Source of the DNA: Piper betle
Taxonomy: Eukaryota; Streptophyta; Magnoliopsida; Piperales; Piperaceae
Length of the DNA stretch: 64,000 bases
Reading direction: 5' to 3'
NCBI GenBank assembly: GCA_033002965.1
Contig: JAURVB010005953.1
Coordinates: 1 to 64,000, forward strand
The translations under genes and the position numbers were made by a program. This document shows, in pieces, positions 1 to 64,000 of this stretch. The notes below the pieces were generated by a model, which saw nothing but the letters and a program-made list of their open reading frames with translations, was not told the origin of the DNA and ran no database searches. Position 1 is the first letter of the stretch; every line of letters starts with the position of its first letter.

Positions 1-1843
1 ATAATTTGATTGTCCATAAAGCAAGATGACTATATATATTAAAGTTGACTTGCCCATAAAACTAATTACAACTTTGATGAGAATGCAAAGAACCTTCATG
101 AAATTAGTCACTAAATGCTTGGGAAAAAATAGTAACTAAATAATTGATTAAAATAACATAATTATTTATTTCAGTGTCGTCCTTTCAAAATAATAGTAAT
201 AATAATAGTAGACCTCATGATTTGAGCCGCTCAAGACTCCTTTCAAGATCTTCTCAAGAAAGGAACTATAGTATTTATTATTTATATCATGTATGTGCAG
301 TGGTAATTATATAACAAGAAACTATTTTGTTGGGTCGGATGAAGCATGTGGTAGATTCATGAAACCCATGCTTGCAATATTTTTAAGAAACGATACATTC
401 GATTTTGAATATATATAAAGACAAGTACATGATTAGGTTGAATACATAGGTATACACATTAAAATCAAATGCATGATCAACTGCGACAATTTTTCTTGAT
501 CTTTTATCATCTTATCTCGAAGATGGATGACAACCAATGTTGATAAATAAAAATGCCCTCTTAGAAACTGGTAATGTCACAAGGGACAAGCTAAAAATAT
601 GTTGGGGAGAAGAAAGGACCATTTTTTATACTAGGTGAAAATAAGTCAGGTGATAATGTTGTGGGTTATGTGCATCCCATTTAAAATAATTTCTAACATG
701 TAAAACTATATAAAAGTTGTGTACAATGGTCACTGTCATATAAATACCTCAAAGTGTATCATATTTCAGATAGCAGTGACAATTACATGCCAGACAATGG
801 AGATGGAAATTGAAGGAGAAAGAGGGAAGCCACTTTTCACTATGACTGTATCAGAAGAACTGTAATCTAGCAAAGGATGGTTCTGGGCAGCTCACATCTC
901 AATCAAGAATTTATTCTCTTGGTGATAAGAGCCTATCAGTGTGTGAAAGGATGGAGAATTCATCTTTTTGATGCATGTTTCTTTTATACTTTGCAAAAAT
1001 AAAATTTTTGCTTCTTTAATTTGCCCTTTCCTGGGCAAGAATTAAAACTTTTTATATCTTTCTTGCTGAGTGAAGCTGAGAACATAAAGAAGTGGTGGGA
1101 GATGTCTTATCTACAACTTTTCAATAACACAACAATTGTTGTGGACAAGAAAAGATACATAATAAATGGGCACCAGCATCTTATGTTGCTTGAATTTTAA
1201 GAAAAGTGCATAGCAAATAGAAAGGCAAGTAAGAACATGATTTGGACTTGGTCAAGTAGCAAAGCCTTATCTTTTAGAGGTCAGTTCAGTTCTCAACTTG
1301 CTAGCCAGCTACCCACTTGGCTGTTGAGAAAAAGATTCCTATACTAATATGTAAAATAATCAACAAGTAAACTTAATTAATTTTGCAAGATAAGTACATC
1401 AAAATTCAGTTTTAAATATGTTAATTTAGGTAGTGCAGATACATTGTTCCCAACCAATCATGATTAATTTTGCTCAAAGCAATGCCAGAACTCTCTTGAG
1501 TCCCTTATCACATAGTTGAAATTATAGCAAGAAAACTTAAAGAGAAGGTATCAGACCTTGTGATGAAGAGATCAAACAAATATACAACATGCAGAACAAG
1601 ATATAGAGAGGGGAAGTTTGGCCAAAAGGTGACTCAGAAAACAAAATCTCAAATCCTATTTCCTCCCCTGGATGCTTCAAATACAATTCAGATCACTAGA
1701 ATGGCCAAGGAACAAAAAGAGTAAGAATTATCAAAATCTTACAAACATATAGCAAAGATGCCAAGAACATCTGACCTCATTTTTCTCCACTCGAACATAT
1801 ATAAGAAACACAAGACACAAACAAAGAGAAACCAAACAACACA
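1..1843. other. Intergenic, AT-rich, no gene recognised
   Basis: No open frame of convincing length or composition, no RNA gene and no clear repeat was found on either strand. The last few hundred bases lie downstream of the small minus-strand gene at 1844-2245 and may include its 3' untranslated region. Confidence 0.5.
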
Positions 1844-2245
1844 TTAGCATATTTCATGGAAGACTCTAGCAGAACTCGGGTAGGCAAAACGGGCAGAGAA
1901 GGAGCGAGAAAGGTTATCAGGTTCCATCCATGTTAGCCCTTGATCAAAGTTTTGAGCATACGTGCAAGGATCATATGGAACCTTGATAGACCCAGATGCT
2001 GGACAGATCTCCCTCTTGATTTTTCCCCACAATGCTTGCAGCCTTGGCTCATCTGATCGCGCCGAGTGGACGTCGAACTGGTAGTCAAGCTCGCCGCAGC
2101 TTCTGGCTCCGGTAATGCTCCGCCGGAGGCCGGCGGCTGACCTCCTGCCCTTGGTGCACCAGCTAGTAGAATTGAAGGAAGGGCATGAGCAGCAGCAGCT
2201 GGGGGAGAGCCTTTCAAGCTTGAGGCTAGAGTCCATAATGCCCAC
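1844..2245 (-). CDS. Small conserved plant protein of unknown function
   Basis: Single-exon frame of 133 codons. The C-terminal half (from about residue 52) has the composition of a genuine protein: ELDYQFDVHSARSDEP, then a basic stretch with WGKIKREI, a tyrosine-containing VPYDP segment, and MEPDNLSRSFSARFA near the end. This organisation resembles a family of short plant proteins of unknown function that I recall only in general terms. The N-terminal 50 residues are Ser/Cys-rich and low complexity. Two in-frame starts lie close together (2245 and 2236). A TATA-like box at 2276-2284 sits only about 30-40 bases upstream, so the second ATG may be the one used. No signal peptide or membrane segment is visible. 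The reading frame is intact, unlike most other genes here. I do not assign a function. Confidence 0.6.
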   Translation of the reverse strand: MGIMDSSLKLERLSPSCCCSCPSFNSTSWCTKGRRSAAGLRRSITGARSCGELDYQFDVHSARSDEPRLQALWGKIKREICPASGSIKVPYDPCTYAQNFDQGLTWMEPDNLSRSFSARFAYPSSARVFHEIC

Positions 2246-2275
2246 AAGAGAGATTGGATGTGATATTAAGATGAG

Positions 2276-2284
2276 TATTTATAA
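2276..2284 (-). promoter_or_regulatory. TATA box candidate for the small gene
   Basis: Read on the minus strand this is TTATAAATA, a good match to a plant TATA box, 31-39 bases upstream of the first ATG of the 1844-2245 gene. Its closeness to the ATG implies a very short leader or use of the second ATG. Confidence 0.4.
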
Positions 2285-2683
2285 TGCAAATACATGATTT
2301 GTATCCCACTCTTTGCCTTGTGAAAAAATAAAAGACTATTAGTGTCAAATTAGATGCATAAACCACTCTCGCAAATTGTAGGGATTTTTTTCAATGATAG
2401 TTTTTAAGAAAAAAATCATTGAATATTTACTTCAGCGTGCCCCCTCACATATTAGACATACTAATGTTGTCGTGTTGGTTGGCTATGAGATCCTTTGTAC
2501 TAGTTATATATTTACTAAATGATATGATAAAATTCAATATATTAATAAGATCTACTTATAAATTTTCGACTAAATTAATAATTTTAAAGAAAATACTTAA
2601 TGCATTATTTTGCACATGAGTGTCATTATTGTTAGATTTGGCAGCTTTCTTTAAGAACAAATATCACTTATTTTAACCCCTAA

Positions 2684-3368
2684 AATGAGTCAAATTATCA
2701 CTTAGCCCCTATACCAAGTCAACTCGTTAATTAACCCCCTTTATTTGAAAAAATATATATCTTTAATCATCCTCAAAATCTAACACCATTATATAAACAC
2801 CTGAGTGATGACAAAACAGGCTTAGAACAGGTTAATGGGGAATGTACCAATCCCACATAAAAAATTAAAATTAATTAAAAATACAAAATAAAAAAATAAT
2901 AACCATATAAATAGTTGACCGAAATAACAAAAACTTTTACTTTATTTAACTTTCAACTATACATCAATTTCTAACCAATATGCAAAAAAATAATTTGTCT
3001 TTACATAAGGGCTAATAAACGGCTTTGATGGAAAATTTTTAAAAATTTATTTTATGTGATTATTATATATTTTATTTTAGTAAATATGTTTTATTTTGAA
3101 ATATTTATTTTATTTTATATATCAATTAACATTACTCATTTAATATTAAATAATATTATTTTTTTCAGTGGGTTTTTCCATAACATCAATTAACTAATTG
3201 CAAGTTTGTCGCATCACCACTTAACATTTGTTTAACGGTATTAATTTTAAAAGAGGTTAAGCGATGTCTTTTTTAAATAAGGAATGCTAAGTGATGAGCT
3301 GACTTAGTCCAAGACGACTAAACGATAATTTGTAGATTTTTCCATATATTAAGTGATAATTTGTATGA
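2684..3368. mobile_element. Non-autonomous element with diverged terminal inverted repeats
   Basis: The left end (CAAATTATCACTTA, then an AGTCAACTCGTTAATTA segment) is matched by the reverse complement of the right end near 3255-3368 (CAAATTATCGTTTA, then AAGTCAGCTCATCACTTA). The interior is AT-rich and has no coding frame. The length of about 0.7 kb and the inverted ends suggest an old MITE-like DNA element. I could not fix a target-site duplication, so the family is unknown. The flanks of 2300-3816 hold nothing else recognisable. Confidence 0.35.
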
Positions 3369-6300
3369 TCAACCAAATTTGGTACACCATCGTTGTACAT
3401 GTCTGTAGTAGTCATGGCAGCTACACGAGGGATCCCCATGTCTCTTAAAACTCATTGCAAAACACAAATCTGGATTTCAAGATTAACTTAATTAAAATAG
3501 TATTCACTAAATTCACATTAAATAATCAAATCAACACAAAGTTTATGTTCAAGGTTTAGGATGCAAGTTTAGGGGTTTACAGTGTGATATTTTATCCACA
3601 ATTACAAATACACTTTCCTACTTAAAGACAAGTACACTAAAAACAATTACAGATTATATGAAAAAAATGCACTTCATAAATTTATTGCTGTTACATTTTT
3701 TTAGATATATACACCTCCAATCAAGGATGAACAGAATAAGACCGATACATTTAAGGAAATTATGGCATACAAAAAGCAATTTCAGGAGAAATTATTTTAG
3801 CACCAGCTTACTTGAATCATATGTTGACAAGAGCCAACTCTTTGATTAAAACCCGAAGTGATTGTTCCTGTTGTATGTTTTGCACCCACCTGGCATTGAT
3901 GCGAACTTGCTCAAGACTTTGCTTCAAAGTCCTGGAAATTAATGGTGTGTAACTGGGCTTGCAAAAAAAGCCTCAACTTCTTGAGCATTCTCCTCCAAAA
4001 AACATTCAAAAGGAACAAATCTTGGTTAGAAACAACGGATCTGAAGAAATTCAGGTTCAGGTGGTGATCTTACCAGTGAGACTGTGAAGCGGATAATTGC
4101 TGGAAGAAGAAAGCTTGCACTCCATTTCTGAGAAATTACATCCCAATTTCCTGAATATAATAGAATAGAAATAGGTCAGCAACAAGCACTTCAAATTTGA
4201 AAGAATTTCTTAAACAGAATTGTTCAGAGGCACACATAATCCCTTGCTCTGCCAAACCTAGTAAGCTTGCTGGACTTTTAAACAGACAAATATCCTTCAA
4301 ACAGGAAAAATTCACCGCAGTTCTAAACCACCATGCCCAAAAAGTAACAATCCAATTATGCATTGGAAACACGATCGACAAGAATAATGAATGACTTCCA
4401 CATTTAATTCAAGATATCCTTTCTTGCATAAATATAGTAGTAGCAGTTGTCTGAGCAACCTACCTTCAACCGTGACCATGCTACTTCATGCCCCTCCCAA
4501 CTTATACAAGAAATAGGATAAGTGATAAATTGTCAATCAACCTAAAAGATGCCTTGGTTTGTGTGAATAACCTCATCAAATATCAAAATTTCAAATCAAA
4601 GAGAAACACAGGTGCCAAACGTAACAATTAACCTTAGATGACAGCACGAACTTCAAAACATCCAGAACAATGTCGATCTGGACAGGATGCCATCGAACCT
4701 GCAAAAACATACCACAATTTATTGCCTATATACTTTGGAATTGTAAAAATCTCATCTAATGATAAGACAGTTATTGTCAAAGATGATAAAATTAAGTTCT
4801 ACGCTATGTTCTTAGATAAAGATAAAATTAAGTTATTGTTCAAAGACAGTGATTGTCAAAAAATATTACCGTTAAAGAAATAACCCAATCAAAAACACAT
4901 TACCTAAAAGTCATATCTTTCCTTCCCCAATATCAGTTTCTCTAAAAAGCTTCAGTAGATACTCAAAACCACTTCTGTTGATAGCATTAACATTTCTCAT
5001 TACAGACAATATGCAGCCTACAACAACAAAATCAATAAGCATTAGCAACTAAAAGTCATTCTAGCATCAAGGATACGCGAATTCAAATGTTTGAACCTTC
5101 CTTGTATCTGCAGAAAGCAAAGGAGTATCCGTCATTCAGGAAAATGTGAAACCGACGTGATGCTTCTTTGAGTGTTGAATCATGACCCAGAAATACAAGG
5201 GCAGTCAGAAGCTCTCCCCTCAATAACACACTAAGATGGCTCTCACCTGATGCAGGATCCCAACCTAACTTACTAAAATAAAAATTAAAACATTAAAAAT
5301 GAGACATCAGTCAGTAAACCCAACTGTATAGCCAATGCAAGGGCATCTTAGTTTATAGTCGTCTTTAATATTTTTGTAGGTTTAGGTTTTATGAGATTTT
5401 TTTATTATTATTATTTTTTTAGGTTTAGTCCATGAATATGTTATCTTCTATCACTGTAAATTGCCTGCCGATGATTTTACTTGTTTCCTGGTTTAACGCA
5501 GTTTTTTTATGATTATCTGTAAATCCTTACCCAGTTTTTCCTCTTTTTGTCCGCTTCACTTCATCTTATACCAAAATCCATCTTACATTTTAAATGTGCC
5601 TCCCACTTGCTCTCTTAATTTCAAGTTCCAACAACTTATTTTACCCAAATCAGACTGCATTTTGTGGAAAGAAGCAATACAAAAGAATTTGATCAGAATG
5701 CTGGATTATAACATTTGTTGTATTAAAATGAGCATATTAATCAGCATAGCTAATAATTTAGAGTTAACAAATTCTTGCAAGATCAAACATATTTGCTCGT
5801 TACCACTTGTGCCAGTTCGGACACTGAAGTCCGCTCCAATTTCCAAATGTGAAAAAAATTTAGATACACTGAGCAAAACCAGATTAAACACAAAAAAAAG
5901 TTGCAAAGTGATCAAATATCATGGAAACACCAAACAAAAAGAATTGTTTACGAAACACCAGTTAGTTAGATCAATACTTACTCGGCGGAAAACTGAAGAA
6001 GCTGAATAACAAATGTTTTCAACTCATCCAAACAATCTGGCATTGCAGCAGCAACGATCTTCACAACTCTAATGCTGATCTGATCACAAAAAGAGATAAG
6101 ATTTTAAGTTTTGGAACAGTATTAGAAAATATATCATGAAATTTAAAAAATAATTACAATAATGAGTCTTGATATCACAACATAATCAACCTCTTCTTTG
6201 TATGCATTCATCAAAGAGAGCAGAGAGGATAGTGGTTGCTCACAAACTTCACACAGAGCATAACAATCGTCAAGAATCCCTAAACACCAGAAGTGAAAGG

Positions 6301-8298
6301 AAACAAATTAGGTAACATGAAAACTAAAAGCAAGTTGATGATTCTCTATCAACACTTACCAAACCTAGACAAAGAACAAGCTTTCACTACTTTTTGCAGT
6401 CTTTCTGCAAGCTTCTCATCATATTTCACACTGTAAAAATCATGCCGCTCAAAATTGGCCATTACCCACCATTGTTCACTTTCCAACACATCAGCATTTT
6501 TTCTGTCCCCAAATGAGTGAAATTCACCTAGGCTTATATTTCCATTCTCACTTTCTAGCATAAAATTTGCTGTTCTCTTGTCCAACCCAAAAAGAAATGT
6601 CAATGGAACAATCCATTGCTCATCCCCAACAGAGGCATTTGAACAGAATTGTGACTGCAAAGTAAAGTTATGTCAATACAAGAGCCAGATGCCTTGGCGG
6701 TAAGGATAAACCAGCATAACGATGATGAACAACTTAAATGCCTGTATGTTAATTGTAATCTCGAATTCCAACATGTCATCCCTTGAGTTTTACACTGACA
6801 ACTGGGTATCCTTTTTGCTTTGTCCAGGTATTCATCAAGTTGTTGACCTCCACACCAGATTCCTCTGACAGAGTAGACGACAAGTCTTTGGTCTTGGCAT
6901 TCTTGAAAGCGTACTTTTTGACATATGAAGCTAGGATCTCTGAATCAAGAACAAACATATATGTGAAAAAGGCATCTGCATTGATTAAAAGATATTAACT
7001 GCAGATACATCATCATTACTAATGAGCAACTTCTTCACATTCTAAATTAAAAAAGACAAAGAAGAACACTTAACCAGTAAAAGCCAACTAAGTTGTTATG
7101 AACCTGAAATATATCTGCACCAAGAAATCTTTCCAACATACGAATAATTGAAGCGCCTATTTCATAGCTTATAGCATCCAAAATTTCATCAACTGAACGA
7201 GCAAGTCCCACCTCTACCTGCAGGTATGATAATTAGTATCAAATTGTTGATTCAAAGAATGTTGACTCAATGATAATCCAAACTGAAATATGCATTTTAT
7301 CTCTGGAAGCTTTGTTAATGTCATGAAGCGTGAAAAGACAGCAAAAATAGACAATAAAAACATAAACTTAATATTGATTCACAACATGAGACTCTGATTT
7401 TCCCTAAAAACTTTACCATTTACTTTCACATGGGTACCAATCCCAGAAAGTGGTTGTTTGGTGTCAAAAAAGGTATTTGACTGTTAAAATTTTGGCATTC
7501 ATTCTAACATGGATCCTAGATTATGATTATGACGATGTTTCCAACCCTTTTTAGGATAATGTGAAATAAGTAGAAGAAGATTAAGTCAAAGCAAATTTGG
7601 TGTATAGAAAGCTCGAAACTGTGATATCTATTTTACAATGTACAGCAAAATATTAATTGAAATAAAAATATAAAAGTCTGTCTAGAATCATTTTTTCCTT
7701 AAATCTGCACTTCCAATGATTCTACAACAGCAAAAAGGTTGGCTTGTTCATTTCTCTAGTTCTCTAATAAGTATAAAGTTATGCACATCTCACCTGAAAA
7801 TGAGGACAGGATTTTGAGTCACACCGGAGCAGGCTAAGGGAAGTGGACAAGTATATGACCATTTACCAAGATTAAAAAAAAAGGACAGAATTAAAAGCCC
7901 AATACAAGTCCTTCCTTTTGTTTCTGGTGCCAGTCCTCCCTTTTGTTTTTGGTGCTAACATGAATAACAAGACGGAAACTAGTCAAATTATGGAAACTAT
8001 TTTCACCTATTTGTCCAATGAGAAATCATTACACCAATAAACATATAAAAATTCTTGTAAATTTTAAATGGTTGTAGCGGTTCTATTAGAGAAATTAGCT
8101 CATCATAAACTAATGGAATAAAGAGAAAATGGACAAATCAATAGATTTGACAACCATTTTTATGACCAACTTTACTTATAATGTGAGAGTAGATCCATCT
8201 TTTAAACTCAACTTTTTTTTTGTTTTTGCAAAAATGAAAAATGAAATGTCCTATCATCCCTTTGTGTGTTAGGCTGGAAAACAAGTGGGAACAGAGAA

Positions 8299-8319
8299 TG
8301 TGTGTGTGTGTGTGTGTGT
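8299..8319. repeat. (TG)n microsatellite in copy 1 intron
   Basis: About ten TG dinucleotides, downstream of exon 7 of copy 1. The repeat is not present at the matching place in copies 2-4. Confidence 0.85.
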
Positions 8320-10590
8320 AGAAAGGGCAGAATGTGTATGTGAATAATTGCTTACTTCGATAGGGTGCAAGCGAATCCAGCCTCGAGCCTGTTGCAGTTT
8401 CGCCAACAAATTGAGTCCAAATTTTCCACTCTGGAAACAGGACATCGGTTGCCAAATAGGCTCACCTGACAGTTACATGGTTCACATACATAGGGAATAA
8501 GATAATAGAAAAAGAAAAGGAATCAACAACATGCGAACAAATATATTTACACATGTAGCAAACCTTCATTCAGCCACACATGGTTCCACCACTCCATTGT
8601 GACAAGGTTACAAAACCACTGATAGGTGATGTCATGGGTAATAACAATTGCAACCTATTTCACACAAGGATGGTTTGTATCAGCAATTGATGACTTGTTA
8701 AAATAACCATTCGAGCAAATGCAGATTCACAATGATAAGAATGGTGGAGTACACTTAGTACCCATTGCTTATTAGCAGCTGCAGAGGGCAAATCATCAGA
8801 GAGTAATGCTGCATCCTGATAGGTTATAAGACCATAATTTTCCATGGCACCAGCAAAATCAGGGATTGCAACCATATCCAGTTTTGGAAGAGGATAAGGT
8901 GTTGCAAAGTAACTACATAGCTCAAACAATCAAAAAGGTAAATAGTTAGTTGAGCGTACCAATAAACGCATGAAGAAGCTATCACAAAACAACAAACAAA
9001 ATCTGCCTACTTTTTATACAAATCAAGAACCTTCACTGCTACCTCTAGCCCAAACTTCCCTTGATAACCCTTTCCAACAGGACGATAAACACTAACCTTA
9101 ACTCCTGCAAAGCACTGTGTTAGGTAACATATTTAAAGTAGAGATAGTAATGTTTATTTTCAGTGGATCATATATTATTTTCAATATTTTGTTGGTAGTC
9201 CATGTATTTGCTTATTGGTTAGATCATGGTCTATTTAATGGGAATATGAAATAAAAGTTTTATGCTTTAATAGACCTAAGTCTTTCATCCCCAATTCTAA
9301 GGAGCAGCCTACCCCTCAAAGAGTGGAAACCTAAACTGGGATGCAAATCCTAATTTAGGCATCAATTCTTAATACATTTTTTATTAAAATCCTAAAATTC
9401 CTAAAACATACAATTACATAAATCCTAGAAAAATTCCTAAAACATTATTTTGTGTTGTACGCATGAATGAGCTTCTACTTTTTTGAATCCAGTTGAACTA
9501 AATATACCCTGTACTAGCAACTAATCTGGTGCGTTGGCTGATATGATCTTAGAAACTTTAAAAACTGTAATTAAATTTCTACATTTACCATTACTGGTGA
9601 CGTCTTCAATCACATCAAACAAGCCAACTACAAAAGCCACCAAATAAGTCAACATCACAGGTGACTCCTCATAACATACAGTTTTGACATCCCCATCAAT
9701 CCTCTCCTCCACAACAGGCATGTTGGATAGGGCAGTCACCTCAGAGGGTACCACTAGCGTTATCTTAAACGTAGCCTGCATTCATCAACTATCAAGCTAT
9801 CAAATATATAATATCAAAAAAAACCAAAGTTAATATTAAATACTTCCCTTATATTAAACATAAAGAAGTTACAGTTAAACCATCTAAATTTGTTTGCTGT
9901 ATGAGAACAAAAGGGTGCAGCTTCAAGTTGGTATGCGGTAGGAGGAGAAATGTTAAATTTGCCCTATGTTCTTTCCAAATGAATACTATCTGTCGTGTTT
10001 ACTGTCAGAATGGGTCTGAGCTTCAATCTAAAATGAGCAGCCACTTTGAAAAGCCGACGAACACACATGCATACAAGACACCGTTCATTGTAAGACTATT
10101 TTAACATACATACAATTCAAAATTTAGTGAATGTATACTATAAAACATGTTCGTCCAAGACACCACTCATCTCATCGGGCGACTATTTTAACAAATTTAC
10201 AATCCAAAACATACTGAATGAATACCATACATCATGTTTGTCTGCGCGCTAAGCCGATGCGACCTATATCCAGATCATTCAACCACCTGAGGTAGTAAAC
10301 ATTGAGCATTTATACTAAGAGCAAATTGGAAATGCAACTACCTTGAGAGCAGGCTCATCCCAGCAAGGGAAGCAGCGACTGTTTTCAACCGACGCGAACT
10401 GCGTCACGCCCATTTTCTCCTCCTCACCATTCACCACATACTTACTCCTGTAAAACCCATTCGTCACATCGTTCAAAACCCCCGAAAATCCGATCGACAG
10501 AACCCCCTCCCCGGCCGGGATCGGCTCGTCGAACGCGAGCACCACCGCCTCGTCCTCCGCCAACACCGCCACCTCCGACGGCCGGAGCTG

Positions 10591-10650
10591 CGAAAACAGA
10601 TCCCCAAACTGAACGACGACGATCGGAAAAGCGTAAAGATTTCGGGGTAA
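10591..10650 (-). other. Former mini-intron retained as in-frame sequence in copy 1
   Basis: These 60 bases correspond to a 68-70 base intron in copies 2-4. The GT donor and the AG acceptor are both lost here, and the segment has no stop and keeps frame. Family alignment by eye needs no residues at this point, so copy 1 would have gained about 20 residues. Confidence 0.55.
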
Positions 10651-10990
10651 CTGGGCGGCGAACACGACGGAGGCGGAGTCGACGGCGAGGTCGAGGGAGT
10701 TGAGGACGAGGAATCGGGTTTCGCGGCGGATTTGCAGGAGGACGTCAGCGGCGCCGGAGAGGTGCAGGCGGCGACGTTGGGCCCTGGGCGGGGGACGGCA
10801 AAGTCCGGAAGGCCGGTCTGGCCTCGGATCTGCTCCATCGGCGGCGGCTACAAACGCCGGCGAAGGTCGGAGGCGGCACCGATTTGTCCGGCGAGAAATG
10901 GGGCGCCAACGGGGCCTTATACTTGCAACCGTTTGAAAAGATTTAAAAATAAAAAACAAAAACAAAAGAAAACGCTCTTACCGCTTTTTT

Positions 10991-11000
10991 TGGGCCCCAC
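10991..11000. promoter_or_regulatory. TGGGCCCCAC motif upstream of copy 1
   Basis: This matches a plant site II / TCP-factor binding sequence and lies about 153 bases upstream of the start codon. The same ten bases occur at the equivalent position of copies 2 and 3 but not of copy 4. Motif identity is seen in the sequence; function is inferred. Confidence 0.45.
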
Positions 11001-11712
11001 TTGCCAGTTTATTTATTTGTAAAAAAAAAGAATTTAAAAATGACAGTTTTATGTTCTATTAATATTTGAATGGCATTTTTCACTTATTTATTTTTGGCCA
11101 ACCGTTGTTGAATCGGGAATATAATATTGTATCTCACTTAATTTTAATTTGTCCTCCATAAAATTAATAATAAAAAAATTGATGGTTTCAATTTGACCGT
11201 GGTCGAGATACTTTAGAATGAATAATCACCTGTAATTACAAATTATAATGGACGAAATATTATGCCATGTCTGAACATATAAAATCAAGTGAAAATAATT
11301 TTAGTAAAATCTACCAATCAGAATTGCTCAATGAGATGAACTGAGACAATATTTGTGGCACACCCTCCCCAATTATTAACTTATATTTAGGATGTGGGTA
11401 GTTTCTAGTATAGAATCTTGGGACTCGTGTTTTATACTTAGTAGTCAAGAGTGAAGACTTAGACTACGCCTCTATCATCTTTCACAAAATCAAACAGATT
11501 TGTCCATCTTTGCAACTTAGTAATGTTAGCATTCATGTTCTAAAAGGATGTTGATTCCTATTCATAGAAGCATGCTTTATTCCTTTGAAGGCTCTTTCTT
11601 TCTCGTCTCATTCTATTCATTCCCCATCAGATTTTCCTAAGCAGCCCGTTATCTTCCTCACATGGCCACGATGCGTCCCCGGGGAGCTTTTCCGGGCCAC
11701 AGACGTCAAAAC

Positions 11713-12664
11713 TGTTGAGATATTCCCTCCCATGAAAAAGCGTTCAGTCGCATTGAAAGTCGTGAAGACATGAAGATAAACCAAGAGGTACGACGAATTC
11801 GATGAGAGTTTGTGGAATACGTGAAGAGACTCATTAGTGAGGATTCTAATGCTCAAGAAGTAGTGTTTGGAGTTAGCTCTTCACTTCCAAGTGGTATTCC
11901 TATCTCTAGTTTATAAATATGTGATTAGAGGTATGTATTTGGTGTGCTTTCCCTTTGGGGAAGTTCCATGGAGTGTTCTCCTTTAGGGGAGACTTGAGAG
12001 ATTACATATCTAGACAGGGTCACTATTGGTAGTGCATGTGGGAGAAGAAAGTGAAATTGTTTGTTGTGAGGTGAAGATATGACTTCGGGTTCTTCGACAA
12101 GATCAACAGTGGTTAATTTCTTTTCTTGCTCTACCTTTGTCTGTGGATTGTAATTGGGAGTAGTGTTACTCTTTTGGGTGGAGTTTTCCACATTTGTGTA
12201 GAGTTTCTACTTTTATTGGGGTGAAGTTTTTCACACTTTGGTAGAATTTTCTACATGTATTGGGTGGAGTTTTTTCACATATAACGGGGAGTAGTTTCAC
12301 TCACAAAGGGAGAGTTTGGAGAAGTTTTTCATCATCTCAAGTTGAAGTGGGGTCGTAATCCAGGGTGTGAGATTGATCCATTTTTCATTTGAGGTATATG
12401 GTATTTTTCTCAATATCTCAAGAATTGTATCTTTCAGTTCTTGTTATTGATCTGATTTAGGTTAGGAGAGTTTTCTCAAATTTTATTTCGATATTTGATT
12501 GTAAGAGATTTCTTAATCAAAGTTGATCGAGTTGGTTGGTTTTCTTTTCTTTAAATTGGGAGGAAAGTTTCCATCCATTTTTATCTTGCGTGTCTCCTAT
12601 TCATTTCATTGAGTAGGGGAAATATTTTCTGGCTTGTTTTTGCTGGAGTGTATATTTCCCAACA
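11713..12664. mobile_element. Solo LTR, 952 bp, with 5-bp target duplication
   Basis: The segment begins TGTTGAGATATTCCC and ends TATTTCCCAACA, so it has TG...CA ends with short inverted termini. It is flanked on both sides by AAAAC (11708-11712 and 12665-12669). The uninterrupted site reads straight through in the sister spacer downstream of copy 4, near 37331-37342. There is no internal coding region, so this is a solo LTR left by recombination between two LTRs. The family (copia or gypsy) cannot be told from the ends alone. Confidence 0.85.
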
Positions 12665-12669
12665 AAAAC

Positions 12670-12947
12670 GCGGTTATATCACCGACGGGCACAAAGAATG
12701 CAAGACCTAGAGTGAGTGATCTTCACACATATTTGTGATTCAAAGTAACAACATTCCTGTGGTTGCACGCGTTACCGGCAAGTTCAAGACCTCGAAAAGG
12801 AATCCATACGTGCCACCATATCAGTCCTGTGCTGGATTCCGATAGACGGCCAACAAGGGGGCATTGGCAACTCTCTTTATCTAGCATGGAGAGATCTGTG
12901 CAGATCCTTGGGCATGCTTCGAACTAGATTGCTCTAGTGGCGAAGAC
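12670..12947. repeat. Spacer block repeated between aminopeptidase copies (S1)
   Basis: This block is repeated at 37342-37590 and in part at 28665-28790. On the plus strand it contains a frame with VQDLEKESIRATISVL, then GGIGNSLYLAWRDLCRSL in the cleanest copy, which looks like degraded protein-coding sequence. I do not recognise the gene. The block belongs to the duplicated unit, not to a transposon. Confidence 0.45.
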
Positions 12948-13683
12948 CATAATTACAAAAATCGGAATCGGTTTTCCAGAGTCACTTAATCGGATCGAAT
13001 CGATCAGGGATCGATTTAGTTGAATCAATCTAAATTAATCCTATACAAAAATTTTAATTTAATTAAAATCGGTAAGTTATTAATTATATAACATGCTATT
13101 TTGATATTATAGTATGCATTATCTTTTATGGTATTTTTTTATATTTTTTTAAAAAAATTGAATTATTTAAAATTAGTTATAATTTTTTACCTAAATAGAA
13201 TTAAAGTCAAATTTTAATTACAAGAATGTCACGGCTATTTCTTGTATTTCTCCTATGTTCTCTACCACACCGGTCACCCTCCTTCCCCTGTTGCCGTCGC
13301 CGCCGCACCCCACCTCCCCTGCCAGCCCCATCTCATCCCTCCCCGCCACTGCCACCCTGCCCTCCCTCCCCTGTCGGCCGCAACCCCCCCCCTGCCTGTC
13401 GCCACCCCACCCCTCTAGATCATCTCCCCCCAACCCCCAGGTCGCCCGTCGCCGCCCTCGCCGCTCGTCATCGCCGCCCTGTCCTCCCACCACCATGTCT
13501 ATCACCGCCGTCCAAAATCAGCCGATTCCAAAATTGACGCGAATCGGTCGAATTCGGCTCGAATTGGCCGATTCATAAACCAATTTGCATGAAGACCCAG
13601 TTAGCTGTTTTTTAATCGGAAACCTTCCGATCCAATTTAAATCAGCCGATTCCGAGTGGAATCAGCCGATTTTTGCAACTCAA
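12948..13683. mobile_element. hAT-like non-autonomous element with 8-bp target duplication
   Basis: The ends are inverted: the left end contains TTACAAAAATCGG and the reverse complement of the right end TTGCAAAAATCGG. The flanks are GCGAAGAC (12940-12947) and GCTAAGAC (13684-13691), seven of eight matching, which is the duplication length of hAT elements. The equivalent region downstream of copy 4 lacks the insertion (near 37580-37592). The core is a C-rich tract (13260-13510) that opens long proline-rich frames, and there is no transposase. Confidence 0.6.
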
Positions 13684-14018
13684 GCTAAGACTAAATCAGA
13701 GGGATACTACATGATTTTCTAATAAGCCAAGGGTTTATCATATCAAGTTGGCTTCAATCGAAGCTGCGGAATATATTCTTTTACCATTTGCCAACTTATC
13801 CCAGCTATCAGGTAAGATATAAACCACTTCATATAGATAAAGTCAGAATATACGGAGTTTTGTCGACAAAAAAATTGCACTAGGAAATAGATTTATTGCT
13901 CCACATTTATTCACCCGCAGATTCAAGAGAGATCACGTTGTTTTATTATTTTACCTCCAACAATGGCAATAGTAAATGATGCTGACCCAAAAGGAAAGAT
14001 CCAGCTCACTTACTGAGA

Positions 14019-17000
14019 TCAATCTTTTATCAGAGCCAATTCTTTGATTAAGACCTCGAGTGATTCCTCCTGTTTTATGTTCTGTACCCACCTAGCATTG
14101 ATGCGAACTTGCTCCACACTTTGCTTTAATGTCATGGAAATTGAAGGTGTAACTCGACTTGCAAAAAAGGCCTCTATTTCTTGAGCATTCTCCTCATAGT
14201 AAAACTTCATAGAGATGAAACCCGGTTCAAAGAACAGTTAATCTGACAGTAAATGCACAGCAGAACGGAGATAAAAAATGCCAACTTACCGGTGAGACTA
14301 TCCGGCGGACAATTGATGGAAGAAGAATGATTGCACCCCATTTTTTAGCAATTACTTCCCAATTTTCCTGCATATCAGTAGAAACGTGGTCATAAAAAGC
14401 ACTTTCAATTTGTGAAAAATTTCCTACGTAGAATTAGAGGAAAGGGACATATATCTGCTGTTCACGCCAACCTACCAAGGACTTCCCAACAAGCTAACAC
14501 ATTTTAAATAGAAAAACATTCAGCAGGCATTTTAAATTTTAAGCAGCCATGCCAAGAAATTATTTTTTGTTAGCCAACAAATTATGCATTGCCAATATGA
14601 TTTACAACAAAACTGAAAACCTTTCACATTTCATTAGCAAGATTTCTAGTCTGGCACAAATTAAATAGCATTAAAGGCTCTCTAAGCATTCTACCTTCAA
14701 CCACGACCATGCTATGTCACGCCCCTCCCAACTTATTCCGGAAAGGCCATAAATAACATCTTGTCCACGAACCTAAAAAATTGCTTGGTTCGTGTAAACA
14801 ACCTCATTGAACTTCAAAATGTCAAATCAAGGAGAAACACAGATGCAAAACGTAAGAATTAACCTCAGATGACAGAATAAAGTTCAAAGCTTCGAGAACA
14901 ATTTCTGGATGTGGAGAAGATGCCATTGATGCTGCAAAAAACAAATAAAATTTTTCCCGCATGTACAGACATGAAGAAATCTCATATGAGAGTCTGGAGA
15001 TAAAAGGTTTTTGTTGTCCAAAATGACAGTTTTATTACGTGATGTTCGTGGAAAAATATCAGATGTGATGGTGAGAAATTTGCACCAATAGACACCGTAA
15101 AGCAATGCCTCAATCTAGATTGATTACCTAAAAGGCGACCCTTCTCTTCTGCAACATCGGTTTCTCTATAAAGCATCAGCAGAGAATCAAAACCACTCCT
15201 GTTGCTAGCATTAACAGCTTTCATTACAGACAAGTATGCAGCCTAAAGAAATCAAAATTAAAATTTTTTAGAAAATAAAAGGCATTCTAGTATTCATGGC
15301 ATCCGAAAAAATTCAAATGTTTGAACCTCTCTTATATCTGCAGGAAGGAGAGGGGTATTCCTGTCATCCAGGAAAGTGTGAAAACGAATTGAAGCCTCCT
15401 TGAGGGTGGCATCATGACCCAAATATACCAATGCAGTCAAAAGCTCTCCTCTCAATAGCACGTTCAGATGGCTCTCACCAGTCACAGGATCCCAACCTAA
15501 CTTACTGAAATAACAATTAAACATGGAAAATGCAACATCAGTTAGTAAATTATCAAAAGAACATATGCAGAAGAATCTTAGTTCATGGTTAAAAAGAAAA
15601 TGGATGCTAATGTATGTTAGTCTTTAAAATATATATGTGTGCATGTATAAGTGCCACCGAAATGGTGGATGTGTTTTGGCTGTTTGTTTGATGTGTTTAG
15701 TGTTCAAATTTTAGTTGAGAGTCCGTACAAAGTTAATCCCTCAGAATCAGGGATTAGTTGTAACCTCCTTTTGTCTATAAATAAACACACTAGGTGGTGA
15801 ATCTGTATGTGCATCACCCCTATTTTCTATTCCTTGTTTCCTTAGTTATACTTATTTAAACATGGTATGCCTAGAGCTGGCTTTCTTTGGGACCTGTTTG
15901 TCACCATAAACAAGTTTTCTTTGCTGTGGTGCCTTATTTCCCACCCCTTCTTCGACTGTTCTTCCCTCCCTTTGACCTTTTGGAATGGGTAAAGGCAAAT
16001 CAGTTGTTGTGACGACTGAAGCAGGAAGCTTGTCTGTTGCTGACCTTATTCATGCTTCCTCTATTACAACTAGCAAGCTTTATGGGAAAAATTATCTTCA
16101 ATGGGGTGCTGCAATCACAACTTTCCTCACTTCAAAGGAAAATTTGAAGTTTATTGAAGAGCCACAAGGTGATACTAGCTCTTCTGATTGGGTGAAAGAT
16201 GATGTCACTGTTTGTTCCTGGTTGTGGGACAGTATGGAGCCTCACATGATCTGTGATTATATGCTTCTTGATTCTGCATATGCTGTTTGGAGTTATGTCC
16301 GTGAGACCTTTGCTACCCACCAAAACATCCAGCGAATGTATGAGCTCTGTGAGGAAGTTTTTCACACCAAGCAAGGCTCTAAGCCCTTAAATGAGTACTA
16401 TAGCTTTGTTAAAGCTAGGTGGGAGGAACTTAATCTCCATCAACCCAACCCTCCTGACTAGGAAACCTGGAAGAAACCAAGGGTAGAGTTGAAGTTGGCC
16501 ATTTTTCTCTCGGGGCAGGGTCTTCATTATGCTGCTGCCAAGTATTAATTACTCACAGGTACAGATTTACCCAATCTGAACACTGCATGTTCCAGGCTTT
16601 CTAGAATTCTAATTGAAGTAGATAACAATCATGACGATGCTGCTGAGGGCACTGCACTTCTTGTTACTTCCAGACCTCCTTCAAACCCTAATAGGGGAAG
16701 AGGTCGAGGTCAAGGTCAAGGAGCATCTACAAGCAGAGGGGAGCCAGGAACTCTTCCAAACAAGAAGATTGATATTGTGATTACTGCCAAAGATCAGGGC
16801 ATACTGCAGATAAGTGTTGGCACAAGTTTGAGAAGCCTTATTGGGCGAAAAAACTTGCCAATCCCTACAACTTCCAGATCTACTGGTGCTTCTACTGTCA
16901 CTCTATCACATAAAGACTTTGAGCAGCTTTTGAAGATGGCACATGGGGACTCGGCTATACCCTCAGCTTCCTATGCTTCTGCAGGTAACTCTGCTTGTGA

Positions 17001-20000
17001 CAGATCTGTATCCACCAGCTGGTTGGTTGACTCTGGTGCAACAGATCATATGACAGGTGACTGTCATTTGTTTTCCACATATACTCCATTTCTTAAACCT
17101 ATTTGTATATCATTGGCTGATGGAAGTAAAACTCCTGCTTTTGGTAAAGGACAGATTCATACATCACCTGATCTAATACTTGATGATGTCTTATTTGTTC
17201 CCTCTTTTCCAACCAGTTTGCTATCTATTTCTAAATTGTGCCAATCTCGAAATTGCCATGTCATCTTCACCCCTACAACTTGTGTTTTTCATGATGCAAT
17301 CACAAGGAATAAGATTGCTCTCGGCTCGCTTAAGGGGAAACTATACTATGTTCATGCAAATAAGACTTTGGCAGCAATTCATACTTCTGTCCACTCTTCT
17401 AAAGCTTCGGCTATGCAATGGCATTCTAGATTAGGTCATCTTCAGTATAAAATTGAAGCATTTAGTGCCTTCCTTAGGGTTTGTCCCTAAACCTAATTGT
17501 GATGCTTGTGAACTTTCCATGCACAGTAGGGATTCATTTCCATCTCATTCACTTTCCAAGACTACTAAGCCATTTGAATTAGTACATTCTAATGCATGAG
17601 GTCCTCTAAATGTCCCGAACTTTGGTCATTTTAGATACTATGTACTCTTTATTGATGACTATTAAAAAATGACCTGGTTGTACTTGCTCAAGGAAAGAAA
17701 TGAAGTTTTTAGTTGTTTCAAGTATTTCTATAATCAAATTACTACTCAATATTCTACTGTCCTTAAGGTTCTTAGGACAGATAATGCATTAGAGTAAATG
17801 TCCAAGTCTTTTCAAGCTTATTTGAGAGATAAGGGCATTACACATGAGACCTCTTGTTCTCATACTCCCCGGCAGAATGGAGCATTCGAGAGAAAACATC
17901 GTGATCATTTGGAGGTCACAAGATGTTTGTTGATTAACATGTCTGTTCCAAAGTCCTACTGGCCTCAAGATTTGCTTACAGCCTGTTTTTTGATTAATAG
18001 AATGTGATCTTCATTGCTGAAGAACAACATCCATTTTCTTGTATTATATCCTACCAAGAACATGTACCCTTTAAAACCTAGGGTATTTGGCTGCATTTGT
18101 TTTGTTCATATTTTTACTGGCTGTAAAGATAAACTCTCTCCTAAGGCAGTTAAATGCATTTTTTTAGGCTATTCTAAAAAACGAAAAGGATACTTTTTTA
18201 TAATCCTACCACCAAAAAGTGGTTTGTATCTGCAGATGTTACTTTTTTTTAGGATAACTAGTTCTACCCTAAAAAGTTACCTAGATCTAGCTCCTCCCTT
18301 AGATCATGATGTTTGCCTCCCTCTATCTATTGGGCAGGAAGGTATTTCTTCTGATCTTAAGTACTCTAAGCCTCCTCTTGTTTGTGTTAGAAAAAATCAA
18401 CCTGCTATCACTCCCACTTGCCAAAGATTTGCTGATCCTCCCATCACCTATATGAGGAAAGATCGAGTAGAGTTGTCTCCTCCAGCTGCAGATCATCTTC
18501 GTCATTGTGAACCTCCTGGTAAGATTCCTTCTTTATCAGTTGTCTTTAATACCTCTTTGCTGAATACTGACGTACCTAAGTCTCACATTCAAGCCCTCCA
18601 ACAACCTGACTGGTTACAAGCCATGCAAGATGAAATGAAAGCCTTACAACAAAACCATACTTGGTCACCTACAGACTTACCTGCAAGAAAGAAAGCTGTG
18701 GGATGTAAATGGGTCTACAGTGTTAAATTCAAGGCTGATGGTTGTATTAACAGGTTAAATGTACGGCTTGTAGCCAAAGGCTATACACAAACACCTGGGG
18801 TGGATTATGAGCAAACTTTTTCCATTGTAGCCAAGCTTAACTCAGTGCGCATCCTTCTTTCTCTTGCAGCTAGGTATAATTGGGAGTTACACCAGTTGCA
18901 TGTTAAAAACACTTTCTTACATGAAGATCTTCAAGAAGACTTGTATGTGCAGCAACCTCCAGGTATGTTGCTGAGGGGTAGTCTACCAAGGTTTGTAAAC
19001 TGCACAAGTCCATCTATGGTCTTAAAAAACTCCAAGAGCCTGGCTTGAGAAATTTGGCTCAATTCTTACTTTTATTGACTTCAAGTGGACTGTTTCAGAC
19101 TATTCCCCATTTATTAGAAGGGCATCTGTTGGTTGTGTTGTATTTGTTGTGTATGTAGATGATATAATCATCTCGGATAGTGATGTTTGTGGTATTGTAG
19201 ACACAAAGAAGTCATTGCAGTCTCTGCTGCACATTAAAGACCTTGGGAAGCTCCAATACTACTTAAAAATTTAGGTATCTAGAAATCCTAATGGTATTCT
19301 TCTAAGCCAAAGGAAGTATGTATAAGATCTGCTTAAGGAAACAGGACTGCAAGATTCCAGACCTATAGACACACCACCGGAGACATCCACAAAACTGGAC
19401 ACTAAAGATGATGACTTGTTTCCAGATCCAACATTGCATAGGAGGATTGTGGGCAGGTTGATTTATCTTACAGTTACTAGGCCTGATTTGGCTTTTCCAA
19501 TTAGTATAGTAAGTCAATTTATAAAGGACAGCTGTACTTAGAGTACTTCGTTATATTAGAAAATATCCAAGTAGGGGACTGTTTTACAGGAGACATAGGC
19601 ATGAAGATCCATTATATGTGGAAGGATTTGCAAACTCAGACCGGGCAGGATCTCTGTTTGATAGAAGGTCTACCAGTGGGAATTGCATACACCAAGGAGG
19701 AAATTTTGTTATTTGGAAGAGTAAGAAACAAGTAGTGGCCAGGACGAGTGCAGAGGCTGAGTATAGATCCACGGCCAAAGCAACAACTGAGCTGATATGG
19801 CTAAAGATGTTATTGCCTGAGTTGGGATTTGATGTACACGTACCTATGCAGCCGTGGTGTGACAACCAAGCTGCTATTCATATAGCTAACAACCCTGTCT
19901 TCTACGAGCGGACAAAACATATTGACGTGGACTGTCATTATATCTGAGACAAGGTGCAAGAAGGGAGATTAGCTTAAAACATGTGAGTACAAAGCTCCAG

Positions 20001-23000
20001 CTGGCAGATATTTTCACCAAGTTTCTGCCAATCAACCGACATGACGACCATTAGACCAAGCTATGCCTGGTTGATTCCCACTCATAGCTTGAGGGGGAGT
20101 GTTAAAGTCCTTAAAATATATGTGTGTACATGTATATGTGCCACCGAAATGGTGGATGTGTTTTCACAGTTTCTTTGATGTGTTTAGTGTTCAAATTTTA
20201 ATTGAGAGTAAGTAGAAAATTAATCCCTCAGAATCAGTGATTAGTTGTAACCTCCTTTTGTCTAGAAATACATACACTAGGTGGTGAAGCTGTATGTGAA
20301 TCACCCCTATTTTCTATTGCTTGTTTCCCTAATTATACTTGTTTCAACAATGTAAATGTAAATTTTGTTATTACATCTAGTATGATTTTACAGGCCATTA
20401 GCAATAAGAGGTCCTAGGTTTAGTCTACAAAATTTCATCTACTATCGTCGTAAATAGGTAATTGATGATACCATATGCTTAATGGACTATCACAGATGTT
20501 TTTTGACTCTCTTAATATTCGTCTTTCTTTCTACTTTTCCACATGACCACCAACAATGCCAAAAATAAGATAACGTTTCGAAAAATGTTTATGTCGCTAG
20601 CTTTCCAAACACAAAATCTTTTTGGGCTCAAATCAAATTTCTCATGCGGTAAAAAAAGGCATTTCAAAATAAATTGTTCAGAAAGATGAAACAGCAATTT
20701 CATGAATTAAAACAAGCAAGATTATCAGCATCAGCTAATATTTCAGACAACAAACTATTAGGAAGACAAAAATGTTTTCCATCACCAATCCAATCAGTTT
20801 TCACATTGAAGTTCATTCCAAAAATGAAAATATTTAGGAACACTAAAAATCAACACATCATATCAGTCAATATAAGAGCTAAAATACAAAATATAATAGA
20901 ATCACCAAACAAAAAGAAATTTTTGCGAAACAACAAGTTATTAGAATGCTTACTTTGCTGAAAACAGAAGCAGATGAATAGAAAAAGATTTCAACTCATC
21001 CAAACAATCTGGCAATGCAGCGCCAACAATCTTCACAACTTTATTGCAGATCTAATTAAACCAAGGAAAAGATTATCGTTTTAACACAATATTGCAATTT
21101 GGAAATATATCACATTTTTTAAAAAAATATTAAAAAAAACGAAAAACTGTAATTACTTCAATGAGTTTTGATGTCACAACGTAATCAAGATCTCCTCCAT
21201 ATGCATTCATCAAAGAGAGTAAAGAGGATAGGGTTTGCTCGCAAGCCTCACAGAGAGCATAAGAATCATTAAGAATACCTAATCATCAGAAGGAAAAGGA
21301 AACAGATTAGGTAAGATGAGAATAGAGAGCTGGGTGCTAGTCTCTACAAACACATACCAAATCTATCAGCTGCGGACAAAGAATGAGCTTTAATTGCTGT
21401 TTGCAGTCTTTCTCCAAGCTTCTCATCATATTTTACCCTGTAAAAACCAGTCTGCTCAAAATTGACTTTTACCCACCATTGTTCACTTTCCAAAATATTG
21501 GCGTTTTTTCCATCATGGAATGAGTGAAGTTCATCTATGTCCATACTTCCAATCTTACTTTTGAGCAAAAAATTCCTTTTTTCTTGTCTAACCCAGAATA
21601 TAATGTCAATGGAACAATCCATTGTCCATCCCCAACAGAACCATTTGCACAAAATTGTGACTGCAAAGTGAAGTCATAGTCATATTTATAAGAATCAGAT
21701 CTTTTGAAAGCAAATATAAACCAAAATAAGTAAAAAAATTTCAAGGCTAGTATGTCACATGTAATAGACCTGCTTAAACACCAACGCATTATCCTTGAGT
21801 TCTACACTGACAACTGGGTACCCTTTTTGCTTTGTCCAGGTATCCATCAACTTGTTGACTTCCACACCCGATTCCTCAGAAAGAACACCCCACAAATCTT
21901 CGGTCTTGGCATTTTTGAAAGCATACTTTTTGACATATGAAGCTAAGGATTTCTGACTCAGAAACAAACTTATATGTACGGTCAAACGACAATCATAACA
22001 TATATATCATCCGTATAAATGCATAACTTCTTACCATCCTAAAATAAAAAGAAAAAGAAGAAAGTGAAACCAGTAAAAGCCTACTTAATATTGTTCAATA
22101 ACCGACCTGAAATATCTCTGCACCAAGAAAACTTTGCAGCATACGAATAATTGAAGCACCCTTTTGATAGCTTATAGCATCAAAAATTTCATCCACTGAA
22201 CGAGCAATCCCCACCTCTACCTACAGTTATAACATTTTTAGTACCAAATTGCTGATAAAAAAAATTCATATGATAATCCCAACAAAAATCTATATTTTAA
22301 CACTTGACAGCCCGTATTTAATGCCATAACCTAATCCCCCACCCCCTCCCCTCCCCCTCCTCACCCCCTAAAAAAGATAATAATAGACAGCAGTGATATC
22401 AACTCCGCATTAGTTCAAAACATGCATGATATTCAGCTTGAAAATGCAATATCTTTAAGGAATGAACATCAAAACATCAGTAGGAAAAGGGATAAAGAAG
22501 TAAGTCAAAATCTTTTTTTTACTTAGCTCGACACATTCTGTGATGTGAAACAACAAAGATATTGATTAATATATGTAATTCTCTAGGGCGGATAAAGTTG
22601 AAAACAGTATGTTGAATCGAACATGAGCAGATGCAGGGAAGTAGAAAGTTCACGTTCACTATGAAAGGTAAAAATATAAAATAAGATGTCCAAAACTTGT
22701 TCCAGCTTTAGCTTTTAGCTTCATACGGATATAGATACACAAAGCTTTCAGCAAAAAACTGCAATTAGTAGAATTACAGAAAAACCTCTCCACCAATTTG
22801 TCAGACAACAAAGCATGATATCAAACAAAAATACAAGATATTTCTGCAAAGCATATAATGAATGATGCCCTACTATGAGCCAGAAAAGCACCTGCCTAAC
22901 GTCATATCAGTTACAAACAAATGGCATCAGGTAAACAATAGACATAAGTATGGCATTTAGAGATAGGTGACTACCCTTAAAATGTATATTGGCAATCCTT

Positions 23001-25083
23001 AAAATGTTTTGACTGACGATATGAAAACAATCTTACTCATGAGTTATTAGTTTACCTACCGGTGAGAATCAACTTGAATTTTATGTTTATAAAATTTAAG
23101 ATAGAAAAAATTTTCGACCATCCTTCTGATTGCAAGATAGGTAGGCAACCTTTAAAATATTTTGACTGATCTATGCAAACAATTTCACTCATGAGGTATG
23201 ACTCATAAGTTCATCTACTAGTTGGAATCAACTTGGGGGTGGGTTTTTGCGTTCTCAAAAATGAAGAAGAATGAAATTTTATTCATCCTAGTGAGTAGAT
23301 GAAATGCTGGAGTCAAGTGGGAACAGAGAATACATAGAGAAGAGCATATTTGTCTGGGAGTGATTGTTTACTTCGATAGGGTGTGATTCTCCCAGTGCAT
23401 CCAGCCTCAAGCCAGCCGTAGTTTCTCCAAGAAATTGAGTCCAAATTTTCCACTCCGGAAACAGATAATCAGAAGCCAAATAACTCACCTGGATAATTAT
23501 ATGGTTCACATAAATAGTGTCTCAGAGTATTGGCAAAAAGGAAACAACAGCAAATGAACAAGTATATTCAAGCAAACAAGACAGTAAATATGTGATACCC
23601 ATGTAGCAAAACCTTCATTCAGCCATAAATGGGTCCACCACTCCATTGTGACAAGGTTACCAAACCACTGGTGGGCAAGTTCATGTGCGATAACAATCGC
23701 AACCTTTTCACACACAAGGAAAAATGGCTTATATCAGCTATCAATAACATTGTCAAAACAACCTCTTGAACAAGATTGGAGGACCATGTGTTGTACCCGT
23801 TGCTTATTAGCAGCTGAAGAGTGCTTATCATCATAGAGTAATGCTGTATCCTGATAAGTGACAAGACCATAGTTCTCCATGGCACCAGCTGCAAAATCTG
23901 GGATCGCAACCATATCCAGCTTTGGAAGTGGATAGGGCATTGCAAAGTAACTACAAAGCCCAAACAGTTAAAACACGAGCAAAACTACTCTTCTAATAAC
24001 TCTCAGGGGCAGTTAGTTGGTATATCAATAACTACATGAACAGGAAGTAACTATCACAAAATCACAAAATAAATATAGGGCACGTACTTCTTATACAAAT
24101 CAAGAACCTTCACTGCAACCTCTAGCCCGAATTTTCCTTGTTCACTCTTTCCAACAGGACAATAGACACTAACCTTAACCCCTGTAAAACCGTACAAATC
24201 ATAAACTGTCTTTCCGAAATCCAAAGGAAACAGTAGCGATTTCTTTTTTTATTTTATGGTTATGATTTACCGTCATTAGTGACGTCGTGAATCACATCGA
24301 ACAACCCAACTACAAAGGCCACCAAATAAGTTGACATCAAAGGGGACTCCTCATAACACACAGTCTTGACATCCCCATCAACCTTCTCCTCCACAACCGG
24401 CATGTTGGACAGAGCAGTCACCTCAGAGGGCACCTCAAGTGTTACCTTAAACGTAGCCTGCATCATCCATCGCACACTCCCAATAAACCCAAACAACCAA
24501 TTCGAATTCGAAGTCACACAAAACAAGCAAGAAAACCCGATCTACCACCTTGAGAGCAGGCTCGTCCCAGCAAGGGAAGCACCGACGAGCATCGACCGGC
24601 TCGAACTGCGTCACGGCCATGTTCTTCTTCTCCCCATTCACCACGTATGAACTCCGGTAAAACCCCTTCATCCCATCGTTCAAAACCCCCGAAAATTCGA
24701 TCGACAGAACCCCTCCCCGGCCGGGATCGGGTCTTCGAACGCGAGCACCACCACCTCATCCTCCGCCAACACCACCACCTCAGACGGCCGGAGCTGCTAA
24801 AACAGATCCCCAGACTGAACGTCAGCGGTCAGAAAAGCGTCAAGATCGAATCTTTCGGGGGTACCTGGGCGGCGCCGGAGGAGGCGGCGAACACGACGGA
24901 GGCGGAGTCGACGGCAAGGTCGAGGGAGTTGAGGACGAGGAATCGGGTTTCGCGGCGGATATGCAGGAGGATGTCGGCAGCGCCGGTGAAGGTGCAGGCG
25001 GCGAGGTTGGGGCGGAGGCGGAGGTCGTAGCGGCGGGGGACGGCGAACTCCGGCAGCCGAGTCTGGCCTCGGAACTGCTCCAT
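14019..25083 (-). CDS. APM1: Aminopeptidase M1, copy 2 (two single-base frame breaks; copia in intron 12)
   Basis: M1 zinc aminopeptidase that removes N-terminal residues from peptides; the plant family member APM1 is linked to auxin transport and embryo and root growth. Exons, 5' to 3': 25083-24865, 24796-24549, 24457-24271, 24181-24088, 23950-23797, 23703-23599, 23488-23372, 22220-22107, 21952-21770, 21660-21358, 21278-21157, 21051-20954, 15504-15327, 15242-15128, 14931-14864, 14772-14695, 14367-14290, 14204-14019. All introns are GT-AG and the phases join. Restoring two bases gives about 882 residues, the family's usual length. GAMEN lies near residue 272, HELAH near 308 and the third ligand in NEGFA near 331, all intact. 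The breaks are one base missing in a C4 run in exon 2 (24710-24713) and one in a T6 run in exon 10 (21577-21582). Intron 12 carries a 4.7-kb copia element on the opposite strand. Either a working gene with base-call errors or a young pseudogene. Confidence 0.85.
15610..15614. repeat. Target-site duplication ATGTA, left
   Basis: It immediately precedes the 5' LTR of the copia element and is matched by ATGTA at 20350-20354. Five bases is the normal copia duplication length. Confidence 0.85.
15615..15862 (+). repeat. 5' LTR of the copia element
   Basis: 248 bases starting TGTTAG and ending AACA, followed by TGGTAT. That is the start of the usual initiator-Met tRNA primer site TGGTATCAGAGC, but the later bases have diverged. 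Confidence 0.88.
20091..20099 (+). other. Polypurine tract of the copia element
   Basis: GAGGGGGAG directly abuts the TGTTAAAG start of the 3' LTR, the normal place for second-strand priming. Confidence 0.75.
20100..20349 (+). repeat. 3' LTR of the copia element
   Basis: 250 bases with clear similarity to the 5' LTR, ending CAACA before ATGTA (20350-20354). The two LTRs differ at many positions, so the insertion is not recent. Confidence 0.88.
22336..22368 (-). other. Intronic G-quadruplex motif, copy 2
   Basis: On the transcribed (minus) sense strand, five runs of four or five G are separated by one to six bases. The tract is in intron 8 and is conserved in copies 3 and 4. Whether it folds is inference. 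Confidence 0.6.
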
Positions 25084-25210
25084 CGGCGGCGTCCGATTTT
25101 CCCGGCATGAAATGGGGCGCGAGCCGGCATTCTTATACTTTCAACGGTTTGAAAAGACTTTATTTTAAAAATAAAAAACAACAAAAGAAAACATCCTAAC
25201 GGCCTTGTTT

Positions 25211-25220
25211 TGGGCCCCAC
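25211..25220. promoter_or_regulatory. TGGGCCCCAC motif upstream of copy 2
   Basis: Same ten-base site II / TCP-like motif as at copies 1 and 3, 128 bases upstream of the start codon. The adjoining TA tract and the foldback insertion begin about 30-45 bases further upstream. Confidence 0.45.
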
Positions 25221-25298
25221 TTGCAAGTACCATTTATTTTTATTTGAGTATATATATATATATAAAATGCTTTGATGCAGCGCATTGGGAGCGATTTT

Positions 25299-25330
25299 TT
25301 GGGCCATTGGATTTTCATCCAATGGCCCAA
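25299..25330. other. Perfect hairpin in left arm of foldback element
   Basis: Stem TTGGGCCATTGGAT, loop TTTC, then the exact complement of the stem. Equivalent hairpins lie at 27445-27480 and 27622-27657. Confidence 0.85.
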
Positions 25331-25829
25331 ACGTGTTTTTTCAATTTTTTCCCCTCCCCCTGTTTTCCTCCTGAGATCGCCTTTCAGCTCGCTAGATTCC
25401 GCCGCTGTTGCCTCCGCCCTCGCCCCTCCGGCCCTACCCTTGCCCCCGGCCCTGCCACCTTTCCCCCTCACCCACCCCGCCTGGGCGAGCCGCGCCCCCC
25501 TGCCTGGGCGAGAGGCGGCCCCCGTGCCCGGGCAAGTGCGGCCCCCGTGCCTGGGCGAGTGAGGCCCCCCTGCCCGGGCGAGGCGCAGCCCCTGGCCCCT
25601 ACCTGGTGCCGCGGCCCGCCCCTACCCCTGTCCAAAGCCGTGGTCCCCCTACCCTCGCCTGGCGCCGCGGCCCGCCCCTGCCGCTGCAGTCCCTCTACCG
25701 ACCCCGCCCACAGCCACGCCCCCCTCCCGCCCCCCGCTGGCGGCCGGCGGCGAGGTCGCCAGCGGTGGAGCTGTGCGGCGAACAATGGGTGGGGAAAGAA
25801 ACAGGGGAGGGTAGTTTAGTAATAAAAAT

Positions 25830-26985
25830 TTGACTCGCTCCTGACTCGAGTCAAAGTTTTTATTAGGAAATAAATTTTAAAAAGAATAAAATAATTTCTT
25901 TAAAAAAAATTGACTAGATCCCGACTTGAGTTAAGTTAATATTATGAAATAAATTTAAAAATAAAATAAAATAATTTCATAAAAAAACTTGACTCAATCT
26001 CGAATCAAGTCAAGTTAATATTATAAAATAAATTTTAAGAAAATAAAATAATATCGTAATAAAAACTTAACTCTAGTCAGGATCAAGTCAATTTTTTATT
26101 ACGAAATAAATTTTAAAAAATAAAATAATTTCGTTAAAAAAATTTGATTCGATCTCAACTGGAGTTAAATTAGTTGTATGGAATAAATTTTTAAAAAATA
26201 ATTTTGTAGTAAAAATTTGACTTGTGTCGGGATCGAGTCAATAATATGAAATAAATTTAAAAAAATATAAAATAATTTTGTAATAAAAAGCTGACTCGAT
26301 CATGTGCGGGATCGAGTCAAGTTTTTATTACAAAATAAATTTATTACCGAATAAATTTTTATTACAAAATAAATTTAAAAAAATAAAATGATTCCGTAAT
26401 AAATTATTTTAACTCAAGTCGGGATCGAATAAAGTTTTTATTAAGAAATTATTTGTTTAATTTTTTTGTCGCCGCCTCAGTGCTGGATGGGCCTGTTGAA
26501 AATACATGGTGCCGATCTCATGTGGGACCAATAAAATTTTTATTACAAACTTATTTTATTTTTTAAAATTTATTTCGTAATATTGACTCGATCTCGTGCA
26601 GGATCGAGTCAAGTTTTATGACAAAATTATTTTATTTTATTTTTAAATTTATTTTATAATATTGACTCGATCCCGAGCGAGATCGAGTCAAGTTTTTATA
26701 AAAAAATTTTATTTTTTTAATTTATTTCGTAACGGGCGGAGAGGGGTCAGGGGGCGGTAGAAGGCGAGGCAGGGGGCCTGGGCCGGTGGAGGGCATGGGG
26801 CAGCAAGTGTGGGGGACGGGGGCAGGGTGTGGGTGGCGACACGGAGGTGATCGGCAAGCGGCGTAAAATTTTAAAAATTTATTTCGTAAAATTGACTCGA
26901 GTAAGGAGCGAGTCAATTTTTTATTTTATTATATTTTATTTTTAAAATTTATTTCGTAAATTTGACTCGAGTCGGGAACGAGTCA
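25830..26985. repeat. Tandem array of about 12 imperfect hairpins
   Basis: About every 70-90 bases, with some larger gaps, an imperfect palindrome of the type TTGACTCGA...TCGAGTCAA recurs (near 25833, 25909, 25988, 26068, 26143, 26217, 26291, 26409, 26581, 26663, 26891 and 26963). Several extend outward through paired AT-rich arms such as TTTCGTAATAAAAA and its complement. A non-palindromic G-rich patch lies at 26735-26850. No reading frame is conserved across units. Confidence 0.75.
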
Positions 26986-27444
26986 AATTTTTATTACGAA
27001 ATTGCCATCGCTCTTCCTTTCCCCGTCGCGCCACCGCCGGCGGTGATGCAGTGACGCCGGCGTGGAGGTGGCCAGGGCAGCAGACGGCGGGGAGGAGCTC
27101 TGTCGACGGGCGGGGTGGCGGCGGGGTGGGTGGCGAAACAGGGCAGGGGCGAGCGGGGCCGCAGCGGGGGTGGGGCGAAACAGGCGACGTGGGGGCGGGG
27201 TTGGGGAACACGGGGCAGGTGGGGGGGAGGGCTGCGGGCAGGGGTAGGGCGGGGGCGAGGCAGCGGAAGAGGCGATGGCGGAGGGGGCAGGGGGAAACAG
27301 GGGAGGTCGAGGGGAAGGCTGCGGGCGGGGCGGGGGAACCAGGGTAGGTGGGGGGAGGGCTGCGAGCGGAGGCGGGACGGGGCTGGGGCCGGCGGGGGCG
27401 GGGCGGCGTGAACAATGGTAGGAGGAGAGGGTAAAAAAAATTAT

Positions 27445-27480
27445 ATCTGGGCCGTTGGATTTTCATCCAACGGCCCAGAT
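27445..27480. other. Perfect hairpin in right arm of foldback element
   Basis: Stem ATCTGGGCCGTTGGAT, loop TTTC, exact complement. A second hairpin with a CAGTGCG stem follows at 27492-27521. Confidence 0.88.
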
Positions 27481-27529
27481 TTGTTCCGCTGCAGTGCGCT
27501 GCATTTTCATGCAACGCACTGTAACACGC

Positions 27530-27530
<1 letters not shown>

Positions 27531-27565
<35 letters not shown>
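27531..27565. repeat. TA-repeat tract
   Basis: About 17 TA units between the foldback element and the partial second element. Related TA tracts lie near 25249-25264 and 36332-36357, marking the original insertion target. Confidence 0.85.
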
Positions 27566-27568
<3 letters not shown>

Positions 27569-27848
27569 AGAGTAATGCTATGGTGCGCTGCCATCTTTTG
27601 GCAGCGCACCATGCACTACAAATCTGGGCCGTTGGATCGCGATCCAACGACCCAGATCACTTTGCCAAAAACCCCCCACAGTCCGTTGCTCGCCCCTGCC
27701 GGCCGGCCGAGCCCCGCCGCGGCCCATGCGGCCGACCCCCGCCGGAGCCCGCCCGCCGGACCTCCGCAAGCCGTCGCCCCTCACCGGCGGCCCCCTCCGC
27801 CACCGCAAATCCACCCCCTCCCGCCTCCCGCCACCGCCCCCATCTTTT
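27566..27848. mobile_element. Partial second foldback arm
   Basis: This carries hairpins 27582-27610 (GGTGCGCTGCCA stem, short loop) and 27622-27657 (ATCTGGGCCGTTGGAT stem, loop CGCG) followed by a GC-rich tract, in the same order as the left arm of the larger element. It ends at ATATATAAAGAATTTA, which rejoins the sister spacer sequence. It looks like one arm of a related element or a nested remnant. Confidence 0.55.
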
Positions 27849-28459
27849 TTATATATAAAGAATTTAGAAGTAACATTTAAAATGATATTTTTTCTTATTT
27901 ATTTTTTGCCAATAATTTTAAATCGTTCCTGATTAGAAAAAAAGATAATTTCAATTTGACCGCGGTTTGAGATATACTTAGAATGAATAATCATATGAAA
28001 TTACAAATTATAATAAAATAAAGGGAAAATTATTATAGAAAAATCTACCAATCAGAATTGCTCAATGAGATGAACTTTGAGATTTTTTGTCACATATCTT
28101 CCCCTTTTTAACAGATATTTAGGAGGTGGGTAATTTCTAATATAGAATCTTGAACACATTCAATGGAGACTCATGTTTTCTACTTAGTAGTCAAGAGTGA
28201 AGGCTTGGACTACGCTTCTATCATCTTTCATAAAATCAAACCGATTTGTCCTTCCCTGCAACATAGTCATGTTAGTATTCATATTCCTAAATTTTAGTCA
28301 TCGAATGTCTTTGACTAATAAAAAAAGATAAGTAGGATGTTAATGGTTGAGTGTTGGTAAATTTTTTGGGTACAATCAGGGATGTCTTTTTATATCACGA
28401 ACATTCACAAACGAAAAAAGCGTAAGCATTTAAAAAAAAATTGCCTATTTATTATGCAG

Positions 28460-28591
28460 TTCTCACTCTCAAGAATATTTTTGACTCTTTAGATCCAGTA
28501 GAACCAAAGGACTACTCGGACTTGATCACACTTAAGGATGAAAATTTAAGACTGATTTTGAATGGCTTGGTTCCAAGGAGCCGGGAGAAAT
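28460..28591 (+). pseudogene. Unidentified terminal-exon remnant in spacer S2
   Basis: A plus-strand frame begins after a plausible acceptor (TTATTATGCAG) and reads LTLKNIFDSLDPVEPKDYSD, later NLRLILNGLVPRSREK, then a stop. The composition looks like true protein. A shorter, frameshifted copy lies near 36955-37091 in the spacer between copies 3 and 4. It is absent from the spacer between copies 1 and 2. I do not recognise the parent gene. Confidence 0.4.
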
Positions 28592-28664
28592 AGGGTTGGA
28601 GCCAGTGGATTCTTTCAGCCACTGAAATTTAATTCTGACCTGTGACATGATACAACAATTCTGA

Positions 28665-28790
28665 CCTGTGGTTGCATGCATTACCGGCAAGTTCAAGACC
28701 TCGAAAAGGAATCCATACATGCCACCATATCAGTCCTGCGCTGGATTCCGGTAGACGGCCAACGAGGGGGCATTGGCCAACACTGAATCA
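28665..28790. repeat. Spacer block repeated between aminopeptidase copies (S2)
   Basis: Shortened copy of the block at 12670-12947 and 37342-37590. It joins the end of the exon remnant region directly, so about 290 bases present in the next spacer are missing here. Confidence 0.5.
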
Positions 28791-29135
28791 AAGGGATACT
28801 ACATTATTTTCTAATAAGCCAGGGGCATTTCATATCAAGTTGGCCTCAATTAAAGCAGCGGAAAATATTCTTCCACCAGTGCTCTTCCTTTGCCAACTTA
28901 TCCCTGCTATAGATCAGGTAAGATATAAGCCACTTCACATAGAGAAGTCAAAAATATACGGAGTTTCGTCAGACAAAATATTGCACTAGGAAATAGATTT
29001 ATTGCTCTACATTTATTCACCAGCAGATTCAAGAGAGATCACATTGTTTTATTATTTTAACTCCAACAATCGCAATAGTACAAGATGCTGACACAACAAG
29101 GATAGATTGTTGTAGCATCAGCTCACTTACTGAGA

Positions 29136-32100
29136 TCAATCCTTTATCAGAGCCAATTCTTTGATTAAGACCTCGAGTGATTGCTCCTGTTTTATGCTCT
29201 GTACCCACCTAGCATTGATGCGAACTTGCTCCACACTTTGCTTTAATGTCATGGAAATTGAAGGTGTAACTCGACTTGCAAAAAGGCCTCTATTTCTTGA
29301 GCATTCTCCTCATAGTAAAACTTCATAGAGATGAAACCCGGTTAAAATAAAACTTAATCTGACAGCAAATGTACAGCAGAACGGAGATAAAAAATGCCAA
29401 CTTACCGGTGAGACTATCCGACGGACAATTGATGGAAGAAAAAGCTTGCACCCCATCTTTTAGCAATTGCCTCCCAATTTTCCTGCAAATCAGTAGAAAT
29501 GTGGTCATAACAAGCACTTTCAATTTGTGAAAAAATTTCCTAGGTAGAATTAGTGGAAAGGCACATATATCCTTTGTTCCCCCAAACTACCAAGGACTGC
29601 CAACAAACTAACACCTTTTCAATAGAAAAGCATTCAGCAGGCATTTTAAAGTTTAAGCAGCCACGCCAAGAAATTATTTTTTGTTAGCCAACAAATTATG
29701 CATTGCCAATATGATTTACAACAAAACTGAAAACCATTCACATTTCATTAGCAAGATTTCTAGTCTGGCACAAATTAAATAGCATTAAAGGCTCTCTAAG
29801 CATTCTACCTTCAACCACGACCATGCTATGTCACGCCCCTCCCAACTTATTCCCGAAAGGCCATAAATAACATCTTGTCCACGAACCTAAAAAATTGCTT
29901 GGTTCGAGTAAACAACCTCATTGAACTTCAAAATGTCAAATCAAGGAGAAACACAGATGCAAAACGTAAGAATTAACCTCAGATGACAGAATAAAGTTCA
30001 AAGCTTCGAGAACAATTTCTGGATCTGGAGAAGATGCCATCGATGCTGCAAAAAACAAATAAAATTTTTTTCCCGCATGTTAAGACATGAAGGAATCTCA
30101 TATGAGAGTCTGGAGATAAAAGGTTTTTGTCGTCCAAAATGACAGTTTTGTTACGTGATGTTCGTGGAAAAATACCAGATGTGATTGTGAGAAATTTGCA
30201 CCAATAGACACCGTAAAGCAATGCCTCAATCTAGATTGATTACCTAAAAGGCGACCCTTCTCTTCTGCAACATCGGTTTCTCTATAAAGCTTCAGCAGAG
30301 AATCAAAACCACTCCTGTTGCTAGCATTAACAGCTTTCATTACAGACAAGTATGCAGCCTAAAGAAATCAAAATTAAAAATTATTAGAAAATAAAAGGCA
30401 TTCTAGTATTCATGGCATCCGAAAAAATTCAAATGTTTGAACCTTTCTTATATCTGCAGGAAGAAGAGGGGTATTCCTGTCATCCAGGAAAGTGTGAAAA
30501 CGAATTGAAGCCTCTTTGAGGGTGGCATCATGACCCAAATATACCAATGCAGTCAAAAGCTCTCCTCTCAATAACACGTTCAGATGGCTCTCACCAGTCA
30601 CAGGATCCCAACCTAACTTACTGAAATAACAATTAAACATGGAAAATGCAACATCAGTTAGTAAATTATCAAAAGAACATATGCAGAAGAATTTTAGTTC
30701 AGGGTACAAAAAAATTGGATGCTAATGTAAGATAAAGTCCTTAAAAAACATATGTGTACATGTATATGTGTGCCACCGAAATGGTGGATGTGTTTTGACT
30801 GTTTCATGATGTGTTTAGTGTTCAAATTTTAGTTGACCTTGGGAAGCTCCAATACTTCTTAGGAATTAAGGTATCTACAAATGCTAATGGTATTCTTCTA
30901 AGCCAAAGGAAATATGTCTAAGATCTGCTTAAGGATACAGGACCGAAAGATTCCATACTTGTAGACATGCCGCGGGAGACATCCACAAAACTGGACCCTA
31001 ATGATGGTGACTTGTTTCCAGATCCAACATTAAATAGGTGGATTGCGGGAAGGTTGATTTATCTTACAGTTACTAGGCCTCAATTGGCTTTTACAGTTAG
31101 TATAGTAAATCAATTTATGCAAAGCCCACAGACTTCACTGAACAGCTGAACTTAGAATACATTGCCATATTAGAAAATATCCAAGTAGGGGACTGTTTTA
31201 CAAGTCTTTAAAATATTTGTGTGTACATGTATATGTGCCACCGAAATGGTGGATGTGTTTTCACAGTTTCTTTGATGTGTTTAGTGTTCAAATTTTAGTT
31301 GAGAGTAAGTAGAAAATTAATCCCTCAGAATCAGTGATTAGTTGTAACCTCCTTTTGTCTAGAAATACATACACTAGGTGGTGAAGCTGTATGTGAATCA
31401 CCCCTATTTTCTATTGCTTGTTTCCCTAATTATACTTGTTTCAACAATGTAAATGTAAATTTTGTTATTACATCTAGTATGATTTTACAGGCCATTAGCA
31501 ATAAGAGGTCCTAGGTTTAGTCTACAAAATTTCATCTACTATCGTCGTAAATAGGTAATTGATGATACCATATGCTTAATGGACAATCACAGATGTTTTT
31601 TGACTCTCTTAATATTCGTCTTTCTTTCTACTTTTCCACATGACCACCAACAATGCCAAAAATAAGATAACGTTTCGAAAAATGTTTATGTCGCTAGCTT
31701 TCCAAACACAAAATCTTTTTGGGCTCAAATCAAATTTCTCATGCGGTAAAAAAAGGCATTTCAAAATAAATTGTTCAGAAAGATGAAACAGCAATTTCAT
31801 GAATTAAAACAAGCAAGATTATCAGCATCAGCTAATATTTCAGACAACAAACTATTAGGAAGACAAAAATGTTTTCCATCACCAATCCAATCAGTTTTCA
31901 CATTGAAGTTCATTCCAAAAATGAAAATATTTAGGAACACTAAAAATCAACACATCATATCAGTCAATATAAGAGCTAAAATACAAAATATAATAGAATC
32001 ACCAAACAAAAAGAAATTTTTGCGAAACAACAAGTTATTAGAATGCTTACTTTGCTGAAATCAGAAGCAGATGAATAGAAAAAGATTTCAACTCATCCAA

Positions 32101-35100
32101 ACAATCTGGCAATGCAGCGCCAACAATCTTCACAACTTTATTGCAGATCTAATTAAACCATGGAAAAGATTACGTTTTAAAACAATATTGCAATTTGGAA
32201 ATATATCACATTTTTTAAAAAAATATTAAAAAAAACGAAAAACTGTAATTACTTCAATGAGTTTTGATGTCACAACGTAATCAAGATCTCCTCCGTATGC
32301 ATTCATCAAAGAGAGTAAAGAGGATAGGGTTTGCTCGCAAGCCTCACAGAGAGCATAAGAATCATTAAGAATACCTAATCATCAGAAGGAAAAGGAAACA
32401 GATTAGGTAAGATGAGAATAGAGAGCAGGGTGCTAGTCTCTACAAACACTTACCAAATCTATCAGCTGCGGACAAAGAATGAGCTTTAATTGCTGTTTGC
32501 AGTCTTTCTCCAAGCTTCTCATCATATTTTACCCTGTAAAAACCAGTCTGCTCAAAATTGACTTTTACCCACCATTGTTCACTTTCCAAAATATTGGCGT
32601 TTTTTCCATCATGGAATGAGTGAAGTTCATCTATGTCCATACTTCCAATCTTACTTTTGAGCAAAAAATTCCTTTTTTCTTGTCTAACCCAGAATATAAT
32701 GTCAATGGAACAATCCATTGTCCATCCCCAACAGAACCATTTGCACAAAATTGTGACTGCAAAGTGAAGCCATAGTCATATTTATAAGAATCAGATCTTC
32801 TGAAAGCAAATATAAACCAAAATAAGTAAAAAAATTTCAAGGCTAGTATGTCACATGTAATAGACCTGCTTAAACACCAACGCATTATCCTTGAGTTCTA
32901 CACTGACAACTGGGTACCCTTTTTGCTTTGTCCAGGTATCCATCAACTTCTTGACTTCCACACCCGATTCCTCAGAAAGAACACCCCACAAATCTTCGGT
33001 CTCGGCATTTTTGAAAGCATACTTTTTGACATATGAAGCTAAGGATTTCTGAATCAGAAACAAACTTATATGTACGGTCAAACGACAATCATAACATATA
33101 TACCATCCGTATAAATGCATAACTTCTTACCATCCTAAAATAAAAAAGAAAAAGAAGAAAGTGAAACCAGTAAAAGCCTACTTAATATTGTTCAATAACC
33201 GACCTGAAATATCTCTGCACCAAGAAAACTTTGCAGCATACGAATAATTGAAGCACCCTTTTGATAGCTTATAGCATCAAAAATTTCATCCACTGAACGA
33301 GCAATCCCCACCTCTACCTACAGTTATAACATTTTTAGTACCAAATTGCTGATAAAAAAATTCATATGATAATCCCAACAAAAATCTATATTTTAACATT
33401 GACAGCCCGTATTTAATGCCATAACCTAATCCCCCACCCCTCCCCTCCCCCTCCTCACCCCCCTAAAAAAGATAATAATAGACAGCAGTGATATCAACTC
33501 CGCATTAGTTCAAAACATGCATGATATTCAGCTTGAAAATGCAATATCTTTAAGGAATGAACATCAAAACATCAGTAGGAAAAGGGATAAAGAAGTAAGT
33601 CAAAATCTTTTTTTTACTTAGCTCAACACATCCTGTGATGTGAAACAACAAAGATATTGATTAATATATGTAATTCTCTAGTGCGGATAAAGTTGAAAAC
33701 AGTATTTTGAATCGAACATGAGCAGGTGCAGGGAAGTAGAAAAGTTCATGTTCACTATGAAAGGAAAAAATATAAAATAAGATGTCCAAAACTTGTTCCA
33801 GCTTTAGCTTTTAGCTTCATAAGGATATAGATACACAAAGCTTTCAGCAAAAAACTGCAATTAGTAGAATTACAGAAAAACCTCTCCACCAATTTGTCAG
33901 ACAACAAAGCATGATATCAAACAAAAATAAAAGATATTTCTGCAAAGCATATAATGAATGATGCCCTACTATGAGCCAGAAAAGCACCTGCCTAACGTCA
34001 TATCAGTTACAAACAAATGGCATCAGGTAAACAATAGACATAAGTATGGCATTTAGAGATAGGTGACTACCCTTAAAATGTATATTGGCAATCCTTAAAA
34101 TGTTTTGACTGACGATATGAAAACAATCTTACTCATGAGTTATTAGTTTACCTACCGGTGAGAATCAACTTGAATTTTATGTTTATAAAATTTAAGATAG
34201 AAAAAATTTTCGACCATCCTTCTGATTGCAAGATAGGTAGGCAACCTTTAAAATATTTTGACTGATCTATGCAAACAATTTCACTCATGAGGTATGACTC
34301 ATAAGTTCATCTACTAGTTGGAATCAACTTGGGGGTGGGTTTTTGCGTTCTCAAAAATGAAGGATGAAATTTTATTCATCCTAGTGAGTAGATGAAATGC
34401 TGGAGTCAAGTGGGAACAGAGAATACATAGAGAAGAGCATATTTGTCTGGGAGTGATTGTTTACTTCGATAGGGTGTGATTCTCCCAGTGCATCCAGCCT
34501 CAAGCCAGCCGTAGTTTCTCCAAGAAATTGAGTCCAAATTTTCCACTCCGGAAACAGATAATCAGAAGCCAAATAACTCACCTGGATAATTATATGGTTC
34601 ACATAAATAGTGTCTCAGAGTATTGGCAAAAAGGAAACAACAGCAAATGAACAAGTATATTCAAGCAAACAAGACAGTAAATATGTGATACCCATGTAGC
34701 AAAACCTTCATTCAGCCATAAATGGGTCCACCACTCCATTGTGACAAGGTTACCAAACCACTGGTGGGCAAGTTCATGTGCGATAACAATCGCAACCTTT
34801 TCACACACAAGGAAAAATGGCTTATATCAGCTATCAATAACATTGTCAAAACAACCTCTTGAACAAGATTGGAGGACCATGTGTTGTACCCGTTGCTTAT
34901 TAGCAGCTGAAGAGTGCTTATCATCATAGAGTAATGCTGTATCCTGATAAGTGACAAGACCATAGTTCTCCATGGCACCAGGAAAATCTGGGATCGCAAC
35001 CATATCCAGCTTTGGAAGTGGATAGGGCATTGCAAAGTAACTAAAAAGCCCAAACAGTTAAAACACGAGCAAAACTACTCTTCTAATAACTCTCAGGGGC

Positions 35101-36174
35101 AGTTAGTTGGTATATCAATAACTACATGAACAGGAAGTAACTATCACAAAATCACAAAATAAATATAGGGCACGTACTTCTTATACAAATCAAGAACCTT
35201 CACTGCAACCTCTAGCCCGAATTTTCCTTGTTCACTCTTTCCAACAGGACAATAGACACTAACCTTAACCCCTGTAAAACCGTACAAATCATAAACTGTC
35301 TTTCCGAAATCCAAAGGAAACAGTAGCGATTTCTTTTTTTATTTTATGGTTAAGATTTACCGTCATTAGTGACGTCGTGAATCACATCGAACAACCCAAC
35401 TACAAAGGCCACCAAATAAGTTGACATCAAAGGGGACTCCTCATAACACACAGTCTTGACATCCCCATCAACCTTCTCCTCCACAACCGGCATGTTGGAC
35501 AGAGCAGTCACCTCAGAGGGCACCTCAAGTGTTACCTTAAACGTAGCCTGCATCATCCATCGCACACTCCCAATAAACCCAAACAACCAATTCGAATTCG
35601 AAGTCACACAAAACAAGCAACAAAACCCGATCTACCACCTTGAGAGCAGGCTCGTCCCAGCAAGGGAAGCACCGACGAGCATCGACTGGCTCGAACTGCG
35701 TCACGGCCATGTTCTTCTTCTCCCCATTCACCACGTATGAACTCCGGTAAAACCCCTTCATCCCATCGTTCAAAACCCCCGAAAATTCGATCGACAGAGC
35801 CCCCTCCCCGGCCGGGATCGGGTCTTCGAACGCGAGCACCACCACCTCATCCTCCGCCAACACCACCACCTCAGACGGCCGGAGCTGCTAAAACAGATCC
35901 CCAGACTGAACGTCAGCGGTCAGAAAAGCGTCAAGATCGAATCTTTCGGGGGTACCTGGGAGGCGCCGGAGGAGGCGGCGAACACGACGGAGGCGGAGTC
36001 GACGGCAAGGTCGAGGGAGTTGAGGACGAGGAATCGGGTTTCGCGGCGGATATGCAGGAGGATGTCGGCAGCGCCGGTGAAGGTGCAGGCGGCGAGGTCG
36101 GGGCGGAGGCGGAGGTCGTAGCGGCGGGGGACGGCGAACTCTGGCAGCCTGGTCTGGCCTCGGAACTGCTCCAT
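29136..36174 (-). CDS. APM1: Aminopeptidase M1, copy 3 (hybrid gene, three single-base breaks)
   Basis: Same 18-exon layout as copies 2 and 4. Exon 1 is 36174-35956 and exon 2 35887-35639, the latter with an intact frame, unlike copies 2 and 4. HELAH and NEGFA are intact. One alanine before GAMEN is lost in frame, giving DFPGAMEN. Breaks: the T6 run in exon 10 (32673-32678) shared with copies 2 and 4; one base lost in exon 17 (about 29431-29444); one base lost in an A5 run in exon 18 (29280-29284, six A in copies 2 and 4). Exons 1-12 and their introns are almost identical to copy 2, while exons 13-18 match copy 4; the switch lies at the copia remnant in intron 12. With three breaks this copy is the least likely of copies 2-4 to be functional, but the errors could be technical. 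Confidence 0.75.
30730..31446 (+). mobile_element. Copia remnant in intron 12 of copy 3
   Basis: It holds about 110 bases of the 5' LTR fused directly to the end of the reverse transcriptase region (about 30838-31200), then fused to the 3' LTR, followed by ATGTA. The position matches the complete element of copy 2. It retains about 30 bases (ending near 31144) that the copy 2 element lacks, so neither descends directly from the other. Confidence 0.85.
33431..33463 (-). other. Intronic G-quadruplex motif, copy 3
   Basis: Counterpart of the copy 2 tract, with slightly different G-run lengths on the sense strand. Confidence 0.6.
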
Positions 36175-36298
36175 CGGCGGCGTCCGATTTTTCCGGCTAG
36201 AAATGGGGCGCGAGCGGACATTCTTATGCTTTCAACGGTTTGAAAATACTTTTTTTTAAATAAAAAGAACAAAAGAAAACATCCTGACGGCCTTTTTT

Positions 36299-36308
36299 TG
36301 GGCCCCAC
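36299..36308. promoter_or_regulatory. TGGGCCCCAC motif upstream of copy 3
   Basis: Site II / TCP-like motif 125 bases upstream of the start codon, shared with copies 1 and 2. Confidence 0.45.
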
Positions 36309-36331
36309 TTGCAAGTAACATTTATTTTTAT

Positions 36332-36357
36332 TTGTATATATATATATATATATATAT
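36332..36357. repeat. TA repeat, unoccupied foldback site
   Basis: A simple TA tract followed by AAAGAATTTACAAATAAC. The same sequence flanks the foldback insertion upstream of copy 2, so this is the empty site. Confidence 0.75.
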
Positions 36358-37341
36358 AAAGAATTTACAAATAACATTTAAAATGATATTTTTAAATATT
36401 TTATTAATATTTTAATGGTATTTTTTACTTATTTATTTTTGGCCAATAATTTTAAATCGTTCCCGGTAAAAAAAAAGATGGTTTCAATTTGATCGTGGTT
36501 GAGATATACTTAGAATGAATAATCACATGTAATTACAAATTATAATGAAAGAAATTATAATAAAATAGAAGGAAAATAGTTTTAGAAAAATCTACCAATC
36601 AGAATTGCTCAATGAGACGAACTTTGAGAATTTTTGTCGCATATCTTCCCCAATTATTAACAGATATTTAGGAGCTGGGTAATTTCTAATAGTATCTTTG
36701 GGAGGTGGGAAAGTAGTCAAGATTGAAGACTTGGACTATGCTTCTGTCATCTTTCATAAAATCAAACCGATTTGTCCTTTTATGCAACATAGTCATGTTA
36801 GCATTCATGTTCCAAAATTTTAGTCTTCGAATGTCTTTGACTAATAAAAAAAAGATAAGTAGGATGTTAATTGTTGAGTGTAGGTAAAATTTTGTGGGTA
36901 CAAACGAAAAATAGCGTAAGCATTTTTTTTAAAAAAAATTGCCTATTTATTACGCACTTCTCGCTCTCAAAAACATTTTTGACTCTTTTTAGATCCAGTA
37001 GAACTAAAGGACTACTCGAACTTGATCACACTAAGGATGAAAATTTAAGATTGATTTTGAATGGCTTGGTTCCAAGGAGCCGGGAGAAATAGTTGGAGCC
37101 AGTGGATTCTTTCAGCCACTGAAATTTAATTCTGACCGGTGACATGATACAACAATTCATTCAAAATTTCATATCTTATAATCTGTATTAAATTTCCGCA
37201 ATCATCAAAGCATGCTTCATTCCTTGAAGGCTCCTTTCTCGTCTCATTCTATCATATGGTTCCTAAGCAGCCAGTTATCTGCCTCACATGGCCATGATGC
37301 GTCCCCGGGGAGCTTTTCGGAGCCTCAGACGTCAAAACGCG

Positions 37342-37590
37342 GTTATATCACCGACGGGCACAAAGATTGCCAGCCCTAGAGTGAGTGATCTTCACACACA
37401 TTTGTGATTCAAAGTAACAACATTCCTATGGTTGCACGCATTACCAGCAAGTTCAAGACCTCGAAAAGGAATCCATACGTGCCACCATATCAGTCCTGCA
37501 CCGGATTCCGGTAGACGGCCAACGCGGGGGCATTGGCAACTCCCTTTATCTAGCATGGAGAGATCTGTGCAGATCCTAGTGGCAAAGACT
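37342..37590. repeat. Spacer block repeated between aminopeptidase copies (S3)
   Basis: The most complete copy of the block at 12670-12947. It is uninterrupted by the solo LTR and the hAT-like element, and so gives the empty sites for both. Confidence 0.5.
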
Positions 37591-37931
37591 GAATCAGAGG
37601 GATACTACATGATTTTCTAATAAGCCAGGGGCTTTTCATGTCAAGTTGCTCCAATTAAAGCAGCGGAAAATATTCTTCCACCAGTGCTCTTCCTTTGCCA
37701 ACTTATCCCAGCTATAGATCAGGTAAGATATAAACCACTTCACATAGCGAAGTCAAAAATATACGGAGTTTCGTCGACAAAAAATTGCACTAGGAAATAG
37801 ATTTATTGCTCTACATTTATTCACCAGCAGATTCAAGAGAGATCACATTGTTTTATTATTTTAACTCCAACGATGGCAATAGTACAATGATGCTGACCCA
37901 ACAAGGAAGAGATCCAGCTCACTTACTGAGA

Positions 37932-40900
37932 TCAATCTTTTATCAGAGCCAATTCTTTGATTAAGACCTCGAGTGATTCCTCCTGTTTTATGTTCTGTAC
38001 CCACCTAGCATTGATGCGAACTTGCTCCACACTTTGCTTTAATGTCATGGAAATTGAAGGTGTAACTCGACTTGCAAAAAAGGCCTCTATTTCTTGAGCA
38101 TTCTCCTCATAGTAAAACTTCATAGAGATGAAACCCGGTTAAGAGGAACACTTAATCTGACATTAAATGTACAGCAGAACGGAGATAAAAAATGCCAACT
38201 TACCGGTGAGACTATCCGACGGACAATTGATGGAAGAAGAAAGCTTGCACCCCATCTTTTAGCAATTGCCTCCCAATTTTCCTGCAAATCAGTAGAAATG
38301 TGGTCATAACAAGCACTTTCAATTTGTGAAAAAATTTCCTAGGTAGAATTAGTGGAAAGGCACATATATCCTTTGTTCCCCCAACCTACCAAGGACTGCC
38401 AACAAACTAACACCTTTTCAATAGAAAAGCATTCAGCAGGCATTTTAAAGTTTAAGCAGCCATGCCAAGAAATTATTTTTTGTTAGCCAACAAATTATGC
38501 ATCGGCAATATGATTTACAACAAAACTGAAAACCATTCACATTTCATTAGCAAGATTTCTAGTCTGGCACAAATTAAATAGCATTAAAGGCTCTCTAAGC
38601 ATTCTACCTTCAACCACGACCATGCTATGTCACGCCCCTCCCAACTTATTCCCGAAAGGCCATAAATAACATCTTGTCCACGAACCTAAAAAATTGCTTG
38701 GTTCGAGTAAACAACCTCATTGAACTTCGAAATGTCAAATCAAGGAGAAACGCAGATGCAAAACGTAAGAATTAACCTCAGATGACAGAATAAAGTTCAA
38801 AGCTTTGAGAACAATTTCTGGATCTGGAGAAGATGCCATCGATGCTGCAAAAAACAAATAAAAATTTTTTCCCGCATGTTCAGACATGAAGGAATCTCAT
38901 ATGAGAGTCTGGAGATAAAAGGTTTTTGTCGTCCAAAATGACAGGTTGGTTACGTGATGTTCGTGGAAAAATACCAGATGTGATTGTGAGAAATTTGCAC
39001 CAATAGACACCGTAAAGCAATGCCTCAATCTAGATTGATTACCTAAAAGGCGACCCTTCTCTTCTGCAACATCGGTTTCTCTATAAAGCTTCAGCAGAGA
39101 ATCAAAACCACTCCTGTTGCTAGCATTAACAGCTTTCATTACAGACAAGTATGCAGCCTAAAGAAATCAAAAGTAAAAATTATTAGAAAATAAAAGGCAT
39201 TCTAGTATTCATGGCATCCGAAAAAAATTCAAATGTTTGAACCTCTCTTATATCTGCAGGAAGAAGAGGGGTATTCCTGTCATCCAGGAAAGTGTGAAAA
39301 CGAATTGAAGCCTCTTTGAGGGTGGCATCATGACCTAAATATACCAATGCAGTCAAAAGCTCTCCTCTCAATAACACGTTCAGATGGCTCTCACCAGTCA
39401 CAGGATCCCAACCTAACTTACTGAAATAACAATTAAACATGGAAAATGCAACATCAGTTAGTAAATTATCAAAAGAACATATGCAGAAGAATTTTAGTTC
39501 AGGGTACAAAAAAATTGGATGCTAATGTAAGATAAAGTCCTTAAAATACATATGTGTACATGTATATGTGCCAACGAAACGGTGGCTGTGTTTTGACTGT
39601 TTCTTGATGTGTTTAGTGTTCAAATTTTAGTTGACATTGGGAAGCTCCAATACTTCGTAGGAATTAAGGTATCTAGAAATGCTAATGGTATTCTTCTAAG
39701 CCAAAGGAAATATGTCTAAGATCTGCATAAGGATACATGACCGAAAGATTCCATACTTGTAGACATGCCGCGGGAGACATCCACAAAACTGGACCCTAAT
39801 GATGGTGACTTGTTTCCAGATCCAACATTGAATAGGTGGATTGTGGGAAGGTTGATTTATCTTACAGTTACTAGGCCTGAATTGGCTTTTGCAGTTAGTA
39901 TAGTAAATCAATTTATGCAAAGCCCAAAGACTTCACTGAACAGCTGTACTTAGAATACATTGCCATATTAGAAAATATCCAAGAAGGGGACTGTTTTACA
40001 AGTCTTTAAAATATATGTGTGTACATGTATATGTGCCACCGAAATGGCGGATGTGTTTTCGCAGTTTCTTTGATGTGTTTAGTGTTCAAATTTTAGTTGA
40101 GAGTACGTAGAAAATTAATCCCTCAGAATAAGTGATTAGTTGTAACCTCCTTTTGTCTAGAAATACATACACTAGGTCATGAAGCTGTATGTGAATCACC
40201 CCTATTTTCTATTGCTTGTTTCCCTAATTATACTTGTTTCACACAATGTAAATGTAAATTTTGTTATTACATCTAGTATGATTTTACAGGCCATTAGCAA
40301 TAAGAGGTCCTAGGTTTACTCTATAAAATTTCATCTACTATCGTTGTAAATAGGTAATTGATGATACCATATGCTTAATGGACTATCACAGATGTTTTTT
40401 GACTCTCTTAACATTCGTTTTTCTTTCTACTTTTCCACATGACCACCAACAATGCCAAAAAAAAGATAACGTTTCGAAAAATGTTTCTGTCGCTAGGTTT
40501 CCTAACACAAAATCTTTTTCGGCTCAAATCAAATTTCTCATGCGATAAAAAAAGGCATTTCAAAATAAATTGTACAGAAAGATGAAAAAACAATTTCATG
40601 CATTAAAACAAGCAACATTATCAGCATTAGCTAAAAGCTCAGACAACAAACTATTAGGAAGACAAAAATGTTTTCGATTACCAATCCAATTAGTTTGGAC
40701 ATTGAAGTCTACTCCAAAAATGAAAATATTTAGGAGCACTAACAATCAACACATCATATCAGTCAATATAAGAGCTAAAATACAAACTATAATGGAATCA
40801 TCAAACAAAAAGAAATTTTTGCGAAACAACAATTTATTAGAACGCTTACTTTGCTGAAAACAGAAGCAGATGAATAGAAAAAGATTTCAACTCATCCAAA

Positions 40901-43900
40901 CAATCTGGCAATGCAGCGCCTACAATCTTCACAACTTTTTTGCAGATCTAATTAAACCAAGGAAAAGTTTATGTTTTAACACAATATTGCAATATGGAAA
41001 TATATCACATTTTTTAAAAAATATATTAAAAAAAACGAAAAACTATAATTACTTCAATGAGTTTTGATGTCACAACGTAATCAAGATCTCCTCCGTATGC
41101 ATTCATCAAAGAGAGTAAAGAGGATAGGGTTTGCTCGCAAGCCTCACAGAGAGCATAAGAATCATTAAGAATACCTAATCATCAGAAGGAAAAGGAAACA
41201 GATTAGGTAAGATGAGAATAGAGAGCAGGGTGCTAGTCTCTACAAACACTTACCAAATCTATCAGCTGCGGACAAAGAATGAGCTTTAATTGCTGTTTGC
41301 AGTCTTTCTCCAAGCTTCTCATCATATTTTACCCTGTAAAAACCAGTCTGCTCAAAATTGGCTTTTACCCACCATTGTTCACTTTCCAAAATATTGGCGT
41401 TCTTTCCATCATGGAATGAGTGAAGTTCATCTATGTCCATACTTCCAATCTTACTTTCGAGCAAAAAATTCCTTTTTTCTTGTCTAACCCAGAATATAAT
41501 GTCAATGGAACAATCCATTGTCCATCCCCAACAGAACCATTTGCACAAAATTGTGACTGCAAAGTGAAGTCATAGTCATATTTATAAGAATCAGATCTTC
41601 TGAAAGCAAATATAAACCAAAATAAGTAAAAAAATTTCAAGGCTAGTATGTCACATGTAATAGACCTGCTTAAACACCAACGCATTATCCTTGAGTTCTA
41701 CACTGACAACTGGGTACCCTTTTTGCTTTGTCCAGGTATCCATCAACTTGTTGACTTCCACACCCGATTCCTCAGAAAGAACACCCCACAAATCTTCGGT
41801 CTCGGCATTTTTGAAAGCATACTTTTTGACATATGAAGCTAAGGATTTCTGACTCAGAAACAAACTTATATGTACGGTCAAACGACAATCATAACATATA
41901 TACCATCCGTATAAATGCATAACTTCTTACCATCCTAAAATAAAAAAGAAAAAGAAGAAAGTGAAACCAGTAAAAGCCTACTTAATATTGTTCAATAACC
42001 GACCTGAAATATCTCTGCACCAAGAAAACTTTGCAGCATACGAATAATTGAAGCACCCTTTTGATAGCTTATAGCATCAAAAATTTCATCCACTGAACGA
42101 GCAATCCCCACCTCTACCTACAGTTATAACATTTTTAGTACCAAATTGCTGATAAAAAAATTCATATGATAATCCCAACAAAAATCTATATTTTAACCTT
42201 GACAGCCCGTATTTAATGCCATAACCTAATCCCCCACCCCCTCCCCTCCCCCTCCTCACCCCCCCTAAAAAAGATAATAATAGACAGCAGTGATATCAAC
42301 TCCGCATTAGTTCAAAACATGCATGATATTCAGCTTGAAAATGCAATATCTTTAATGAACATCAAAACATTAGTAGAAATAGGGATAAAGAAGTAAGTCA
42401 AAATCTTTTTTTACTTAGCTCGACACATTCTGTGATGTGAAACAACAAAGATATTGATTAATATATGTAATTCTCTAGGGCGGATAAAGTTGAAAACAGT
42501 ATGTTGAATCGAACATGAGCAGATGCAGGGAAGTAGAAAGTTCACGTTCACTATGAAAGGTAAAAATATAAAATAAGATGTCCAAAACTTGTTCCAGCTT
42601 TAGCTTTTAGCTTCATACGGATATAGATACACAAAGCTTTCAGCAAAAAACTGCAATTAGTAGAATTACAGAAAAACCTCTCCACCAATTTGTCAGACAA
42701 CAAAGCATGATATCAAACAAAAATACAAGATATTTCTGCAAAGCATATAATGAATGATGCCCTACTATGAGCCAGAAAAGCACCTGCCTAACGTCATATC
42801 AGTTACAAACAAATGGCATCAGGTAAACAATAGACATAAGTATGGCATTTAGAGATAGGTGACTACCCTTAAAATGTATATTGGCAATCCTTAAAATGTT
42901 TTGACTGACGATATGAACAATCTTACTCATGAGTTATTAGTTTACCTACCGGTGAGAATCAACTTGAATTTTATGTTTATAAAATTTAAGATAGAAAAAA
43001 TTTTCGACCATCCTTCTGATTGCAAGATAGGTAGGCAACCTTTAAAATATTTTGACTGATCTATGCAAACAATTTCACTCATGAGGTATGACTCATAAGT
43101 TCATCTACTAGTTGGAATCAACTTGGGGGTGGGTTTTTGCGTTCTCAAAAATGAAGGATGAAATTTCATTCATCCTAGTGAGTAGATGAAATGCTGGAGC
43201 CAAGCGGGAACAGAGAATACATAGAGAAGAGCATATTTGTCTGGGAGTGATTGTTTACTTCGATAGGGTGTGATTCTCCCAGTGCATCCAGCCTCAAGCC
43301 AGCCATAGTTTCTCCAAGAAATTGAGTCCAAATTTTCCACTCCGGAAACAGATAATCAGTAGCCAAATAACTCACCTGGATGATTATATGGTTCACATAA
43401 ATAGTGTCTCAGAGTATGGGCAAAAAGGAAACAACAGCAAATGAACAATTATACTCAAGCAAACAAGACAGTAAATATGTGATACCCATGTAGCAAAACC
43501 TTCATTCAGCCATAAATGGGTCCACCACTCCATTGTGACAAGGTTACCAAACCACTGGTGGGCAAGTTCATGTGCGATAACAATCGCAACCTTTTCACAC
43601 GCAAGGAAAAATGGCTTATATCAGCTATCAATAACAGTGTCAAAACAACCTCTTGAACAAGATTGGAGGACCATGTATCGTACCCATTGCTTATTAGCAG
43701 CTGAAGAGTGCTTATCATCATAGAGTAACGCTGTATCCCGATAAGTGACAAGACCATAGTTCTCCATGGCACCAGCTGCAAAATCTGGGATCGCAACCAT
43801 ATCCAGCTTTGGAAGTGGATAGGGCGTTGCAAAGTAACTACAAAGCCCAAACAGTTAAAACACGAGCAAAACTACTCTTCTAAGAACTCTCAGGGGCAGT

Positions 43901-44967
43901 TAGTTGCTATATCAATAACTACATGAACAGGAAGTAACTATCACAAAATCACAAAATAAATATAGGGCACGTACTTCTTATACAAATCAAGAACCTTCAC
44001 TGCAACCTCTAGCCCGAATTTTCCTTGTTCACTCTTTCCAACGGGACAATAGACACTAACCTTAACCCCTGCAAAACCGTTCAAATCATAAACTGTCTTT
44101 CGGAAATCCAAAGGAAACAGTAGCGATTTCTTTTTTATTTTATGGTTAAGATTTACCGTCATTAGTGACGTCGTGAATCACATCGAACAACCCAACTACA
44201 AAGGCCACCAAATAAGTTGACATCAAAGGGGACTCCTCATAACACACAGTCTTGACATCCCCATCAACCTTCTCCTCCACAACCGGCATGTTGGACAGAG
44301 CAGTCACCTCAGAGGGCACCTCAAGTGTTACCTTAAACGTAGCCTGCATCATCCATCGCACACACCCAATAAACCCTAACAACCAAATCGAATTCGAAGT
44401 CACACAAAACATGTAAGAAACCCAATCTACCACCTTGAGAGCAGGCTCGTCCCAGCAAGGGAAGCACCGACGAGCATCGACCGGCTCGAACTGCGTCACG
44501 GCCATGTTCTTCTTCTCCCCATTCACCACGTATGAACTCCGGTAAAACCCCTTCATCCCATCGGTCAAAACCCCCGAAAATCGGATCGACAGAACCCCTC
44601 CCCGGCCGGTATCGGGTCTTCGAACGCGAGCACCACCACCTCATCCTCTGCCAACACCACCACCTCCGACGGCCGGATCTGCCAAAACAGATTCCCAAAC
44701 TGAACGACGGCGATGGGAAAAGCCTAAAGATAGAATCTTTCGGGGTACCTGGAAGTCGCCGGTGGAGGCAGCGAAGACGACGGAGGCGGAGTCGACGGCT
44801 AGGTCGAGGGAGTTGAGTACGAGGAAGCTGGTTTCTCGGCGGATTTGCAGGAGGACGTCTGCAGCGCCGGTGAAGCTGCAGGCGTCCAGGTCGGGGCGGA
44901 GGCGCAGGTCGTAGCGTCGTGGTACGGCAAAGTCCGGCAGGCGGGTCTGGCCTCGGAACTGCTCCAT
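37932..44967 (-). CDS. APM1: Aminopeptidase M1, copy 4 (two single-base frame breaks)
   Basis: Exons, 5' to 3': 44967-44749, 44678-44434, 44343-44157, 44068-43975, 43837-43684, 43590-43486, 43375-43259, 42117-42004, 41848-41666, 41556-41254, 41174-41053, 40947-40850, 39420-39243, 39157-39043, 38844-38777, 38685-38608, 38281-38204, 38117-37932. Each boundary is GT-AG and phases agree. The coding sum is 2644 bases; adding the two missing ones gives 2646, or 881 residues, close to the Arabidopsis enzyme. The N-terminal domain is followed by the catalytic domain with GAMEN 271-275, HELAH 307-311 and the third zinc ligand Glu330, then the helical C-terminal domain. The breaks lie in a C4 run in exon 2 (44595-44598) and a T6 run in exon 10 (41473-41478). 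The sequence upstream of the start differs from the other copies, so regulation may differ. No signal peptide is visible. Probably the best functional candidate. Confidence 0.87.
39530..40245 (+). mobile_element. Copia remnant in intron 12 of copy 4
   Basis: Same internal deletions as the copy 3 remnant: start of the 5' LTR, fragment of reverse transcriptase, 3' LTR, then ATGTA at 40246-40250. The shared deletion joints show common descent. Confidence 0.85.
42231..42266 (-). other. Intronic G-quadruplex motif, copy 4
   Basis: Counterpart of the tracts in copies 2 and 3 on the sense strand. Confidence 0.6.
44679..44748 (-). other. 70-base mini-intron 1 of copy 4
   Basis: Donor GTACCC follows a CAG codon; the acceptor is TTTTGGCAG. 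Removing it joins the exons in phase 0 and matches the family length exactly. Copies 2 and 3 have 68-base versions (24797-24864, 35888-35955) ending TTTTAG. This is close to the minimum intron size known in plants. Confidence 0.7.
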
Positions 44968-45009
44968 CGACGGCGGCGGTTTCGTCTTCTCCGGCGAGTC
45001 GCGGTGCCG

Positions 45010-45024
45010 CGGGTCGTTATATAT
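45010..45024 (-). promoter_or_regulatory. TATA-like sequence upstream of copy 4
   Basis: The minus strand reads AAATATATAACG about 50 bases upstream of the start codon. The other copies do not share it. It may be a core promoter specific to copy 4. Confidence 0.3.
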
Positions 45025-45078
45025 TTAATAATTCAAAGCCTGTTTATTGTAAATCATAAAATGATGATTACTTTATGA

Positions 45079-47570
45079 TTAACTGGTGGGGTCCACAATG
45101 ATTGATGTGTTTGATCTTAGTTTGTTGCGTTGAATATTCCAAGGTTGTTGAAAAAATAATAAAAAATTTTATTTGGATTTGGCCAAAACAACCTCAAATC
45201 TATCCGTAATTTAATTTAATTGAGATTATTAATTGAAGTTGATATTTTTAACTTGATTTCTAATACTAACCAGCTTCACATTATTATATTATCCAACACA
45301 GCCAAATATTACCAAAAATATGATAAGGAGCGAATTTGGGCAATTTTGTTAATTTTTACATATAATTCTCCTCCAAAAGTATTACAGCGGATGAAATAGA
45401 ATTAAAAAAATGTATTTTTAATAATTTTCTCTTGTGGGCAAGGAAAAAAGTTGTAAGATAATCATGTTGGGTTTTTTTATTTGGCTTTCTGAACAAAAAT
45501 GACAGTGGATAACCTTTTTTCCTTTTCAAATATCATTTTAAGTGAATAGTTTTTTTTAATATAATGAGTTTAATATTTTTTCCTCAAAGCAAGATGTTGA
45601 CACCTATTACGATCCGATATTAAATGTATCTTTTATACAAATTTAATTATCTATAATACGATGACACTTAATTTTTTTGAAAATTCTAACAATACTATAT
45701 CTTTGAAGTGAGTTAACGAATTTAAGAAGCACAAGGCATACTTCATGAATACTACCGCCGTTTACCAATTAACGAAAATCTCATACATGTTATAAATCTC
45801 CTTAATTGAAAAAAATAATTTAATTAAACAGATATAAACCAATCAAATAAGTGTTCAAGCAAAACCCTGAATACAACCATCAGTCCAAGTACAGTGGTCT
45901 TCACTGTCAATCACCTTCCCGAATTTATAGAAGGTGAGACATTCCTCTGGCTGTTAACAAAACTTGACAAAGATGTGTCTCAAATGTGGCACACATTAAA
46001 TAATAAGATAAATTATATATATTTTTTTACATATACCTTAAAGATGTAGATATTCTAATTAAATAAGTAGATGAAGTATAATAGTTTAATTTATATATTT
46101 TTAAAATTTAAATTCTTGTTGTATTTTGACGAGAAGGCTTACGTACTAACCTAAATCACACAGGATATTAGCTGTTGTTAATACTAATTTTTTCTTATAG
46201 CCTTATTATTAACTAAACCCAAACTTATGGTTTCTTTGCATTGAAAAAAAGGCTTTCTCTTCTATCATGTAATCATAAATAATTGGGGTCAAAATTGCAT
46301 GTCAATTTCTCGATGAACTCAATGTATCATACAACGTATTAATACTCAAAAATCTAAACTTGTCATGTCTAAGTCTTTTTTCGTACCTGGGCTAAATTTA
46401 TCATACCAGTCTTCTTCGTAGCCAGCGTCTACTTGGTTTAAGTCTGCCACTGCGTCATATTAGCACACGCCCGCTTTAGCTACGGCCCTATCCAATAACT
46501 TTTGATCCGAGTAAAAAATTTGTTATACATAATCTTCTGTCTCTTTATAGCTTTTATATTATACAAATAATAGTTTGTTGGCAAAGAACTTACCACAACT
46601 AACAAGATTTGTTAAAATATGTTCTAAGGATTATTTCATATTAATGTTTTATGTCCAGTGTGATTCCAGTTTATTTTTATTTCTTAGTTGTCATTTTATC
46701 CATTAATAAAAATATAATATTTATCTATTGCCTTGACGCAGCATTTTCTTAATTTCTTTGCCCTTTCTTTAAAGAAAAACTCATCAAAGAGTTGTTAGTT
46801 TTAAGCTACTGCCGGCCTGCTTCTAATTATTTTTCAAGTTTGTATCAATAACAATAAAATTTTATATGATTTACTCACTTGTCCTAAAACTCAAACTTTC
46901 AAGAAAAAAACCACTTAATATCTACTTAAATATTTCCCTTCTTGCAAGTAAATTTTTAAAACTTCGCCTATGAAGAAACACAAAGCAAATAGTCTCTCGG
47001 GGAATGACACGAGACAAATCAACATTTCTCCGAACATATATTATGATAGCCACTACTTTCAATTACTAATCACACATTATATTGCCTTCTTATGAAGAGA
47101 GTTAGAATTTAAAGTAACAAAACATAAGAGCCCCACATGGAAAACAAAAACGAAGATGTCTTGATACATTGACAAGCAGTATAAGCAATGCGGCTACCTA
47201 TCATACAAGTCCGCGTTGGTTACAAGTAAAAAGAGAGGAGACCTAAACGTGATTTTCCTCGCCACATGAGAGGTTGAAGCAAGCACATTACTTCAACCAT
47301 TCCAGCGGTTTTCACCTGCACCACGTAGGTAACACAGCAGAAAATAAACCGATATTTTCCATGATAGGTACACAAAAATTCTAGATAATCCATTTGACAA
47401 ACAAACAAATTCAGATCATTCTTTTGCCAAATAAACAAATTCATAGGGAGCTGTAGATATCAATAGGCGTCATCCATAGCTAGCTATTTTGGCAAATGAA
47501 ATGCTATTTGAGTAGAGTACTATATTGCTAAAAACATGCTCCAAGTAAGTTCAGATGAAAAATAATCAGA
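45079..47570. other. Intergenic, AT-rich
   Basis: No gene, RNA or clear repeat was found. A 74-codon frame at 47220-47444 on the minus strand has no recognisable features and is probably chance. Confidence 0.5.
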
Positions 47571-47574
47571 AGTA

Positions 47575-47745
47575 AGGTCTTCCAGCCAATATTGGCGGTA
47601 AGACCCAATAAATAACTAGATATGGATGAGTGCCAACACCTATTTATTAATGAAATTTCTAAACTGCCATTCAGGATACTTAATGAATGGTGGTTTCCTT
47701 GCTTATGATTGGGTCTTATAACTATATTAGCTTTAAGACCTTCCA
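47575..47745. mobile_element. Short MITE-like inverted-repeat element
   Basis: The left end AAGGTCTTCCAGCCAATAT...AAGACCCAAT is matched by the reverse complement of the right end, TGGAAGGTCTTAAAGCTAATAT...AAGACCCAATC. It is about 170 bases long with no coding capacity. The target duplication is unclear. Confidence 0.45.
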
Positions 47746-48946
47746 GATTATTACTCTTCTATCAAAAAACTTCTTCATTGGTCCTTCCATATCCGGCTTT
47801 TCATTCTTAACATCCATCAGCCAATTTATTCTACTACAAAAAAATAAGTAGTGGTGAATCAAGCCTAATTAGGCTAGCACATTAAAAATGCCTATCAATG
47901 CAAGAACGGTTAATAGAAAAGACATTATCTCATAGGCGGGCGACATTCAACATCACTCACACTCGTGGCTTTAAAGCTTGGAGATCTCTGTGAGAACTAT
48001 GTTTGGTCTGATATACCTTTTAGATAAAAATGCCGCCAAGAGAAGACATCATTTCTACAACTTCAGCAAGCCTTTAAGATCAATTAATTATTTCATTTTT
48101 TCAGAACTACATGAATCAAAATGTATGCATACCAATCTAAAAATTGTTACCTAGATGAGCAATTCATAAATGACTGCATATGTCTGAGCTTTTAAGCATC
48201 TAATCAAATAGAAAACAAAGATAAAATGGCTTCTTACCGCAATATGAAATTCTTTAGTGACTAGGGCAATCAACAATTGACCACCTCCACCATTTGACCA
48301 TCATCATCTTATTACAATATGCCCCATGATCATAAACAAATATCATTTTTTAAAGGAATTCCACATTCCAATTCATTTTTATTGCCTTAATCCACCTTTT
48401 TAGCCTACCTATATCTCTCACTTGACAATAAAAAGATACAAACCCTTTTCAGTATCACAGGTGAATTCTCTTTACTCAAAACCAATAATTTCTACATTGA
48501 AGCAATACAGCCTCTAACTAATTTCCTTTACCTCGAAATTCTAAGTCTCCCACCCTCATTTTTATTTCAGCTTCGCCCAATAAATCTACACTCTGTTCCA
48601 TAAAGTATAACTGGTCTACAATGTGGGCTTTATCCTTTAATTTAGCAAGACTATATCAATTTTTGTACCATGCAACATAATGCTTTAATTTGAGAGTGAT
48701 CCTTTGCTAAAAATAAAAGAGAAATCACACCTATGTACTCTATATATTGTTTGGAAGCCATGCAAATAAGCTTTCCTTATTCACGGCACAGGAGCAAATA
48801 ACCGTACAACTTAGCACCGAAAATTGACACTGAAACTGCAGAGAGTTATATCAAACATAGAGGTTTTCCAATGATAAACAAACACAGCTCAAAAACTAAG
48901 CAGAATCCAAATCAAGAAGAAGATGGGCAGGCAACAGATCCATACC
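47746..48946. other. Intergenic, downstream of trihelix gene
   Basis: AT-rich sequence with no recognisable gene. The part nearest 48947 may be the 3' untranslated region of the trihelix gene. Confidence 0.45.
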
Positions 48947-50125
48947 TCAACCACTCCCATTCTCCATGGAAAGATCAGCCTCCTCATCCTCCTCCTCACC
49001 CTCATCCCGTATGTTCAGCGATCTCCGTCTCCGCCCTCTCCAAAATCTGCCGCTTCTGCACCTCCAAGTCCCTATGGAACTCCATCCTCATCTTCTCCAG
49101 CTCCATCATCTGCTGCCTCTTGCTATTCTCAATCCTCTCATATATCTCCCCAAACTTCCTCACCGAATCCGCCAACATCCGGTACGACGCCGGATCGCAA
49201 CTCACCCCTTGTTTCCCCACTCCCTTCCCAGACGATACCAAATAACCATTCTCGTCCTCATCTTCCAAATCATCATCCTCATCGTCGTCGTCATCATCGT
49301 CTAAAAACTCGGAATTACCGGGACTGTCACTCATCTCATCCATCCCATCTGCTTTGTTCAGATAAACCCTAGGGTTCATGAATATGTATTCGCCGGAATC
49401 CAACCCGCAGGGAGGCCAGTGTGGCGCACCTGCTGCGGTGGGGGGCTCATCAACATATCCATCTTCTTGAAGAAGACCCATTTGCAGGAGGAGGTGCCGG
49501 TCTCGGCCATCCTCACCTTCTCCTTCTTGTACCGGCGCTTCAAGGTGTCAAGGCGGTGGCGGCACTGCGCCTCCGACCTGGGCACCCGCGACGCCTGCGA
49601 CACCTTCCTCGCCACCTCCCCCACTCGTCGGCGCGCAGGCTCTTCCTCCCCATCTGCAGGAACCTGTCGCCCCACACGTCGAGGAGGACGAACGTCGCCT
49701 GCTCCGACCACTCCCCCGGCGAGATCCGCGGCGGCGGCGCCGGCTTCGGCCGGGGGCGAACTCGTATCCGTGGCCGGCCAACCGGTCGATCCGCCGCTTC
49801 TTCTGCGGGATCTGGCTGAAGTACCGCCTCTCCTCCTCTTCCTCCTCCTCCTCATCATCATCAGCATCAAACCCTTCCTCCTCCTCCTCCTCCTCGTCCT
49901 CGACGTACCCGGTGAATCGGCCGCCGACTCGCCGGCCGAAGCCCCGATCGCCGTCTTCATCGCCGTCGAAATCGCCGCGATTGTGCGGGGCCGTGGGGCC
50001 AGAGTCGAGGAGGCGGGCCTTGGAGGTGGGGCGGTGGGAGGAGGGGTAGTTGGTGGGGGGCGGTGGTGGCCACGGTGGCGGTGGGCCGGGTAGCGACCGT
50101 CGGCGTCGGCGTCGGCGTCGTCCAT
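48947..50125 (-). CDS. Trihelix (GT-type) transcription factor, frame-broken
   Basis: Single-exon gene, about 393 codons, spread over several frames. In order: a start at 50125 (MDDADADADG), a proline-rich segment, an acidic tract, a basic KKRRIDRLAGHGYEF segment that may be a nuclear signal, a trihelix DNA-binding domain (about 49460-49710; WSEQATFVLLDVWGDRF, later QCRHRLDTLKRRYKKEK, then WVFFKKMDML), an acidic linker, and a C-terminal coiled coil (KRQQMMELEKMRMEF). This fits the SIP1-like clade of plant trihelix repressors. Frame breaks sit at short G/C runs: 50088-50090, 49752-49756, 49618-49622 and 49410-49412, each needing one more base, plus one extra base near 49017. No nonsense codon interrupts the correct frame of each segment. 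Either the assembly is wrong at these runs or this is a very young pseudogene. The alternative stop at 49002 ignores the last break. Confidence 0.8.
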
Positions 50126-50879
50126 CGTCGCCGGAGCCCCCAAATCGGGAACCCTAGGAGGAAGATCCCGGCGAGGTTGGGAGTACGAGGCCCGAATCGG
50201 TTGTTCGGGTTGGCCTAGCATATATGTAGGCTTCTCCTTCTGGGGGACCCACATCATCACATCGTCGTCTTTCATTTACACTCTTTCTTTCTGTGTTGGT
50301 GCAAATCAATTATCTCATTTCATCAAATTATTATAATTTTATCTTAATATTCTTTTTAAACTACATAAATGAAGCCCTAATATTACATAAAATCATTAAT
50401 ATATATATATAATTAGTTATTAAATAAGTGATAAGCAAATATTATGAAGATGATTCACTTCGAGCTAAACATTTTATTAACATTTCAATTCCGATTGACA
50501 AATTAGTTTTTTTAAAGAATCAATCGTAAAGTTTAAAGTCAATATCAACTGTAAAATTTAATGAACAAGTTGACAACTAAATATGTATGTAAGTGTTAAA
50601 TTTGGAGGCATTCAATAAAAACTAAGTACATAGGAGTGTTAAATTTTTAAAATACCATTAACAAGATAATTTTTATCCCCCGAATGCCACCACACTTTTA
50701 TTGTGCCATTGTTAGTAATAATGGGGCATTAAAATATCTTCCCTTCACATTATTCTTTTTTAATTTTTCTTTTTATAGTTTTACCCTTCTTCCAACCTCT
50801 AAATCTTCTTCTCTCTATCTTTTTTATTCAAAGCTTCTTGCCTTCACAAACTCATGAAAAACACTAACCAACTAATGCA
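50126..50879. other. Intergenic, trihelix upstream region
   Basis: AT-rich sequence holding the presumed promoter of the trihelix gene. I see no confident TATA box and no other gene. Confidence 0.4.
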
Positions 50880-51907
50880 CAGGAATATAAACCATACATA
50901 TATAACAAGACAAATGCCATCAATAAATATCACTGGTTTAAAAAATAATTAGTATAAACGGGTAAGGAGAATTTGATATTTCATAAGGAAAGAAAACTAT
51001 ATATCATTTTCACGGAAACATTTAAAGGGCATCTACTGAAGAACCATCAAAGTATAGACTCAATAACATCCCTAATTGAACTAATGCTATGCAACTTTTA
51101 GCAATAACTAATCTTGCTCTCAAGAAAAAACATATATCTTAAGCCCTCTCTAAACTTTAATATAACGTCTAGCTAAGAATATAATGACCGAATACTCTTA
51201 GACAGTCACTTTTAGTACCCTATAATACCACAAGTCTATACATGCGTTGTACATAATAGTATATGTCTATTTCATAGCTCTCTAAGTATGAGAAATATTA
51301 AAGCGTAAAGATATCAAGATTCCTCAGAAATGAAACAACTCTTTCATTAAACCAAAGCTCGTTGCAACTTGTGTATGCGCCCGCTCACGGTATACGTTAG
51401 GTCAAATTCATCAACTTTTGACTCACTAAACATTTGATAAAAATTATGTATAGGGTTGGGAAGAGAATCATATAAATAGTCCCGAAAGCAACGTGAGGTA
51501 GAGCTAAGTTCGAAAACAACACGATGGATCTCACCCTCGATGTTTATTAATCACGGAAATAAAATGTGTCTGGATAGCTCGTGTCAAGTGGGGTTAGATA
51601 AAATAGCCGCTTAACACGTCCTATGATCTAGATATCATATACACAATAGAGTAAGCGATAAATTTGAAAAAAGTCCTAATGAACTTATGGTCCAAGCTTT
51701 GAGCGTATTGACACATCTATGGCGAGCTCAAACTCCTAAATATAAATAGGAAACTAAATAAAACTCGCGTGAATATAAATAGGAAACTAAATAACAAGTA
51801 ATAATTAAATAAATATTTAAATGTATAAACTCATTTATCAATAAATGAATAGTAAGTAATAAATAAATTATACACTAATTGAGAAATAATAATAATATCA
51901 ATAATAC
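50880..51907 (-). mobile_element. Outer, oldest gypsy-like LTR, left part
   Basis: Diverged copy of 54290-55140 in the same orientation. It is interrupted at 51907 by a solo LTR and resumes at 58071. The end that would read TGTAACACC is missing, so it is truncated near 50880. Confidence 0.65.
51903..51907. repeat. Target-site duplication AATAC
   Basis: Matched by AATAC at 58066-58070 and flanks the plus-strand solo LTR. Confidence 0.8.
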
Positions 51908-52865
51908 TGTAAAACCCGTGACTCTAGTCAGGGTTTTACGTTACCGAACTAGTCGGTTCGACCGTTGGTTTGAGTCAAGTCAGTTCATGAACCCCATGCT
52001 GAGTCGAGGCTAGCCATGAGTTATGACCGATGAGAGTCAGGTGTACCTGAATATATGATGATAACGTCGAGAAGATGGTGAGAAATGAGTTATCAGAATA
52101 TATGAAAGTATGCAGTATTTTTTCTTTTTATATGTTTGATCGTAGAAATAGTTTTAGGCCGAATAACGCATTAGAACGTGTTGGATTATATTCAGGTGGG
52201 TTATTAGTTATAGAACATGCCATTTGGATGTTGTTGTGTTTGTTTTATTTTATGAGATTTTTTTTCATATTTTTTTAGATTTTTTAGAATTTATTACAAA
52301 CTAGTTATTATTTTGACTCGAGTCAGAATCGAGTCAATACTTATTTACGATTTTGCCATTGGAGTATTTCACCTCCTTTCCCGACACTTCCACACCCAAA
52401 CCCTACCGCCGCCTTGTGCTCGTCGCTGCCGCCGCCGTCACCGACGCTACATTGTCGCCGATCGACGCCGCCCTGCTCCTCCGTGCCGCCACAACCCACC
52501 CTGGCCACCGTCTCGCCGCCACGACACCGGAATCGCCCCACAAGCCCGACACCCTCCCTCATCGGTTCACTGCCGTTCGGGCCGGACCGCCGCCGTTGTG
52601 ACCCCAACGACCACCCCCTCGCCATCGCCAACGTTTCCCCCATCATCCCGACCGTCGTCGAGGCCGGCCGTAGCCCTGATCGGAGCACACTGCCGCCGTC
52701 GCCGGCAGCCATCGCCACCCCGGCTACCCTGTTTGACACCACCATTGGACCAAGCTCGTCGAGCTAATGTCGATAGACCCCCTGATTGCCCCGTCCCGAA
52801 ACATCGCCTGAAACCGCTAGAACCGCCGGAAAATTGGATTCGTGGGAAATTCGCCGGATCACTGG
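51908..52865 (+). mobile_element. Middle gypsy-like solo LTR, left part
   Basis: It starts TGTAAAACCC and is homologous, in inverted orientation, to 55640-56637. It contains the palindrome TTGACTCGAGTCAGAATCGAGTCAA at 52313-52338 and a GC-rich tract. It is interrupted by the inner element and resumes near 56643. The right boundary is approximate. Confidence 0.7.
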
Positions 52866-53690
52866 TTGGCCCTCAAATAGCAATCACTGGTCTGGTACCT
52901 TATCTCTAGTGGAATTTTGTCAAATATCTGATCTAACAGGCAATGGTAGTCCTGATCTTTTCCTTGTCATATCGAGACCTATGTCTGGCAAAAGGAAGTC
53001 AAAACTTCTGCCCATAGGTCATAAACTAGTGGAAGAGGAGGATGTGGTGAAGTGCTAATCAAACTGTCGATCCACCACACTACTCATCCTCATTCATCAC
53101 TATCTCCTGGAAGTGGCTCATCTCATGTGCCAACTAACTTGCTAATATCTCTATACTTCAAGCTCCTTATTATTACCCTTTTTTCTTTTTAACTCATTCC
53201 TATCATGTACACCATGTCCCATGGAAACAGGACTAATGTGGTGACATGCAAGACACTAACATCTGGTCAATCATCTAATTCACTTATGCGATGGACAGAA
53301 CTAGTGGGTCTCTAAGCCCATCAAGACAATCTTGTCAGATTCCTGCTCACATCTGCTAACATCCGAATCTGGTATAAAATAAGACTTTATACCCATTATA
53401 CCTTTGCTAGCACTACAACATTCCTCGCTCACATCTAACTGAGCAAGCAATCTGATATCATGATAACAATCCATATATGGCATGTCAGCTTAACTAAGGC
53501 TAATTCCACACACTTCTAACAAGGTCCTGAATACACTGTTATCCAAACAACTTATCAATAAAAATCTGCATGTAAGGAAAATAAACAGAAACATACCTGC
53601 CAGCTGGACTTGGAGCAGTCTTTGCACACACATCACTTATAAAAGTATCATACATCTTAATCGGCCGAGAGTGGCTCTGATACCAATCTC
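52866..53690 (-). mobile_element. Internal leader region of the inner gypsy-like element
   Basis: Follows the inner LTR on the minus strand and begins with a primer-binding site. A short frame (53483-53301) is the only open stretch; no gag-pol domain is recognisable. The other LTR is missing, so the element is truncated and its left edge is uncertain. Confidence 0.55.
53673..53685 (-). other. Primer-binding site, initiator-Met tRNA
   Basis: The minus strand reads TGGTATCAGAGCC, five bases after the LTR end. This is the standard plant initiator-Met primer site and fixes the element's orientation. Confidence 0.85.
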
Positions 53691-53969
53691 TGTAACACCC
53701 CAAATCCGGTTCACACTCGTGAACCGAACCGGCATGTTACCAGCCCCGGTTAGGTCGGCTAACCCGAACCTAACTCATACGGATCCAATCTCGGCATCTT
53801 AAGATGTAGATACGACTTGTCATGCATGGATAAATGCATAAAACCCTAACATGATACTACATGGATGACATGCAACCTAAATTTCACATCATTACAATTA
53901 CGATAAAAATTCTGAAATAAAACAGACAGGGTTTCCCCTAAAAGTGCAATTATGGGCCCACCTTGTCAA

Positions 53970-54011
<42 letters not shown>

Positions 54012-56637
54012 ACACATGCATCCATAATTTTATTCACACAAAATCTAACATCCTATGAATTCATTCTGAAGCTAGGGTTTCAACCCACCACGCTTCCGCT
54101 GCGCATCTCTGATCATGTTCACATTCTATCATGTCTTATGCATATGAACATATCATTCACAATATAATAACATAATAACACAAAATTAAACATTCAGAAA
54201 TCTAACATGTGTGTGTGTACAAGACCTCATTGCTCCTCCGTCCAAGCTGGCTCCTCCAACTCGTGATTATTACCTACATATAGTATAAAAACACGTCAGT
54301 AACAAGTGTTACTGGTCCGGAAAATAAAATAACTATAACAAGCTGGCTATGAGAGCAAACTCTCATATGAAAGAAAACATCATATACTCCACGTGAACAC
54401 TCTGAAGGGCACTACTGAGGAGCCACTGGGCTACAAACCCAGTAGCATCCCGAACTTACTGATCTGCTACTGGTACTGTGCCGCTCTCGGCACTTCTTTT
54501 TCAGTACTTCTTGTGAAACTTTATCCTAAGCCCTCTCCTTACCTCCATATTTCTCCTGGCCTTGAGCACGAAGGCCGAGTACTCTCAGGCAGTCGCTTTT
54601 AGTACCCTTTGAACCACAAGTCCGGACATGCGCTGTACTAAACAGTACCCGTAAACCTCCACGTTCTCCGGGTGTGAGGAACTCAAACGCGGAGTTATCA
54701 GGATCCCTCGGGAATGGAACAGTCCGCTGGCACTAATCCAGAGCCCGCTTTGACTGTCACGGCATCCTCTACATGGTACGTGCAGTCGATTTCTCCATCT
54801 CTCGTCTCACAGAAACGCGAAAACTATATATATATAGGCTTGGGTAGGGAGTTATATAATAGGCCCGAAGGCAACTTTTGGTGGATCTTATTTTCGAAAT
54901 CAACCTCGAGGGATCTCATCCTCGAGGGGTTATTAATCCGGAAAACGTTCGGTTAAATGGCCCGAGTTAAGTGGGATCCGATAAAATGCCACTTAACCCA
55001 TCCTGCAGACAATAAATTAAACATACAATAGAAAGAGTAAATCAGAGACGAGTCCTAAACGGACCTGGTACAAGCTCCAAGCGTGTCATCGCGCCTAGGC
55101 GGTGAGCTCCTACTTCATACCTACACATCAAAACTAAATACTAACGCCCACTAACTACATGATGCATCAAACTCAATAAACATCAATCACAATCAATAAT
55201 CATAAATGTGAAAATAATTCTAACTCATCCTATTCCTACCAATTTTATTGTATTTTTCCTAAGTTACATTACTCGATTAGCATGCTCAACTCGATCTACC
55301 TCATTAGATCACTTATCATGCTCCAACTCATTTTATCTCATTAGCTCACTTACTATTCATTTACAATTCCTCAAATCATACCATCATTACTTCATCAGTA
55401 ATTAGGCATTATCATGATAAATAATCAGTCCTACCATGCTATGCTAATAATTATCAATTTAAATAATCAAATTGGAGGTAATTATACCTCACATCGTCGG
55501 CAATCGGCGACGACTAGGGTTTCGTCGCATGTCTTGGAGCTTGAATTCGGCGCTCCTCGGCGTCCGACATTCAATCAGGCTCGACTGGGTGAGCCCCGTG
55601 GAAGATCCGGTGAATTCCAGAAATTCCGGTTTTTTGACAGTTTTCGGCAATTTTCTGGCAGCTTCCGACGGTTTTTCGGCGACAGTCGCCGGCGGCGTCT
55701 ACTGGCCGGAAAGTGGTCGTGTTGGGTACCCTTGGAACCGGCTCGGCGAGCCCGACTCATCTACGAGGTCGATGGAGGCGGCAGCTCGCCGGAAAATGGT
55801 AAAACAGAGCCGGCAGCGATGGGTGGCTAGATCCGGCCGGCCACAGCGGCGACGGCCTCCGCTCCGGTCAGGAACGGTCACTGGGTGGTTGAGGGTGCTG
55901 AGGCGACCACCTGATCGTGGTGGCGATGGTCGCCGGCGGCGGAATCGGTGACGCATCCAAAATGTAGCCGCGGCGCTAGGCGAGGCTTTTCCGGCGTCAC
56001 GGCAACCTGGCAGCGGCTGGGGCTGGTCGGGGTGGCACGGCAACGTCGTGGCGGAGCTAGGGGGCGACGATCGGCGGCCGGGTGGGCGCCCACGGCAGCG
56101 GCGACGGCATGCGCAGTGGTGGCGCAAGGCAAGGATTTGGGGAAGAAGAAAGGAAAGGTCGGGGGTGTGTGTGGTGGCAAACTCGTAAATAATACTTGAC
56201 TAGTCTCCGGCTCGAGTCAAGTCAATATCATAACTAACTCGTATTAAATCCTAAAAAAATTCATAAAAATCGGGAAAAATCCTGTAAAATCAAACAAATA
56301 CCACAACATTATAATGATATGCTCTATGACTAACAACCCACCCAAAATGTCCCTAACGCGTCCTAACACGGTAAACGGCCTAAAACTAATTCTACGATCC
56401 ATTATATATCATAATAAAAAAATAAACTGCATACTCTTATATATTCTGATAACTCATTCTTTTCTACTGTGTTCATGACGTTATCATTATATACTTGGGT
56501 ACACATGACCCTCATGGCTCATACACGAGACCGGCATCGGCTCAGTACACGTGTTCTGAAACTGACTCGACTCGAAAATAACGGTCGAACCGACCGGTTT
56601 TGAATATAAAACCCTGACTCGAATCGTGGGTTTTACA
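53691..56637 (-). mobile_element. Inner gypsy-like LTR, 2.9 kb, complete
   Basis: On the minus strand it runs from TGTAAAACCC (56637) to GGGGTGTTACA (53691), with proper TG...CA ends followed by a primer-binding site. Such long LTRs are typical of Tekay/Del-like Ty3/gypsy elements, which is inference because no polymerase is present. It includes a GC-rich segment (55500-56160) and a (TA)n tract (53969-54007). Confidence 0.8.
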
Positions 56638-56642
56638 CTATA

Positions 56643-58065
56643 GGATGTGTGATTCATCATGCGGGCGTTAGTTTTTAGCTTGATTGTGCAGATACGGTGT
56701 AGGAGCTACGCTACTCTATTGTGTATTTGATTTATTACATGCAGGACGTGTTAAGTGGCTTTTTATTGGATCCCACTTAACTCGGGCCGTTTAACCAACA
56801 GTTTTCCAGATTAATAACCCTCGAGAATGAGATCCCTCGAGTTTGTTTTCTAACTTCAGATCTAGCTCACAATGCCTTCGGGCCTATTGTATAAATCCCA
56901 ACCTAGACTTGTATATATGTATAGTTTTCGCGTTTTCAATGAGAGATTGAACGAGGGAAATCCGACTACCATGCTACGCGAGCGGGTACATGTGTGTCGA
57001 TAGTGGGCTCTGGAATGGTGTGCGGGTCGTTTCATTCCCAAGGGATCCTGATAACTCCACCTGTGAGTTCCTCAAACCCGGAGAAGTGTGGAGGTTCATG
57101 GGTACTGCAATGCAACGCATGTCTAGACTTGTGGTTTCAAAGGGTACTGAAGGCGCATGCCTGAGAGTACTCGGCCCCTGTACTCAGGGCCAGGAGCAAT
57201 ACGGAGGACGTAGAGGGCTGAGACGAATGAGAATGAATTGCCGTGGAAGAGATAGATGAAATGGCCAATGAAAGAGAATGATATGGAAAGGGGATGTTGT
57301 CGACCTGAGGGCGACGACTCCTATATGCGCCCTGATGAGAGTTCTTGAGGAAGTATATGGTTTTCATTCAACAGGAGAGTTTGCTCTCCTGTGCCAGATT
57401 GATATTAGCTATTTTCTAGGCCGGTAACACTTGTTACTGACGATTTTTCTATATATATGTAGGTGAGGAATGCGAGCGATGAAAGCTGTCGGGACTGCAG
57501 AGGAGCAGCACGGAACCGCGCACATATATACATGCCACGTGTAATGTATAATGATGATGTGTTAATGCTGTGTGAATGATAATTAGAATGTTTTGTCTTG
57601 ATAAATTGCTTCTTATGAGACGAGCAGATAATTGTGAATTTGTAGGGAGCCTTGGAGTTTAGACTCGGCTCAGATGAAACGAAAGAGATAATGACTGAAT
57701 GTCATAGTAGATTATTATGTTTTATCATATTTTGATAAAATATTTATATACCCTTGTTGTGGACAGGTTGGCCCCTATTGCACTTTTGGGGGAGATTCTG
57801 TCCATTTTTCCGTAAATATTAATGAATTTTTATTTAAATTTCTTGCTTGTTGAATGGTTTTGTTTTGCTTGCATATCATCACATGCATGTAGGACTCCGT
57901 TAGAACCCAATTATTCCCATTCATGCATCTCATTGTTGCATCCCCATCTTAAGACGCCGAGGCCAGATCCGGGTCGGCTTAACCGAACCAGTACATTAGC
58001 GAACGGTTCGGTCGCCGGTGACATTTCTGGGTCGGTTCACGGGTGAGCCGAAATGGGGTGTTACA
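56643..58065 (+). mobile_element. Middle gypsy-like solo LTR, right part
   Basis: Inverted homologue of 53691-55165, ending GGGGTGTTACA. It is followed by the duplication AATAC and not by a primer site, so with the left part at 51908 it forms one solo LTR split by the inner element. Confidence 0.75.
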
Positions 58066-58070
58066 AATAC

Positions 58071-59887
58071 TACGTAAGTTTGTGTCTAAATACGAGTAAT
58101 TATTAGCACATACACTAGTAAGTAATAAATAAATAAATAAATAACATGAACGAGTAAATAAATAATATTAATTAACTAATTAAATTAAATAAGATAAACA
58201 CGGACAAGAATAATATTAACAAATAACATCATCAATAATAATTAATAATCATGCATCGTAATCGACAAATATATAAATAACCAAAAATAAATAATAATCA
58301 ATAAAAAAATAAAAATATTCATAATATCAAAATATGTTAAATAGTATGAATATACATCTAAACTAATGTAGGAAGTCTAGAATTACCGGAAATGGGTTGA
58401 AAAATAGATGAAAACAGGCAAAAATAAGTTGTTGAGTCAAATGGGCAAGTGAGACCGTGTTGAGTTGACCAAGTCAACTGGTTGGGCTAGGCTGGGCTGG
58501 ACAAGGTGGACATGGACACGAGCACGGTCATGACCATGAAATTGCTAGGCAAGTGAACAAGGCTAGGAAAAGTAGACACGTGGGCAGACAAACATGAGCA
58601 GAGTAAATAGGCACCAAACGCGTTGCAGTGCTCATCGCCGAAAAGCACCAATGGCAGCGAGGCTGGGGTCGCCAACAATCTTGGTCGACAGGGAATGACG
58701 AGGCGGTGGTGACCAGGGTGGTCGCTAAAGGAGCCCGGCCACTGGTTTGCCAAAAAATGGCCGAAAATGGCTCTGGGCTAGGTAGAGTCATTGGCGACAG
58801 CTGGTGGGGCTAGGCTCTTTTGGTCGGTTGTCAAATAGTAAAGGTGTTTGAGGTAGTGATCGACGGTGCCCAACAAGCGATTGGCTCAAAAATGGCCGAA
58901 AGGTGGGAAAACACCCCCGTGAAGTGACTACATAACCAGTGGTGATCGTAGCCATGACGATGGTCAAAATGTTGGCCTCGGAGAAGGGAATTGATCTCAG
59001 TGGTCTGTCACACTGAAGGAGGCTTGTCGGCACTAGAAAATGGCCCGCAAGACGATAGTAGCCAAGGAAACAGTTGAATAAAGTGGAGTAACGGCGGTGG
59101 CACCAAAGCCGAGGTGGGTTTATATTAATAGCCAACTGCAATCCGCTCTTGGTGGTGCCTGTTTGGTGGCCAGAGTCTTGCCGATGGCAAGCCAAAGTGG
59201 TGGTGGCTCTAGGGGTAGAAAGTCTTCCAAAATCGCGGGAGAATTTACCAGAAAATAGGAGAGGGCAATGCTAGGGCTGACGTGGATGACTTTGATCTTG
59301 CCATGTGGCGCGATTTAAACACCCAACAACTTGTGAGCCTAATGGGATCCACTTAAGTTATACACAATATATATATGGTTGGAAAACTTAGATTAATGCC
59401 CACAACAATCAAAACTAACTCGATGCCTAACAATGACTCTCTAGACAGGAATTAAGGCAAGAAAACTAAATGGGTTTCAAAACCCTGAATTCAATCGAAT
59501 GAAGATACGAGACTCAAATCAAACCGACTTACAGGGGTAATCCGATAATTTAAAATCTCTAAGATGCATGTAAAAGAGAGATCTTGAAAAGCCTAAATAG
59601 ATACTAAGCGTTAGAGCGACCTATATCTAGCCGTAAAACCCTTGGCTAACATAAGCAAAAAATTGTATACCTCAAATATACGTTGATAACCCATGCTCTG
59701 GTGTAGCATAACTTAAGTTATCATTTATATATCGGGCATACTCAACTTCCATAATATGCTCATACGGTCATCTTGGTCTAATACTCATAGTTTGAAAGCT
59801 AAACTAGCTTAAACCACAACTCGAGATTGACCTGAACCAGGTAAAACAACCAGCCGAAAAACCCTAACCCAAAGTTAGAGTTTTACA
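58071..59887 (-). mobile_element. Outer, oldest gypsy-like LTR, right part
   Basis: Continues the LTR interrupted at 51907. It includes an AT-rich part, a GC-rich part (58600-59230) and a terminal TGTAAAACTC on the minus strand at 59887. It is the most diverged of the three. Confidence 0.65.
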
Positions 59888-61055
59888 AACACACCCCTGC
59901 ATGTGCAACCTATATTAGATTCAGCATATAGACCTTACATCTGCGTTACATGGGCATCCCATTTTGGGCATTTACAGACAAGTTGTGCAAATTACTTGTG
60001 CACTATAATAAATGTGAGTGTTGAAGAGACATTATTACACAGGGAGTCCCTTGGAAAATTGCTTTGATATAATGTGAAAATAGGTTTATGAGTTTCATTT
60101 CAAAATGACTAACTATTTTAGAGGACTTAGGAACTCATGTTCTTATTAGTCACCATGCAACTCATATAAGTTGTGGGACAATAATATTAACAATAAAAAA
60201 TACGTTAAGGCAGAAGACGACTGTATTGCTGAGATGTTAACGTTGATGTCATCGACGGTGGCAAACCTTGTGAGGGGAACGGGCCTCGACAACTACAATT
60301 GGTAGCATTTATTTCAAAATATAAAAGAAGAAAAAAAGTGAAAATAGGTAAAAGATTTTCACAACAAATACACCACACTTTGGAAGTGCGGTGGCATTCT
60401 AAGGAGAAAAATTTTCTCATTAACCATGTTTAAAGGGTAGGGGTTTGCTTTCTTTAATTGGGTCTTGGGAAAGACCTTAAGCAAATTGACTCTATGCTGG
60501 GCACAAAATCAACTAGAAATAAATTAATGCATTTTCCCCGAATTATCTCTTTTTTTTATTAAAAAAACCTCTAAATAAAATTAGCACCATGCATTGTAAC
60601 CAGTTGCACGCCCTGTCCACAAAACATTGAAGGTTCATTAACTCTTTGCGTTGGAATGCTCCACTCTATCAAGTATGGACCTCCGCTTTCACAAAACGCC
60701 ATTCTTGCTTGCTGTTAGCTTGTCAAGCATGCGGTGCTTCAATTTTGGCTGCAGTGAGCATGGTCTTACACTTGTTTAAATACGATATCAACTTAACAGA
60801 TGTTAATCGAGCAAGTCGAGTTCAATTTACTTAAACTCAACTCATTTATTTCGAATTTAAAAGAGTATAAATCAGATACGAGAAAGTTTAAACATTAAAA
60901 TGAATGTGTTTATCACAAATTATTAAAAGAATTTTGCACTCAAAAGAAGTTGTTTAGAAGTCTAATATTTTTTCATCAATCCCTATCCTAAAGAACTCCG
61001 CCATAAATAGACTCTTTTCTCTTAGTTCTCCGTCAAGCAAGGTTAGCCTACAACC
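59888..61055. other. Intergenic, upstream of molybdate transporter
   Basis: No gene was found. Frames at 60205-60420 (minus) and 60646-60834 (plus) lack recognisable features. The last few hundred bases are the presumed promoter of the transporter gene. Confidence 0.5.
61001..61010 (+). promoter_or_regulatory. TATA box candidate for the molybdate transporter
   Basis: CCATAAATAG lies about 50 bases upstream of the ATG at 61056, a suitable distance for a short leader. Confidence 0.4.
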
Positions 61056-62421
61056 ATGGAGGAAGTAGACCACCATGGCTCCTCAACCCACAATCCCTCT
61101 ACCATTACCAACATCTTCCAAAAGATGAAGAAAAACCTAACCTTCCATTCCAAATGGTCCGAGCTAAATGGTGCCATGGGAGACCTTGGAACCTACATCC
61201 CAATAGTGCTGGCCTTAACACTTGCCAAGGACCTCAACCTCGGCACCACTCTCATTTTCACCGGAGTCTACAACATCATCACCGGCATGATCTACGGCAT
61301 GCCAATGCCGGTGCAACCGATGAAGTCGATAGCCGCCGTGGCGATCTCCAGCGGCGACGGTTTCAGCGTACCGGAGATCATGGCCGCCGGAATATGCACT
61401 GCCGGAGTAGTCTTTTTGTTGGGTATCACCGGGCTCATGAGGTTTGTATATAGGCTAATACCATTGCCTGTGGTGAGAGGTGTGCAGTTATCACAAGGAC
61501 TTTCATTTGCTATGACTGCTGTCAAATACGTGAGGAGTAGCCAAGATTTCTCCAAGGGGAAGGCCAAAGGAAATAGGCCATGGTTGGGCCTTGATGGGCT
61601 TCTTCTAGCCATCATTTGTGCCTCCTTTGTGGTGGTCATCAATGGTGCAGGTGAGGAAACAAGTGAGCATCAAGATAATCAAATGCATGGTAGGGATGAC
61701 CTTCCCCCAGTGGGCAACCATGGATTAAGAAAGAGAAGGTCATGAGAATTTTAATTTCAATTCCTTCTGCCGTGATTCTTTTCCTGGTGGGTGTGGTTTT
61801 GGCCTTCATAAGGAAGCCTGAGATAGCCCAGGAGATTGAATTTGGCCCATCTACCATCTCCCTGGTGAAGATTCCAAGAGAGGCATGGAAGGAGGGTTTT
61901 GTGAAGGGTGCAAAACCCCAAATTCCCCTGTCGGTTTTGAACTCGGTGATCGCCGTCTGCAAGCTGTCGCACGACCTCTTCCCCGGCGAGGGCACGTCCC
62001 CTACATCGGTGTCGGTGACTGTGGGATTGATGAACTTGGTGGGCTGCTGGTTCGGGGCAATGCCGTGCTGTCACGGGGCCGGAGGGCTCGCCGGGCAGTA
62101 CAAGTTTGGGGGAGGAGTGGCGGGTGTGTGGCGATCTTGGGGCTGGGCAAGATGGTGATGGGCCTTGTTTTGGGCACCTCTTTGGTGAAGGTTTTGACAC
62201 AATTCCCAGTGGGCTTGTTGGGGGTGCTGCTGCTGTTTGCTGGGATTGAATTGGCAATGGCTTCAAGGGACATGAACACAAAGGAGGAATCATTTGTTAT
62301 GCTCCTTTGCACTGGAGTGTCACTTGTGTCATCTGGTGCTGCCATTGGATTTGGGTGTGGAGTTGTTCTCCATGTCCTGCTCAAGCTCAGAAGCTTAGGG
62401 TTGAGAAGCACAGGACAGTAG
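61056..62421 (+). CDS. MOT1: Molybdate transporter, MOT1 type (two single-base frame breaks)
   Basis: Member of the sulfate-transporter-like molybdate transporter family, polytopic membrane proteins that move molybdate for molybdenum-cofactor enzymes. Intronless, as in Arabidopsis. The N-terminal half (61056-61703) includes the conserved ELNGAMGDLGTYIPIVLAL segment, MPVQPMKSIAAVAIS and RGVQLSQGL. The second part (61709-62107) has VPSA-type and SVLNSVIAVCKLS segments, GLMNLVGCWFGAMP and CHGAGGLAGQYKFGG. The last part (62113-62421) has ILGLGKMVMGLVLG, LLLFAGIELAMASRDMN and GFGCGVVLHVLLKLR. About ten hydrophobic segments are visible. The three parts are in different frames, and each junction is a run of five identical bases (C5 61704-61708; G5 62108-62112) where six would restore frame. 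The result would be close to 455 residues. No internal stop interrupts the joined frame. Assembly error is more likely than true loss, but both are possible. Confidence 0.88.
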
Positions 62422-64000
62422 TAGGATTGAACCAAATAAATCCTTGAATGGAAATCTTTTGTGTGAATGTTTTATCTATGGATGTTTCTCAGTGTTGTCT
62501 TGAGTAGATAACAAGGGTTTGGCATCACACTCTCACTGTGGACGGTGTTTTTGCTTTACCAACTTATGTGCAGCTTCTACATTCTTATAAGAAATCTATT
62601 GACTTCTTGGCTCCATTTGGTTAGTGCGAAAGAAATGAAAAATTTGTAAAATATTAATGACAAAACTATTTTTAGAGCATTTTATGGTAACATACAAGTA
62701 AAACTTTCACCAAGTAATTCGGATAGAAATTTCAGCACAATCAAATTTTTTGTTTAAAACACAAGAAAAAAAAGAAAATATTTTGTGAAGAGATTTTACA
62801 TCTCATATTTACATCATAATTAATTACTTCTTTGTAAATTATACATCTTTTTCACACCGATAAAATGAGTTATTAATAAATTTTATTAATCTAACCGAAC
62901 ATATTGAAACAACCCAATTTGGACCCTCAACAAGCATCAATGAGGCAGATGGAAACGTGCACATCACAACACTGTAAGGATTCCTTGTACCAATAATTGT
63001 CAAATACTGGCATGAAGCAGGCATCATAGGATGACCAGTGAAAAATATAATTGTGGTTGTGGACTCATTCTGCATATATCTTTTACTATAAAAATTTGGG
63101 AATATTAGTTGTAGTTTTATTTTTATATGGCAATATAGTTGCTAATTGCCATGCCATACTTTGATGGCACCAATCATGGGAAGTCAAAACCTTTTGCAAC
63201 AAGATTAAAAAACAAAAAAAAAGGTTAGCATAAAAATATATATATCAAATAGAAGCAAACCAAGGGTCTGTTGGCATGTTGATGGCCTTTCATTTAAAGG
63301 AGTTGGCATGTTGAGTAGCATATGATAGAAGAGAAAGGAAGAAGAAATAGTGGTAATCAGCTGGTGGGTACAAACTACCAACCAAAAGGTCTGCCACCCT
63401 CCCACATTAATATTATATCTTCAATGTTTTGCTTGTAGGCATCCCCTTCCTAATACTCCTCCACCCTTTTGTAGGTTTGTGTGGCATATTAGAGTTCCAT
63501 AAATTTTGTTTTTCGACTTTCCATCCAGGCCCTCAAAGATCCTTTTTTTTTAAGCTTATTAGAAGTAAGATTATAAATAGTTAATGGGTTTTTTATTACT
63601 TTTTAAACGCCAATCTAGTTGTTCGTTATTTTGTATTAAAAAATATTATCCATCTTTTACATCAAAAATTGTTATTATTGATTAATTATTTTTTTCTAAT
63701 TCTTGGCCCAACTCTTTTCTAACTTTGATGGAAAGAGAGACAAATAAATAAAAAGAATTAATATTTTGTATATCAAAGATAAGAAAGTGAGCTAATCTTT
63801 AGAGATAAAAGTTATCGTTCACCCAGGTTTGTAATTTTTTATCATTTTTTTCTTTTTTTTAAAGAAATTTTTACAAAAAATGAATGAGCCTTAGTGACGA
63901 AGGATTCGATCAACTTTTGTTTAAAAAGAAAAAAAGTGAATTGGACATGAGTGGCAATTCCATCTAATAAACCTTTATGTAGCAAAAAAGATTAAGAAGC
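62422..64000. other. Intergenic, downstream of molybdate transporter
   Basis: AT-rich sequence without a recognisable gene, RNA or repeat. The first 200-300 bases may be the transporter's 3' untranslated region. Confidence 0.5.

Follow-up and report, generated by a model that had tools for sequence, protein, structure and literature searches.

Mosaic genes made by exchange between tandem paralogues represent an already known kind of event. In the Lepore and anti-Lepore globin fusions, the fusion gene is placed between both of its parents in the array. For the maize P1-wr array, amplification by unequal crossover and homogenisation by gene conversion are both inferred, and the authors leave it open whether the maize p1/p2 hybrid gene arose by crossover or by conversion (PMC2686159). 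In the same paper, conversion tracts at bz are quoted as 1-1.5 kb, and sharing within the P1-wr array is inferred over several kb (PMC2686159).

The window analysed here, which covers the initial 64 kb of contig C4355 (173 kb), holds four M1 aminopeptidase copies arranged head-to-tail on the minus strand, each with 18 exons in a spliced alignment to the guide protein P0001 (Table 1). Copies 2-4 share 93-99% mutual identity within aligned blocks (BLAST). The M1 aminopeptidase signature consists of a GAMEN motif and an HEXXH...E zinc site; it is present in copies 2-4 (GAMEN, the zinc site HELAHQWF, and WLNEG) and fails in copy 1, where HDITYQWF replaces HELAHQWF (8553-8654), so that the zinc-binding site is lost, and where in-frame stops are found too. 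A rough translation of copy 3 matched puromycin-sensitive aminopeptidase 8sw0 (E=1.3e-169), and the exon translation of copy 4 was 65-66% identical to Aristolochia aminopeptidase M1-like proteins, the best among 120 matches listed of 7985 found, which marks the DNA as that of a plant. Elsewhere in the assembly, contig C1591 carries a near-canonical paralogue in which a single frame break was called close to residue 32, and C7448 carries a decayed one.

Several further features of the window were observed. Copy 4 ceases to match the other copies at approximately 44975, 8 bp upstream of its ATG (region 44975-45200), and its exon 1 (11%) and intron 1 (17-18%) are unusually diverged; the 5' end of copy 4 may thus be of another origin. 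In the insert at 25265-27850, GC-rich outer parts (up to 72%) enclose an AT-rich core in which 79-bp units are repeated in tandem and also occur inverted, and our guess is that it represents a foldback-type element. Beyond the array, coding stretches of a molybdate transporter (MFS_MOT1) are located at 61047-62421, the second ORF scoring under the curated cut-off, and a minus-strand ORF at 49376-50275 has a Myb/SANT-like DNA-binding domain.

Table 1. Coordinates of the aminopeptidase copies, spacers, copia elements and tracts within the window.
Feature	Position	Strand	Remarks
Copy 1	3823-10838	-	Diverged, used as outgroup; DNA identity to other copies mostly 72-74%
Copy 2	14019-25083	-	Spliced alignment
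Full-length degenerate copia, intron 12 of copy 2	15615-20349	+	LTRs differ at 27/248 aligned sites
Copy 2/copy 3 spacer	25092-28661		Holds 2.6-kb insert at ~25265-27850
Copy 3, M1 aminopeptidase, 18 exons	29136-36174	-	Spliced alignment to P0001; stop TGA 29138-29136
Copy-4-like arm of copy 3	29143-31207	-	Exons 17-13, plus exon 18 when the fit includes exons; introns; left part of copia remnant
Copia remnant, intron 12 of copy 3	30730-31446	+	5' LTR fragment to ~30836, RT-coding piece, 3' LTR 31203-31446
Affinity switch, copy 4 to copy 2	31207-31250		Inside 3' LTR, 5-48 bp from second joint (31202/31203)
Copy-2-like arm of copy 3	31250-36141	-	From intron 12 (right part) as far as exon 1; differs from copy 2 by 0.87% with exons
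Copies 2, 3 and 4 all nearly identical	32246-34372	-	HMM, Fisher
Copy 3/copy 4 spacer	36175-37424		7.5-8.5% from homologous parts of copy 2/3 spacer
Copy 4	37932-44967	-	Homology to other copies up to ~44975
Copia remnant, copy 4	39530-40245	+	Deletion joints identical to copy 3 remnant

Each aligned substitution was classed by whether it grouped copy 3 with copy 2 (P), copy 3 with copy 4 (Q) or copy 2 with copy 4 (R), and the classes were counted over the columns of 29136-36174 in which copies 2, 3 and 4 all align. The totals were 144 P and 102 Q, and these were distributed very unevenly: the best split, at 31207/31250, separated a left part with P:Q of 19:89 from a right part with 125:13 (Fisher 3e-33), a contrast reached by none of 20000 permutations. 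Pairwise BLAST, without a multiple alignment, gave a matching profile. Copy 3 is thus a real mosaic of its two neighbours, copies 2 and 4. Against copy 4, the left arm diverged by 1.9% with exons and by 2.1-2.5% in noncoding columns, with its left end at 29142 or 29366. A sequence-only reading of this locus had placed the switch at approximately 31200-31450, with the left half of copy 3 and the left part of its copia remnant following copy 4, and had proposed a per-site check of variant sharing; that check, run here, recovered one dominant switch, in intron 12, and upheld the copy-4-like left half, with the divergence tract spanning exons 17-13, and exon 18 if exons are counted. The companion claim, that everything from the 3' LTR to exon 1 follows copy 2, holds for the right part overall but not for the stretch at 32246-34372, where copy 3 showed no preference (P 7, Q 7, R 13).

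The pattern was polarised by copy 1, using only columns with a good copy 1 alignment. Shared-derived states, given as 3+4:2+3:2+4, numbered 5:1:2 in the left part, a small count that is exceeded there by 11 private copy 2 changes, and 1:18:1 in 31250-35999, or 1:25:2 with the bins from 36000 included, where copy 4 aligns poorly. Given these polarised counts, the pattern is not explained merely by copy 2 or copy 4 having a long branch. Over 28662-36174, 64 substitutions put copy 2 with copy 4 against copy 3, one 17-bp cluster (33441-33458) being counted as one.

The switch is located within the relics of a copia element. The element in copy 2, which lies on the strand opposite to the aminopeptidase gene, has the TG...CA LTR ends and 5-bp target duplication of Ty1/copia LTR elements (ATGTA at 15610-15614 and 20350-20354). 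It matched RVT_2 (6.4e-30), as well as gag_pre-integrs (5.6e-6) and a copia-type gag (7e-4), both below their cut-offs; no integrase core was found in the four of its ORF pieces searched. Since ATGTA is found on both sides of the element in copies 2, 3 and 4, a single insertion is indicated. The remnant in copy 3, whose 3' LTR (31203-31446) lacks its first bases, has in common with that of copy 4 the previously reported LTR-to-RT deletion joint, between the 5' LTR fragment and the RT-coding piece, and also a second joint between the RT-coding piece and the 3' LTR; at these two joints, copy 2 retains approximately 3.5 kb and 0.5 kb, respectively. The LTR as a recombination hotspot was considered as a means of discriminating between mechanisms and discarded, as a switch near a joint suits crossover and conversion equally.

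The stretch at 32246-34372 was assessed separately. Noncoding differences between copies 2 and 4 numbered 10/1396 within it, compared to 39/701 and 38/686 on either side (p=2.5e-11 and 3.8e-11, for borders that were picked on the same data). Among HMMs with one to five states (BIC 3607, 3410, 3384, 3454 and 3546), three states gave the lowest value. A BIC-penalised change-point fit retained two breaks only, at 31224 and 35873, and therefore only one strong switch inside the gene, which makes the middle tract less than certain. It is probable that copy 4 took part in another exchange at 32.2-34.4 kb.

Homologous spacers flank copy 3, in that 27871-28661 matches 36405-37158 and 25091-25264 matches the region up to 36352. 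As had been noted from the sequence alone, both of these spacers contain a putative exon remnant (~36821-37158; 28291-28661) that is absent before copy 2; in the copy 2/3 spacer, the segment at 28291-28661 contains a short open frame. The divergence of the spacers was different from that of the gene bodies. Between copies 2 and 3, the right introns differed at 33/2793 sites (1.18%) and the spacer at 79/926 (8.53%), an approximately sevenfold step (p=6.6e-25), while between copies 3 and 4 the left noncoding columns differed at 34/1379 (2.47%) and the left flank at 34/463 (7.34%; p=1e-5). These values were taken over aligned columns, since the spacer identity of 82.5% from the first BLAST overstates point divergence through indels, and they retain 15 differing sites clustered at 36692-36710, a possible alignment artefact. 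Pairwise alignment gave 23/2792 (0.82%) and 71/947 (7.50%) for the introns and spacer of copies 2/3, and 34/1379 (2.47%) and 24/460 (5.22%) for the left noncoding part and left flank of copies 3/4, the latter being a weaker step. The two flanks were alike in age (8.53% vs 7.34%, p=0.47), and the two arms differed from one another (p=0.0025, or p=0.057 with left introns only).

With exons included, the step between copies 2 and 3 fell at 36141/36142, from 41/4692 (0.87%) to 82/959 (8.55%), and that between copies 3 and 4 at 29142/29143, from 35/470 (7.45%) to 39/2058 (1.90%), with 0/2000 permutations reaching either; the copy 3/4 step sits at exon 18/17 and is the weaker of the two. Without exons, the best steps were at 35960/35961 and 29366/29367. 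Low-divergence tracts thus end abruptly between older paralogous flanks, and different tracts pair different copies (3/4 on the left, 3/2 on the right). As a rate control, copy 1 was compared with copy 3 over BLAST-alignable columns, a selection that cost the introns more columns than the spacer: the spacer differed at 92/602 (15.3%) and the introns at 266/1156 and 203/781 (23-26%). Judged against copy 1, the spacer is no faster-evolving than the introns. Given flanks that are more diverged than the gene bodies and a spacer that is not fast, the copies would therefore have been separate before their gene bodies were made alike, and the older spacers thereby call for gene conversion, or for a crossover between unevenly diverged haplotypes.

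The sequence-only reading had proposed that misaligned pairing of copies 2 and 4, followed by one crossover in the copia 3' LTR, produced copy 3 and both of its spacers in a single event. The layout is as such an event would give: the copy order, the one strong switch, the homologous spacers on both sides and the common deletion joints all fit, the left flank of copy 3 is nearer to copy 4 (34/463) than to copy 2 (54/449; p=0.018) in a set of flanks that lie approximately 5-13% apart, and the promoter region of copy 3 has no match in 44976-47500 upstream of copy 4. A single crossover, however, requires arms and duplicated spacers of equal age, and these came out at 1.18%, 2.47% and 8.53% (pairwise 0.82%, 2.47% and 7.50%). 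The excess of the spacers over the right arm, the threefold excess of the left flank over the left arm (twofold in pairwise alignment), the lack of a spacer rate excess against copy 1 and the unequal ages of the arms together make one recent event improbable, although the arrangement it was meant to explain stands.

That arrangement would also be retained if the unequal crossover had taken place between two diverged haplotypes, as alleles may differ little within genes and much within spacers; uneven divergence would then arise in one product, and the spacers indeed differ also by the 2.6-kb insert and a deletion. This reading nevertheless demands approximately 8% allelic divergence starting near both gene ends, as well as one more exchange to account for the middle stretch, and no second haplotype was seen in the assembly searches: a protein search matched this contig and two distant loci only (51/72 candidates scored), and matches of an intron-12 query to other contigs were confined to copia parts. 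We consider it unlikely. An assembly artefact, with copy 3 as a chimera or a false duplication within the contig, could be imagined given the fragmentation of the assembly (527 Mb in 11211 contigs) and several one-base homopolymer length changes, which could be consensus errors. It is rendered highly improbable by the private states that copy 3 carries on both sides of the switch and by its own flanks, which show that it did not arise by simply joining copy 2 to copy 4.

The explanation that probably accounts best for these observations is that copy 3 is a gene-conversion mosaic within an older tandem array. One copia insertion would have occurred in an ancestral gene, within its intron 12, and an older unequal exchange, perhaps with the layout of the crossover described above, would then have multiplied gene and spacer to give copies 2, 3 and 4. 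Afterwards, copies 3 and 4 would have been homogenised in their left halves, over exons 17-13 and the copia remnant with its deletions (~2%). A separate and probably later homogenisation would have affected copies 2 and 3 in their right halves, over 4.9 kb reaching from the 3' LTR of the copia remnant to exon 1 (~1%), and the 32.2-34.4 kb segment probably constitutes another tract. The right tract ends 5-48 bp from the ~0.5 kb of copia kept in copy 2 and absent in copy 3, and the 3.5-kb difference lies ~370 bp beyond; strand exchange would run out of homology at these length differences. The data show the mosaic, the switch, the steps at both gene ends and the greater age of the flanks; we infer that transfer was non-reciprocal, in what order the events took place and that the length differences acted as a barrier. 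Several observations count against conversion, namely that tracts of 2-5 kb are long and end near gene ends, that the change-point fit has one strong switch, that the age gap between the arms weakens with left introns only, that the left-flank step is weaker in pairwise alignment, and that the left flank of copy 3 is nearer copy 4, as in the crossover layout. The other M1 loci, on C1591 and C7448, were rejected as conversion donors, their gene matches being only ~66-74% identical.

The coding state of the copies bears on a possible consequence of such transfer. A frameshift in exon 10 (near 32672 in copy 3, with matching sites elsewhere) is common to copies 2, 3 and 4, a frameshift or length change in exon 2 is common to copies 2 and 4 against copies 3 and 1, and frameshifts in exons 17 and 18 are peculiar to copy 3. 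The exon-2 change is one example of the states that set copies 2 and 4 apart from copies 3 and 1, which speak for conversion. Every frameshift in copies 2-4 is a change of one base in length; several lie in homopolymers, and consensus errors may be among them. Three bases beside the GAMEN motif (34982) are missing in copy 3 alone among copies 2-4, and copy 1 has a same-size gap. An extra base and TAG at exon 1/intron 1, common to copies 2 and 3, were dismissed as lesions, as they are noncoding and lie in the short intron 1 in the spliced alignment. Pairwise Ka/Ks over the whole CDS of copies 2-4 was 0.31-0.43, which suggests constraint; for the left exons of copies 3 and 4 alone it was 1.77, from only one synonymous and six other changes. 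Because the exon-10 frameshift falls inside the near-identical stretch at 32246-34372, conversion may have spread a disabling mutation, a damaged copy overwriting the others until concerted evolution silenced the array, with the near-canonical copy surviving on C1591. This idea is doubtful.

The locus illustrates that a tandem-array hybrid may resemble a crossover product by its switch pattern alone, and that, with an outgroup copy as a check, spacer age here tells the copy-number step apart from the homogenisation that followed. The position of the switch beside the copia length differences may moreover exemplify how transposon insertion delimits exchange between paralogues. Like the Lepore and anti-Lepore fusions, copy 3 sits between its two parent-like copies, but a single-crossover product should have one age for its arms and duplicated spacer, whereas copy 3 shows several. 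Exchange between tandem paralogues has similarly led to chimeric genes in plant resistance-gene clusters such as banana RGA08 (PMC3017797); in contrast, copy 3 is no resistance gene and has one strong internal switch only. The closest case found is maize P1-wr, likewise a plant tandem array with a hybrid gene (PMC2686159). P1-wr differs from copy 3 in its gene family, and in the aminopeptidase array the divergence step close to the ends of the gene helps in telling crossover and conversion apart.
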